Source: Amphiura filiformis | Taxonomy: Eukaryota > Echinodermata > Ophiuroidea > Amphilepidida > Amphiuridae | Assembly: GCF_039555335.1 (NCBI RefSeq) | Contig: NW_027305508.1 | Location: forward strand, 62,001 to 126,000 | DNA: 64,000 nucleotides | Direction: 5' to 3' | Shown: in pieces, positions 1 to 64,000 of the stretch | Numbering within the stretch: position 1 is the stretch's first letter | Layout of the letters: each line of letters begins with the position of its first letter | Position numbers and translations under genes: made by a program | Notes under the pieces: model-generated | Seen by the model: the letters and a program-made list of their open reading frames with translations, nothing else | What the model was told of the DNA's origin: nothing | Databases searched by the model: none

Positions 1-340
1 TCAAAATGCTACTTCGTCCATCCAGGACCAACTTCGGGGGGGGGTTCAGAACTGCCAAAGTAACAATAATTTTTTGTCCATTTTTTTGGCCAGTCAGAGC
101 CCTTTGGTAGGACATTACGGTACTCTTATATTATATATATTGAGCCAATTAGAATACTTTTAGCTGAGATAATACCCATGCAAAACTCCAATTGTACATC
201 ATTTGTACATTTTGACCCCCCTGAAAACCAATGTCAGACATGTTGCCCCACCATCAACTTCAGGTATCTTGAAAATATGTTCTTGGACAACATTTCTGAG
301 AGATATTGGCTTTGGGACTCGATGACTTTGCTTTAAAAGC
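1..340. repeat. Truncated arm of a palindromic repeat (family A)
   Basis: The stretch CTTCGTCCATCCAGGACCAA through CCACCATCAACTTCAGGTAT matches 5317-5640, and in reverse 5650-5960, with small indels. It is a partial copy cut by the window edge. Confidence 0.75.
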
Positions 341-637
341 ATCAGTTAGGTTTGCCTACTCACATACATGACATAGGAGTCATTCTAACCACATCAACAA
401 AATGGCTTGGTTGGTCAGTGGTCATCCCCTCAAATTTTGCTATACCTCATACCTCTATGAGCATAATGAAGACATGAAAAAAATGAATGCTCAACTCCAA
501 GTGGTTTTGGAGATATGGCTTGTCAAAATTTGGCCCAGACCCCCACTTTTTCCTCTCTCCATTTGCGTCGTTGAATTAGTAGCGTTTTGGAACACTCATA
601 TTTTGACTTTGCGATAAATTTATTAAGCTGAAAAGTA

Positions 638-878
638 TGACCTACGGTGACTTTTACCCAGAGAAGCAGAATCTTGACTCAGTAACATTGTATCTTATCT
701 ACTGAAGAAGTTGTGGGTCTCTAAAAACAATTTTTTCGTTTCGTTTTTGACAAATAAAATTTTTACAAAACGAGAGACCCATAACCATGATAACTTCTTA
801 AGTAGATAAGATGCACTGTTTCTGAAGCCAGGTTCTGTTTTTCTTGGTAAAAGTCAAATCTCTCGGGTCAACGTGCAA
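638..878. repeat. Foldback (hairpin) element
   Basis: GTATCTTATCTACT...AGAAGTTGTGGGTCTCT at 690-722 is mirrored by AGAGACCCATAACC...AGTAGATAAGATGC at 768-812, and the pairing extends outward to GACTTTTACCC and GGTAAAAGTC. Confidence 0.65.
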
Positions 879-1935
879 TTCTATGTTAATACTCAATTTT
901 GTACTTAAAATAATTATTACCATCACTGCTCGATTGTAAAAAAAAAAAAAGCTGTCTTTTAGACCATTTTTTCTAATCTTTTAGTACAATTGTTTCGGAG
1001 TTTCCCTGTCAACTTTGTTATGCAATATTATTTCCAATATATAATATTTGTCCTGAAGCTGCAATTTTATTTTTAGAGAATAAATATAATGTGTTGTTTT
1101 CGCCAGCCCATAGGGCTGGTATCTAATTCTAAGATGGGATTTGTGTACACTAAAGATTAGCTAAGATTATAGCCTTCTTCTATTGGTATGAATTATTTTT
1201 TTTACTTCTTGTGGTGGAAATGTTTTTGATGTCTGCTAATTCGATTTGCAAGGAAAAGAAAGTATGTTTTGCCGTTTCAACGAACGAAAACGATTGAGTA
1301 TTGCCAAAGTTATGTTTGAATTAATTATGACTTAAAAAGTTATCATAGGTTAGGCCTACACATATAAACATAAACTTGTTCAGCAATCAGCATATCAAAA
1401 AAATGACATGGTCAACAATTAGTAATTAGCGGGAATGGTCACTGGAACGAGGTCATATCAGTGGACTACTGAGCATAGCATGATGTTTGGTTGCCTGTGA
1501 GTGCATAATTGATATGTTGATAACAGATCTAATAATGTTGTAGAATCAAAATCTTCATTATATCATATGAACCACATTGAAGTCAAAGTAATTATCTATC
1601 CTATCCTGTATCGTTTTATGGATAAAATTGACTCCAAATGTTATTGATGATATTATTGCTATCTTTAACATCAGTTTTGTCTTTTCAACTGGAAAAATCC
1701 GATGGAAAATAAAGTTTTTAGGGGCTAGCTATAATATTGAACAATATATCCCATATTTTGACATGCACTTATAGAAAATAAATAAATTATTGTCTTACTT
1801 TATAAATTATAAATACTGTAAAATGACACATAACTAAAGTGAGGCCACTTTCTATCATTTTTATTTGATTTGATTTGATTCATAAAATTACATTCAACAA
1901 AATGATTGAAGACTGAGAAAACACACAATGCAGAC
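879..1935. other. No gene seen
   Basis: AT-rich sequence with a poly(A) run at 937-950 and no open frame, splice-bounded exon or strong repeat that I can support. Confidence 0.5.
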
Positions 1936-2242
1936 TATTACAGAAAATACATGCACACACCCTGTAGAGGAGTTTGGATTTAAGGACTATTTGACCAGAT
2001 ATGATTGCTGCAAATCCAGACTAAATCAACACAAGGATATTTCACATTCGAAAATCCTAAATTTGATAGGCTCATTTCTGACAATTCTGTGATTTTTGAT
2101 ACATTTTATTGTATTTCTAAGCTTTTTCCAATAGCATTGCCAACTGAAATTGAGTCGTTTTCAAGACACAAACTTGGAAATCCAGACCTTTCTTTCAATG
2201 AGAATTGTATGTGGGGTGTGCACTTATTCTGGAATACCCTAA
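1936..2242. repeat. MITE of the CTATTCCAGAAAATA family, diverged
   Basis: The left end cagaaaatacatgcacacacc and the right end GGTGTGCACTTATTCTGGAAT are inverted; inside are CAAATCCAGAC and CTTGGAAATCCAGACCTTTC. It is related to 14815-15168 and 22545-22835. It ends just before the first exon of the DUF6589/PHD gene. Confidence 0.6.
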
Positions 2243-2273
2243 ACGTCTAATTATTGTCTTATTTCATTAATAG

Positions 2274-2532
2274 AGTCAAGTTCAAAAGTACATTCGTACG
2301 TACAAACCAGACAAGGCGCTTCGCTGTCTAATTTCGCAATACCCAAAGGCAGAAAGTGAAATGGTCCACCTCGTCACTGGTAAAGTCAAAAAGGAAATGG
2401 ACAATTTCTTATCAACATATGACGAAGACGAAGACGCCAAATGCACCTTGGAAAAAGTCTGCGGGTTTTCGGCAATTCAGGAAGCAGCCAAGCTGCAACA
2501 ATGTTGTCCAATCTTGTACAACGCCCTCGAAG
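2274..2532 (+). CDS. DUF6589/PHD gene, first visible exon
   Basis: The acceptor ttaatag precedes AGT CAA GTT and the donor is GAAG|GTATAT, ending in phase 1. The exon encodes SQVQKYIRTYKPDKALRCL and later CTLEKVCGF, without stops over 86 codons. It probably follows an exon to the left that I could not find. Confidence 0.7.
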
Positions 2533-5500
2533 GTATATAACAACTATCATTTAGAAAGTGGCCATTTTAAATATCCCTTTAGCTGCACTCGAAAATTCAA
2601 TGAGCAATTTGTCCCTATATGCACAAAACAAGTCCTGGTGTATTTATCCCTATCGGGGTTAGACTTAGGGAGGCATCGCTTTATAAGGTTAGCAATTAAT
2701 CTTTGCCCCCCCTTTAGACCTACACATGCCAAATGTTTTGGATCCCAATTTGCATTTGAACCAAAAGAAAACAAGTCAAGTTTGTCTGTCAGCCAAGATG
2801 GCATATGACATTCTTCCCATGATCTATGTTATTTGCTATTTGTAAAAAGAGATATTAGAATCGTGTAATTCGTTTTCTTAAAATGTATAGAAGATACATA
2901 TCAAACCTTTGTAGCATTTTCAATACACAAACTTGAAATTATCTCTATTAACAGGAGCCTTAAATGGAGTCAAAGCAGACAAAAGGTCAAAGAAGGTTCA
3001 AGTCATTGGAATGATAGCGTCACAGATTGCATTCTTCCACCGCCCAAGAATTAACAACGGCCTGCAAAAATTGAATAGTTTGATGATGTGGCTGGCGGGA
3101 TGCAAAAGAGAGGTAACGGAAACGGAAAGCAAATTGTAATGGCTCTAAGACTTGAGTGCAATGCAATGAAATCAATGCAAAATACATAATTATGTATGAA
3201 ATATTTATTAAATCTTCAATTTTCGTGATAATTTCTCTATTGACAATCTGTAGTCGCATTATTTGTGTCAAAACATTGCGGCTGTGTACGACCATTTTCA
3301 ACACAATAACTCCTTTCGTACGTAATTGGTGCATGTGTATTTACAATTTAGTGAGCAATGTTATCTTTCCAAGCACTGGTTTATCATGCATAAAGACATT
3401 ACTAAAGGTTGTCTTTGCAAGCACTGGATAGGCCAACACAAAATACTTATTACGAACTAAAAAAATAAATGTTGCTTCTAACTTTTTATAGATCATCACC
3501 AAATTCAACCACGCAGGATGGTGCATGGGGATCCAGGCAACTAATAATGTGATAGACAAACTCATCCAGGATCATGATAAGGAACTGGTGGCTTGGAAAC
3601 AGCACCTGGAAAAGCAATTCTTTCCAGGTACGTGACAAGAAAAAAGACACTTTTAAACAGTCGACTCTTTTGAACAGGGTTCTTCATTTACATTGACCCT
3701 GGTCGTGTTGATTTCGAGACGTTCGCTTAATCACGTTAGCCCTCCTTCTTATTTTATACACAGAAACTAGCGATCAGCCTACCGCAGTAGAAGAAATGGA
3801 GGAAGATGCAGTGGAATGTCTAGCAAACATGTTTGGTAAGTTGGTGCCTTTATACATAATATGAAATATTATTCAAGCGTTATATACACTATGTGGTGAA
3901 AAGAAGGTTCGTCAAAATGAAAACATTTGTGATGTATCATTCCAGCACGTCATGAAGTCCCACAAAAGAAACATACGGGATCTCCAGGATCTGCAGGATC
4001 ATCAGCTTCATCAGTGTCTGCAGGATTTGCAGGATCATCAGCATCGCCAGTGTCTGCAGGATGTCCAGGATCATCAGGATCTGCAGGAGCATCAAGTGCA
4101 GTTAATGAACCGGTCATTTCCCCAACGGCGGCAGCAGGTATAATACAATGAAATTCATCCGTTGAATGCACAAAGAAAATGAAAGGAACCATGGGACTTT
4201 TCAGTTGCTTTTGGGGTTCCCTTATATAATATAATATAATTATACAATTATTGATGGATCTTAGGAAAGAGTACGTGGTCTACTAAAAGAATATATTATC
4301 AGTAGGTACTCAAATTATCATACTTTTGAAGGGCATTACATAATGCATAACCCATAAAACCGAATGTTGTATATACTATTGATATATATTCTAATGATTA
4401 ATTTTAATTTTCATTATTTTTCTCATATTTAGAGCCGTTAGCGTATACCATCACGTTTGACAATGTCAATCAGCGTATAAACGCCCGCCATCATTCTAGG
4501 AAACATTCAAACACGATGATGAACATGATTAACGCATTTGCGACACAAAGCAGAAACCCACCACCACCGGAGTTATCTTCCAAACGGCCCACGGCTGAAG
4601 AAATCCAAGCAATTTCCCTCGAAAACCTGCTTCCTTCGTCACAAGATCAAATCAGGCAAACAGATGAAAGTATAGTTATGGTCATGCGCATGCTTTGTAA
4701 GCATATAGCTGCATTTAAGAATGTTGAAGTAGAACAGCACATTTCTCATCCATATACTGATGAGTCGTCCAAGAAAACCCCAGTAGTAAGTCAATATATC
4801 ATGATATCCATGCACTTCAAAATCTTCGATACAGGGCATATGCTACACAAAAAACCCTTTCTGTTGAATCGGGTTTTTTTTCGTAATCTTGATGGAGAGC
4901 TGCAGCCACACAAAGTTGCTTCATCACAAGCCCTATAACACAATTTGCATCCGGTTGGTGACGACCTTCTTAATTACTGTTTAATGCTGACCCATTCCAT
5001 GTCAACTCCAGGGATGTGCACCGCAGCACCTCTTCAATTTTTTTTTCTGTGTGGTGGTAGATATTGATGAGAAAGTAAAATCCCGAAAATTTGAGCTTCA
5101 TACTCATTTCGTTTTCCTGTGGCATCAATTTGAAATTTAGGGGTTTCACCGTAAAAATGTGTCGCAACGCGAAGACGACGTTGGAGGTCCATAAATGTGT
5201 ATAAAGGGAACCCTTTACAACTTTGAAAAGTATGTATCCTGGGGTACTTATTTGTGTAGAATTCAAATCTGGTATCAGAAAACTTGTAACTCCTTTACTT
5301 TAAAAGATATAGGGCCCTCAAAATGCAACTTCGTCCATCCAGGACCAACTTTGGGGTTGGTCAGAACTCCAAAAGTACAAATAATTTTATTGTCCATTTT
5401 TTGGCCAGTCAGAGCCCTTTGGTTGGGCATTACTCTTATTCAATATTGAGCCTATTAATACTTTTAGCTGAGATATAACCCATGCAAAACGCCAATTGTA

Positions 5501-8500
5501 CATTTTGTGTACATTTTGACCCCCTGAAAACCAATGTCAGACATTTTGATCCACCATCAACTTCAGGTATGTTGAAATGTCGGAATCAACATTTGTACAG
5601 ATCTATGGCAGGGTATGGCAAACACTAAGTGATGTTTGAATTCTCATCAAGTTATACATAGCCAATATCTCTCAGAAAAATGCTGTCCAAGGACATATCT
5701 TAAACATACCTGAAGTTGATGGTGGGGCAAAATGTCTGACATTGGTTTTCAGGGGGTCAAAATGTACACAAAATGTACAATTGGCGTTTTGCATGGGTAA
5801 TATCTCAGCTAAAAGTATTCTAATAGGCTCAATATTGGATAAGAGCAATGTTCTACCAAAGGGCTCTGCCTGGCAAAAAAATGGACAAAAAATTATTTTT
5901 ACTTTTGGAAGTTTTGGCCCCAAAGTTGGTCCTGGAAGGACGAAGTTGCATTTTGAGGGCCCTATATCTTTTTAAGTAAAAGAGTTACAAGTTTTCTGAT
6001 GCCAGATTTGAATTCTACACAAATAAGTACCCCAGGATACATACTTTTCAAAGTTGTAAAGGGTTCCCTTTATACATTTATGGACCTCCAAACGTCGTCT
6101 TTCGTGTTGCGACACATTTTTTACGCTGACCCCCCTAAATTTCAAATTGATGCCACGGGAAAACGAAATGGAGTATGAAGCTAAAATTTTCGGGATTTTA
6201 CTTTCTCATCAATATCTACCACCACACAGAAAAGGAAAAAAATTGAAGAGGTGCTGCGGTGCACATCCCTGGAGTTGACATGATATTTGCGTACTTACAA
6301 TTCAGTTTGCAATGTTATCTTTCCAAGCGCTGGTTGTGCGTGCATCATAACAGAGTGGACCGAGTGTCTTTGATGATTTCTTTAGAAAACATTGTCAAAT
6401 TGATGACTTCAATACCAGAAGTAAAGATCGACTGAGGCTTCCTTTTATCAAGAGGTGAACAATATACCAAGTAGCAAAAATTCAGGCCTCCCTTTAGCAT
6501 TTCCTGTGATTCCTCAGTCTCACATAATATTATATGATATTTGTATTCTGTATAATATTGAATATTGTTATGTCATGAGTGGCTGAATGAATGAATGAAT
6601 AAATGAATGAATGAAGGAATGAATGAATGAATTAATAAATGAAATGAATAAATGAATGAATCAATCAATGTGTCACTTCTGAAATGGTCTACTTTTCCAT
6701 TCACATATTATTTTACTTAAGGTTCCTATGGGCGTTAAAAAATATGATGAAAACAAACCAGGCGATATAATAGACTTTCTTCATGAGCTGCATACATATG
6801 TCCCTCAAGACATACTTGGGATGGCCTTGGAGATAGTTCTGTTTGGAGACGGGTTGACAGCAGAGAGGATACTTGCTGCTCAGAAAGGGCGAAAGAACGG
6901 CGAGTCGATGGTTGATATGCTGATTGGTGTTGTGCCGGCAGCTCAAGATTGGCACAAACGTGTCTTGCTACTGCAGGTTTGAGTTACTTTAAATCAAAAT
7001 TCATTCATTATATTCATTATTATCATGATTATGTAAAAACCTTCAAACAACATTTACTTATATTATGGACACTTCAAAGTAATCAGTTAGCTTAGCGAGC
7101 AAGGAGCAGGGTGGAGAGTGCTCCCATGACAAAAATAAAAGAGAAAGGGGTCCCTGTGACAAAATATTAGAGCAAATCGGAAGCCAAAATGAAAAGAAAA
7201 GTGGATAAGGAGTCTGTTACAACCTTCAAATGTTTATGTTTTAGCCCCCCTACAATTTTAATTCCCCAACATAGAAAGCTGCCTACGCCCCTGTTAGAAA
7301 TGCAGACTCATACAATTGTAAAGATTGTTAAGACTACACTTAATGCCACAAATAGCATATCTTGAGCAGAATCTGCAAGGCGTTATAATCGCACACATTT
7401 GTCAACCCAAGCCCGTTTATTTATCCGGGGGGGGGGGGTCACTCACTACTTGACGTCACGCGCCCGTGTCCAAGAAATCGTCTAAAAGAGTATGTTTTTC
7501 ACCACACAGCGGCGTCGACGCCTTTTTGAAAAAGGGGTACTTTTTCAGAAGGCATCGCCATTTAGGGGTCCTTTTTCAGCCAAATCCTTAGACGGTTAGC
7601 GGGTTAGTAATATTATTGTTTGAGTGAGTTTGCATTAATTTGATAAAAATCACCAATTTTTCATTGATTCTTGTTACTTTTGTGCATGTTTTCTTCAGTA
7701 TCTATATGTCTGCAACATCAAAAAGACACCTTGGGTATCAAAGTAGCTCATTTCCCTGTTTACGCCACTTAGGGTATAAATTAGATATTTCTCAGTTAAC
7801 GCCATAGGGTATAGTTTTTGCATGTGCTACGCCATTAAGGGTAGGATTTTGCATGTGTTTCGACATTAAGGGGTGCAATTTGGTTATGTGAAAATTCGCC
7901 ATTAACGGTGCATTTGAGAGGTGTTCGGACGCGGGTGGGAGACACTTTTGTGTGAGAGTGACCCCCCTCGGTTTATTTATCACTTTCACAGGCTGTGACA
8001 TCAGGTTATATCGACTGACCATCTGTGAAAATGCTTCGAAGGCGACCCTCACATTGGTGGGTTTTTTTTTCAAGTGTAAAACAATTCACTCGTGTATACT
8101 TTACCTTATTGCAGGATGATTGGGACACCCTTTACGGGGAAGACCTTGGTGCGCGAGACATCGGCACCTTGGTGTATTTAAGAAACCGGTACTGCCATAC
8201 CAGTGTTACCAAAGACGTTTCGCACTGCTTTCAGGATGCTTATGAGTTACTGGAGTTTGTAACAACAGCATATGTGGTTGCAATGGCAATGCACATCATG
8301 GGAATTGACGACCCAAAGGAGATACCAAATGATCTACCAGAGTCCTCCAGTGATTTGTCCAAGTATGCACAGGATGTGAGCCGCGAAATCGTGGAGTTTT
8401 CCATCATAGAGGCCCCCAAAGACGCATATCTCAAATATGAAGACCTACAAGAAGACCTGGACGACGACGTCATAGATTCAGAAGTGTCTGATATGGAGGA

Positions 8501-11500
8501 AGAGGACGAAGTGAAGGAAGAGGAGGATTATGATGAGCTGTGCCTGTGCAAGCAACAACAGGCCAGCAGCTCCCCTATGTTGTATTGCAACAACCGCTTT
8601 TGCACACTAGGAAGCTGGTTCCATTACGATTGTATCGGGATTACATCAGACACAGTTCCCAAAGGTATTTGGTTCTGCTCCAAGGCGTGTGAGGCGGATG
8701 TAGCTGCGTCCGGAAAGAAGCCGAAGAAGTCGAAGAAAAAGAAGAAGGATGTCCAAATTAAGGTGGACGGGAAGCGGCAATATGCTCGCGGGATTATATC
8801 CGCGGGTCTGAAAGCTATATGCCGACGTGACGCCGTACACGAAAATGACGGGTTAAGAATAATCAGGCACTGGAAAGAAGATCTACTACAGTTCCACGTG
8901 CAAAAACATCCCAAATATTTGAACCTGGGAACACACATGCTGCTCTGTGTTAGTGGCGCTGTCTCTGAAAGACTGCGTCATAGCTTGATGTGGGATCGGA
9001 CTGTCAATACAGTTGGAGGGAAGGGGAACAACATCTCCCAAGATAAATACAACGAGTTGTTGAATGGCGCGTACAAAGGTACTTCCACAGTGAATGTATT
9101 TCACAAGTAACAGCTGGATGGTGTGTAATTTGACTCGGTGGTGCGTGGTAAATTAACAGTATGTAACATCATGCATGGTAATTGGTAATGAACCTTCACC
9201 TAACCTAACCTCACCTAACCTCACCTAATCTCACTTCACTGTCATGACTGTTGGCATCGTTTGGGCGCCTTAATCATGAATATTACAGCCGCAATGAACG
9301 TAGCAGAAAAAACCCATTCATTTGTTTGTTTCTATCTGCTAGCATTATTACACAGTAGTGACCAATGTTCTCTTTCCAAACACTGGTTAGCAACAGAAAA
9401 TATACGTATTACAAACTAGTGAATAATGTTGTCTTTCCATGCGCTGGTTGGCCGCAGAAAATACGTATTGCAAACTAGTGAATAATGTTGTCTTTCCGTG
9501 CGCTGGTTAGCAACAGAAAATATACGTATTACAAACTAGCGAATAATGTTGTCTTTCCATGCGCTGGTTGGCCACAGAAAATACGTATTGCAAACCAGTG
9601 AATAATGTTGTCTTTCCCCACAGATGTTCCATAGTGTTAAAACGTGTTTTTATTGTGGCGTATACATGGATTATTAACTCACCAAACACATCACGTGTTC
9701 GTCAACGTTCGCAAAAGGTTACACATTTAAAAACAAATGTTTGAAAATCACATTTACAGAACATTTTACCAATCATTTTGTGGGTATGTTTGTATGACCA
9801 AATGTTTTGATGAAAACCAAAGGCAACCTTTCAAACATTTTAGCAACACAATGTGTGTGTCCTGGTAAATGTAAACAAGCGATATCAGTGTTGTATGCAA
9901 TACTTCCTATTCAAGAAAAATAGACCACTATTTGTTTTATTTTTTTTTAATATCACCCACTTTTGCCTAATCAAACTTGTCCAATTGTAATACATCATTT
10001 TTTATTTAAGAAATTAATTTCACAACCAATAATTAAATATAACATGAATTACTACAATAATGAGGTAACTCCTCACCCATACTCAACATTTGGAATTCTT
10101 ACACTTGCGGAAAGTGTTAAAATTAGGTGACTTCATGCAATTTTAATTTTTCAATTTTATAATTCTAATTTGATAATTTTCCCTACAATTACAAAAATAT
10201 TAACATAGGAATTTTATTATCAGAAGTAACAAATACATTATAGGATTTAGCTATTTTTTCATTTGGCAAAAGAAGATGATATGTGATGCGATAAAGTAAA
10301 GTCGGTAGGAACTCGGAAATACTCAATTTTCAGTTTCTCAAAGGACAGTAAAAACATTAATAAATGTGCATTTTGCAGAAACCCTGTTGAAATTGAACGC
10401 CTAGTTCCAAAGATATGAGCAATTAAAAGAGTTTCCAAAACAACAGGAAACGAAAGAAACATTAAATTTGTTTGGCTTTTATATAGGCCTATCTCACAAT
10501 CAATATTTCCAAGTTCCGACTGATTTTGCTTGATCACAACACATATTTGACCAATTGAAAGGAATTAGTGGCGTATTTTTCTTGAAGTATAAGCAACAGT
10601 CATCAAAAAATGGACCCCCTTCACCGAAATATTCATGACCCACTCCTTGTTATACATTCCCTTACCATACTACAATAATGCGGTAACTCCTCACCCATAC
10701 CCAAAATTCAAAATATTTCCAGGTCAATCAATCATCAGTTGAAGCCTTTATTACAGTATTTTTCCACAAATGTTGAAGTCATGTGATAAAGTTTGAGCTC
10801 ATGAATCGCATATTTTATCATTTATTTTACAGAGAGTTCAAAGACGTCAAAAGGTCAACTTACGGAACAGACAATCAAAAAGACATAGCCTAATGGTTGC
10901 ACACAAAGAAAACTCGAGCATACATACGATAGACACACATATGCCCTGGCAACAAAGTTGACAAGAGAACTACAGGTATGTTTCAGTCATCCAAAATTGC
11001 AAAAGTGACGTTTTGTTACGTAATTTTGTTATACAGACTTGACATTTAATATGGAATACTCAGTTATGCAAAATTTCAAGACCGGTCTGGTAGAGGTCTG
11101 CATAAATGGCTCGAGCTAAATATTAACTGGGGAGTGTCGGGTTATAATGCAAAATAATTGTTTGACAGAAAATGTGCTTTCCATTAGTTTATATTATTAT
11201 TATGCCGCTCATAATGTAGTAAACTAGCCTGAAAATGGCTGATTTAAGGCGACTGAATTTGAATTTTGTGGGGGTAGAATTTCTGAATTTGAGCAACATT
11301 ATTCTAATATTAGCAAATTGATTGAGGTTTATGGCAATTCTATTGAACCTAAATACCAATAAGTGTTCGTCAGAACTGAAATGCACCTGTGATCTACTAG
11401 TTTTGAAAGTGGGAGGAGGCTATAAAATATGCCTCTATAAAATGGTATGCACTCAGACAATTTGAATCCTGATACACCACACTTAGCCCGTGCGGTCTAT

Positions 11501-11928
11501 GCAGACTCCATCCAGACCAGTCTCGGAACTTTGAAACAAAAAAGTCCATATTAAATGTCAAGTCTGTACATAAAAGGATATGACCGTTGTCATAATCGAC
11601 AATCAACAAATGAATGTAAAAGTATAGGTTATTTTCGGAACAACCATGAGTAAAATGACCTTTATTCTGATCATCATATTATTATGTCCTTCAATATGCA
11701 GGAGACCCAGGAAGATAAGAAGACCTTGTTGATTGCATCGGCCTGCTCCATAAGGAGACATTCTTCTGCGACAAGTCGGGCAGAAACCACCGAGATTTCC
11801 CCGACTTTCTGCACCGCCAACCAGTCAGAAAGCCAAGGCTTTTTATGAGGAAGTTGAAATTAACTCGAGACAGAATGGCCAACAAGCGAAAGCATGAATT
11901 GAAGCCAAGAAAACCAAACAAGAAATAA
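2274..11928 (+). CDS. DUF6589-like protein with PHD finger, multi-exon, C-terminus broken
   Basis: Ten exons on the plus strand: 2274-2532, 2955-3112, 3492-3627, 3764-3835, 3946-4137, 4433-4785, 6722-6976, 8115-9078, 10833-10975 and 11702-11928. All have AG/GT borders, and the phases agree through exon 9, giving about 920 codons; the start codon was not found and may lie outside the window. Blocks I associate with DUF6589-type proteins of invertebrates are FDNVNQRINARHHS in exon 6, FGDGLTAERILAAQKGR and PAAQDWHKR in exon 7, and ARDIGTLVYLRNRY in exon 8. Exon 8 then encodes an acidic stretch, a C4HC3 PHD finger (8541-8690, beginning CLCKQ and ending WFCSKAC) and a KKPKKSKKKKK tract likely to direct nuclear import. 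The biochemical role of DUF6589 is unknown to me; such genes are often multicopy and transposon-associated, and the PHD finger suggests chromatin binding (inference). Breaks: TAG at 10886-10888 in exon 9 and a missing base near 11717-11721 in exon 10. The family call is from memory of motifs, not a search. Confidence 0.75.
2685..2770. repeat. Fragment of GGGGCTGTGC-type element
   Basis: The segment TTGCCCCCCCTTTAGACC...GCCAAATGTTTTGGATCCCAATTTGC is the reverse of a piece of the elements at 32839-33132 and 48625-49052 (GCAAATTGGGATCCCAAAA). Confidence 0.5.
2955..3112 (+). CDS. DUF6589/PHD gene, exon 2
   Basis: The acceptor ctattaacag and donor GAG|GTAACG give an exon whose phase matches exon 1. 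It encodes GVKADKRSKKVQVIGMIAS and ends with WLAGCKRE. The composition is protein-like, and the antisense open frame here is a shadow. Confidence 0.7.
3325..3440. repeat. Dispersed monomers of the CTTTCCAAGCACTGGTT repeat
   Basis: AGTGAGCAATGTTATCTTTCC...AAGCACTGGTT and a second degraded unit match the tandem array at 9355-9620. A further single unit lies at 6293-6338. Confidence 0.55.
3492..3627 (+). CDS. DUF6589/PHD gene, exon 3
   Basis: The acceptor ctttttatag and donor CCAG|GTACGTG frame 45 codons encoding IITKFNHAGWCMGIQATNN and a charged helix. Phase in is 0 and phase out is 1, matching both neighbours. Confidence 0.7.
3764..3835 (+). CDS. DUF6589/PHD gene, exon 4
   Basis: A 72-bp exon between acceptor tatacacag and donor TTTG|GTAAGT. 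It encodes the acidic segment ETSDQPTAVEEMEEDAVE. Phases match on both sides. Confidence 0.65.
3946..4137 (+). CDS. DUF6589/PHD gene, exon 5, Gly/Ser/Ala repeat
   Basis: The acceptor cattccag and donor GCAG|GTATAA frame a low-complexity segment built from repeats of the type SAGSSASxVSAG. At DNA level this is an imperfect minisatellite of CTGCAGGATCATCAG-like units. It is likely a flexible linker. Long open frames on the other frames and strand (DLQDHQ and DPADP repeats) are shadows of this repeat. Confidence 0.65.
4433..4785 (+). CDS. DUF6589/PHD gene, exon 6, DNVNQRI block
   Basis: The acceptor ctcatatttag and donor CCAGTA|GTAAGT frame 117 codons in phase with both neighbours. The segment FDNVNQRINARHHSRKHSNT followed by a methionine/asparagine-rich helix resembles a conserved block of DUF6589 proteins, as I remember them. 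The rest includes ENLLPSSQDQIRQTDESI. Confidence 0.75.
4998..6282. repeat. 1.3-kb palindromic foldback element (family A)
   Basis: The left arm 4998-5620 and right arm about 5640-6282 are inverted copies of each other, with outer ends CATGTCAACTCCAGGGATG and its reverse complement. It lies in the intron between exons 6 and 7 of the DUF6589/PHD gene. Related partial copies lie at 1-340 and 38641-39000. Open frames inside are antisense echoes of the arms. Confidence 0.85.
6577..6670. repeat. (GAAT)n microsatellite
   Basis: About 20 units of GAAT with occasional AAAT, AAGG and CAAT variants, ending about 50 bp before exon 7 of the DUF6589/PHD gene. Confidence 0.9.
6722..6976 (+). CDS. DUF6589/PHD gene, exon 7, GDGLT motif
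   Basis: The acceptor ttttacttaag and donor CTGCAG|GTTTGA frame exactly 85 codons. FGDGLTAERILAAQKGR followed by PAAQDWHKRVLLLQ is the most diagnostic piece: the family usually has GDqLT...R and a P-x(n)-DWH element (from memory). The methionine at 6728 is internal. Confidence 0.8.
7424..7970. mobile_element. G-rich TIR element, about 545 bp
   Basis: The left end CCGGGGGGGGGGGGTCACTCA and the right end TGAGAGTGACCCCCCTCGG are inverted. Inside, CCATTAAGGGT-like phrases recur every 40-50 bp. It sits in the intron before exon 8. Confidence 0.65.
8115..9078 (+). CDS. DUF6589/PHD gene, exon 8, PHD finger
   Basis: The largest exon, between acceptor ccttattgcag and donor TACAAAG|GTACTT. It encodes DWDTLYGEDLGARDIGTLVY, an acidic region, the PHD finger (cysteines and histidine spaced as C4HC3, 8541-8690), a lysine-rich tract (8719-8751) and a C-terminal part containing HPKYLNLGTHMLLCVSGA. 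Reading through the donor gives 10 more codons to a TAA at 9108-9110, so an unspliced form would also terminate soon. Confidence 0.8.
9195..9236. repeat. Short CCTAAC/CCTCAC tandem tract
   Basis: CACCTAACCTAACCTCACCT with further CCTAACCTCA units. It resembles telomere-type TTAGG(G) repeats read on the other strand but is short and mixed. Confidence 0.5.
9355..9620. repeat. 60-bp tandem repeat, about 4.5 units
   Basis: Units read AATGTTGTCTTTCCATGCGC, TGGTTGGCCACAGAAAATAC and GTATTGCAAACTAGTGA. They alternate in pairs (ATACGTATTG versus ATATACGTATTA), implying duplication of a dimer. The array lies in the intron after exon 8. Confidence 0.85.
10053..10712. repeat. Pair of 35-bp direct repeats about 620 bp apart
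   Basis: ACTACAATAATGAGGTAACT followed by CCTCACCCATACTCAA at 10053-10088 recurs as 10669-10705 with one change. They could bound a degraded insertion. Between them I see only AT-rich sequence. Confidence 0.5.
10833..10975 (+). CDS. DUF6589/PHD gene, exon 9 with in-frame TAG
   Basis: The acceptor tttattttacag and donor CTACAG|GTATG frame 143 bp. In the phase set by exon 8 the exon reads ESSKTSKGQLTEQTIKKT, then TAG at 10886-10888, then continues in the same frame with protein-like HTYDRHTYALATKLTREL. Conservation of the frame after the stop suggests the TAG is a recent nonsense change. Confidence 0.6.
11702..11928 (+). CDS. DUF6589/PHD gene, last exon, frameshifted
   Basis: The acceptor cttcaatatgcag opens in phase 0 as ETQEDK. 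The protein-like, C/G-ending frame after 11720 is one base out: DLVDCIGLLHKETFFCDKSG, later RKLKLTRDRMANKRKHELKP, ending at TAA 11926-11928. A single missing base at about 11717-11721 would join the two. AATAAA overlaps the stop at 11924-11929 and could be the poly(A) signal. Confidence 0.5.
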
Positions 11929-11978
11929 AAAGTAAATATAATGTTTCCATCCCGGTTTCCATGTATGAAATCGGTTGT

Positions 11979-12529
11979 TTAAGGGGGTACTACACCCCTC
12001 AATAAATTTGTGTTTATTTTTGCATTTTTCTCAAAAACTAATAACACAGTGGTAACAAAAGTTATGTATATTATAGGGGCAAGGAATCCAATTACTACAC
12101 TGGAATTTCAGTGACCCAAGACAAGCGGTTTGTTATTTATGATAAGAAATAAGGTACCGCTATAGGATGTACCTCGTTTCCTATCATTATATACTGAACC
12201 GCTTGTCTTGCGTCACTGAAATTTCAGTGTAGTAATTGGATTCCTTGCCCCAATAATATACATAACTTTTATTACCACTGTGTTATTATTTTTGTAGAAA
12301 AATGTAAAACTAGTCTACAATTTACCACAGGTGTAGCACCCCTTAAGCTGTATTTTCAATTTAATACGACCGCAGATTAATTCGTGTGGTGTTTACACTA
12401 CACCGGGCCATCGGGCCCATACCTACTGCCCCTATAATATACATAACTTTTGTTACCACTGTGTTATTAGTTTTTGAGAAAAATGCAAAAATAGACACAA
12501 ATTTATTGAGGGGTGTAGTACTCCCTTAA
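11979..12529. mobile_element. TTAA-flanked MITE (family M1), compound copy
   Basis: The left end is TTAAGGGGGTACTACACCCC. There are two right ends, one at 12346 and one at 12529 (GGGGTGTAGTACTCCCTTAA). Only the outer pair matches closely over about 90 bp, so this may be one element disrupted by a second copy. Its centre pairs AGACAAGCGGTT with AACCGCTTGTCT. It lies immediately after the DUF6589/PHD gene. Confidence 0.8.
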
Positions 12530-13482
12530 GTCGATTTCGACTTTTTACCAATGTAAACGGGGTATTAGATTGAATTCCAAAACTCTACTTAAAACTAGTG
12601 GATGACTTAAGAACATTCACTCATATGACATATTTATATTCCCTCAACATGTTCAATGGAAACAATATTTTCATGAGGTGAAATATGAACTGCTTCACTG
12701 GACTCGGCCGCCAACCACAAATGGAACCAATGACAATGCATATGATTCAGTAACCACTGGGCCAAGAGCATGAAGAGTATAATGAAACGTTAAGGGGGCG
12801 CAACACTAAATAAGCGTCCCATAGGATAACATGTGATTTCGGGCAACTTCGAGCGCGATTCCTGGCGTCCCTTAAATAAATTTGGTATAAAATTAAAGCT
12901 CTGTTTCTGTAGATTTCAAACCTTTTGTCGGCATATATCGCGATGACCGTTGACTTTCTTGGGTATTTCGCGGTGCAAAAAATGCCTACAAATACACCAA
13001 ACTCGCCACTCGCATTTAAAAATCAGAAGGCGTCTTAATCCGCCGCAGAGAATTGCTTTTGAATGTTTGAGATAAACTAACCGGTTTTTTTTTCTGCATG
13101 CTATCATTGAAGACACTTGTCGAATTCATATGAGGTGATATCGAGTGATTTAAAGTTGGATTTAAAGTGAACATGTCGGTAAATAATGGTCGCTATCAAT
13201 CTCATATTTACTACGGACTATATATATAACTATCCGATTTTCGTTAATTCTTATATAGGGGCTTACATAAAATGCGTAGTGATTTAGTGTTGCGCCCTGT
13301 TAAGTTCATAATCCTATACCATCATTTCAATTATTTTGCGAGACAAACTTTTCAAGTTTTGGTGATTTCTGTGGACATGCGCATTTCATTTCACATACAT
13401 TGCAACACCTGCACATGTCACACGCACACACCCCCACACACCTGTTATCGCACACCTTCTTATCTTTCTCCTTATTTTTAAC
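12530..13482. other. No gene seen; (CA)-rich tract
   Basis: Spacer between the two tail-to-tail genes. Contains an AC-rich stretch at 13419-13442. A 66-residue minus frame at 12916-13116 is cysteine- and arginine-rich but has no recognisable motif. Confidence 0.4.
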
Positions 13483-14070
13483 TCATCTTCTAGGTCACTG
13501 CTAACGGTGAATGCTTGAAGACAGTGATGCCTAATACAAACTCCTGCATCCATACGGTCAACTAGCCGCTTCATTGTGGGATCGCTATTCATGGTGATGC
13601 TGCGCTTAAAGGCGTAGCAGATGACCATTCCATTATCTCCATCCCTGGCAGCTCGGCCTGATTGTTGCCAGAAGTTGGTGAGCGTGTCAGGCAACCCATA
13701 ATGAATGATTCGGCGAACATCCGGAACATTGACCCCAATCCCAAACGCAACAGTGGCAACCAGTACGCGGAGAGTCCCGCCAACTGCAGTCATCCGCTGT
13801 GCTACTCTGGCATCGGAATTGGCGTCTAAATGCGCATGGAACATTTCCACAACGCGGTTTTCAACGTCGGGCTCCCCGTCATACAATGTGTCCTCGTCGA
13901 TATTGTCGACGAACCATTCGTAAATATCGCTGGCGTTAGTTATGCTCTTGACATAAATAATAGTCCTCTCCGTGTGTACGCCGCGTTCCTGAATTTCCTT
14001 TAGTAACCAATTCAGTGATTGCTTGAATTTGTCTCTGGGTGGTTTACACAGTCCCAGGTAGATATTAGGC
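13483..14070 (-). CDS. RecQ-like helicase, exon 6 (motifs IV-VI)
   Basis: The acceptor tctatttcaaag supplies the base that completes Arg, giving DRPNIYLGLCKPPRDKF. Motif IV, motif V and the arginine-finger motif VI QQSGRAARDG follow. CIRHHCLQAF may be the start of the zinc-binding region. The 3' border is uncertain: the frame stays open to 13386, and a donor may lie near 13482 or further on. Confidence 0.75.
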
Positions 14071-17000
14071 CTTTGAAATAGAATGAACATAAACCGCAAT
14101 GTTTGTCGGGTATTAAAATATAACGTGTATTAGTCAAGTGCGCTCATTTTGGTTGTGATTTTAGTGTGCACCATGATGGTCGTGGGTGTCAATCCCGGGA
14201 GGATATGGGGACGTGGCCCCACCTTTTAGCAAAATGAGTGATTTTTGTTATTTTCAGCCACTTCTTAACAATTTGGGCCGGTTGCCCAACCCCACCACAC
14301 ACATATTTCAAGCCGGATATGCTGGCATGCTCAAAGACAAGTGCAAACTGATATCGATTTTAGGCTAAGGGGGTACTACATCCATTTCATTTTTGGTGCG
14401 TTGTTTTGCATCTTCTCGTTCTATTTGGTGGCATCGGTATCAATGTAGCTTACATGGTTTTAAAGGTAGAAGCCATAAAGTGGTAAATCACTGATGTACC
14501 ACTTTTTGGGTGTACACAATGGGTGTAGTAGCCCCCTCAACACGTTTATTGACGTTATTATCTATTATGGGAGAAAACAAATTGATGTCAAGAGTATAAC
14601 GTCACCGACATAATACATGTGGATAATTGAATGCATGTCACACAACATGATTGTACAGAAAATAATTATTAATGAAACTTACTGTCAATTGTGCAATATT
14701 ACTTTGCCACGAATGTTTTTCTTATACGACAAGTCGGTGCGATGGCCACATTATGGCTGAGCTAGTGTAACATATGTATGAAGTGCTCTAAGCATGTTTT
14801 ATCATATACAGATTGAGCTATTCCAGAAAATAGGTTCACATCCCCTATAGAGGAGTACATTTTCAATCAAAGAAATGTCTGCATTTCCAAGTCTGCTTTC
14901 TGAAAACAACTGCAATTCCAGTTGCCGATGTCACTTGAAAAAGCTTGGAAATCCAATTAAATGAAGGAAATATCACGGAGATGTCCAAAATGAGGTCTAA
15001 AATTGAGGATTTCTGATTTTGAACTCATCATCATCTCATTCTGCCTGATTTTTTTACCTTTGGACACTTGAAAAGTCTGCATTTCCAACAGTCACGATTG
15101 CACACAAAGTCCGGAAATCCGAAATCCTCTATAGGGGGTGTGCATCTATTTTCTGGAATAGCCCATTACACATCAATTTGTAAGCGCTCTTTATAGCAAA
15201 GTCATAGTTCATTGAATTGACAACCGATAGATAAAACAGCCGCAAATAGTAAGTTTTTGCAAAAGATTGAAATGAAGCTAGTATATGGACAATATACATG
15301 TAAGTGTTCTCTTTCATTTAATGTTACCCGGTATTTATTTAATCATCTTTATTAAGCAAAAGAAGAAGAACATATAACCCCAAGATCAACTCTACCTTCG
15401 AATTTGCACACGATAGAATGTGAAGCAAAATCTTGGCTAGACTTCTCGAGCAAGCTGTGCTTGGAAATCTTGGAAATATAATGGGTGTATCGGGGTGGAA
15501 ACTGTGCGTAGATGGATTTATAAGGGAAGTTTTTGTAGCCAAACTTTTTCATATGAATAATAGAAACAAAATGTACAATATTATATACAAGTGCAATTAC
15601 ACCATGTTAGTAGAGGCCGAGGTTAACTTGTATTTCAACTTGCATATCACCCGCATCAAAGCACTTTTTAGAAGTACGTCTACCCAAAAACATCCAAATC
15701 AGGTATTTTTCAAAAATGCCAAAGCATTAATACAGTATGACCAAAGTAAGTATTATGTGGTTGTTTCGATACTGAAGCAAGCATTTGACTGATATTAGTT
15801 GTCATGAAGACGCCTAACACCACCGGTATCCATCAGTGAAGAGGCCTGAAGAAAACCCAATGACAAACCACACGTTTTGAGTAAAATTGTAAGGACCTAT
15901 CCAAAATTGAATGTGGTTTTCAACTAATTTTTGTTTCGGAATCTTAATGCTGAATTGATCGACTCTTTTTGATTAACATATTTTATTTTATGTCTATATG
16001 TATACGATTAAGGTAACCTTTTCCCCATTTCGTTGTTTTTCATTGCCTAAAAGACACCCTTTTGACACCTTTTGATATATATGGGTAATGGGGTGATATA
16101 CATCTTGAAATACGGATAACCACCCGGGACATGAGGCATTATCATAAATAGGCGTACCTGTCAGGCAATTGACTGACTATTTTTACGTCAGGTTTCAGTG
16201 AGAGAGTCCGTTTCAAATGGTCCAAATGCGGTGTGGTTAAAGTGGCAGTTAGCGCCAAAATTCCTGCTTGTGGTACCAAAGAATGAAGACGACTTACTTT
16301 TTGTAAGTTTCACGGAATGTGGTGCCCCTGAATTAATCATAATAGTATAAAGTAGTTCACGTTCTCTGCTATAGTAGAAAAGTCACATGTGTATTATTTT
16401 GTGAAAAGAATAGCTACAATTTATAAGCCCGCGTTTAAAAGGGCAATATCCAAATGTTAAAGCACAATAATGTTTACCGGTATTCATTATACATTGATAA
16501 GTGGTTAAAGTGTCGCTAGAAAGTGGCGAACGAGTTAGGCCCTTCATATTTGATTTTCAGTTTACTGTTTCACTCCAGCATCCAAATATTTAGAATTTGT
16601 AAATATTTCATTATTTGAGTTTTATTTCACGTTTTCTCTCCTGAAATTTTAATTATTCAATTTGGTACATTCTTACTTGAATCATATAAACTATGATGCT
16701 GAAAAAAAAACCAATGAACCCCCTGCATTATTATATTGGAACATAATTAAATGCGCAGTGCCAAAACGCACTCTTGATATTGGGCTGTGACTACTCGTTT
16801 CAAATAAAGAAATTATAAGTAATTAATGGTTACCATAAGGTAAACTAAGAATTAAATGTGAATGGCCTTATACAGATGCACCTATGTATATTATTTAATA
16901 ATATGATCTGTCAAGATTCTCCATGATCATGACTAGTTACTACGACTCGCCATGAATCAATATTCGTAACGCATTATGATAGTAAGTTGCTGTCGTTAAG

Positions 17001-20000
17001 TGAGTTGTACATTATTTTGAATCACTGAACGTTCAATTGGTCAAACACAGATCTTTTATACAGGAGTCACCTGTAAAATGATCTTCAATGAATTTGTATA
17101 TAGTGAGAAAAGGGTTAAGGTCGTGTACATGTATATTGTAGGCCCTAATTGATTGTAACTTTCATGCAAAAGGCACCAGTGGTTTGTTTTATCCTTGAAA
17201 CAAATAATTATGAGTATGACTATCATTCAATTGAGGCAAGTAAAATATTAAATAAGGGCCAATATTGTCGCCAACCTTTAATGCCGATAGGATATATTTT
17301 TTACTTTTCTTATTTGTTCCCTTATATGCCTTACTTTGTTTCTAAAATATTGTTACAATGAAAAGACATGTTAAGAGGTGTTTAGGGGTTTGGGGAAAAT
17401 AACAAAGCCTTTGCAGTTGCAATATTACACAGAAATGAATAGTAAACTTTTAAACAAATTAATAAACAATAAGGGCTGCTGTCACCAAATTTGGAACAAA
17501 GTCCCAACGATAGACATTTATTTTACTTGGCCTTATAAAAGTCTACTCATCACTATCATACCGTGTAGATAAAAGACGGTTACCCATAGGATCTGTAACC
17601 ACATATAATATTGGGACAGAGTATCATCCCGGGCGGGGGGGGCAATGTCATTACAAGGTGGACACCGTGCTCATATATGGACTTTCAAAAATGGACCGTA
17701 AACAAGTAATTATCCTTTGATCTCAGAATACCCTAAACAAGTATTTTGTCATGTTTTCCCCCACCCTAAACAAGTATTTTCAAATCAAGTCTGAAATCAT
17801 ACCCTGATCAAGTAAGCCTTTGCTGGACGAATTCCCGTTTATGTCGTGGAGAACCACCGTATGTTAGCCTAACTTCTCAGCTCAATATCGCGCAGAAAAA
17901 CTACCCTTTTTACGCGTTTTTGTACACGAGCATGGTGTCTACCTTGTAAATGGCAGTGCCCCCCGGGAGTATCATGCACACCTAACCTGTACTTTAACAG
18001 GTTGATATCCACAGAATGTGTCATTATTATGGCTCCAATTATTGAAAGAAAATATGAGCAAGCATTACTGGGTAGATATGTATCCAAAATCTACAGAGCA
18101 CTCATGATAATGTTACTTGTTTCTTAATACTAATGTCATGTTCAAGAATAGGGAAGCTTCATCAGGATCTGTGATCCCATTTCGCGAGTAAAATCGGCTG
18201 TGTGAAATATCCAGTGTATTTGTCCTATTGTGCTGAAGCTTATCACTTGGTATAACACGGGGAATAACTGATATAAGCCTATTAAATTATTAATAGTATA
18301 CTCTACTCCCTATACAAAAATACACCACTAATTTGTTGGAATTAAAGTCATAATGTACGATCTTTTTTCAGAATTTACCTTTATTTTTTTCAAAACCGAT
18401 TTTTTGGCATATTTGTAATACTTACACATGTTCTAACTTAATAAATCTATGAGCAAACTGTCGAATTCGTCCTATTTGTAGTAAAACAGGACGATTTTCT
18501 GTTGGTCCGACAGAAACTCATAATTATGATAGAGGTGAAGTTTATGATGTTGTTTCTTTGCAAATTCCCAATGTTTTCGCGTCCAAATGTATTGGGAACT
18601 TTCATAATAATTGCATATTATCATTTTAGAAGAAAAAAAAAAAATCTAAAAATTGAAAAACATCGTACATTAAGGCTTTAACAAAATATGAGGCCGTTTT
18701 GGCAAATGAAAGAGCTTAATAATTAATAATTTATTTTAAGTGCCAATGAAAGTAAGGTTTGATGATAATTTGGGTATACATTCTTAGTTCTACAAAACAC
18801 ATTATTGTAATGTTTTAAAACAAGTCATCAGAATTTATATAAAATATACAATTGATGAGTTGAACTGATAGCCTATACTACACATTTGTAATGCTTATAG
18901 ACTTGTCCCACTTGTTGGAATTTTGTGACTAAAAGGAGGAGGATTTCGTGATCCTACCATCTTATTTTTAGAACATTTTCAGTCAATATCCACGAAATAA
19001 AATTATTCCCAAAATTTCAGTTGATTTCGATTTTACGTTTGCGAGTTATGCATGATTTTATGTGTATTGCACTGCTCCATAGGCCACTGTTGTAATTTCG
19101 TTCTGGTACCAGAATGAAATTCAAATTGGGCGATATTTTTCCTAAACGAATTAATCTGCAAGAAATATTTGGTACATAAACATTATGTGGCCAGAGTTAT
19201 CCATTGGTATAAAAATCTCAAATTGAGAAAAGTGGGGGGCTGTGGATCACGAAATGCCTTTTATGAATTTACAAGAAATCATACAAAATTGCATGTTCTT
19301 TAACCATTTCCGCTGAAATTGATAAAAGGATTAAAATTTTAGAAGCAATTATAACAATACCGGTAACTAATGGATTAAGATTGACCTATATGTTTCATTT
19401 CGCAAAAAACAGGATAATAATTTTGTAACTCAACAAGTTAGTGGTATCTTTTTCTGAAATATAATGTACGTTGTAGGTTATTGAATTGAGTACATTCTTA
19501 CCAGTCCATGATGCAATGACATTCGTCATATACCACGACTTGTGTCCTGCTGGCGTATACACGTTTGATTACACCATGCCAAAAGGGGGCTAAAAATGAT
19601 TCTGGAGAACCAAAAATCAGTGTTGCCTTGCCTTGCTCCACTTCTGTGAAAGACATGAATATAGCTCTACGATTAAGAGTCTTAAGCCTTAAAAGGGGTT
19701 ATAGGTAACCCGATTAACAGCCTCATCCCACACTTGACCCATGAAAATGTATTTTTTTGTAGGAGGAGGTGAAACGTCCTATATTTTGTCATTAACATAT
19801 CGAAATTAGGCGGTCGAAATTGTTGAAATAGTTTCAACTATGGTTGGCCTATACCACGTTTGAGGGTAAAATACGCCGAATGTTAACTCCTAATTTGAAT
19901 ATGTTAATGAAAAAAATAGGATGTTTCATTTCAAATAAATTTCTTACGATTATCATTAATCGAAATACTTAAGACTGCCAGTATGACCCTGTAATGGATA

Positions 20001-23000
20001 CATTTAGAAGAACATTGACGTGTTTTTGTGTTTTTGTTTTGCATGGATGCTTGAAAGGAATGCCATTTTAGGTTAGGCATTATATAGGCCTAAGTTTTAA
20101 AGAATTCGATTTTCAAGGTATATCAGGTTTCCTTCCTTTAAATATGCTTCCGCAATCTGGATGTTTTGTGAATTTAAAGCACTAATGCATAAATAGTAAA
20201 ACACAATTATGTGATGCATAAATGACGAAACCTACATGGCCGTTTTCGCCAAACCGGCGTTTGACAAACATTTAGTGATCACAAACGTTTGCCAAACGTT
20301 TACGAAAATGTTACACAAATGTTTGGCTCCTTATCCGTTTATAAACCGTTTGATTATAAATGTTTGACAAACGTTTGTGATCGACAATTGTTTGACAAAC
20401 GTTTTAGTAGCGATGTATATTAAATGAATTAAATAAATGTTTGGCAAACAATTAATAAATACGTCTTGTTAATGTTTTTCAATAAAATCATCAGATTGAT
20501 GTTTGTCAATTTTCATCAACTAAACATTTCGAAACAAAAGCACATTTTACATTAAAAATCACATTTTTATACAAAAATCACATATTTTTTTCCAAAATAT
20601 CATTTTTTCTCCAAAATCACATTTTTTACCAAAAAAGTAATTTTTTTCCAAAAATCAAATTTTTTTTCACATAGGCTAATCACATTTTGTTCAAAAAATA
20701 ACATTTTTTCCAAAAAATCACATTTTTTCCCAAAAATCACATTTTTTTCCAAAAATGTGATTTTTGGACAAAAATGAGAGTTTTGGTAAAAAAATATGTG
20801 ATTTTTGGTAAAAATGTGTTTTTTGTTTTAATGGATTATTTTAATTGTTTGCCAAACATTTATTTAATTCATTTAATATACATAATAATAAAACGTTTGT
20901 CAAACAATTGCCGATCACAAACGTTTGCCAAACATTTATGATCAAACTGTTTATAAACGGATAAGGAGCCAAACGTTTGTTAAACATTTTCATAAACGTT
21001 TGTCAAACGTTTGGCGAAAACAACTGTATACAAATAATTATGTACAAGTGTAGGTCCTTTTATAGTGTATATAGTCTAATTAGTATTATCTACCTCGAGT
21101 CACTGACGCTATTGTTTTATTTATTTGGAAAACGCTTTTATAACAGCGGCACCCAACGTGTTGGTGGTGCATCCATACACAGCCGTTTTCGCCGAACGTT
21201 TGTCAAACAATTGCCGAGCACAAACGTTTGTCAAACATTTTCGTAAACGCCCGCAAACGTTTGGCAAACGTTTTGATCGCTAAATGTTTGTCAAACGTTT
21301 GGCGAAAGCGGCTATGTATCATAATAAAACAAGTAACGGTAAGATAACGCACAACATGCTGAACTTCAAATCTATAGTCTGTCCACATATAAAAATTCAA
21401 TAGGCCTATAGCCGCTTTCGCCAAACGTTTGACAAACATTTAGCGATCAAAACGTTTGCCAAACGTTTACGGGCGTTTGCGAAAATGTTTGACAAACGTT
21501 TGTGCTCGGCAATTGTTTGACAAACGTTTGGCGAAAACGGCTGTATAGACCTCGCAAACTGGAGCTATCAGTGCAATGCGACGCATTATGCGAGTGTAAA
21601 TGCTTCTTTGGCGCACCAACTAGTGCGCGATTTGTATTTGCCGATCGCACCACGTTCTGTACGCGTCGCATTTTTTGTAACACGCAGTGCATGTGACGCA
21701 AAACATCGACCCCCGATGCCACAGATTTGGTTGGTATACTTCTATATGTAGACAGACTGTATTGCCGGTGACTCGAGGTTATAGTAGTGCTCGGTGATAG
21801 TGTCAGAGATCATGAGTAATAGGCCGTGTACTGAATATTGCCACTTCGATAAAAAAAATTAGTGTCAAATCATTTCACACCACAGATGCTTTCGTCAAAT
21901 GACTCGCATTCCAAATATACTTTATTTTGTCTATAGAGTAACAGTTTAGTAGGTCCAAAAGTTGTCATAATTGCAGGATTAAGACCAAATTTCTTAATCT
22001 TGTGCATAAACAAGAAGATCATGTTTTAAGCAAATAGCAATTTAATTATGCAAATTGGCAATACTATATAAATTGTGCAGAAAGCCTGAATATTACGAAA
22101 TTGCCGTATTTGGTGATTCCTGAAAAATTAAAATTTGACAATGTGATTTTAATTGTTTGTGTGCAGTCCACACCCGCGTGAAGAGATTAAATATTATTCA
22201 AATGAGATTATGGTGATATTCATGAATGTTGACAGCAACATTAAAAAAAAACAACAAGTATAAGAATATTATATTTTTGCCTTTTAGTTTTGGTACAACA
22301 ATGTTTGAATGTTTTGTGATGATAACCGCAAAGAAAATAGCTAAATTGTTCATAAGTTGTACACTTTTAAAATAAATTTATTCCTTTTATTGCAAACATG
22401 AAATAAATACAATATTAAGAACAAATACATATTGAATATACGTCTTATATCCTTAATTTTTCTTTGATGTTATTGCCCTAAGCACATGCACATACAGGAA
22501 GGAGGAGAACATCGAATAGCGTCAACATGGTCAAAGCTGGTTTGTATGTTACCACTGTTGTTCCACTTTTAAAGTGTCCAAAGGCAAACAAATCCGGCAG
22601 AAAAATAGTTCCAAATCAGTCATCCTCAATTTGAGAGCTCAATTTTGACATTTCCGTGATTTTCCTTCATTTAATTGGATTTCCAAGCTTTTTCAAGTGA
22701 CATTGATTGACAACTGGAATTCCAGTCGTTTTAAGAAATCAGACTTGGAAATCCGGACATTTCTTTCATTGAAAATACACTCATCTATTATGTGTATTGG
22801 GGGTGTGCACTTATTTTCTGGAATAGCCCATTGCATGTTTTGTCATTTTGTAAAGAAATGAGAGAAAATTTGACAAAGTGGTACACAAAATGAAGAGGCA
22901 AATCTTTTCATTCTATTGGTGACATCGGTATCAATGTAGCTGACATGCTTTTAAACGTAGAAGCCAAGAAGTGGTATACATCACTGTTTTTAAAAAGTGA

Positions 23001-26000
23001 AGTAAAATGGCTGATATATTTTGGGGTGCAAGTATAGGCAGTATGGTGCAAGTATATGAACATTAAAAAAATTTACTAAAATCTACAAGTGATTAAATGA
23101 CAAGTTTCGATAGTGTACACTACAAGTGCTAAAGTGGAAATAACTTAACATCAGGATTACCCTTTTTTTCCCTGTCGGGCATGTCAGGCCGTATCCAATA
23201 GGCCGCCACATTGTGGGCCTGCAGAAACTCTACCTGCTCTCGCAGGAGCGCTCTCAATGGTGCAATAACAAGTGCACACTTTATAGCGTCACTTTTGAGC
23301 TAAAAAATAATACATTAATTCATAATTATTGACAAATATTGATGTCCAATGACTGCACCGGATCTAGATTTACATGTGATGGTCACATTTATTTCATTAA
23401 TAATTGTCAGAACCATTTCTTTATTATTGCTTGCTGTGTTCCTATTGCAGTTATTTTTCATAGTAGGCCCCTATATATTATTATTGTTCATTTCACTAAA
23501 AGAAAGAACAAATGAACAATAAATGACCCAAAAACAATTGAATAGATAATTATACCAAAACATGCATCCATATAGGTCTACCTCCAATAATTACCTGACA
23601 AAACAATAGAACTGTTTACTATATCATATATAAACATGACAAAATGGAGCAGAATGTGTTTCTCTGACATTCAATTGCAGTTAAGTTATCATGGTTATGA
23701 CATCGGGCACTGTAAATATTCGCATAATCATTTTAACCTGACACCATAATTATGATGATCTCATATTTGAACCGAGGCCTATGTTTCCAAAGGGGTTTGA
23801 TTGCATAATCATAAAGACCACTACGGCAAAATGTCTGCGGCGGTTAATTTAGACAAATAAATAATTTAAAGCAATAATAAGTTGTTTTCCTTCCGGTGTC
23901 GCGTCGGATGCGTGCCGTTAGACCAAAATAAACGCCATGTCGGACAAAAGTCTTTAAACATGGAAAAGGTTCCAAGTCAGCAAAAACATCTGGTCGTGTT
24001 AAAAAACATGAAGTTGTGTTAATGTTTTCTAATGATCAGAAAGGAGTCTCCAAGTATTGATACTTTATAGTACTGGGGCCCAAGCACTGATTAAGACCTC
24101 GGCATCGCTGGATTCAGATGTTCTTGCTGACTTAGAACGTTTGCCATGTTTAGAAACTTTTGTCATGCTAATTGAAAAATTGAAAATGATTATCAAGTTC
24201 AATATTTTGTTTAATCCCAGTCCTTTACTAAGGATCACCAACAAACTTATTTGATGAATAAGTGTATCAAGGCATGCAAGGAATCTCTATAGACATGATA
24301 GACCTTGCATATCAAGCAGAGCGATGAAAAATCTGGCAAGTGGCCGAAATTTAAATTTGATTAAATTTAACTTGATTTGTTGATTAATTTAACTTCTCTG
24401 TTCTGTGCATGTTTGTTCAATTTGTTTTGAGGTGTGGAAGTAAACGGCATTTGTACATATTTTAAACAAAGGTAGTTCAAGTTGTAAACCCCTCTTTATA
24501 CCATCCACTTCATGTGACCTATTCAAGTATTGACAACTGATACAACGTATTAGTAGTTACCTCATTTAAGATAAGAATTGGTGCGTAAAAGCACAGCGAC
24601 TTGCCAAACCCTGAAAAAGTAAAACAATAGCAACACCATTACAATTATTTAATAGACATCAGTGACACCACGAATAAAACCATTCGTGTACTAAGAATTC
24701 CTTTAAAAAAGGAACGGGCTAGCAGCTCATTGAAATTGTTTATTTGCATAATAAATACAAAATTGATCACTGAGACTAGTATACCTTAATATACTAGTCT
24801 CAGATTGATCACGCTAAAATTCTAAGCTCAAAATATTTATTTTTAGTCCAAATATTTCTTATGATATTGATACATATGAATTGCAATATCACAATTTACT
24901 AGTATGCAAAAAATAAGCGCATGATTTAATCCATATGTTTAAAAACCATTACATTTGTAATACTTAATTCAGAGGCTTGTTTTATCTGAGAACAACAACA
25001 GTATACGTTGTGTGAATTGAGAATGTTTACAGTCCCTTCTCTCAAAGCAGGCATGCACATGTCATTTCATGAAGTCAACTTTTTATAGGTAAAATCTATC
25101 TCGTTGGAAGGAACTCATTGCTTAAATTGCCTTTTGCATAATATCAATTTTAATTGTCATTGTCCTCATAATATTAGGTTCCCAATGATATGATGTTGTC
25201 CGAGTAATATAAGCGGCACTTTAAGCAACAAAGGTCACGGTGTATTGGGTGTTTTTTATTAACCCAATAATTTTCGATTGCAAACAAACATGACACATAA
25301 TCAATTCGTGCATAACACACAAACGCAAAAACGTAATCAAGTGAAATTTTGTGAATAAGCTTTTTCGTGCATACAGTCAGTCCACTTTGAAGTACAAAGT
25401 ACAGACGCGGACGCACACATTGTGCCGACTTTGAAAACACGCATACCTGCAGCAGAGACGCATCACTACGCACTGTTAATGGCTGTATACGCGCGCGTTG
25501 TCACTTTGTACTTCAGAGTGGAGAAGCTGTAGGCCTATCTTCTGATAAAATGTCATAAAAAGTCCAGTCAATGTAAACAAATATTAGTGGTGTCACCCAC
25601 CACTAATTGCAACATATTTTTTTTCACTTTTATACAATTTAGAGATGTCCCTGAACATCATACCAAAAATATACTAAAATATACTTGGTGGAAAGGTAGT
25701 TTTTGGCGGGAAAATGTCATACAGGGGTCAAATTTCAAAATTGCTCTAATCTTATTACAAACTATACCAAAGGATTCCTCTACTCTTAAGGATTCAGAAA
25801 AAGTATAGTTTGTCATATCTGTGATGTATCATTCTCAAGTTATAGGCCTAAGCAAAAAGGTCACATTTTGGGCTCCACGTGGGTCAACTTCGAAAAAATG
25901 CTCCGATCTCCTTAAAATGGTCTCAATGTGTTCGTCCTTTAAAAATACTCCAAAATAAGAATAGTTTGCCATATCTTGGACGTTTCGTTACCTAGGTAGC

Positions 26001-27559
26001 AGGGTAAAAGTGGTCATTGACCATTGCCCTCTATTGACCCCGACCTAGTTTTCGATGTTACGCATTTAGTTAAACGACCTAAACAGTGGAGATATTCTTT
26101 AAATGAATTATGTTTGCAAGCCGAACAATTTGAGACCATTTTGGTTAAAATCAGACAATTTTGAGTTTTTTGACCTCTGTTGAACCCAACATTTGACCTT
26201 TGACCTTTTCGGTTATAACTCAAGAACCGTTCATTACAGATATGGCAAACTATACTTTTTCTGAATCCTTATGACTAGAGGAATGATTTGGTATAGTTTT
26301 AAAATGATTGGAGCGATTTTGAAATTTGACCCCTGTATGACCTTTTCCCGCCAAAAACTACCTTTCCACCAAGTATATTTTAGTATACTTTTTGTATGCT
26401 GTTCAGGGGACATCTCTGACATTTATAGCAGTGAAAAAATTCTGTTGCAATTAGTGGCGAGTCAAAACCCACTTTGACTAAAAAGAGGATGCTATGATAA
26501 CGCAATACGCCTTTAAGGGGTTACTACCCGGGGTTACTACACCCCCGTGGTAAATTTGTGACTATTTGTGCATTTTTCTCACAAAATAATAACACACTTG
26601 TAACAAAAGTTATGTATATTATTGGGGCAAGGAATCCAATTAGTACACTGAATTTTCATTGACTCAAGACAAGCGGTTCAGTATAATATGATACAGGAAA
26701 GGAGGTACATCCTAGCGGTACCTTATTTCTTATCATACATAACAAACCGCTTGTCTGGGGTCACTGAAATTCCAGTGAAGTAATCAGGGGTAGCGTTAAC
26801 CCCCGGCGTTAACCCCCGATCGGGGGTGAATGGCCCCCTAAATGTCAAAAATATTAATTTGTCACCCTCCATATATTGGGAATGTGCAAGCTCATGCAGG
26901 GGTGAACTCTGACCCTCTACTTTTGGACCTTACCTACCCCTGACTATACAGTGCAAAATATTGTTCACCCCCGAGATTCAATTTTCACCCTATGTATTTG
27001 GATTTTCTGCAAGCTCGGGAGTGAAAAACACGGGACCTAGCTATAGAGCTAAATGCAACAATCATTCATGGTGACTTAAAAAAAACAAAAATTTTGTTTC
27101 TTAAATATGCAGTTAAAGTTATAATTTGTGACATAAACACAAGTTATAACTTTGCATATTGAAGACACAAAATGTTTTTGGGGGCTTTTTTATATTCAAC
27201 CATGAAAGATCTTAGTATTAATAGCTCTTGCTAGGTCCACAGATAGGCCTACTCCAAATCTGAAAAAAAAATGGAATTTTACTTATTTTTATATATAACA
27301 AAAAAATTGAAACAAAAAATTGGTCAGGCCTTAATCTGAGGAGCGGGCGGTGGAGGACAAACAAACATTTTATTTGGCCCTATAGTATTAAAATAATGTA
27401 CAACTAACCTGTAGGTAATACACCGACAACGTCATTTTCATTTAAAATATGGTGGATGATTAACTCCTGGTGTGTTTTTAACTTAAAATCAAAATCATGT
27501 CGTTTACAAACTTCAACAAAACCAGAACGAACAGAATCTACCGTGAAAACAGACGCCAT
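13483..27559 (-). CDS. RecQ-like DNA helicase, multi-exon, one-base frameshift
   Basis: Six minus-strand exons: 27409-27559, 24561-24610, 23161-23299, 19502-19643, 16158-16327 and about 13483-14070. Together they encode about 413 residues of a superfamily-2 3'-5' DNA helicase of RecQ type. The motifs come in the expected order: Walker A LPTGFGKS (split over exons 1-2), Ia LVIAPLRALLREQV, motif II DECHCIMDW, WGTTFRETYKK, III ILALTATLTTP, IV TIIYVKSITNASDIYEWF, V VLVATVAFGIGVNVPDV and VI QQSGRAARDG. All exon phases agree except one base lost between YKK (16290s) and SRLHSLVPQAG. Start ATG GCG at 27557-27559 is chosen because it directly precedes the RecQ N-terminal segment; an in-frame ATG 12 codons upstream is possible. 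The zinc-binding end is only hinted at by CIRHHCLQAF and no HRDC or further exon was found. It resembles short, multicopy RecQ-like genes rather than a housekeeping BLM or WRN. It lies tail to tail with the DUF6589/PHD gene. Confidence 0.75.
14360..14547. mobile_element. MITE family M2 copy
   Basis: The ends AAGGGGGTACTACATCC and GGGTGTAGTAGCCCCCT are inverted. Internal marks TATTTGGTGGCATCGGTATC and AAAGGTAGAAGCCA are shared with 58483-58744 and 22845-23035. Lies in helicase intron 5. Confidence 0.75.
14815..15168. mobile_element. MITE of the CTATTCCAGAAAATA family
   Basis: The left end GAGCTATTCCAGAAAATAGG is followed by CCCCTATAGAGGA. The right end TCCTCTATAGGGGGTGTGCA runs on to TTTTCTGGAATAGCCC. 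About 350 bp; two diverged relatives lie at 1936-2242 and 22545-22835. Confidence 0.8.
15169..16157. other. Helicase intron sequence, no further gene seen
   Basis: The longest open frame here (15433-15792, plus, 119 codons) has no motif, no splice context and ordinary intron-like codon use. I do not call it a gene. Confidence 0.4.
16158..16327 (-). CDS. RecQ-like helicase, exon 5, motif III, frameshifted
   Basis: The acceptor attaattcag completes the Trp codon of exon 4 and gives WGTTFRETYKK, then TAA. One base later the frame SRLHSLVPQAGILALTATLT runs on to QLPDR and the donor GACAG|GTACGCC. A single lost base after the AAAAAG run explains the break. Splicing it out would need a 34-nt intron with wrong phase, so I prefer a deletion or sequencing error. 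Confidence 0.65.
16537..16871. mobile_element. TIR element, AGGCCCTTC family
   Basis: The left end TAGGCCCTTCATATTTGATT plus TCAGTTTACTG and the right end AGTAAACT-like AACTAAGAATTAAATG then TGGCCTTATA are inverted. Two longer relatives lie at 35035-35416 and 36513-36902. Confidence 0.65.
17627..17966. mobile_element. G-rich TIR MITE, about 340 bp
   Basis: CCCGGGCGGGGGGGGCAATG and TCATTACAAGGTGGACACC on the left pair with GGTGTCTACCTTGTAAATGG and CAGTGCCCCCCGGG on the right. Internal CCCTAAACAAGTATTTT-type phrases repeat three or four times. Confidence 0.8.
18341..18681. repeat. Foldback element
   Basis: ATTAAAGTCATAATGTACGA at 18341 pairs with TCGTACATTAAGGCTTTAA ending at 18681; the inner arms are T- and A-rich. 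Confidence 0.65.
18929..19262. repeat. Foldback element
   Basis: AAAAGGAGGAGGATTTCGTG followed by ATCC on the left pairs with GGATCACGAAATGCCTTTTA on the right, about 330 bp overall. Confidence 0.6.
19502..19643 (-). CDS. RecQ-like helicase, exon 4 (DECH box)
   Basis: Acceptor ctttcacag, donor GGACTG|GTAAGA. It encodes VEQGKATLIFGSPESFLAP and VVVYDECHCIMDW. The DECH box is the Walker B; RecQ proteins usually read DEAH/DECH followed by C-[IV]-S-x-W, and here the serine position is Met-Asp. Confidence 0.75.
19772..19929. repeat. Foldback element
   Basis: GAAACGTCCTATATTTTGTC and ATTAACATAT pair with ATATGTTAATGAAAAAAATA and GGATGTTTC. Confidence 0.6.
20236..21026. repeat. Foldback element built of CAAACGTTTG palindromes
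   Basis: Outer arms GCCGTTTTCGCCAAACCGG and CAAACGTTTGGCGAAAAC are inverted. Each arm contains 6-8 copies of CAAACGTTTG or one-base variants. The centre (20535-20830) is a tandem of AATCACATTTTTTTCCAAA units that itself turns over into its reverse complement near 20755. Confidence 0.8.
21180..21545. repeat. Two mirrored 130-bp copies of the CAAACGTTTG foldback
   Basis: 21184-21310 and 21413-21541 are reverse complements of each other and share GGCAATTGTTTGACAAACG and GCCAAACGTTTACG. A unique 100-bp spacer separates them. Confidence 0.85.
21546..21735. repeat. Dispersed repeat with cysteine-rich open frame
   Basis: Matches 35597-35765 in reverse orientation: shared CATCGGGGGTCGATG (or its complement), GTGACGC/GCGTCAC, TGCGCGA and AACTGGAG. 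Both copies leave open frames rich in Cys and Phe (CFFGAPTSAR versus CFFGMPPAAR), which could mean a former coding origin. Confidence 0.55.
21736..22544. other. Helicase intron, nothing recognised
   Basis: AT-rich, no exon or repeat that I can support. Confidence 0.4.
22545..22835. repeat. Partial MITE of the CTATTCCAGAAAATA family
   Basis: Contains AATTGGATTTCCAAGCTTTT, CTTGGAAATCCGGACATTTC and the right end GTGCACTTATTTTCTGGAAT. It matches the right two thirds of 14815-15168 in reverse. Confidence 0.7.
22845..23035. repeat. Partial MITE of family M2
   Basis: TGTAAAGAAATGAGAGAAAA, ATTGGTGACATCGGTATCAA and TAAACGTAGAAGCCAAGAAG match 58520-58650. The outer ends are lost. Confidence 0.65.
23161..23299 (-). 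CDS. RecQ-like helicase, exon 3 (motif Ia)
   Basis: Acceptor ttttttag, donor AAAAAGG|GTAATCC. It encodes LKSDAIKCALVIAPLRALL followed by REQVEFLQAHNVAAYWI. VIAPLRALLREQV corresponds to motif Ia of RecQ helicases. Confidence 0.75.
23300..24560. other. Helicase intron 2, no repeat family recognised
   Basis: A plus-strand stretch at 23950-24160 has some coding-like composition but is interrupted in every frame; I could not assign it. Confidence 0.35.
24561..24610 (-). CDS. RecQ-like helicase, exon 2 (GFGKS)
   Basis: A 50-bp exon between acceptor ctttttcag and donor GAG|GTAACT, phase-matched to exon 1. It encodes GFGKSLCFYAPILILNE, completing the Walker A lysine and serine. Confidence 0.75.
24770..24803. 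repeat. Perfect 14-bp stem hairpin
   Basis: CTGAGACTAGTATA, a 6-nt loop, then TATACTAGTCTCAG. TTGATCAC occurs just outside on both sides in direct orientation. Confidence 0.75.
25600..26457. mobile_element. 860-bp foldback element
   Basis: CCACTAATTGCAACA on the left pairs with TGTTGCAATTAGTGG on the right. The arms of about 240 bp (ATATACTTGGTGGAAAGGTA, AACTATACC) are inverted; the centre is TTGACC-rich and unpaired. Confidence 0.8.
26515..26784. mobile_element. MITE family M1, truncated on the right
   Basis: The left end GGTTACTACACCCCCGTGG and the internal ACAAGCGGTT...AACCGCTTGT match 11979-12346. The match stops after GAAATTCCAGTGAAGTAATC, where an unrelated GC-rich stretch starts. Confidence 0.75.
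27029..27238. repeat. Foldback element
   Basis: GGACCTAGCTATAGAGCT and CATTCATGG on the left pair with CCATGAAAGATC and AATAGCTCTTGCTAGGTCC on the right. Confidence 0.65.
27409..27559 (-). CDS. RecQ-like helicase, exon 1 (Walker A start)
   Basis: Reads from ATG at 27559 as MASVFTVDSVRSGFVEVC and on to ENDVVGVLPTG, with donor CCTACAG|GTTAGT, phase 1. KTHQELIIHHIL matches the Q-motif/motif 0 area. An upstream in-frame methionine lies at 27595. Confidence 0.75.
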
Positions 27560-28650
27560 GGTCGTGTTGCAGGTTTGAATCCCGGTTTGAATCAAAAGAA
27601 ATGGAGAGAAGGTTACGTATTACTTAACACAATGATCCTTTGATGCGGATTTCTTTAAGGCGAAAACCTATTCAAATGGGAAACGTTTTGTTCATGACAA
27701 AAGGATTAACGCTTTAATACCAAGCAGATTACTAAAGGTGCGTGATCCAGTTACCAGGGACTTACATAACCACTTCGAAGTTTGTGTGTAAGCGTCACCT
27801 GGTATCTTTTGTTCTTACAGCTCTTTTAATAGGCCTACACATTAAAAAGCATGACATTTTGATTTGTCGAACACGTAGGGGGCCTATGCGATATGTGTCT
27901 CCCGAAGTAGGTATTCCTCAAATGTTGAAGTCATGTGATAAAGTTTGAAGAATTAAAAGGGGACATATACTGACAGTAAAAGCTAACATTTTATGGAAAA
28001 TAAACTCTCTATTTGTACAGAAATGTGAGAATATAACTTAAAATGGCTTAAATGGACAGTAATGTAGGCCTTATTTTAGACGCATCATTCCGATAAATGC
28101 CAATTATTAAACTTAATCATCTATATACCCGCAAGAACGTGAAGTGGTGCATTAGTCTAGCAATTCTGTTTATGTCTGGTTTACGCGTCTGACACCTCAG
28201 TTCACAATCAATTATGTTAAACTTCAAAGGCAATTCATAAATTTCTGAGGGCGCTATTAAAAAATAACAATATCACTCGACAATGAACACTATCCTATTA
28301 CGTGCTTTGACACCACCCTATTTCTCTTAATGGACTAATCCATTGCCACTCTCTGGCAAGATGACCTCTTCCCATTCTAATGACCTTTTATTTCGTGAAG
28401 TAAGGCGATCACCTGAGAATATTGCAGCAATTTTTCCAGAAATAGTGATGAAATACCTACCTAAATGCACCTGAAATGGCACATAGAACTGAGAATTACT
28501 TCGACAACACGCATAGTAACAAATTGGTAGGTAAAGCTGTGTACAAGGAGGTCTTTAGGGGATATTTCAGAATTGCCTATTGTTATTACAATGACATTAC
28601 GTAACGGTAAGCTTACGTAATTTGTTTACCGACCGATATTCCGGGCAAAG
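27560..28650. other. Upstream of the helicase gene; nothing recognised
   Basis: No TATA or initiator that I would defend. The duplicated phrase AAATGTTGAAGTCATGTGATAAAGTTTGA near 27918 also occurs at 10768. Confidence 0.35.
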
Positions 28651-28651
28651 G

Positions 28652-28703
28652 AACACTAGCCACGAATGCGAGGGCATCCGTGAGCAAATTCGTGGCTAGT
28701 GTT
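28652..28703. repeat. Perfect 16-bp stem hairpin
   Basis: AACACTAGCCACGAAT at 28652-28667 pairs with ATTCGTGGCTAGTGTT at 28688-28703 around a 20-nt GC-rich loop. Confidence 0.8.
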
Positions 28704-28716
28704 TCTCGAGCAACTT

Positions 28717-29455
28717 TGATGTGACTACAAGATGTGGACCACTGTCGGAATCTAGTCGGTGGTATACATCATGAGTCGCCGATGCGGCATCGAGCAGGTA
28801 ACACATCGGAGGCTAGCAGTTGTAGTCACTACGTGATGACACTGCTGCATAGTACCCTACTGCCTTGTTTCCGATGTAGTCACTCTCCTGTAGTGACTCT
28901 GTCGGCCACCATAGTGTAGGTTATTCTGGAGTGACGGCGGTAGTGACTTCAAAGTTCCAGTGCGATGTAGTCACTCTGCCGCCAGGAATTTTGCAGTGTA
29001 GTATATCAAACATTAGCTTTGTATATGGGTTCTGATAGAAAGACTGAATGCTACTAGATTATTCAAATTGTAGTTACACTATGCATGTTCAATATTGTAA
29101 CTTTCAAAGTTGATATCAGCATGAGGGTGCCAACATATGTCACGAGAAGTTCAAACAATATTTGAGTTTCAAATATTGGTCTGACATTTCAATTTATTAC
29201 CTGAATGCAATATTAATGTAATTCGCTGTAGTCTCATCTGTGTGACGCCGATGTCACATCAATGTCACTCCATCGGAAACTACACCTCGGTTTTCCATAT
29301 CGCCGGTCCGAAATAGCCGGGTAGCCAGCCTCCTAGTTTTCTACAACGTGACTACGCAACGCAGTAACCTCGCAGGAGAGTCACCCTGTTGGAAATCGAC
29401 ATCACGGTACCACGTAACGTAGTCACACTGGTGTGACTTCGGTCGTGAAATATGT
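28717..29455. repeat. GC-rich patches with recurring GTAGTCACT/AGTGACTAC
   Basis: Between 28717 and 28990 and again 29228-29455 the octamer GTAGTCAC or its complement, or GTGTGAC variants, occurs more than ten times in both orientations, with CGATG spacers. The patches are much richer in GC than the surroundings. No open frame dominates. Confidence 0.5.
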
Positions 29456-31539
29456 GACGTCATTCGTAAAATCGTCTTGAACTTTGAACCTCATTTTTAG
29501 AATCCACAGTACTAATTACGTATAGCGTATTACTTTCCGGAACTGCGTCTTGCAAGATGAGAATAAAAAATAGACAGACAAAGTTCGCTGACCTTTAGCA
29601 CCGTATTCCGGGTCGTGTACATTATTTTATTGCTCACTTTCATTATAAATTACAATGAAAATACCGCATTGTCTTTAACAGAAAAATTAACAGTTACAAA
29701 AAACATTTATATAGATAAGATTGACAACAAATTAATGGATAACAATTATGATTTAAATTAATATAGAAATAAATCACTTCGGGAAACCCCGCACAATTCC
29801 CGCTCAGTTGTTATTGTTGACCTTTTAAACATGTGCGCCGTTGGTGAGCGGTGGACCATCCGGTAGCTGCTGCTGATTCGGAACAATAATGCTGCATAAA
29901 TACAACTGTATTTTGGTAAATGGCCATACAACATGTACAACAAGGTATTTTAAGAATTAAAGTTTACTATATTAATGTATCTTTAACCGTAGATCTCATT
30001 ATTTTATCAGATTTACCCCATCATCGACATCGAGATGTCAGACACATCATGGACTAGTCCGAGGTGCTCTGACGATAACACTCCGATCGCCAGGCAATCT
30101 ACGTTATTAACGTCAGAGAAGGACTACGTCCAGATTGGGAGGGATAATTGACTGCAAACAAATTGCCCCATTTTCTTTTACTTACTTGCTATGGCTTATT
30201 CCACGGTCTCATGTAGTCTCCTCCATCATATGAATATTTAGAGCTACGTTTTAAAATCTCATTATGTCTAAATCCGTAGTATTTTAACGATAATCACAGG
30301 CACTAAATTGTTTGAATTCGTCGGTAAAATTTTTGCATTAGTACCATCACGCATGCGCAGAAGAATGGACTTTCCCAAGGACATCCCTGGGCGATATCAT
30401 ATATACTTCGTTTCATTCACACTCAGGCATGCACAGTCACGTCACGTATAGCCACTCAAGTTTATCCTTTTAATCTTAATTTAAAATTGCTTTAGGATTT
30501 TAATATTAAGATATTCCTTTTGTAATTATTATAATTATATTCTTTGTTTTTTTTGTTTTTTATGTGGGTTAAGTATTTTTGACTGTGATATTTTTGGGTT
30601 TTGGTTTTTGTTTTTTTTTTGATTGGGCCTACTTAAAATAAAATTCGGTTTCCGGTAACCCCCCCCGTCCCTCTTTTTGGTGCCACAAAAAAAAAATTAT
30701 GCCACTTTTGGAAAAAATAAATATTTTCAAGAGTCGTCCGTGTCGAAATTCTGACATGAATAGGCCTAAGCCTCTTTTCCCCCGGCCGACTTTCTGCCAT
30801 TAACTGATTAATAAAATATTTATCGCGATATAGGCCTATGCACAAGTAGGCCCTATTTATGAAAACAGCGTGCAGCAGGACTCTTAATATTAAGTATGCC
30901 TACAACTAGTGAAAACCACTGAACTATTTTGTGTAAAAATTAAAGCGCCCCCCAAAAAAAAAAAAAATTCGCACAAATAGTCGCATATAAACCCGCCAAA
31001 ACGGTATATAATGCTCATTAAATCGGTGTTGTTGTCGAACTAATCCTCCTAAAGCTCGTATTAAAAAGACAAGTAATAAAAAGTTAACTAAATGCTAAAA
31101 ATGATGTAGGCCTAGGCCGTAAAATTGTGTATCATTTTCTTGTCCTAGACACTCAACGATCAACCACTATCAAGTATGAATAATAGACTGCTAATTGTCC
31201 AAATAAATCAATTTATAAACGTTGAAGAAGTTGTTCATTTTGTCATTTTGTATAACAAAAATTAAAATAACTAACCTGGCAGATTTCAGGATCATATTCC
31301 AAGATTTATTTTCTCATGCCGCGCTCGCCCAGGCCTGCATGTTATGCCGTCAAGAAAATCAACCCTAGGCCTACATTTTTCAACATGCAATATAATTCCA
31401 ATGTGATAAATAGTGAACGTTGCATTGAAGATGAGGATGCTTGGACGATACAGATATTAAGCACATGTTAAATGGGGGTGGGGTATGGGGATGTCCCAGT
31501 TTGTTTAACAAGGGCAATTAGTATTTGGCCAAACAATTT
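29456..31539. other. No gene family recognised apart from the possible exon at 30011
   Basis: AT-rich sequence with T runs (30540-30620) and A runs (30952-30967). Confidence 0.35.
30011..30151 (+). CDS. Possible terminal exon of an unrecognised gene
   Basis: The acceptor-like cattattttatcag is followed by 46 open codons, IYPIIDIEMSDTSWTSPRCS and then RQSTLLTSEKDYVQIGRDN, ending in TGA at 30149-30151. The composition is balanced and less AT-rich than the surroundings, which is why it stands out. I found no upstream partner exon. An alternative is a short ORF starting at the ATG at 30035. Low confidence. Confidence 0.3.
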   Translation: MYPIIDIEMSDTSWTSPRCSDDNTPIARQSTLLTSEKDYVQIGRDN

Positions 31540-32095
31540 TGGTCATCTGAGGTCAAATTAGTAAAAACTATCATATGGGCATGAAACTTGATAGGTGTAG
31601 AGCCAAAATTTTGGAAGGTCATTTTGGGGTCACCAGAGGTCATCTGAGGTCAAATGAGTAAAAACTGTCATATGGGCATGAGACTTGGTTTGTACAGTCA
31701 ACATTTAGAGCCAAATTTTTGAAGGTCATTCCAGGGTCACCAGAGGTCATCGGAGGTCAAATTATTAAAACTGTCATATGGGCATGAAACATGTTGGGTA
31801 CAGTCAACATTTAGAGACAATTTTTTGAAGGTCATTTTTGGGTCACCAGAGGTCATTGGAGGTCAAATTATTAAAAACTGTCATGTGGGCATGAAACTTG
31901 GTTAGTACAGTCAACATTTAGAGCCAAATTTTTTTTTGAAGGTAATTTCAGGGTCAACAGAGGTCATCTGAGGTCAAATTAGTAAAAACTGTCATATGGG
32001 CATGAAACTTGGGTGTATACAGTCACCATTTAGAACCATATTTTAGTATGGTCATTTGGGGGTCACCAGGGGCCATATGAGGTCAAATTAATAAA
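31540..32095. repeat. 110-bp tandem repeat with AGGTCA half-sites, about 5 units
   Basis: Each unit carries GTCACCAGAGGTCATCTGAGG TCA-type sequence, AAAACTGTCATATGGGCATG and AGTCAACATTTAGAGCC. Every unit holds up to four AGGTCA/GGGTCA half-sites, one pair spaced by exactly four bases. Confidence 0.85.
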
Positions 32096-32838
32096 ATGTT
32101 GTATTGGCATGAATTCTCTGTCGAGATTTGATCCGCAACTAAACAAATTGGTTTGATTTACACTTATGGATTTCAGGTTCAAGTCATTAACTGTTTTGAC
32201 CGTGATATCATCAAAATATGGGGTATAATTTGCACTGTCCACGAAATTTTGATAAAAGGGGTACTTGGGAAAATGCGATATAAGTTTATGTCAATATTAA
32301 GTGTCATTGAAAAGGGGTGTTTGAAATTCTTGTCATTGAAAACCACAAAAAAGTGGTTGTTTTTGGCAAAATTTTGTCCTCGATGATGCATGAAAAGTTG
32401 GGGTAAATTTGATGAAAAATAATTTTTTGCCAGGCTTATTGATAATAATCGTATGGTAGGCCTACTGCATATCATATGGATTTCCCACATCTCTTCTCTT
32501 TCCCTCCTCTCCCTCTCTCTTCTCTCTTTTTTCCTCTCGCTCCCTCCTTGTTTTCTCGTTTTTCCTTGCACACTAGGGGGCGGGGTACCAAATAGGCAAT
32601 TTTTTGCCAAGGGGCAACTTCCCCCCTGCCCCGCACGCCACTGGTTCCCCCTCTCAACTTGGAGATAGCACTTTACCCATAATTTGTTTAATGTCATCTA
32701 TGGTACATGTAGTGTACAAAATCGCCCCCACCCGCCTTGGACACTTGAAAAATCCACTTTTTCAAAATCAGCACCCCCCAAATGAAATCCTGCGTACGGG
32801 CCTGATGAGGGGATCTAACTCTCAAAATAACAAAATAA

Positions 32839-33132
32839 GGGGCTGTGCAACAATTATGAGCCCTGGGGAGGTCTGAAAATCGTGGGGAAGGGGGAAAACA
32901 GTACGGAAACGCTTTACTATACAAATTTTCCTGCTCGCTACACTCACAACATAATTCTAGACCATTTAAGGTTTGCAAATTGGGATCCCAAAAATTTGGC
33001 ATGTTCAAAGGGGGAGCAAAGATTTTTGGCAGCCCGAGGGGGGCAAGCAATTTTGGCAGGCCGAGATGGGGGGGTATGGCGGGCCGTTTGGAAATTTTAC
33101 CCGGGGGCTCATAATTATTGCACAGCCCCTAA
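32839..33132. mobile_element. TIR element, AGGGGCTGTGCAA family, copy 1
   Basis: AGGGGCTGTGCAACAATTAT followed by GAGCCC on the left pairs with GGGCTCATAATTATTGCACA and GCCCCT on the right. The inside has GGCAAGCAATTTTGGCAGGC-type repeats and ACAGTACGGAAACGCTTT. Confidence 0.85.
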
Positions 33133-33489
33133 AGAGGCCTCCTCCTTCTTCCAAGCATAATTGCTTACGCTAAAACGTATTATGGGCATTTATTTTGCGA
33201 TAATAAATGATAAATAGAAAGCCACTCTTCAGGGTTTTTTTTATCGAAAACCCGGATGAGAAACTTGTTTTTTATTTTACTTGGTCTAATTTATTTAATC
33301 CAAAATAAATAAAGACATAAACATAAATAAATAACAGTTAATAAATCATAGTAATAAAAACACTGCTTCCTCATAAATAAATAGATTTATAAAATGGGAA
33401 AACAAAATTAAATAAGAAGAAAAGAAAATGCACAAATATTCAAATAATTAAAAGTAAATACTTACCGGTAGTATAGGCCTAAATAAAGA

Positions 33490-33600
33490 TATGATGATGA
33501 TAATATGATAGGCCTAATAAAATAATAATAGTAATAATAATAATAACAATAATAGGCCTAATAATAAAAATAATAATAATATAAAGAAAACAGTAAATAT
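33490..33600. repeat. (AAT)n-rich microsatellite
   Basis: ATAATAATAATAAT runs interrupted by AGGCCTAATA phrases. Confidence 0.8.
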
Positions 33601-35034
33601 TTATACATGAATATATAAAATATGTGAATACCTATCCCAAGAAATAATTCATTTACATTACTACATTTGTATAACACTGCTATTTCAATTTAATCAGCTA
33701 AAAAAACCAAAAAAAACAAACATGTTCGATCTTTTTGTGATATCGCCCAACCCTAAACTCAAAACCAGGAAGTGATTTGACAAAATTGTTCGTACGTGAC
33801 AGTGCAAGATATAACCGAGCTAATATTACTTTAATTTCTGCTTCTAAGAGGAATTACTTTCTTTAAAGGCCATGGATGACTTATAAAAAGTATATGAAAT
33901 AACTACTGGAGCAAGGCAGGAGGTGAGCATGAGGTTTTGAATAAATCGGTTGCGCACGTAAATACCTGTGGCGCTGCCCCGGTATGGGCTTATACTATAA
34001 TACGTAGCGTTGTAGTAGGCCAGTGGGACAACGAAAACGCTACGTGAACGAGCTAATCATGGACATGACATTCAATTCATGCATTCAAATGTCAATGATT
34101 CATGTCACACACTGATTGATGCATATCCATTGTCATGATCATAATGTACATTCTCTCACGTGCTCACTGACATGAATTGAAAGTTGTTCATGTTATTGTA
34201 ATCTTTGACTTTGATAGAGAATACTCTGCAACTCCTCCTTATGAAGTCACCCGCATGCCGCAGTCGTGATAAGTGAATCGTACAATATTTACATCATTAT
34301 TTATTACATGTATTGTATACATCGAGATAAAATAAAATATAGCGGGTGATCATGTTTATTATTGTCAAGCATGTCAATATACATGACATTTACTCGCATT
34401 GATCATGTTGATACCATGATACATTACCGGTCATGGTTTAGCTTGATAGCCATTCAATCTGAAACTCCATATTCTGTCGGTCGGACATCCAGGGCCAGGC
34501 ATATGGACCGGCTGACAAAGGGCATAAGTTAACTAACACTTTCGTCAAAATTGAGTTGCATGTATGACCAACATGCCAATGCTGGTAGGTCCAGGAACCT
34601 AATATCTACACCACATGACACATAGAATATCTCAAACATTTGCAAATGCGATGCCCCAATTCTAATTCCGAAATTGGGTTACATGGGAGCAATCGACAGT
34701 TTTTGTCAATTATCTCGAAAAGATCAATTTGATGATCATCAATATGTTAGTTATGCCCTTTTGCCTTGTGAGTGCCGAGTGCAGAATAGCACTGCCACTG
34801 GAGTGAAAACAACATTCGCATTCACTGAACTCTGGAGTTCATCACAAGCTATCACATTATCACACTATTCTGCCAGGTTCGACTCTCTGCAAATAAAAAT
34901 ATCCGATAAGTTGTTTTCACTCCAATGCATGAATGGATGTGACGCGTGGCCCGACCGAGAGAAATTGCATAAAATTACAATTTTACATTTTCTTAGTATT
35001 TCAGTCAAAATTGCCACGCATCTACGAGCTCATC
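33601..35034. other. No gene recognised; ATGTCA/TGACAT-rich zone
   Basis: 34040-34440 is dotted with CATGACA, TGTCATG and ATGTCAAT in both orientations. A 125-codon plus frame (34674-35051) has no motif and ends inside the TIR element that follows. Confidence 0.35.
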
Positions 35035-35416
35035 GGGCCCTTCGCACTTGATTATTAGTTTCCTGTTTATACCGCCCGCGTCCAAAATTGAAAATCTCAA
35101 AATAATTATTTTATTTTTATTTCTAATTTTCTCCTTTAAAATAACTTGCGAACTACTTCTACTTGCCATTTTCTGACTTTAATAATATCAACAATAATGA
35201 TGAATGAACAAAGAGTACAACTCAACCTTCACTTATTTATAAAATCAATTATTGTTGTGAAATAATTAAATGCCCGCTCTAGTCAAAACGAGTCAATAGT
35301 TGCTTGTAATAGTTCAAACTAAATAAAGAAAATAAAAGATAATTAATAATTAAAAGTCACCTCGTCCCTTTATCAAAATCTCTAACAGGAAACTAATAAT
35401 CAAGTGCGAAGGGCCT
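35035..35416. mobile_element. TIR element, AGGCCCTTC family, copy 1
   Basis: GGGCCCTTCGCACTTGATTA and TTAGTTTCCTGTTT on the left pair with AACAGGAAACTAATAATCAA and GTGCGAAGGGCC on the right. Internal sequence is about 75 percent similar by eye to 36513-36902. Confidence 0.85.
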
Positions 35417-35596
35417 TACATCTTAAACCAAGCGAGCCAGTCTTATTTACACATGTTTAGCGTGGTTTGTACATTCACAACGAAACAAGATGAGATGCCA
35501 ACACACCATGCCAATTGACATTGTCCAGACAGTGTTATTTTCTGTTCTTGTGATGTACACGCAGCTACAGTATGTCCACATGAAGTACAACCAAAT

Positions 35597-35765
35597 ATGT
35601 GGCATCGGGGGTCGATGCTTTGGCATGTTGCGTCACACGCGAATACGACGCGTAAAAAGAGCATAGTGCGCTCGGCAAGTACGGTACAAATTGCGCAGCG
35701 CGCAGCAGGTGGCATGCCAAAGAAGCATGAAGCATTGCATTGAATTATTCTCATACCTCCAGTTT
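35597..35765. repeat. Second copy of the repeat at 21546-21735, inverted
   Basis: Shares GGCATCGGGGGTCGATG, GCGTCACACGCGAATACGAC and CCTCCAGTTTCCGAGC with the complement of the first copy. The minus open frame over it is 103 codons. Confidence 0.55.
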
Positions 35766-36037
35766 CCGAGCTCTATTTACTTTGTACTTCTATGTAGACA
35801 ACTATAGTATATATATATTCATACTTCCAATTTCTCTCTCACTTCGTCAATCAATGGACATGGTGAATAGAAAAATCATGGCCAACAAGGTTGCATCACT
35901 TATGCAGGTTCATACTTTCTGCTGCGTCCATGGCCATGTGTGTCTGCAAGTGCAGCGGCGCACCGCTGAGCCGCGGCGGCATGACTCTGAGTCTGAAAGC
36001 CACTCTTGTCGCTCAGCAAAGCGGTGGACTGGACCAC

Positions 36038-36270
36038 GACGAGGCTACTGTACATTTTCAATGGGGTGAAATTTGAAGTTGGCATAAAAACGTTTTGTAC
36101 TACAATTTCGCTGACAGGTTGGTCTTCACAGGAAATATGAATTTGTATTTCACAGGAAATATTAACATAGTAGGAATGAATAAAAAAATGTTTATAAAAA
36201 TATGTTTTTGAATGAAGTGCAAAGTTCGCCGCCATTGGAAATGCACTGCAGCCTCCTCGTGTTTATCTCC
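36038..36270. repeat. Foldback element
   Basis: GACGAGGCTACTGTACATTT and TCAATGGGGTGAA on the left pair with TTCGCCGCCATTGGAAATGC and ACTGCAGCCTCCTCGTG on the right. Confidence 0.65.
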
Positions 36271-36512
36271 AAAAAAATTGGCAAATATTACCCACAATTA
36301 GTGCTGGTGTCTGAACCATTTTTTGATGTCGACATATTCCATATCTTGACGTCGACATACATTTGGGTTCCAATTTTCCAAAAAAATACCTGGACTTTGT
36401 TTTTTCATGATTTTAGGAATATTAAAAAAAAATTAACCTAAAAATATATAGAAAAACCGTTGGCAATTTCAGCAATTTTGTGAAACTATGGATCCAAAGC
36501 AATAGAAATAAG

Positions 36513-36902
36513 GCCAATTACAATTGATCCTTAGTTTCCTGTTTCCCTCGCGCGTCCAAAATCAAGAATGGAAAAATATTTAATTATTTTATTTATATTT
36601 TGGATTTTCTCTTTTAAAATAACTTTAAATGACTCCCATTTGCGACTTTCTGACTTTGATCATATCAATAATAATGATGAATAAACAAAGAACATAACTG
36701 TACCATTACTTATGTATAAAATCAAACATAGTTGTAAAATAATTAAATGCTTGTCCCTTGTCGAAGCGGGTTGATGTAGGTTGCGACCACTTGTTTTAAA
36801 ATAAAGAAAATAAAAGATAATTAATAATTAATAATTAAAAGTCGCCTCATCCCTTGTTTTCAACCATGAAACAGGAAACTAAGAATTAATTGTGAAGGGC
36901 CT
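36513..36902. mobile_element. TIR element, AGGCCCTTC family, copy 2
   Basis: AAGGCCAATTACAATTGATC with TTAGTTTCCTGTTT on the left, and AAACAGGAAACTAAGAATTA with ATTGTGAAGGGCCT on the right. It lies in the same orientation as copy 1, 1.1 kb away. Confidence 0.85.
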
Positions 36903-37527
36903 AAAGGGTTCAAATGACCCTTTAACAACCTCAAGTCTTTTCCAAGCAGTATATGCATGTTCCATGTATCATAACAGTACCTACCGGTATATTAAATAAG
37001 GACTAACCATCATGCACTATAAAAGTGTTATCACCAGTTTCAACTGCCACTTTACTTTTCAAATCCCATTGAACTCTGTGCCAAAGATGCTGTTTTTAAA
37101 TTGTGTGGGTCATTATTACTTGGTCGATTTCGTATTAAAAGTGATGTGTGTAGAAATGGTAAATCAACTGGCATAAAACTGATGTTTTTAATGTTGACAT
37201 ACAAATGGTGTTTTTATTGTTGACATAAAAATGTACATTATTCAAATTTAACCATGCAGTTACATGTATGAGAGCAGTGGTGTCATCATTTGTCATGTTT
37301 CCTCGCAATGCTATGCTAGGTGCTTGGTTAACCCAGTGGGGTGTTGGGTAGTACCTAATCATCCTCTGGATAGGTTCTATAATTTGTAAATTATGAGTGT
37401 TTCAATGCAAAACGATGCGCGAAACTGGAAATTGACTGAAAACGCAAAAACACCACTTCATGACACAGCCAAATATGAAATCACTGAACTATGTGCATAC
37501 ATGTATCTTAAAGTAAACTCTGGATGA

Positions 37528-37781
37528 ACACTACTCAAAGAAATTGAAAGATCAGACTGAATTTATTATCATATTGCAAAAACAGCATTACCACCGTAAA
37601 TCAGATGAGTGTCATTTCATTTTACAGCAATATTTAGGCAACAGAACACTGGCACTACCAAATACTGATGATGTCCAGTGATACTGAAAAACACCTTGGT
37701 TAGCACCATATAAGAATAAAAATGAAAGAAGGTAAAATCAAGATTATCAGAGTCTGATCCTTTAAAAGTTTTGAGTAGTGT
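37528..37781. repeat. Foldback element
   Basis: ACACTACTCAAAGAAATTGA and AAGATCAGACT pair with AGTCTGATCCTTTAAAAGTT and TTGAGTAGTGT. Confidence 0.7.
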
Positions 37782-37976
37782 CTATATTTTGACAATGAAT
37801 GTTGGTCTGAACCATAGAATTATTCACTTCTAAATTGTTGATCTGAAGTTATGCTCAATTTTCGAGAAAGTCATCAAAAACCGTGATTTTGTCTTGACCC
37901 AAAATATTACGTAAACCGTTACTAAATATTATTTCAGTAAAAAAATATATCCATATTTAAAAATGGTAATTCAAAA

Positions 37977-38322
37977 TTAAGGTGGTACTACACCCCTGCC
38001 CAATTTTGTGCCTATTTTTGAATTTTTCTCAAAATTATAGCATATTGGTGACAAGTAAGATATGTATGGCAAGGACTACAACTACTGCACTGGAAATTTT
38101 CAGCACAGACAACAGTTGTGGAGCTGGTCAAAAAAAGAGGGGAAACCAATATTTGATCAATAAACCAATAACTACTTGCCTGGAGTTGCTGAATTTTCAG
38201 TGCAGTAATTGTAGTCCTTGCCCCTATAATATACATATCTTACTTGTCACCAATAGGCTATAATTGTTGGAAAAAAATGCAAAAATAGGCACAAAATTTG
38301 ACAGGGGTGTAGTACCCCTTAA
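37977..38322. mobile_element. MITE family M1, copy with TTAA on both sides
   Basis: TTAAGGTGGTACTACACCCC on the left and GGGGTGTAGTACCCCTTAA on the right. The centre pairs GGACTACAACTACTGCACTG with CAGTGCAGTAATTGTAGTCC. Confidence 0.85.
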
Positions 38323-38640
38323 TGTGCACAGACTAATGAATATAGAATTCAAGAAAACTGTGATTCGGCATTTTAAAAACATGCCATGGTTCAGACCAAC
38401 CTTAGCACAAGGTGCTCAATGAATCATTTGCAGCTGCACTACTGTGTACAACATCGCCATCATAAAGTCTGGACGAAAAGTTATGCAGCTGTTTAAATAA
38501 ATACCCCTACAGTTTCAGAACTAATTAGGCCTATTGTTTTCACAATATTTGAACGTACAGAGAAGGATGATTTATTTACGCTCAATTTGATACTCCATTT
38601 ATCAATGTAAAATGTTCTATATTAACAACGACAGCAGAGT

Positions 38641-39000
38641 CATTCCATGCCAACTCAACATGAAAGTTGACCCATACTCATTGATTTTTCACAAAAAGTT
38701 ATCCCAGAAATGAAAAACCTGATAATTTGAGGTCGTAACTCCTTTTCGTTTCCACGCTACAGCAATTTGAAATTTAGGGGGGCCACACGAAAATGATGCG
38801 TCACAAGCTCTACCTTGACTTTCAAGGTGTCGTAATTTCAAAAGTATATATCCCACATCCCTGAAAATTTGTATTTAATAGGAAATACCATATTGAAGAT
38901 ATGATGGTCTAAATATAGCCGAAAATCAAAGCTGGACCCACTTCACCAAACCCAAAATAATTAAAGTCCCTTTAGAGTCATCTTTAGCCTGCACCCCCTA
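38641..39000. repeat. Diverged partial copy of palindrome family A
   Basis: CATTCCATGCCAACTCAACA, TTTGAAATTTAGGGGGGCCA and GCGTCACAAGC line up with the left arm at 4993-5170. Confidence 0.55.
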
Positions 39001-39500
39001 CTACTCACACACAAAAGAAAGAGCAAATTCCAAATTGTTCAACTGAGTTACAGGTCATCAAAAATGAACGAAATTAATTTTGATATATGTTTGAGATATA
39101 TGCAATACAATGTAGCCAACAAAGTTTCTAATTTGGTTTCTTGATTCCTTCACTTTGAATCAACAGCATCCATATTCCTATTGCTCTCTATTGTGAAAAG
39201 TGTGTTGACCCCATTTACTTAACGGTAGAAGTCTATGATGAGAGTGATGCATAGTGATGGAATTGAGAAACCAAAATGCCTCTTTCAAGGCTTAGTTATA
39301 TGGCATGTAGCTCAAACATCTCTCCAAGAGAACGAGTTTTCTGTGATTAATGGTTATTATGCCAGCACTGAAGCACGTATAGCCTGCCATTATCTTTGCT
39401 ATTACTTCAAATCAATACATATAGTTGCAACTTTAAAAATTCAGGTATGTTTCTTTCAAAACACCACTGTACTGTTATGATATATAATTTGATCGATTGA

Positions 39501-39597
39501 GCCCATATTTATTGGTCTCGCTATGAGTTTTGGACGTACGTCTCGTCCAATATTTTAAAAGTAATAGCGAGACCAATAAATATTGGGCGTAAAGGAT
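39501..39597. repeat. Long hairpin, about 24-bp stem
   Basis: GCCCATATTTATTGGTCTCG then CTAT pairs with ATAGCGAGACCAATAAATAT then TGGGC, with one bulged base and a 47-nt loop. Confidence 0.8.
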
Positions 39598-40429
39598 CCC
39601 ATTTTATCATTATTGTGTTTTGGATCCAATATTTTCACACACTTGGACTCATGAAAACATAATGTACAAAATTGGACAAATTTGGTATCAAAATGTGCAT
39701 AAATAAATCATCCTTTTTATGTTCAAATATTTGTCAATTATTAGTTCTGAAGCTGTAGGAATATATAAAAGCAGCGTTACTTTTTGTGCAGACTTTATTA
39801 TTCTCCATTAAAGGAAGGTGACCTAATATAAACACAGCAAAAGAAATAAGTCCCCCTCTCAACATTTTGTCATAACATTGTAAGGTTTCGTTTTGTACCT
39901 GTATGTGCCAATAAAATTCACTTTCAAATAATTATATGAATGTTTACTACATGTTAAGTGTTGTGGGGAAATGAGAGATTTCCATGACTTCAGGACTGAA
40001 TGAGCCTAATTGAAGGCAAAAAAACCGAAAGTCACAAAGTTGGCCTATGTTTGTCACAAAAGTTGATTCAAGGCTTGTTACTAGAAAAACCCATGTGGTT
40101 GAATGCATTTTAAAATCCTCACCAAGTGAACATTTACTGTAATGTGTATCGATTCTTGATCATGCAGCCATGCAAATCTGCTTGCGATTTGTAAGATAGC
40201 CAGTTCCAATACGCGTTGCAGTAACATGTAACAAGCATAGGCCTACTGTGTGACTTTTGGAAAGGGCAATTTTTGTCCTCAATTTGGGTTCATTCAGCCA
40301 TGAAGTCATGGAAATCTCATTTTCAAACAACATTTAACAAGCAAAATTCTATAAAACTTATGTATAACATGTTGTCCCAGATATTTCAAGCATTCATGCA
40401 AAAGATCATATTAAGCGATGGGTTTGAAC

Positions 40430-41095
40430 GTTTAGACGGCATTTATTGTGGGACATTAGAGCATCCGACATATCGAATTGCTTTCTGAATACGTCGAATG
40501 ACCTAATATCAAATAATTTTTTTTGTGTAATTCGCAATGTAATACACATTTTATGGCAAATGATTAAAAATATTTTTGATATTTAACAGCACTCAAACTA
40601 AACTTTATAAATATGATTAAAAATTGATATTTAACATTACTTGAAGTAAACTTTATAAATCTGATGATTTATACTTAAAGCGTATGTAGGTATGATGAAA
40701 AGCCGACGATCAATTGACAATTTTGACATTTCGTATTGAAGATAATGGATTTTTTCCCTCCCAAAACACAAAAAAATTAGGTCTTTTTGGTAAAAAAATC
40801 CATATCTTCAATATGAAAGGTCAAAATTTTCAATTGATTGTCGGCTTTTCCTCCCAGCTGCATATATACTTTAAAGAATATTATCATTAGATTTATAAAA
40901 TTTACTTCGAGGACTGTTATATCAAAAATGTGAAAAATATCAAATTTTTATCATTTGTCATCAAATTTGTATTGTATCATGAATTTCAAAAAATTAAATT
41001 TCATATTCATAACACATTCTTCGTATTCAGAATGCAATTCCATATGTCTGATGTACACAAAATACTGTCGAAATGCTCATTCCAGATCCCTTAAT
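40430..41095. repeat. 660-bp palindromic element
   Basis: The core pairs AAAGCCGACGATCAATTGAC (40701) with CAATTGATTGTCGGCTTTTC (40832). Outer arms ACATATCGAATTGCTTTCTG and AATACG pair with CAGAATGCAATTCCATATGT. Confidence 0.75.
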
Positions 41096-41232
41096 GTTCC
41101 TTATAAAAGCAACTAATTCTTTATGGAATTACTGACATTTGATTTAATGCAGCGTTATACTAGTAGTCTTCATTGTTTTTTTATTAATGATAATCATAAT
41201 GAAAGTTCCCTTACGAAAATGTAATCATAAAA

Positions 41233-41755
41233 ACAAGCTCGAATAAGCTTGTTTCGAGCTCGAGTGAGCTTATTTTGAGCTCAGATGTGATTGATTTTGC
41301 TTGTGTAAGCAACATTGAGCTCCTTCAAGCTCGTAGGTCGAAAGGTCGAGCTCATATTTACGAACACGAGCTCACAATACAAACAAATTACGAGCACAAG
41401 TAGTCAATTGCGATCTTGCCCACACAAACCTTACGAGCTCAAAATGCTCGTTTCTTATATGTGAGCTTGCACGAGCACACATGAGCTCATAAACTTTACA
41501 TGTGAGCTCACACAAGCTTGTACATTTTTTAAGTAAAAATTTCTATTAAATTTGTAAGCTCAAAAATTTGGCGCGAGCTCACTAATGAGCACATACAAGC
41601 TCATTAATTTTGTACTTCATATTTCTAAAACATGTTGTGAGCTTGCAAATTTGATGTGAGCTCGCATGACCGCATACAAGCTCGTAAATTTTGTACTTTT
41701 GTAAAATTTCTACTATGATAATTTGTGAGCTTGTAAAAGTGTAAGCTCATAAATG
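41233..41755. repeat. GAGCTC/CAAGCTC-rich cluster, left
   Basis: About 30 copies of AGCTC or GAGCT in both orientations in 520 bp, separated by 8-25 bases and often extended to ACAAGCTC or GAGCTTGT. Confidence 0.8.
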
Positions 41756-43390
41756 TTGTACTTGATAGTGACAATTTCTCCTTTGAATGATTCATATAGA
41801 CATAGCTGTCATCACATCACTTTTTACATTTTTAATTCCAATATATGTATTAACATTTTTTAGCGAAATAAGTGGTATTGTCGAAGGGCAAATAATTCGC
41901 GAAATCGCTAAAAAAGGTGTTTTTTCACCGACTAGCATGAATATCTATATATCTGTGGATGCGCTGCACGGAGTGCCGGACCGGGGTTCCCTGTACTAAG
42001 CATCATTTCAAATTCAACAAGTTGTTGTTTATCTAAAATGCAACAAAACATTTAAAGAAAAAAAAGTTGTTGTTTATCACATGATCAATCACAATTCAAT
42101 TTTAAGGCTTAAGCTTACTTCGAAGTTCGACATCAGCTGTCTTTAAATTAATGAATGGTGCATTCATTCTCAAATTGACACAAGCTCCAGTACAGGAGCT
42201 CTTACTTAAACACTCATCATTTCATTACCTTCCCTGAAAATGTGAGTTTACAATATATACAAACCTGAATTGGCTCAAAATATTTTCAACAGTACTGGGC
42301 GCTGACATCTTGGATTTTCAATTTGGCATTGTCACAAATCTTTTTTCAGCTGAAAAAAAATATTTACAATAAACAAAAACTGCCACAATTTTTGACATAA
42401 AAATATATTTAAATGCGAAAAAAAAATATTTAAAACAACAATTGTACATTATAAAAGATTACTAACCAAATATATTATGTTGAAAGATCTTAGTTTTAGA
42501 ACGAGCCGACAAGTTAACCTCCACGCATGCGCACAAGCCTTAGCAACGATTTGCATAGGAAGTTTATGGAATCCGTACGTACGTATGTGACTATTTTGAA
42601 GAGCATTTGTCACGCAAATTCAACCAATTTACAGGTGTGTGTAGAGTATTTTTAAAAGGAATGGTTAACGAGACATTTAAGAATCACACGATTGCCTAAA
42701 TATGTAAAAAGTAAGGTGTATGTTAAGGGTTTTTTTTTTTTTTTTGAAATTACGAGTCGCAAGAAAACTGCCGAATTCGTCAGCCTTGGCACCTTTGGTC
42801 ATGTATTAAAAATTGGTTGGGTATGAGAAAGACAGAGCTGGAGGGGGGCATGGAAAGGAGAGAGAGAAGGGTAAGATAGAGAAAAGAAGGAGACAGATTA
42901 GAAAAAAGATGAAGGAAAATGGTGAAGAAAACTGAGAGAATGCGGCGATCGATCCTGAATTAGTAGACCACCCAAATAAACATGTGAAAAGGACTACACG
43001 CATTGTGCACGGTATTTAACTTTTACTTTTGCATCAAGGTTTAGTTTTACATCATGGTTAAAAAGGTGCCAAACACTTTGGAGTCAAGGTTAAAATGTAT
43101 TGGAAACATCATTTATTTTAACATGTGGAAAGAGGGCAGGGCTTCGATAAATGCTTGAGGGCAGGGCTTGGGAAATGTTCAAAATAATCTTCATTAATTA
43201 GCTCTTTTCGCGACGCGACGCCATTAAATGCGCATAGACCTTTGACCGCATGAAGTTGGTGAAGCACTACAGCATGTCTGGCAATGCCGACTCAACCAGA
43301 ACCAGAATGAAGGAAATTATGATGGGGTAAAAAACAAGGTCAAAAGTAGGTATGAGCATGATGATGATGAGAGGCAAACCTAATTTGCTA
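41756..43390. other. No gene recognised
   Basis: Contains a plus frame at 41787-41999 without motif, a T run (42729-42746) and a purine-rich tract (42830-42940). Confidence 0.35.
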
Positions 43391-43645
43391 TAGCCAAAAT
43401 AACAATTTCTCGATCATAAGAGGATGCACCTTCTGCGTCAATGTACTTTCCATAGAATAACACGATCGCGCGACCTGCATGACCGAACCTTGACCTTGCC
43501 CAGCAACGACCGTGTGATTGGTCAATACTCAAAAGCTGTGTTTGCGCCGTAAGCGCCGGTATTTGCTTAGTACGCTCCGCGTAAATAACTGTGCGTAACC
43601 AAGTTGGCTCTCATGATCGAGAATTTAATATTTTGGCTATAGCCA
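43391..43645. mobile_element. MITE with TATAGCCAAAATA ends, 255 bp
   Basis: TATAGCCAAAATAACAATTT and CTCGATCAT on the left pair with ATGATCGAGAATTTAATATT and TTGGCTATA on the right. The GC-rich centre carries GCGCCGTAAGCGCCGG. A fragment of a second copy lies at 51663-51728. Confidence 0.8.
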
Positions 43646-43898
43646 GCCAAATTCGCCTAGACCGGGACCCAAACACAATGCATATTTACATAGAAATTTA
43701 AAAGAACAGATTGGTACAGGCTGGTCACATGGTCAAGGAAACCTACATAAATATGTTTTCTATTCTTCACTTGACCATAGGCCTATAGCAGTTCCATAAA
43801 TAGCAGTTCCATTAAAAAAAGCTGCTATCATCATGAGACTAAGATCTAGAAACACCATTTTTTTTTTTTTTTTTTTGCTAGCAGAATCTTTTTGATGA

Positions 43899-44046
43899 AA
43901 GTCTGCGCAGAAATAAAATTTCCAGTGCAGTAGTTGTAGTCCTGACCTTGCCCCTATAATATACATATTTTACTTGTCATCAATCCTCTCTAAATTTTGA
44001 GAAAAATGCAAAAATAGACTCAAAATTGGGCAGTAGTACCCCTTAA
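43899..44046. mobile_element. MITE family M1, right half only
   Basis: AATTTCCAGTGCAGTAGTTG and CCCCTATAATATACATA to GGCAGTAGTACCCCTTAA. Confidence 0.75.
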
Positions 44047-44444
44047 CGTCAAAAATATCTCTATAAAAACGTGAATTTTGGAACAAAATAAAGCTTGTAA
44101 TGTTCGACGAAATAACAGGTACGTGTGTACAGTTGAAAGCAAGTTAAAACCTTTTTGAGAAAGTTTAATTTGATAAATTAGCGGTTTTAACCTAAGTATT
44201 TAGCTCGGGTGGTCTAAAAGTCAGGATCGCCGAGGATGCCCTAGTTCTGTTCACCACGTCCACGCATGTATGGCTGACAAAATTCGCACCGCTCGCCATT
44301 GAGTTTACTGACTTCCTTATTTTGATTTTTTTAAACGTTTTTATGATCCCTGATTTCCGGTGGATTATTTTAGCTGTGTCACATGTATCAGTACGGGCAT
44401 AACTGTGAATTCAACGAGGTCGGTCGTTGGATGCAAGGCGTGAG

Positions 44445-44595
44445 GCAGCCAGTCGTGTAGGGAGTGTGTTTTACACACTCAAATTTGTAAATACACACCC
44501 AGATTTTGCCCACATGGCCTATACTTTGTACACAAATATCTTAAATTTTCACACCCAGTGCATTTACACCCCGGGATTTACACACCCAAACTAGC
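44445..44595. repeat. CACACCCAAATTTG repeat, copy 1
   Basis: GGGAGTGTGTTTTACACACT, AAATTTGTAAATACACACCC and CACATGGCCTATACTTTGTA match 55985-56105 in reverse. Confidence 0.7.
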
Positions 44596-45044
44596 TTGAG
44601 ATACTGTAGCTTTATCTGTCACTGCACATAAGAATATATCAACTAAAAACACAATGTAGGTATAGGTTTAGTTTAGTGCAAAATAAGCATTTATTAAGTT
44701 TTATCATAAAAACATTTCAATAACTGGAAATGTACATCAGTCATGTAGGTGATGCACTGAAAGGTTGCATATTGCACCTACTCTTTTTTGTATTTCGATG
44801 TACCTTTTAAATGTTCTTTAAATTAAATGTTCTTTAACTTTATACAGATGTTTGTTTACCTTGTTATTGTTGCAACTACAATAGTCAATCACAATTTTTT
44901 TTTTAAACATCATAATATACCTACAGGTGTAGGACCACATGAAGCCCTTTGACCTGACAACAGGATGCCCATCAGCTGACCTGCATATTAGCCAGAATGT
45001 GCTTTTTGGAAAAGACAACAATCGAGAAATTACGAATATTGGCT

Positions 45045-45540
45045 TGTGATATGGAGCTCAATTGAGCTTGAAACAAGCTTGCATTTGTTACAAGCTCGTT
45101 AACAAGTTAGCTTGTGAGCTTACATTTATAAGCTTGTGTAAGCTCGATAGAAATTGCTGTTGCGAGCTTGTTTCCAGCTCACAAATGTTGCAAGCTCGAT
45201 ATGTTTCAAAAATAAGCTCGTTTTGTTTCAAAATTGAGCTTGTAATTTACAAGCTCGTATTTGTGAGCATATATTAGCTCGTAATGAAACTGCGAGCTTG
45301 TTTCAGCTCGCTTGGGGTGCAAGCTCGTTTTGTTCCAAAATAAGCTCATCAGTTCCAATATCGAGCTTGTAATTTGCAAGCTCATCAAAATGCAAGCTCG
45401 TAATGTTTCAAAAATAAGCTCGTTCTGTTTCAAATACGAGCTTTTTCTTGATCATTACGAGCTTTTTCTTGATCGTAACAAGCTCTGAACGAGCATATAT
45501 AACAAGCTCATAACAAGCTCGTATACAAGCTCAAAATGTG
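45045..45540. repeat. GAGCTTG/CAAGCTCG-rich cluster, right
   Basis: About 35 copies of AGCTC/AGCTT phrases, many in the form GAGCTTGTAATTTACAAGCTC (imperfect palindromes). Open frames across it (QACICYKLVNKLAC and similar) simply read the repeat. Confidence 0.8.
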
Positions 45541-45751
45541 CTCGGCATTTTCATAAGGGTTCTTATTTATCTCACTAACATTCTGAAATTAGGATTTCCA
45601 AATCGGGTGTATTTCCGAAGATATAAAAACACTGCTGAATTAGTCGAAAACGTGGTAGGCCTACAGGATACCACAGTTGGGACCAATTCGACATTTTATT
45701 TGATGATTTCTTCAAAACTACCGATTTGGAACGCCTATAAATTTCAATGTG

Positions 45752-46110
45752 TTAAGGGGTTACTACACCCCTGCCTAAATTTAGGCCTATTCTTGCATTT
45801 TTCTCAACAATTATAGCCTATTGGTGACAGGTAAGATATGTATATTATAGGGGCAAGGACTACAACTATTGCACTGGAAATTTTATTTCAACACAGACAA
45901 CAGTTGTGGAGTTACAGTTAAAAATGAGGGAAACCAATATTTGATCAATAAATCAATAACTACTTTCCTTGAGTTGCTGAATTTTCAGTGCAGTAGTTGT
46001 GTAGTCCTTGCCCCTATAATACATATCTTACTTGTCACCAATAGGCTATAATTGTTGAGAAAAATGCAAAAATAGGCACAAAATTGACCAGGGGTGTAGT
46101 ACCCCCTTAA
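45752..46110. mobile_element. MITE family M1, full copy
   Basis: TTAAGGGGTTACTACACCCC on the left and GGGGTGTAGTACCCCCTTAA on the right. It ends 100 bp beyond the stop codon of the DDTSGN gene. Confidence 0.85.
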
Positions 46111-46208
46111 CATATTTGAGAAAAATATGAGCTTTCACCCGATATCAAAATATATGCACTTTGATAGGGTAGAGTTGGGGATGAGGCTGTCAATAAGGTT
46201 ACCCACCT

Positions 46209-46493
46209 TTAAAATGGAGAATATGGCTGATTGTTAAATACAAAACGATTTAAAAGGTATGCATTTGATTCATTGGCAATAGGAATGAAAACCTGTTTTG
46301 TGTTGATAAATCTAGATGGTATCATTTTAATATATTCGTTGATTTTGTAAGCTCTGCATCTGTATTTTCTCTCCACACCTTCAAATTCTTCTTCCCACCT
46401 CCTGTATTCTTTACATATAATCCAATTTGTGTGCTCTAGAGTTGTCCCGGTAGTAGTGAACTCTATTCCGAAGTCAAATTTAGCGTAGTGGAT
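46209..46493 (-). CDS. DDTSGN gene, last exon
   Basis: Acceptor tttctttctcag opens in phase 0. Encodes IHYAKFDFGIEFTTTGTTLE, YRRWEEEFEGVERKYRCRAY and NAYLLNRFVFNNQPYSPF, then TAA at 46209-46211. A donor-like CAG|GTTTTC inside means that a further exon cannot be excluded. A MITE ends about 100 bp beyond the stop. Confidence 0.6.
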   Translation of the reverse strand: MHYAKFDFGIEFTTTGTTLEHTNWIICKEYRRWEEEFEGVERKYRCRAYKINEYIKMIPSRFINTKQVFIPIANESNAYLLNRFVFNNQPYSPF

Positions 46494-49400
46494 CTGAGAA
46501 AGAAAAAAATTATTAACCATATCATTTACAAAATTTACAAAACATATAATATAAATTTATTATTCGATTTTGTTTTTGTGCAAGATTGACATTACTGGTA
46601 CGTAGTGGTATTTAAAGGTTGGGAAATAGTGGGGACCAGGGGCCATTTACATTTAGCCCATGTCCATTGAAAAAGCCCCAGGTTCCCTGTAAAACTCTCT
46701 GAACCAGGAGCTATTTTTTCACAAAGTAGCCCCATGTCCGGTGCTTCTTATTACCCAGCCTGACTGAGTAAGGTATCAAAATGCACACAACAAATTTTTC
46801 CATCCATTGAATAGCTCAGGTTCATAAAAAATAGCCCCTGGTTCCCTGTAAAAACCTGGGAACCAGGTGCTATTTTTTTCACAAAGTATCACCAATTTTG
46901 ACCAATTACAAAATGCAAAGAAACAACATATTAACCTTGCCATTTGCAAAATATCTGTGAACCAGGAGCTATTTTTTTTCACAAATTATCACCTGGTCCT
47001 GTGCTTTTTGTTTCCAAGCCTGGTGGTCTACTAATTTTGACCAAGTACAAAATAAAAAGAAACAACATATTCACCTCGCCATTTGCAAAATATGCAAACG
47101 AGTCGTCCTTGTTGACCATTTTGTCATCAGTGCTGATTACGGCTTTGTACTGATGGCAGCGTTTATTAAGGAGTTCTTCTGTCACCAGCCTGTGATTGGT
47201 TGTAGTTGGTTCCCATTGGGTAAGTGCATTCTCGACACTTTCTCGTGATATAAGAGTATTGGCTAAAAATGACTTGCGACTGTTGGAGGCTGCTGTAGTG
47301 ACGCCCTGTGGAGTAAATGAATGGTCACATATTGAAAATAGTTTCTTCCAAATAATACTAAAAATTCCAATTTTCTTTTCTTTTTTATATATTAACAGAT
47401 GTGTATGAGATCCACCAAAGAATCAACATATATGCATAACACAATTCAATATTTAGTTGCATCCAAGTCCAGAGAAGCTACTGTGAGCTAGGCCATGGTG
47501 AGTGTAAATTCAAGATGAACATGAAGGGCAACTTTTAGACCAGATAAAGTTATTGTTCGAATGATTTACTAATTTACTGTTGAGTTTGATTTACTGTTGA
47601 TATCTAAAGTTAAGGGGTCGAGCTGTATTGTCTCAAATATCTCCGAAATGGGAGAAAACTGCCATGTTTGCTGTGAAATTTTGCCTAGCAATATCTATCT
47701 CAGGTGTAAAATTTATGGTGCACATGAAAGATTGAAGTCTTTAGATTAATATTTTAGCAATCTTAATATTATTAGTTGATAGGAAATTCTTCAAATATGC
47801 CTGTACATATAACGACGCATAACAGCCCACGCAGTTTTTTATAGGTGAACTCTTTTCGAGCAGTCCGTGTTGGACGATGACCCTATCTTTTGCTGAGGTA
47901 TTTACAGGACCTTGAAATAAGAATTATGATAGATATTTGTGACTTGAATGCAACGAAGGCATGTTCAAGCTCGTCAATACACAAAATACTACCTGATTTT
48001 ACACTCTAAATCGACCACTGTCTGGCGCATGTTATTTTGTTACTTTAAATTCAACAAAATTCCAATTTTTTAGGCAAAAAAGACTTCTAGAGATACCATC
48101 CTGCATGTCCATGTTCGATTTATGGTAATACAATTAACCAATTTTTAAATATCAATTTGTTTAGATTCACGGAAGCCATATTTTGTGCATTTTCGACAGT
48201 AACGAGTTAACGCCAATTTTGGTACAAATTTGTCAGTTTTGCCAAAGTTATTTATCCGGTTAACTAACGAATACCAAGGTTCATAGGCGAGCTAATAGCG
48301 CTATGTTATTTAATTACTTTTACTTACGATTTTTATCATGATTCCGTTTGAGAACAAATATAATTCCTTATGGGTCTCCAACTTTGTCCTCAAGCTTCTT
48401 CACACGACAAGCCATGTGTTGCCAGGCAAGTCAAAAGCAAATTGGGACAAATCGGCACTAAATATGGCCCGTAACTACATCAATATATCACCCAAATGTC
48501 CATGTTATTTAGGATACAATGTTAATGTAAATTGTAATATACAATTTTAAAACAATGTTTAATATGTTCTAACGTGCGTATGCGCGATTCTTTCTCCCGT
48601 TTGAGTTTTAATGTATATACCTGTAAGGGCTGTGCAATAATTATGAGCCCTGGGGAGGGTAAAATTGGGGGGGGCAAGAAATTTTGGCGAGCCAAAGGGA
48701 GCAAGCAATTTTTGGCAAGCTGAGAGGGGGGGGCAAGCGATTTTTGGCACACATTCATGGGGCGCCTTTTAATAAAACGCTCTAAAAGGCTTAGGAAAAC
48801 AGTACGGAAACGCTTAAATATGCAAATTTTTCCTGCTAACTGCGCTTTCATAACAGGTATATAGACCATTTAAGGTTTGTAAATTGGGATCCCAAAAATT
48901 TGGCATGCGCAAGGGGGGGCAAAGAATTTTGGCGGGCCGAGAGGGGGGGCAAGCGATTTTTGGCAGGCCGAGAGGGGGGGGGGGCGCCATTTTTGGCGAG
49001 CCGTTTGGAAATTTTACCCCCGGGGCTCATAATTATTGCACAGCCCCTAATGTATTGACAATCAATTCATAAGAAGCCCAAAGTTAATACCAACACTGCA
49101 GCGCTGGAAACACGGTCAATTCTGTGAAAGGATTTGGGATGAAATCGTTCTGCTTGATTTATTAGGTCTATTAATGTGACAAAGGAACAGGTCTCTAGTT
49201 TGATTCCACAACCATTCAAACCGAGCTCGTGTTTTATTGTATCATCGTGTATTAAAATCAGGAAGGCTATATAAGTAAATGGACCGGAACAATATAACAA
49301 TTATACTGTCACCTGTGTTGAAGGACGGTTCTAAGATACAGGGTGTTCCAGAATGATCTATACCGTGTTTGAAAACATTAATCAACATTGTATTTAATTT

Positions 49401-52400
49401 GAGTGCGGTGCGTGAAATACAATGGCATAAATGTCACCTACTTATTGTGTTACTTTCATTGCAAAAACTTCATTCGTTTTGGCGTGATATTGATATTCTT
49501 AAAACTGGATGTTTTGCACGTGTAAAAATTGCATGTGTGTAACTTACAGCGCAAAGGCTTCATAAGCACAAGACATTGCTGCTTTATCACTATCGCATAG
49601 GCCTACTTTGCAATTATGTGTAGACATCATACAGTTGTCATAGGAGATACACCAAATTTGGCACAGATGTAGAGCTTAAAACACTGTATAATTCTTGATA
49701 TTGGATTAAGTGACCTTTTCATGTGTTTTCAATATTACGAGGGCTCAGAGCAAGAACTAGCTATGTCCACAATTACATGTTACTGATTTCGGCAACAAAT
49801 GGATAGTTAATTCTGCACTCCATAATAAATGCAAGTGACACCCTGTAGCTTAAGATGACAGCGAGCCAGGTTTCAAGATCGATTTCACGACCAGTCATAC
49901 ATATTACCTGTTTTATTGTTACCTTATGGAGGCCAGACTTTTATTTGAATGATAATGGCTCTGTCACGCCGTATTGAATACCCTCTGTACGGAATGTTAC
50001 ATCACAATTCAGTATAATTATTCAAGGTTGGTACGCGTATCTGTCATCGACTTGACAACAGGCACACCCGGTACAAACATTTTGTAAATCGTGGAAAGTC
50101 GTATTTATGCAAAATGATCAAAAAATGATACTTTTAGGTGTTATTCTGTTAGTTTCTGTTTGGCAAATCATAAATGCGTACGTGTTTTGGTCAAAATGGC
50201 AATAATCTTACTTTTACCCCTACCCACCTGATATAGCTATACACAACCCTTAATTTTTGGAATGCTTTCTGTCCATTCTGAGCTGAAATAACAAGATAAA
50301 GTGAAAGAAACCTTACTGATTATTCTCATGGCTTGAAAAAATGGGGATTTTTCATTCCCCGGAAATATTTGTGTTTGGGGAGTTATTCTGGTATTTGGAT
50401 TGAAATTGTGTCTTTTTTGTATATATCAAAGCGTGCTATAAATTGTGGGAAATTTAGCTTCCCAGGAAATTTAGTATCATTTATATTATGGCATTGTGTC
50501 ATTATCATTATAGAATAAAAACTCTTTTATAAAACAACAAAAAACAGTAAAAATCCTGTTGGTCCCTGGCTGGAGAAAATTATAAACGACTGCAAATTAG
50601 TCTATGAGCAACTTGTAGGTCAATGAATTATATGCAAACCACACAAAATAACGTTGCACAAGCCAGTGATCTTGCAATACAAACCGCACAAAATAGAGAA
50701 CGATACATTAGGCGGTCTAATTGTTTATTTTGAAAAGTGGTTGATGATGTGGAATGGATCTCGAAATGCCCCAAATCATACTAAAATTACCTTCCGCAAT
50801 GTACCGCATAGATAAATATCTTTATTCCTGTCCTTCTCAGCGAATATGTATTTCTTCAATTTTGCATTCTCCCCAACTCTATAATCTTGTGACCCACACG
50901 TCCTCTGTTGGAAAAATTAGAAACAGATTGTTACAAAGAAATATAAAAATGGCATTTTGTAATGGCATGTGACATGTTTTAAAATCGGCTTCTACATGAA
51001 AACTTTGTATTCATTAGGTTGTCCGAATGAAAAGAGCTTATGGGATTTGCTTGTCCGTCAATGCGTGTGTGTTTGTTTTCACCTACAAATGTGGGGGTCC
51101 ATGGTTTCACTGTTAACAACCACACACACAATATATTGGTCCACGTTTGTCAGGGAAAACGATTAAGGGTGTGTCCGTCAGACCGTCAACAAAATTAATG
51201 CTATTGCAGCCAAACTTGGGTCATTGATGCACTGTGGGAACCCTCATCTACATTCCTGGTACTCTAAGCATTTACTATCAATATCGACGACAGTCATCAT
51301 TTCGAGAAACCAAAGTCTGTTCTTTAACCCAAAACTCCCTACATTTCATGTGAAAGCACATGAAACAGGCTATCCTAAAACATTGCAAATTAAAGGTGAA
51401 CTTACTCTCCTTCTGCTACACATGTGCCTCCCAATGTGAGAAACCGCAGGTTTTGGAAGCTGGCGAATGTGTTACATATATCCCGGAGGGGGCCTGGTGA
51501 TTGCTGAAGATGTTGGCGAGGCGTATTATACCATTCCACCGCTCACATCTGTAAAAGAAGTTAGAATATTATTGCATTTCTTTTGTTAACTAATCTACTA
51601 CATTCTATGAATATTGATTCACATGCAGGCATGTTAGATTGACTTAATATTTATTACTCATTATAGCCAAAATAAATAATTCTAGATCATGAAAGCCAAC
51701 CTGGGTACGCACAGTTATTTGCGTCGAATATTAGTGCATTTATTTTGTTAACTAATCTACTACATACTATAGTTATTATTTTATGTAATGTCATGTGCCA
51801 CTATGTATGTTCTTTTACAGAATTTCAAGAAAATGGATGAACATCACATACATTGTACAGACCATGGAATGTATCTCACACAGGCAACTCATTGCAAAAT
51901 AAGCCGGTTTGAAACTTTACATCAACAAAATATAAGGTACAGTAAAATGTTTTTGTATATTCTAATTATTACTTTTCAGTGGCGAATCCTGAGGCTGGTC
52001 CAAGGTCCTCCATGTTGGTTATTAGATGTAATAGATAATGAACCTTAGGCTTCCTTGTTAACGTCTCTTCGTAAAGATGAGCTGCATGTAGTACAAACTG
52101 TTCTATTGTCTCCTTCAGTATGTCTAGCTGTTCTAGATGAAAAAGTGGACAAAATGCAATCCTCGCCACCTGAAATAATATAATAACCAAGCTTATCTTT
52201 TTGCATTTTTATATTTTTTCTGAAAATCAACAAATATTGTAATTCTGGTAGATTCTATTCCAACAAATTAGATACAAGTGATGAATTTTGGTGTCATGTA
52301 AGCATGCATTTTCATACCTACCTCTGCCAAACTGACTATCAATTGCATGTCTTCTGGCTCCAGATATGTATCGAGGATAAAAGGGGCAATTTGTATCCAC

Positions 52401-55400
52401 TGCTTGAAGTCGCGCCCTGTAATTTGTAGAAGAATAATCAATGTCTTCAAGATTAATTCATATATTTGTAATTTTATTGATACTTAAATTAAATATTAAA
52501 GTTTTCTAGTTGAATTTGACCGAAATCATGAATAGAATGATTAGTATCAGGTCAATTTTCAGCATTTTATTTTACCTTTTTTCTTAGTGTGTTCTTTGTG
52601 TCTAGAAGTATTTTGTATAGAAAAGTTAATCAGAGTAATTATCGATTTATAACTTATTAGAGATATTGGAATTTAGGAAATCTGCTAGTAGTGGATTAAC
52701 ATTGATTTTGTAGTACAATGCATGTGTGCACTCCTAGTGCACTCAAAAATACCTTATTCTACCAAATCGGGGTGTCCACTTCCTATTCACTCCAATATAA
52801 AAATCAGAATTTTAGGGTGTCCAAATTGAAAACAGGACGTCCAAATGACACCCGGACACGGTCTAGGCTTAGAGAGAAAACGCAATCTCGCTTTTCTCGC
52901 CGTGAATCTCGCTTTTTAGTGCTTTTCTCGCTTTTAAAAGATTCATTTCTACCACGAAAATCTATTTCTGTGGCGAAAGGTTGCAGAATTCGACAACCAT
53001 TGCAACTAAAAAAGCTTAAGTTTGACCTGATTTTCCAGCCTGAATGTACAAAAACGGTCCATTTTCTGGCACATTCAAGCAACAACAAAGTAATATTCTT
53101 TATTTACTACTCAAACCTTGCAGTATATTGACCTTTTAAGCTGATTTATGAGGACAAAATTTGTGTATTTTTGATAGTCCAGTCGGCAATGTCCATGCTT
53201 TGTTTTGGTATCACTCAGGGGTATGGAGTCAATGAAATACTGCCCTCACTCAATTTTTTACCTTTTTTTTATTTTCGCCAATTTTTGGGCATAAATCTCG
53301 CTTTTTTCTCGCATTTTGAAGTTGTCATCTCGCATTTTTGGTCAAAAATTGTGTTTTTTCTCTTAGCCTACGGACACCCCTCTGGCTAATGCATTGGCGC
53401 ACTTTTAATTTTATGCATATTGCTTCCGGACTTCACAACTTAATCTGATGTTAGTTAATGTTAATATTTAAGTACCGGTACTTGATTTAAAAAATAAATT
53501 ATTTTTTTATCAATCTTAATATATTCCATGCCGGATGGTAGGATTACCTAGGAATGAGCCGCAGTACTTGGTAATAGCAGGGACGGCAAATCCGTGTGCT
53601 ATGACCTTGATTCTTCCTTCCATGTCCTTCCTTTGGTCCACAGTTAGTTCTGAAAGATTACAACCAATACTATACAAGTTAATAAATATCTTAACCTCAC
53701 ATTCACATGTTGTTTATCCAATCATGATGAAATCAAAACAAGATAGTAAAATGATTTCCTGGTATTTGTTTTTAAAACATGCAAGTACAGGTAGTAGCTT
53801 CCATTGAATCTGATCACCAAAACAATCATAGTTATTAGCAGGTTAACAAAACACACAATTGACTCAATAAAAGCAATAAAAATGAATACACACAAAAAAA
53901 ATGACACAATGTAGCCAGTCGCACAATGACTTAATAAAACCTTTGTATAGCAACATTTGCATTGTATTTTTTGCTGGACACTACAGCACATCAGACACAC
54001 AACAAATAGTATTTTGAATATTTAGAAAATTAGAAGGTAGACATTTTTTCTGAAAAAAAGACTTCATTTTTATAATCATCTCAAACAAGATAATACTATG
54101 CAAAAGTTGGTGACCGATTCCTTAAGATTTGCTATTATTACCTTGTATGTACTTCTTTGTGAGGTATTTCACAACTCCTAGTGAAATAGTATGCAGAATA
54201 TCAATTGGAGATTTCCTGTGGAGAATTTAAAATTGATTATGTTGTGCAACAGTACATGTATGTTGTGAACATATCCTGGCACATTGGACAAAATCCCACT
54301 AAAGACATTTGGTGTGGGGTATTTTATGTGAAGAAGGTCCAAATTATGCATTTGAAATATCAGATTTACATTGCCGCCTATACATGTACACTAATTAATC
54401 ATTAATTGGGCAATTATGCCAAACCGAAAAGCATTTGCAACTAAAAATTAACATTAAAGAGGGTAACATTCCCTAAAACAAAAAAAAAAATAACTTGTTT
54501 TGTCAATTTTGACCATGTAACACAAATTACACCACCTTGTGATGGTATAATTATTATGACAACTTATTAAAACAGGCTTTGCCGTTTGAAATTTGCATGG
54601 GAGCTTTTAATCGCTCTCCTTGAGTGCTACTGGAGAGGATTTTTACTGTGTTGTTTGTGTGGTTATTGTTACACCAAAGGTAGGCGAGCAATAGAACCTC
54701 TGCTCAGCTTTGCTCGCTCTAGCTCTCCTCAAAATGCAAAGCCTGTTAAAATGAGAAAGTAATCCTGATAAAGACATTAATTTAATTATAAAAGCACACT
54801 AAGTTTCCAGCGACGGCGAAAGTGGCAGGTTAATAATTTTATTTTGAATTAAACATAAAAAGTTGATAATTTTATTACCACAGCTACTTTATTTATGTCA
54901 TTTTAATTATATCCTGTGTCCCAAAGCTACCGCACGCGCTAGTAAATCGCATTTGGTTTGTAATTTCTCACATGCTTTGAGACACTGGATTTAATTAAGG
55001 AGGCCGTACAATTTTTTCCCCATAATGTAAATTATATAATTTTGTATTTTTTTAGAACCAAGACTAGAGCATGGAGAACAAAAACATTCGGTGACAATTG
55101 ACTGTCCTGATTACAATCCATATGGAATAACAACAGGCAGTATCAACTAGCAATAAGGTAAAGGATATATTTTATGGTTGAATTTCCTATATTTGAATCC
55201 TAGCATACATGTATGCGCATGAACTCAAAATCAATTCCAATTCTGATAATAACTGTACTAACATCATGAAGAGAACCTTCATGTATTGGTCACATGCTAT
55301 AGTAGTATGCATGTAGAATACTTACGATTCGCCATCAAATGCTTCTAGTTTGTTGAGATTGTTTTCATTGGGGGATATACCTGTTGCAGTGATGCGCCTT

Positions 55401-58400
55401 TTCTTTTCTGCACTTGACCTACATGTGAGCAGAAGAATCAATTTAAAGAATAAAGTTTAATGTCAATTGTTTTTTAGCCCGTCTTTGCAAAACTATCCAT
55501 GCCTTCAAGGTGAAATTACCCTACTCGTGTTACCATCTGGCCATGGTCTGGGTTGCTATCTGATCTTAACCAGTGAAAGATGACATTCCTTTGGTATTGA
55601 TATTGTTTTCGTTTCATTAACCAGAAATAATGCGCAAGTATCAAAATTAATTGATGAAACAAATGAACTTACTTTGCACGGTTTATGTGTTTCATATCTT
55701 CCAGAACTTCTTTGCGTGTTCTTGGTGTTCCACGAAACATTCGCCATGCTTCCTCAACCTATTAAAATACAAACCAATTGATGTTACTTCATTTAAACAT
55801 TCACTTTTTCATTCATTCATTCACTCTGAAATGGCCCCTGGTTCCATCTCAATTTTAGTTGACCAGGGGACACTTTAATCACAAAACTGGCCCCTTTTTT
55901 TTGTGCCAAAGTGGCCTCTGGTTCTAGCCCTCTTATTTTCACCCTTGCATACTAGAGAGAGTGTATTGGTAGTGGGTCTTATGCAAATAGGCAGGATTTG
56001 AAGGTTTGGGTGTGTAAATTTAAGATTTGTGTACAAAGTATAGGCCATGTGTGCAAAAATGGGTGTGTATTTACAAATTTGGGTGTGTAAAACACTCCCT
56101 ACTCGCCTGGCTGTCTAAGCCCTTGATTGAGCATATGTGACAAGAGTATTACCTTACAGATTCTGCAAAATTGCTTGGCCCTCGCAGATATTACATGACT
56201 TGATAGAAGTGATGAACGAGGATTGTCCCCTAGTACACACAATAACGGGCAATATGCAATTATATTTTCCTGTAAGCTGGAGTCGTACAATTCTATACCA
56301 TTTTCCAGCTCCAAAAGATCTTCTCCAATTGTGTTGACCATATCCAGTGGAGTGATCTGTATTTGAAAATATGAATCAACAATGATGGTATTCAGTAGGC
56401 TAAAATATTACCAGTATATTAATCTCCACCAAATCTAAATTCAATCAGATGTTGTCTTCTGGGTTCACCGTGAGCTAGTGGCACACTTTGAACAAGTTAG
56501 AAGAAAATCGGTTGACATAGTGGGTGTTTGATGCACCCTAGTATTCAGTTACTGAACTTTAATGTCGTGGGATCGGGGCTATTGTCAGTAGCCTTAGTCA
56601 GATGTCCTTCAGCCTATTATGCGACTGAACTATTAAACAGGTCGATATGTATTATGACCATACATGGCGGTGGATTCAATCTACCATGGTGATTTCTGCC
56701 GTGAAGAAATCGGGGCGATGACACTGTGTGTGGCTGGTCTATTCCATTATTTGCCCCAAATATAAATCGGGTGTGAGTCGCTACATAAAAAAGCTGAAAA
56801 CAGCTGTCATATAAAGCTGTAATTTTGGAAGATCCTATACTTCTGTACAAAGACCTAGCATACCTTGTCTGATGTTGCAACAAAGTGTATGTTGTGTAGT
56901 TTCATGTTCTCTGATCTTGGCAATCCAGCGAACAGTATTGCCATAGAATTAAAACAGGCGTATTTTCTGGAGCGGTTCCCGCTGGTATCATCGCTGTACA
57001 GCATCAATGGTATACAAATTGCCTTCTTGCCTTTGCACCTTTGACGTTGCTTGGATGGTGATTCAAGGCATGAAATCATCTGCATGATAGAATACACAAT
57101 ACACAACAATTTTCATGTTTCAAGAATGAAATGTATAAATATAATATTACATACTTAACTAATTATGACCTGATCCTAAAAGAAAAGATTATTTGATCTG
57201 ATCAAAATATCAAAGTAGCTTTCTGAATCATGTGCAATGATTATTAAGAAATGGTCTATTTGCTTAGCTCCTTTAAATTTAATTATAGTTGGAACTTTTG
57301 TGTCACTTTGTGCTTCTAGTTTAAAGGGGTACTACACCCCTGGCCAATTTTGTGCCTATTTTTGCATTTTTCTCAAAATTTATAGCGCATTGGTGACAGG
57401 TAAGATATGTATATAATAGAGGGCAAAGACTACATCTACTGCACTGGTAATTCAGCAACTCAAGGCAATTAGTTATTTTTATAGTACCGTAATCAAATAT
57501 TGGTTTTCCTTCATTTTTGACTGTAACTCCACAACTGTTGTCTGTGCTGAAATAAAATTCCTAGTGCAGAAGTTGTAGTCCTTGCCCCTACATGTATATA
57601 TACATATCTTACTTGTCACCAATGTGCTATAATTTGAGAAAAATGCAAAAATAGGCACAAAATTGGCCAGGGGTGTAGTACCCCCTTAAATATCCAGCGA
57701 TTAAACATTGATTTTAATTTATTATGGGATAAAAGGCCAATTTTGATGGCCATGTTGTTTCAATGCAAGGAGGTGGTTAAGACCGTGCCACATTATTGTA
57801 TGTGTCGGGTGTATGTAACCAATTACATAATTACCCTGTCTGTAATTTAAATATTTATCTTGCAAGAGCTATGATATAATCATATATAAACTACACTGTC
57901 CTCACATCTTCATCCAATTGCTGTAATTGATTTTCAGAATTCCAGGAGTACTTCACCGATGGGGTTTGCACAACGTTCTTAATGGATGTGGATGGCAGCT
58001 GGATTACCATATCTGTCATTACATAACCCTGATACCCATCAGGTAGGTCGATACTATGTGTTAGACATGTGACTTCGTCCAGAAGGCCTATTATTTCCAC
58101 CAGGTTTAGCCATCTGATTTTTAAAGAAATAAATATATGGTAAAATTCATGGTTAAAATCATTTCTAATATTGTGTGCACAATGGGTCTTGTTGCTTGTG
58201 TATGCATGTGCCATAGTATACAGCAAGAAATCTGTTTCCTTTTTTTTCCAGTTTGAATAACTTAACGGGGTTGTGTCCGAAATAAGGAAAATATGGCCAG
58301 GTTATCCTGAGGATAATTAAAGCACAAATTCTGCCTGTCCTCAATACATTTTGGTTGTCCCAAAATGTGTCATACTTTTGGAGGTACAAAATAGTGGTTG

Positions 58401-61400
58401 TCCAGGGGATAAGTACATAGCTCAATATGGTTGTCCCCAGTGAATTTTTGGACAAGAGGATAAGTGCTTATTTCGAACACTAAAGGGGGTAGGTACTACA
58501 CGCATTGCAAGGTTTTTTGTTTTTTGCATTTTGTGAAGAAATGAGAAAAAAATTTGACAAAGTGGTATGCAAAATGAAGGGGCAAACTTTCTTGTTCTAT
58601 TGGTGGCATCAGTATCAATTAGGCTTACTGCTTTTAAAGGTAGAAGCCAAAAAGTGGTACACAAGCATGCCATGTAAGCTCACACTTTTTTTCCTCATTT
58701 CTTCACAATATGCAAAAATGCAATGGGTGTAGTACCCCCTTAAGGATAATGATATTTTTTACAAACTATGAATGCATTTAAAATGGATTCAAGAAGTGTT
58801 ACAATTAAGGGTAATCCATTTCAAATACAAATTTTTAACTGCTATAGATTAACACATGTTAAAACAAACCTTTCACAAAAAAATCCATAACTTTCCCAAA
58901 TGGAATTTCATCCTGAATTTCTACGATGTCATGCATGTATATGTTCTTCGTTTCATCGTTGACTGTCTTTACCGTCACCATTGGTGTTTTGAACATTGGG
59001 TGCTCCCGCCACTTTCTCCCCTGCCACATCTCCTTGATTTTATCTGAAATGCATTGTCATACCATAGTAATCAGGAACATGTCAGAAGTGGTGCATAACA
59101 CATTGACAGTACATTCTTAAACACTTGAGAACGTTCTTGCAATCTTATTGGTTCTTACCCAGCTTTACCCGTGTGATATTGTCACTGTTGCTTTTTGGAA
59201 AATGAATTTTTATTTCATCACAGATTTTGTGGGCACTGTAACCCTTAAAATGGAACTTAATCATGCTACATGCCTCAATTTTCTCCATTTTGCTGGTTGT
59301 GCGGTTACATAGGCAGGTACGGTACTTTTTGATACCCCCTCGTACATGTATCAAATCATTTGCTATTATTGATTAATATTCATACCATCAGTGTGGACAT
59401 CAGTGTGGACAGGGTATCTAACTAATGTTTCAGCAACTCTTGGTATTTTCATTTGTTGTTTCACAATATCACTAGGTTGAAGAAACCATAATGTGTCATT
59501 GCCAAAGCTTTTCTATTGAAAGAACAAGACAAATTTATAAAATCTATTAAAATCAATTTGTAATGGTCAAAACCAGTTGGGTATGCATTGTTATATCGCT
59601 AAAGAATAAGATGTTACAACAACAATTTAAAGTCCTTTTAAAGATCAAGTGTTCGACAGTGTCATATTAAATGATAACTTGCAAGGTTAGGTCATCCAAC
59701 CTAAAATTCCCTTCATATTAATTATAGTGGAATAGTTGGATTGCTTATAATTACCATTTCCAAATTCTCCAATATCAATGGAATTGATCCACCAATTACA
59801 TAGATACCGTCTTCCGAATAATGATTGACATGCTCGTTTTGACCAAAATCACTACAAATGGGCCTGGCTTAATAAGAAAATCTAAGGTTAGACGGGACTA
59901 TAATTGGAAATTGTGTGTTCTGACATTGAATTCCCCATGAGGTGTTTATAAATCAGGATTTTCATTGCTTGTAGTTATAAAAAAAAACATTACAAAGAAT
60001 AAGAGCCTGTCTCCTTATTATGTACCCAAATAAGGGGGTTGTGATTCAAAAAAAATTAAAAGTGATGTCTTCCATAGAGGGTGAATGGATTACAACTGGA
60101 ATAGCCCAATGTAACATACCTGTTTTGGAACAACTGCATCTTTGCCTAGAGGATCAAATGCGAGTACCTTGGATAGAGGTGGTGGTTGTATGCCTTGTGT
60201 TTCAAGTATATACCATAGAAATTCAAGGTCTTGCTCAGACTGCAAAATAATTTCAATGCAAGAAATAATTGGTACATAATCATTTATGTAGCGAGAAGTT
60301 TCCAGTGATATTTCCAAAAATCTTGGATATTTTAATAAAAATGTTATGGAAATGACAATTTTTTTTATTATAAATCAAAAGGTTTAAGCCTTGAAACATT
60401 ATTTTACTGTAATTTAAGTTGCTTCTATGCATGATTTCAGTAAACAGAAACATTATTACAGGGGTGTCTATTCCGTTAATTGCCCCCAAAGGGGAGGGAA
60501 TAATTTTACCCCTATGAGGCCAAATTTTTGTATGGGTTCATTGTGGCCACAAAAGATTATTCTGATGGAATTTCATGAGAGGGTCACCTGGGGACACCTG
60601 GTTGATTTGACATGGACTGAACCAATAGTGACTAGTGGTCATACTATAGGTAATAATGCACACAAAGAGTAAGGGGGCTCTGCTTTGCATATTTCATACA
60701 AAACCCATTTTCTTTTTAGATTGGACATCTGCCTATCTAGGGAAGCATTTGGGATTCTAAGGGAAGACATGACCATCAATTAGTTAACAGCTCTATTGTC
60801 CAAGTTTATCTTCTCTTTTAAACCTCAACTTCAGATCCAAATCCTTGATTATCCTCCCCCGGCCTTACCAATAGTTCAGTAGCAATCTCCAAACTCTGCT
60901 ACAGAAGTAACTTTATTTTTTTCTGAAAAAAGGCAGTTTTTCTCGCAAAATTACATTAAAACTGAATAAGAATGAGAATAAAAGGTAGGATTTTGCGCCG
61001 GCATCCACTACCCAAAATATTGGCCAGCCATCCATTATGACACGATATTGGATAGGCAAAAGACAAAATCCTATCTTTTATTCTCTAAATACATGTAGAT
61101 AGCAACCAGTCTAAAATTTCCCCTTTTGAGTCCATTTTTTGGGATCTCAGTTGGGGAAGAATCTGGGGATGGATGTGACACAGCCGTAGGGTGAGGGAAT
61201 AATTTCAACTTTCTGGAAGAATAGACACCCCTGGAAACATATTTTTAGTGGTTTGAAATTTTGACCCTAAAAATCAAGTTACACCCTTTAATGTGAAAAT
61301 GATTATTTAATTCCCCTCAAAAATATGGAATTTGATTTATATAGTATATACCTTGGGTCTGTGTGGGTTTTTGGCGTAACAATGTAACAGGAAGAATAAT

Positions 61401-61708
61401 TCACTGGGGTATGGATATGTACTGTTATCATTATTGTTGCACTGATTCTCTTCTATTGGTTCCTCTTCCTTCTCATCCTCTTCCTGCTCGAAGTCTTCAT
61501 CGTCCAAGTCATACAGGATATCTTCATGTTTGTCCACTGTATTTACCACCAGTGGTTCATTAAATACTTGTTGCATCCCTGATGTGAACGAATTGTGTGT
61601 AATAACATGATTTAACTTGTGAGCATTCCCTTGCATGTGTCTGGCAAGTTTTGAGGGCTTATCAAACGATGAAGCACATTCAAAGCAGTCGTGATTCCGT
61701 TTCGGCAT
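46209..61708 (-). CDS. C2H2 zinc-finger, transposase-like 'DDTSGN' protein, about 18 exons
   Basis: Minus-strand exons: 61352-61708, 60120-60239, 59755-59863, 59386-59512, 59159-59338, 58870-59043, 57906-58113, 56864-57079, 56153-56356, 55673-55758, 55326-55418, 54142-54215, 53548-53649, 52322-52416, 51973-52169, 51406-51548, 47075-47305 and 46209-46493, about 1000 residues. Order of parts: C2H2 finger CFECASSFDKPSKLARHMQGNAH split as C-x2-C-x12-H-x5-H; acidic linker; DFGQNEHVNHYSEDG; MWQGRKWREHPM; PLMLYSDDTSGNRSRKY and FAGLPRSEN; CVLGDNPRSS with FCRICK; DILHTISLGVVKYL; FLGRDFKQW; ERWNGIIR with SNHQAPS. From memory these blocks occur in this order in very numerous transposase-like proteins of basidiomycete fungi, possibly related to KDZ-type transposases. 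The acidic DD/D positions may be catalytic (inference). Breaks: a one-base loss in the 51406-51548 exon and phase mismatches at 60120/59863, 58870/58113 and 51406/47305. Several MITEs sit in the introns. Confidence 0.7.
46615..47035. repeat. CCAGGxGCTATTTTTTCACAAA repeats and duplicated exon edge
   Basis: Three to four units of GAACCAGGAGCTATTTTTTC plus ACAAAGTA alternate with GGTTCCCTGTAAAA. Between them, 46898-46965 repeats the exon 17/intron border of the DDTSGN gene (47033-47100). A similar phrase occurs at 55825-55925. Confidence 0.65.
47075..47305 (-). CDS. DDTSGN gene, exon 17
   Basis: Acceptor ttactccacag, donor GGCGAG|GTGAAT, 77 codons. Encodes GVTTAASNSRKSFLANTLIS, TEELLNKRCHQYKAVISTDD and SFAYFANGE. 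The phase does not follow from exon 16, so an exon in the 4-kb gap may be missing. Its 3' end is duplicated at 46898-46965. Confidence 0.6.
47306..48624. other. Intron of the DDTSGN gene, no repeat recognised
   Basis: I searched the minus strand here for an exon joining 51406 to 47305 and found none that I could defend. Confidence 0.35.
48625..49052. mobile_element. TIR element, AGGGGCTGTGCAA family, copy 2
   Basis: AAGGGCTGTGCAATAATTAT and GAGCCCTGGGG on the left pair with GGGGCTCATAATTATTGCAC and AGCCCCT on the right. G-rich GGCAAGCGATTTTTGGC units repeat inside. It lies within the DDTSGN gene intron. Confidence 0.85.
49053..51405. other. Intron of the DDTSGN gene, no exon or element recognised
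   Basis: AT-rich, with several short open frames of intron-like composition. Confidence 0.35.
51406..51548 (-). CDS. DDTSGN gene, exon 16, one-base frameshift
   Basis: The acceptor tcttttacag completes Lys and reads CERWNGIIRLANIFSNHQAP and S. The conserved continuation DICNTFASFQNLRFLTLGG is one base out of frame after CCCTCCGGG (51481-51489). The original frame meets a stop at GTG TAG. Donor GGAGA|GTAAGT. A loss from the G or C run fits. Confidence 0.65.
51663..51728. repeat. Fragment of the TATAGCCAAAATA MITE
   Basis: TATAGCCAAAATAAATAATT, ATCATGAAAGCCAACCTGGG and TACGCACAGTTATTTGCG match the reverse of the right part of 43391-43645. Confidence 0.75.
51973..52169 (-). CDS. DDTSGN gene, exon 15
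   Basis: Acceptor attatttcag, donor ACTGAAAA|GTAATA (phase 2). Encodes VARIAFCPLFHLEQLDILKE, EETLTRKPKVHYLLHLI and LGPASGFATEK. K-x-H-x-LLHL followed by TEK/R is typical of the relatives (memory). Confidence 0.7.
52322..52416 (-). CDS. DDTSGN gene, exon 14 (GRDFKQW)
   Basis: Acceptor caaattacag, donor GCAGAG|GTAGGT. Encodes GRDFKQWIQIAPFILDTYLE and QLIVSLAE; phase-matched. Confidence 0.7.
52720..53405. repeat. Element rich in TCTCGC, possible insertion
   Basis: TCTCGCTTTT or TCTCGCATTT occurs seven or more times. GGGTGTCC on the left mirrors GGACACCCC on the right. The 137-codon plus frame over it is rich in Ser/Arg/Phe from the repeat. It lies in an intron of the DDTSGN gene. Confidence 0.4.
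53548..53649 (-). CDS. DDTSGN gene, exon 13
   Basis: Acceptor atctttcag, donor CTAG|GTAATC. Encodes ELTVDQRKDMEGRIKVIAHG and AITKYCGSFLG, running into GRDFKQW of the next exon. Confidence 0.65.
54142..54215 (-). CDS. DDTSGN gene, exon 12 (DILHTISLGVVKYL)
   Basis: Acceptor ttctccacag, donor CAAG|GTAATA. Encodes KSPIDILHTISLGVVKYLTK, a block matching the P-x-[ED]-ILH-T-x-LG-x-VKY element that I recall in the fungal relatives. Confidence 0.7.
54565..54753. mobile_element. 190-bp TIR MITE
   Basis: TTAAAACAGGCTTTGC on the left and GCAAAGCCTGTTAAAA on the right; inner GAGCG/CGCTC phrases also pair. Confidence 0.75.
55326..55418 (-). CDS. DDTSGN gene, exon 11
   Basis: Acceptor cacatgtag, donor GAATC|GTAAGT, phase-matched on both sides. 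Encodes KSSAEKKRRITATGISPNEN and KLEAFDGES. Confidence 0.6.
55673..55758 (-). CDS. DDTSGN gene, exon 10
   Basis: Acceptor attttaatag, donor GCAAA|GTAAGT, phase 2 out. Encodes VEEAWRMFRGTPRTRKEVL and EDMKHINRAK. Confidence 0.6.
55985..56105. repeat. CACACCCAAATTTG repeat, copy 2, inverted
   Basis: GGTTTGGGTGTGTAAATTTA, TGTGTACAAAGTATAGGCCA and GTGTGTAAAACACTCCC. It abuts the DDTSGN gene exon at 56153. Confidence 0.7.
56153..56356 (-). CDS. DDTSGN gene, exon 9 (GDNPRSS / CRIC)
   Basis: Acceptor caaatacag, donor TGTAAG|GTAATA, 68 codons. Encodes PLDMVNTIGEDLLELENGI, CPLLCVLGDNPRSSLLSSHV and ARAKQFCRICK. CxxC with the upstream His may bind zinc (inference). Confidence 0.75.
56864..57079 (-). 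CDS. DDTSGN gene, exon 8 (core block)
   Basis: Acceptor ctatcatgcag, donor GACAAG|GTATGC, exactly 72 codons. Encodes KKAICIPLMLYSDDTSGNRS, then FNSMAILFAGLPRSENMKLH and HFVATSDK. This is the most conserved part of the transposase-like family as I recall it. A ~200-bp inverted copy of the exon start and adjoining intron lies at 62641-62834. Confidence 0.75.
57321..57689. mobile_element. MITE family M1, full copy in intron
   Basis: TTAAAGGGGTACTACACCCC on the left and GGGGTGTAGTACCCCCTTAA on the right. Intron between exons 7 and 8 of the DDTSGN gene. Confidence 0.85.
57906..58113 (-). CDS. DDTSGN gene, exon 7
   Basis: Acceptor tttaaaaatcag, donor GAAGAT|GTGAGG, 69 complete codons. Encodes WLNLVEIIGLLDEVTCLTHS and VMTDMVIQLPSTSIKNVV. 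Phase out (0) matches exon 8; phase in conflicts with exon 6. Confidence 0.65.
58273..58482. mobile_element. 210-bp TIR MITE
   Basis: GTGTCCGAAATAAGG on the left and GCTTATTTCGAACAC on the right; GGTTGTCC recurs three times inside. It directly abuts the M2 copy. Confidence 0.65.
58483..58743. mobile_element. MITE family M2, full copy
   Basis: AAAGGGGGTAGGTACTACAC on the left and GGGTGTAGTACCCCCTTAA on the right, with TTCTATTGGTGGCATCAGTA inside. The two arms pair around TTTGCATTTTGTGAAGAAAT. Confidence 0.8.
58870..59043 (-). CDS. DDTSGN gene, exon 6
   Basis: Acceptor tgcatttcag, donor GTGAAAG|GTTTGT. Encodes DKIKEMWQGRKWREHPMFKT, then YMHDIVEIQDEIPFGKVMDF. It ends in a run of seven T. The next exon needs phase 2 rather than 1, which one extra T would provide. 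Confidence 0.65.
59159..59338 (-). CDS. DDTSGN gene, exon 5
   Basis: The acceptor tgtacgag and donor AAGCTGG|GTAAGA give a phase-correct exon. It encodes GGIKKYRTCLCNRTTSKMEK and FHFKGYSAHKICDEIKIHF. The cysteines do not form a motif I recognise. Confidence 0.6.
59386..59512 (-). CDS. DDTSGN gene, exon 4
   Basis: Acceptor tttcaatag, donor ACTGATG|GTATGA. Encodes KSFGNDTLWFLQPSDIVKQQ and VAETLVRYPVHTDVHTDG. Phases match exon 3 and exon 5. Confidence 0.65.
59755..59863 (-). CDS. DDTSGN gene, exon 3
   Basis: The reading PICSDFGQNEHVNHYSEDG then YVIGGSIPLILENLEM ends at donor GAAATG|GTAATT. The best acceptor (attaagccag) needs an incoming phase of 2, but exon 2 ends in phase 0, so a small exon is missing or one base has changed. 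Confidence 0.5.
60120..60239 (-). CDS. DDTSGN gene, exon 2
   Basis: Acceptor ttattttgcag, donor AAACAG|GTATGT, exactly 40 codons. Encodes SEQDLEFLWYILETQGIQPP and VLAFDPLGKDAVVPKQ. Phase agrees with exon 1. Confidence 0.65.
60459..61233. mobile_element. 775-bp TIR element in the first intron of the DDTSGN gene
   Basis: CAGGGGTGTCTATTC on the left and GAATAGACACCCCTG on the right, followed inside by GGGAGGGAATAATTTTACCC and GGTGAGGGAATAATTTCAAC. A second nested inverted pair (AAAAGGTAGGATTTTG, CAAAATCCTATCTTTT) spans 60979-61081. Confidence 0.8.
61352..61708 (-). CDS. DDTSGN gene, exon 1 with C2H2 zinc finger
   Basis: ATG at 61706-61708 begins MPKRNHDCFECASSFDKPSK, continuing to the two zinc-binding histidines. 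A Glu/Asp-rich region and YPSELFFLLHCYAKNPHRPK follow, with donor CCCAAG|GTATAT in phase 0. The basic start MPKRNHDC and the finger suggest DNA binding. Earlier non-coding exons are possible. Confidence 0.7.
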
Positions 61709-61818
61709 CTTAATTGTTGTTGACCTAGAGTAGAGAATGATGAATATCACATGACTATGAGAAAATTAAATATTCGGATTTTAAGTTTTGTTGTGTATCT
61801 GGATGTTCAACGTTTGTA

Positions 61819-62180
61819 TTAAGGGGGTACTACACCCCTGCCCAATTTTGTGCCTATTTTTGCATTTTTCTCAAAAATTATAGCGCATTAGGGACAAGTA
61901 AGATATGTATATTATAGGGGCAAGGACTACAACTACTGCACTGGAAATTTTATTTCAGCACAGACAACAGTAGTGGAGTTACAGTCAAAAATGAGGGAAA
62001 ACCAATATTTGATCAATAATCACTAACTACTTGCTTTGAGTTGCTGAATTTTCAGTATGGTACAGTAGTTGTAGTTCTTGCCCTATAATATACATATCTT
62101 ACTTGTCACCAATGTGCTATAATTTTTGAGAAAAATCAAAAATAGGCACAAATTGGCCGAGGTAATAATACCTATAAAGA
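61819..62180. mobile_element. MITE family M1, right end decayed
   Basis: TTAAGGGGGTACTACACCCC on the left; the right end reads TTGGCCGAGGTAATAATACC. It lies about 110 bp upstream of the DDTSGN gene start codon, so it may contribute to its promoter region. Confidence 0.8.
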
Positions 62181-62640
62181 TTTCATGTTAAAATTTCACT
62201 TATGTGTCACTAAATAAGATATTTATGTTTCTTTTCGTCTTTTTCATTTTATTTCAGAATAAAAAAAACCATCTGGTCAATGTCTAAGAGAGACCTTCTG
62301 GCAAAACCCTGGAGAGACAAATGGGGTGTGATTTGCAGCAAACTGGGATTGAAGACTGAAATGAACAGCACTTTAAAAAGGCTATCTTGATTTAATAATG
62401 GGTGGCGTTTGTGTCTGGCTTCCAAAATATGATGGTCAATCTCAATTTTCTTCCCGATGACTTTGCACAACAGGTTGAACCAGGATAAAAACCCAAAACA
62501 ATTACCAAAAAACAGTACAAACATGTAAGAAGCAAACTCATTATGGTTCTGACTTAGTGTGCAGGTAAATGATATGGCAATTAAGTCTGGAATTATATTT
62601 ATGGTTTGCTTGATGTTCTTTGAAATAAACATCAGAAGAG

Positions 62641-62834
62641 TTTCTTAATAATCATTGCACAAGATTCAGAAAGATACTTTGATATTTTGATCAGATCAAA
62701 TAATCTTTTCTTTTAGGATCAGGTCATAATTAAGTATGTAATATTATATTTATACATTTCATTCTTGAAACATGAAAATTGTTGTGTATTGTGTATTCTA
62801 TCGTGCAGATGATATCATGCCTTGAATCACCATC
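62641..62834 (+). pseudogene. Inverted duplicate of the DDTSGN gene intron 7/exon 8 border
   Basis: Reading plus, TTTCTTAATAATCATTGCAC through TCTATCGTGCAG and ATGATATCATGCCTTGAATC is nearly identical to the minus strand of 57252-57048. Only about 25 bp of exon is included; after CACCATC the similarity stops. It probably arose by a local rearrangement. Confidence 0.8.
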
Positions 62835-63490
62835 TATCATGCAGAAGAGTGTGGAAGCATACCTTGTTTGTACTTGTACATAAAAATTATTTTTTCTTTT
62901 TCATACATGTCAAATATTGAAATGTTTTATATTTGAAGAGCTTATTTCCAAACCACAAACATGTTGCTGATTTACCTATACATACGATATTACTATGTGT
63001 TGTGATGCTAGGTATGATAATTTCAGTTGGGTGCACCATTTCAAAGCAAGCAGTGGATGAACACATAGTAACAATACTGTGTGAGGTCTTTGTTTCCCAA
63101 ATGAGAACAATAGTCTGCATATTGTTAACCAGTATTGTGGTAAATAATGGCTTGTTGATGGTACAACTCATTGTTGCTAATGTCAAACTAAATTGTGGTT
63201 GTGGACTTAACAGTTTGGAAAATAAGCTCTTCATTTATCAAACAAAGGATTGTAAAATGTAGAAATCATCTTATTTTTAACATCATATTTTGATAGGAAA
63301 GAATAAGGATTTATATTTATAAAACAAATGATTGGAATGATATGAGTATGGACTACCGTATTAATTGCAATGCGCTAAAAAAAAGTGATTTTGGGTGGAC
63401 GCTTATTTTTACCTGGTTTTCCTATCTTTTGTAAGGGGTGTTTGTTTAAATTTACTAATGTTATAAAAGGGTCCTGAGATGTTCTACAAG
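62835..63490. other. Unassigned sequence
   Basis: Overlapping frames of 109-115 codons on the two strands (62887-63262) have no motif and no clear splice context. Confidence 0.35.
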
Positions 63491-63599
63491 GAATAAAGGT
63501 ATTGTTTTTAGCCAGGGGGCACTGTTGGGGATAATGAAGTAGCCCGTTTTATATGAGACGATAGATGCACGACAGCAGCAAAAAACAATACCTTTATTC
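63491..63599. repeat. Hairpin with 22-bp arms
   Basis: GAATAAAGGTATTGTTTTTA then GC at 63491-63512 pairs with GCAAAAAACAATACCTTTAT then TC at 63578-63599, with one mismatch. Confidence 0.75.
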
Positions 63600-64000
63600 T
63601 CATTCTTAAACAATTCAATTAATATAACTTGGAACTACAAATTTTAATCGGATTAAAGCCTACATTTTACATGGAACTACCTAGGGCTTAAAATCAATCA
63701 GTCCTGTTGTTGCTATGCGCCTCCGATTAATTCAAGTTTGTCTCAAAACTCAAAACAAATTTGAAATCCTTTTTTTTTATTCCCAGCTTTTTTATCGTAT
63801 GTTGCAAAAAAAATCTTGTTTCTCGAAAAAATTAAAAAGGAAATAAAAAATATATTTTTCAAATGCGCGCGGGAGAGCTTTGAGACCTTGTCAAAGTTAA
63901 AACAAAATCTAGTTCGATAGTGACGTCATCACTCTTGTGGTTGCTGATTAAGTATTTCAAAAGTTGGTCAAAATCAAAAAAGGATAGTTTTTATATTAAT
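63600..64000. other. Unassigned AT-rich end of window
   Basis: No exon or repeat family recognised. Confidence 0.4.

Follow-up and report, generated by a model that had tools for sequence, protein, structure and literature searches.

The CACTA/EnSpm-Mirage-Chapaev-Transib (CMCT) clade of DNA transposons takes in Transib, the member from which RAG1 arose, and a family bearing the string DDTSGN is present in basidiomycetes. In CMCT transposases, a CxxC follows the second D and an HxxxH precedes the last E (PMC12730594). The elements themselves have termini (mostly CA..TG) with terminal inverted repeats (TIRs) and a target-site duplication of 2-5 bp. The closest described systems are the TRC elements of the CACTA/EnSpm superfamily, which were described in 2006 from fungi and from a range of animals: sea urchin, sea squirt, zebrafish, mosquito, beetle, and schistosome (PMC1636069). 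An animal gene that resembles a fungal transposase is therefore unsurprising. The paper gives a spacing of 80 residues between the two D residues of TRC/CACTA transposases, a box A motif, [LVI]Dx[LM]HxxxLG, in animal TRC proteins and three of four fungal ones and not in those of plants, and a motif I (DG, then F/Y, then WP) common to most elements, W and G being swapped in three of the four fungal ones. It further reports that transcripts of SmTRC1 from Schistosoma mansoni are spliced, that the ends of one animal TRC measure just 10 bp, and that domestication may be a cause of the missing TIRs of animal TRCs.

The gene considered here was rebuilt from a 64,000-nucleotide stretch of Amphiura filiformis DNA, the whole of which is referred to as the window. 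Its pieces were chosen by eye for an open frame and splice signals, and they form a chain of 17 exons on the minus strand, running from 61708 to 46209, which totals 2824 bases and spreads the coding region over 15.5 kb (Table 1). By comparison, SmTRC1 is approximately 4.5 kb long with a main open reading frame (ORF) of 1,683 bp (PMC1636069). All 16 introns of the rebuilt chain have GT...AG borders, and the phase agrees at 15 of the 16 junctions, the exception being that between exons 4 and 5. The predicted product has approximately 939 residues and contains no stop when its three coherent pieces are taken separately, the break in exon 14 and junction 4/5 aside; approximately 208 of these residues, along with the stop codon, come from exons 15-17. 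The GC content is 0.41 in the exons versus 0.35 in the introns. The first-pass annotation had strung 18 exons together, and its multi-exon chain was recovered with 17 members rather than 18; one further exon possibly lies inside the 3485-base intron 15. Each of the conserved blocks that it quoted was located inside 46209-61708 on the minus strand, in the order given there. There is good support for reading the feature as a transposase-type gene with multiple exons.

Table 1. Exons of the transposase-type gene and associated repeats in the window.
Feature	Position	Strand	Description
Exon 1	61352..61708	-	ATG start, C2H2-like finger (CFECASSFDKPSKLARHMQGNAH), acidic stretch
Exon 2	60120..60239	-	Frame open, GT-AG, both sides in phase
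Exon 3	59386..59512	-	Frame open, GT-AG, in phase
Exon 4	58870..59043	-	Better donor mismatches phase of exon 5; weak donor (exon to 58866) matches
Exon 5	57906..58113	-	Frame open, GT-AG, in phase with weak exon 4 donor
Exon 6	56864..57079	-	SDDTSGN at 56995-56975, holding the putative first catalytic D
Exon 7	56153..56356	-	GDNPRSS; candidate second catalytic D 56227-56225; CRIC 56167-56156
Exon 8	55673..55758	-	Frame open, GT-AG, in phase
Exon 9	55326..55418	-	Frame open, GT-AG, in phase
Exon 10	54142..54215	-	DILHTISLGVVKYL block; IDILHTISLG 54205-54176 (box A motif)
Exon 11	53548..53649	-	Frame open, GT-AG, in phase
Exon 12	52322..52416	-	GRDFKQW block, its first residue split across the junction
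Exon 13	51973..52169	-	HYLLH 52040-52026; candidate catalytic E near end, 51977-51975
Exon 14	51406..51548	-	CERWNGIIR..SNHQAPS, frame break by run of C, then DICNTFASFQNLRFLTLGGTC in other frame
Exon 15	50791..50902	-	Frame open, GT-AG, in phase
Exon 16	47075..47305	-	Frame open, GT-AG, in phase
Exon 17	46209..46493	-	Ends with stop codon
Palindromic MITE	57320..57690	.	Inside intron 5
Inverted partial copy	62641..62834	+	96% over 198 columns versus 57054-57251

The landmarks of the predicted protein follow one another as D (SDDTSGN), D (GDNPRSS), CxxC (CRIC), box A (IDILHTISLG), HxxxH (HYLLH), and E. The CMCT clade has the same arrangement (D, D, C(2)C, H(3)H, E); its C(2)C and H(3-4)H fall between the second D and the E. 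The last E here may be either that of TEK in exon 13 or that of CERWN in exon 14. The gene shares with TRC elements (PMC1636069) two D residues approximately 80 residues apart (85-86 between the candidates here), the CxxC, box A, and the possession of introns, and IDILHTISLG satisfies the box A consensus exactly. In contrast, motif I differs from the form given in that source. By eye, IPLMLYSDDTSGNRSRKYACFNSMAIL has the hydrophobic strand and a D and lacks the G, the F/Y, and the WP, and the first D is followed by a second D (DDTSGN) where TRC elements have a G. A separate DDTSGN lineage of CMCT, common to animals and fungi and unlike TRC in motif I, could have become an intron-rich host gene in this animal, in parallel to the origin of RAG1 from a sister transposase, but we regard this scenario as improbable.

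Several controls bear on whether the chain might be a chance assembly of unrelated open frames. By a strict criterion, 15 of the 17 pieces are open, exon 14 failing because of its break and exon 17 because of its own stop codon, whereas shifting the same layout by 2000 random offsets leaves 0 to 10 open pieces in 1999 cases, a control that is rough and biased toward the chain because the pieces were picked for openness. The one remaining offset gives 15 open pieces at a shift of only -11 bases, which is nearly the true layout. The way the exons were selected, by eye and for open frames with splice signals, speaks for chance, as does the landmark order without box A, which is matched by 548 of 5000 shuffles, so that D, D, CxxC, HxxxH, and E alone prove little. 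Box A is a better control: the 127,996 residues of the window's six-frame translation contain a single instance, in exon 10, and when the joined protein is shuffled 100,000 times, it turns up in 10. The full ordered pattern, with gap lengths set after viewing the protein, appears in 0 of 20,000. Together with the phase agreement at 15 of 16 junctions and the difference in GC content between exons and introns, these results make a chance assembly very hard to credit.

The ORF of exon 7 has a sole Pfam match, to Transposase_21 (PF02992), at 16.6 bits (E 0.0045) over profile positions 96-161 of 213, which is below the curated cut-off of 28.6 bits for this model, and the joined core gives a weaker match that is also below the cut-off (13.6 bits, E 0.04). 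None of nine shuffles of the exon 7 ORF has any Pfam match up to E 1. The reversed core, used as a control, matches the unrelated DUF116 at E 0.027, and for this reason the profile evidence for Transposase_21 is suggestive only. Similarity to Transposase_21 is also a feature of TRC elements (PMC1636069), albeit sub-threshold in the Amphiura filiformis gene, and the family is placed in the RNase H-like superfamily (PMC3985635). The same model represents the TNPD proteins of plant CACTA elements, to which the gene is comparable through the sub-threshold match over exon 7 and from which it differs in motif I and in having box A, a motif absent from the plant proteins according to PMC1636069. The fungal Plavaka family, perhaps the lineage behind the fungal comparison of the first-pass annotation, was also considered and set aside; it has the CMCT landmarks in common with this gene, but its model (PF18759) was unmatched up to E 1 by each of the three joined pieces. 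The finger of exon 1 resembles zf-C2H2_jaz (E 0.04) and zf-C2H2 (E 0.087) in Pfam, both below cut-off, and a PDB search with the core returned no meaningful match, the best having an E of 0.78. The best-supported filing for the gene is as CACTA/EnSpm-related, within the CMCT clade and tentatively closest to the animal TRC elements. The transposase reading of the first-pass annotation is consistent with this placement, whereas its suggestion of a fungal speciality gives way to the animal members in print since 2006 (PMC1636069).

Two sites in the chain are irregular. No single frame is open throughout exon 14; its two halves (CERWNGIIR..SNHQAPS and DICNTFASFQNLRFLTLGGTC) are both protein-like in different frames, the switch between them adjoins a run of C, and it is the second half alone that joins exons 15-17 in phase. 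This break may be genuine damage or may have arisen in assembly at the run of C. Junction 4/5 is near a run of T and is in phase only with the weak donor GTTTTA, four bases past a better one. The position of both irregularities beside such runs, together with the absence of any other stop in the approximately 939 residues, would fit an intact and possibly active intron-bearing transposon. Both would then be artifacts of the assembly, and the ends of the element would lie outside the regions compared or be too short to recognize; the 10 bp ends of one animal TRC (PMC1636069) would be below the resolving power of the TIR test used here. This test compared 61709-64000 with 38001-46208 with known repeats masked, its upstream side ending at the window end (64000) and short ends such as those of 10 bp being indistinguishable from chance, and it found no inverted repeat that stood out from shuffled sequence. 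The best score was 14, and scores of at least 14 were also obtained in 6 of 30 simple shuffles. A 14-base inverted pair at 44709-44722 and 62915-62928, with ATA on both sides, was rejected as its score is at the shuffled level. No target-site duplication, of 2 bp in TRC elements (PMC1636069), was found either, and as far as the compared flanks show, the copy differs from those elements in both respects. Given the result of the TIR test and the presence in the introns of a MITE and other repeats, which suggests long residence, we consider an intact element doubtful.

The surrounding sequence is low in GC, intron-rich, and MITE-rich, which makes an animal host likely. Relatives of the palindromic MITE in intron 5 flank the gene at 45752-46110 and 61815-62162, the latter with one end eroded, and another lies at 37977-38322; these MITE-like palindromes have GGGGGTACTACACCCC-like ends and mostly TTAA-like borders. 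The flanking copies were considered as the element's own ends and rejected, because the same family recurs within the window at 37977, in intron 5, and as fragments elsewhere. Other repeats of the window are found in introns 4 (58518-58663), 7 (56007-56113), and 15 (48794-49050), and scans of the window for Rfam families and tRNAs gave no match. The segment 57054-57251, which straddles the border of intron 5 with exon 6 and takes in 26 bases of the exon, is the one that recurs as the inverted partial copy upstream of the gene.

These features also bear on the possibility that the gene was domesticated. In that scenario the host took over the transposase in the distant past, the element's ends disappeared, and the gene is retained and spliced to make a DNA-binding protein or nuclease of the cell. 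The long run of 17 exons, in which splice signals are good and lesions few, the retention of the D, D, and E candidates, the lack of detected TIRs, and the MITE within intron 5 would all fit such a history, and PMC1636069 offers it as a possible reason for animal TRCs without TIRs. The frame break of exon 14 in the assembly argues against it, as does the inverted recurrence of a border piece of the gene 5.4 kb away, and we consider domestication unlikely, if worth keeping in view.

The reading that we favor, with a probability of roughly 0.72, is that the locus is an old, immobile copy of an animal TRC/CACTA-like (EnSpm-like, CMCT) DNA transposon, the transposase gene of which is divided into at least 17 exons. 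The copy is apparently damaged and most likely no longer mobile. The first-pass annotation proposed either an intron-bearing mobile element or a domesticated gene; the broken frame of exon 14 and the absence of recognizable ends tip the balance toward a decayed or immobile copy, as do the other small elements in the introns. Against the CACTA reading stand the sub-threshold matches to Transposase_21, with that of the core (E 0.04) no better than the match of its reverse to DUF116 (0.027), the departure from motif I, the frequency of the landmark order in shuffles when box A is left out, and the failure of the searches described here to find a TIR, a target-site duplication, or a relative. In an intact protein, the N-terminal C2H2-like finger would bind the ends of the element, and, by analogy with the family, a metal-dependent D-D-E center on an RNase H-like core would cut and join DNA, with a zinc-bound insertion giving it shape, the whole acting as a cut-and-paste transposase. 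Both catalysis and the RNase H-like fold of the present product are thus predicted from its kin.

Searches for relatives outside the eukaryotes gave the outcome expected for a eukaryotic family. In IMG/VR, a protein scan returned one stretch fitting the pattern, which is not a relative, and two degenerate patterns returned 0 and 0 stretches. In prokaryote genomes, the DDTSGN pattern returned five stretches, none of them a relative, so that relatives arising as prokaryote contamination could be set aside, and the best tblastn match of the core had an E of 0.26 over 10 residues. The literature search, from which Repbase and most subscription journals fell outside, found neither the string DDTSGN, nor a multi-exon EnSpm transposase in an invertebrate, nor DUF6589 tied to a transposon.

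The gene extends a kind known since 2006 and is interesting but ordinary rather than a fungal oddity. As a well-preserved CMCT member with 17 exons in an animal, it is useful for asking in what way elements of this sort accommodate introns and whether they become host genes. The question of domestication draws its interest from the inclusion in this clade of Transib, the source of RAG1.

The MITE family is palindromic and about 350 bp long, with copies that are 84-89% alike when each pair is compared in its best-matching sense. The borders of these copies are mostly TTAA-like, which makes the family piggyBac-like in its target.

Features recorded in the window
Feature	Position	Strand	E
DUF6589 pieces in two open frames	6683-9110	+	0.00033 and 6e-11
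Helicase C-terminal domain	13386-14129	-	1.5e-13
Large inverted repeats surrounding a 19-base tandem array	20255-21547		
Tandem direct repeat, five copies, unit ~100-110 bases	31541-32044		
Repeat pair, 83% alike	32893-33132 and 48794-49050		
MITE family, four copies	37977-38322, 45752-46110, 57321-57689, 61815-62162		
MITE fragments, same family	near 12.0, 12.4, 26.5 and 43.9 kb		

The second DUF6589 piece also carries a match to a PHD-like finger (E 0.00047), and a search of a limited literature collection combining DUF6589 and transposon found no paper. The helicase match, a few kb from the DUF6589 frames, appears RecQ-like by eye (SGRAARDGDNG). Within the large inverted repeats, CAAACGTTTG-like units are abundant. 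The repeat pair contains C/G runs, and its copy at 48794-49050 lies within intron 15 of the CACTA-like transposase gene.
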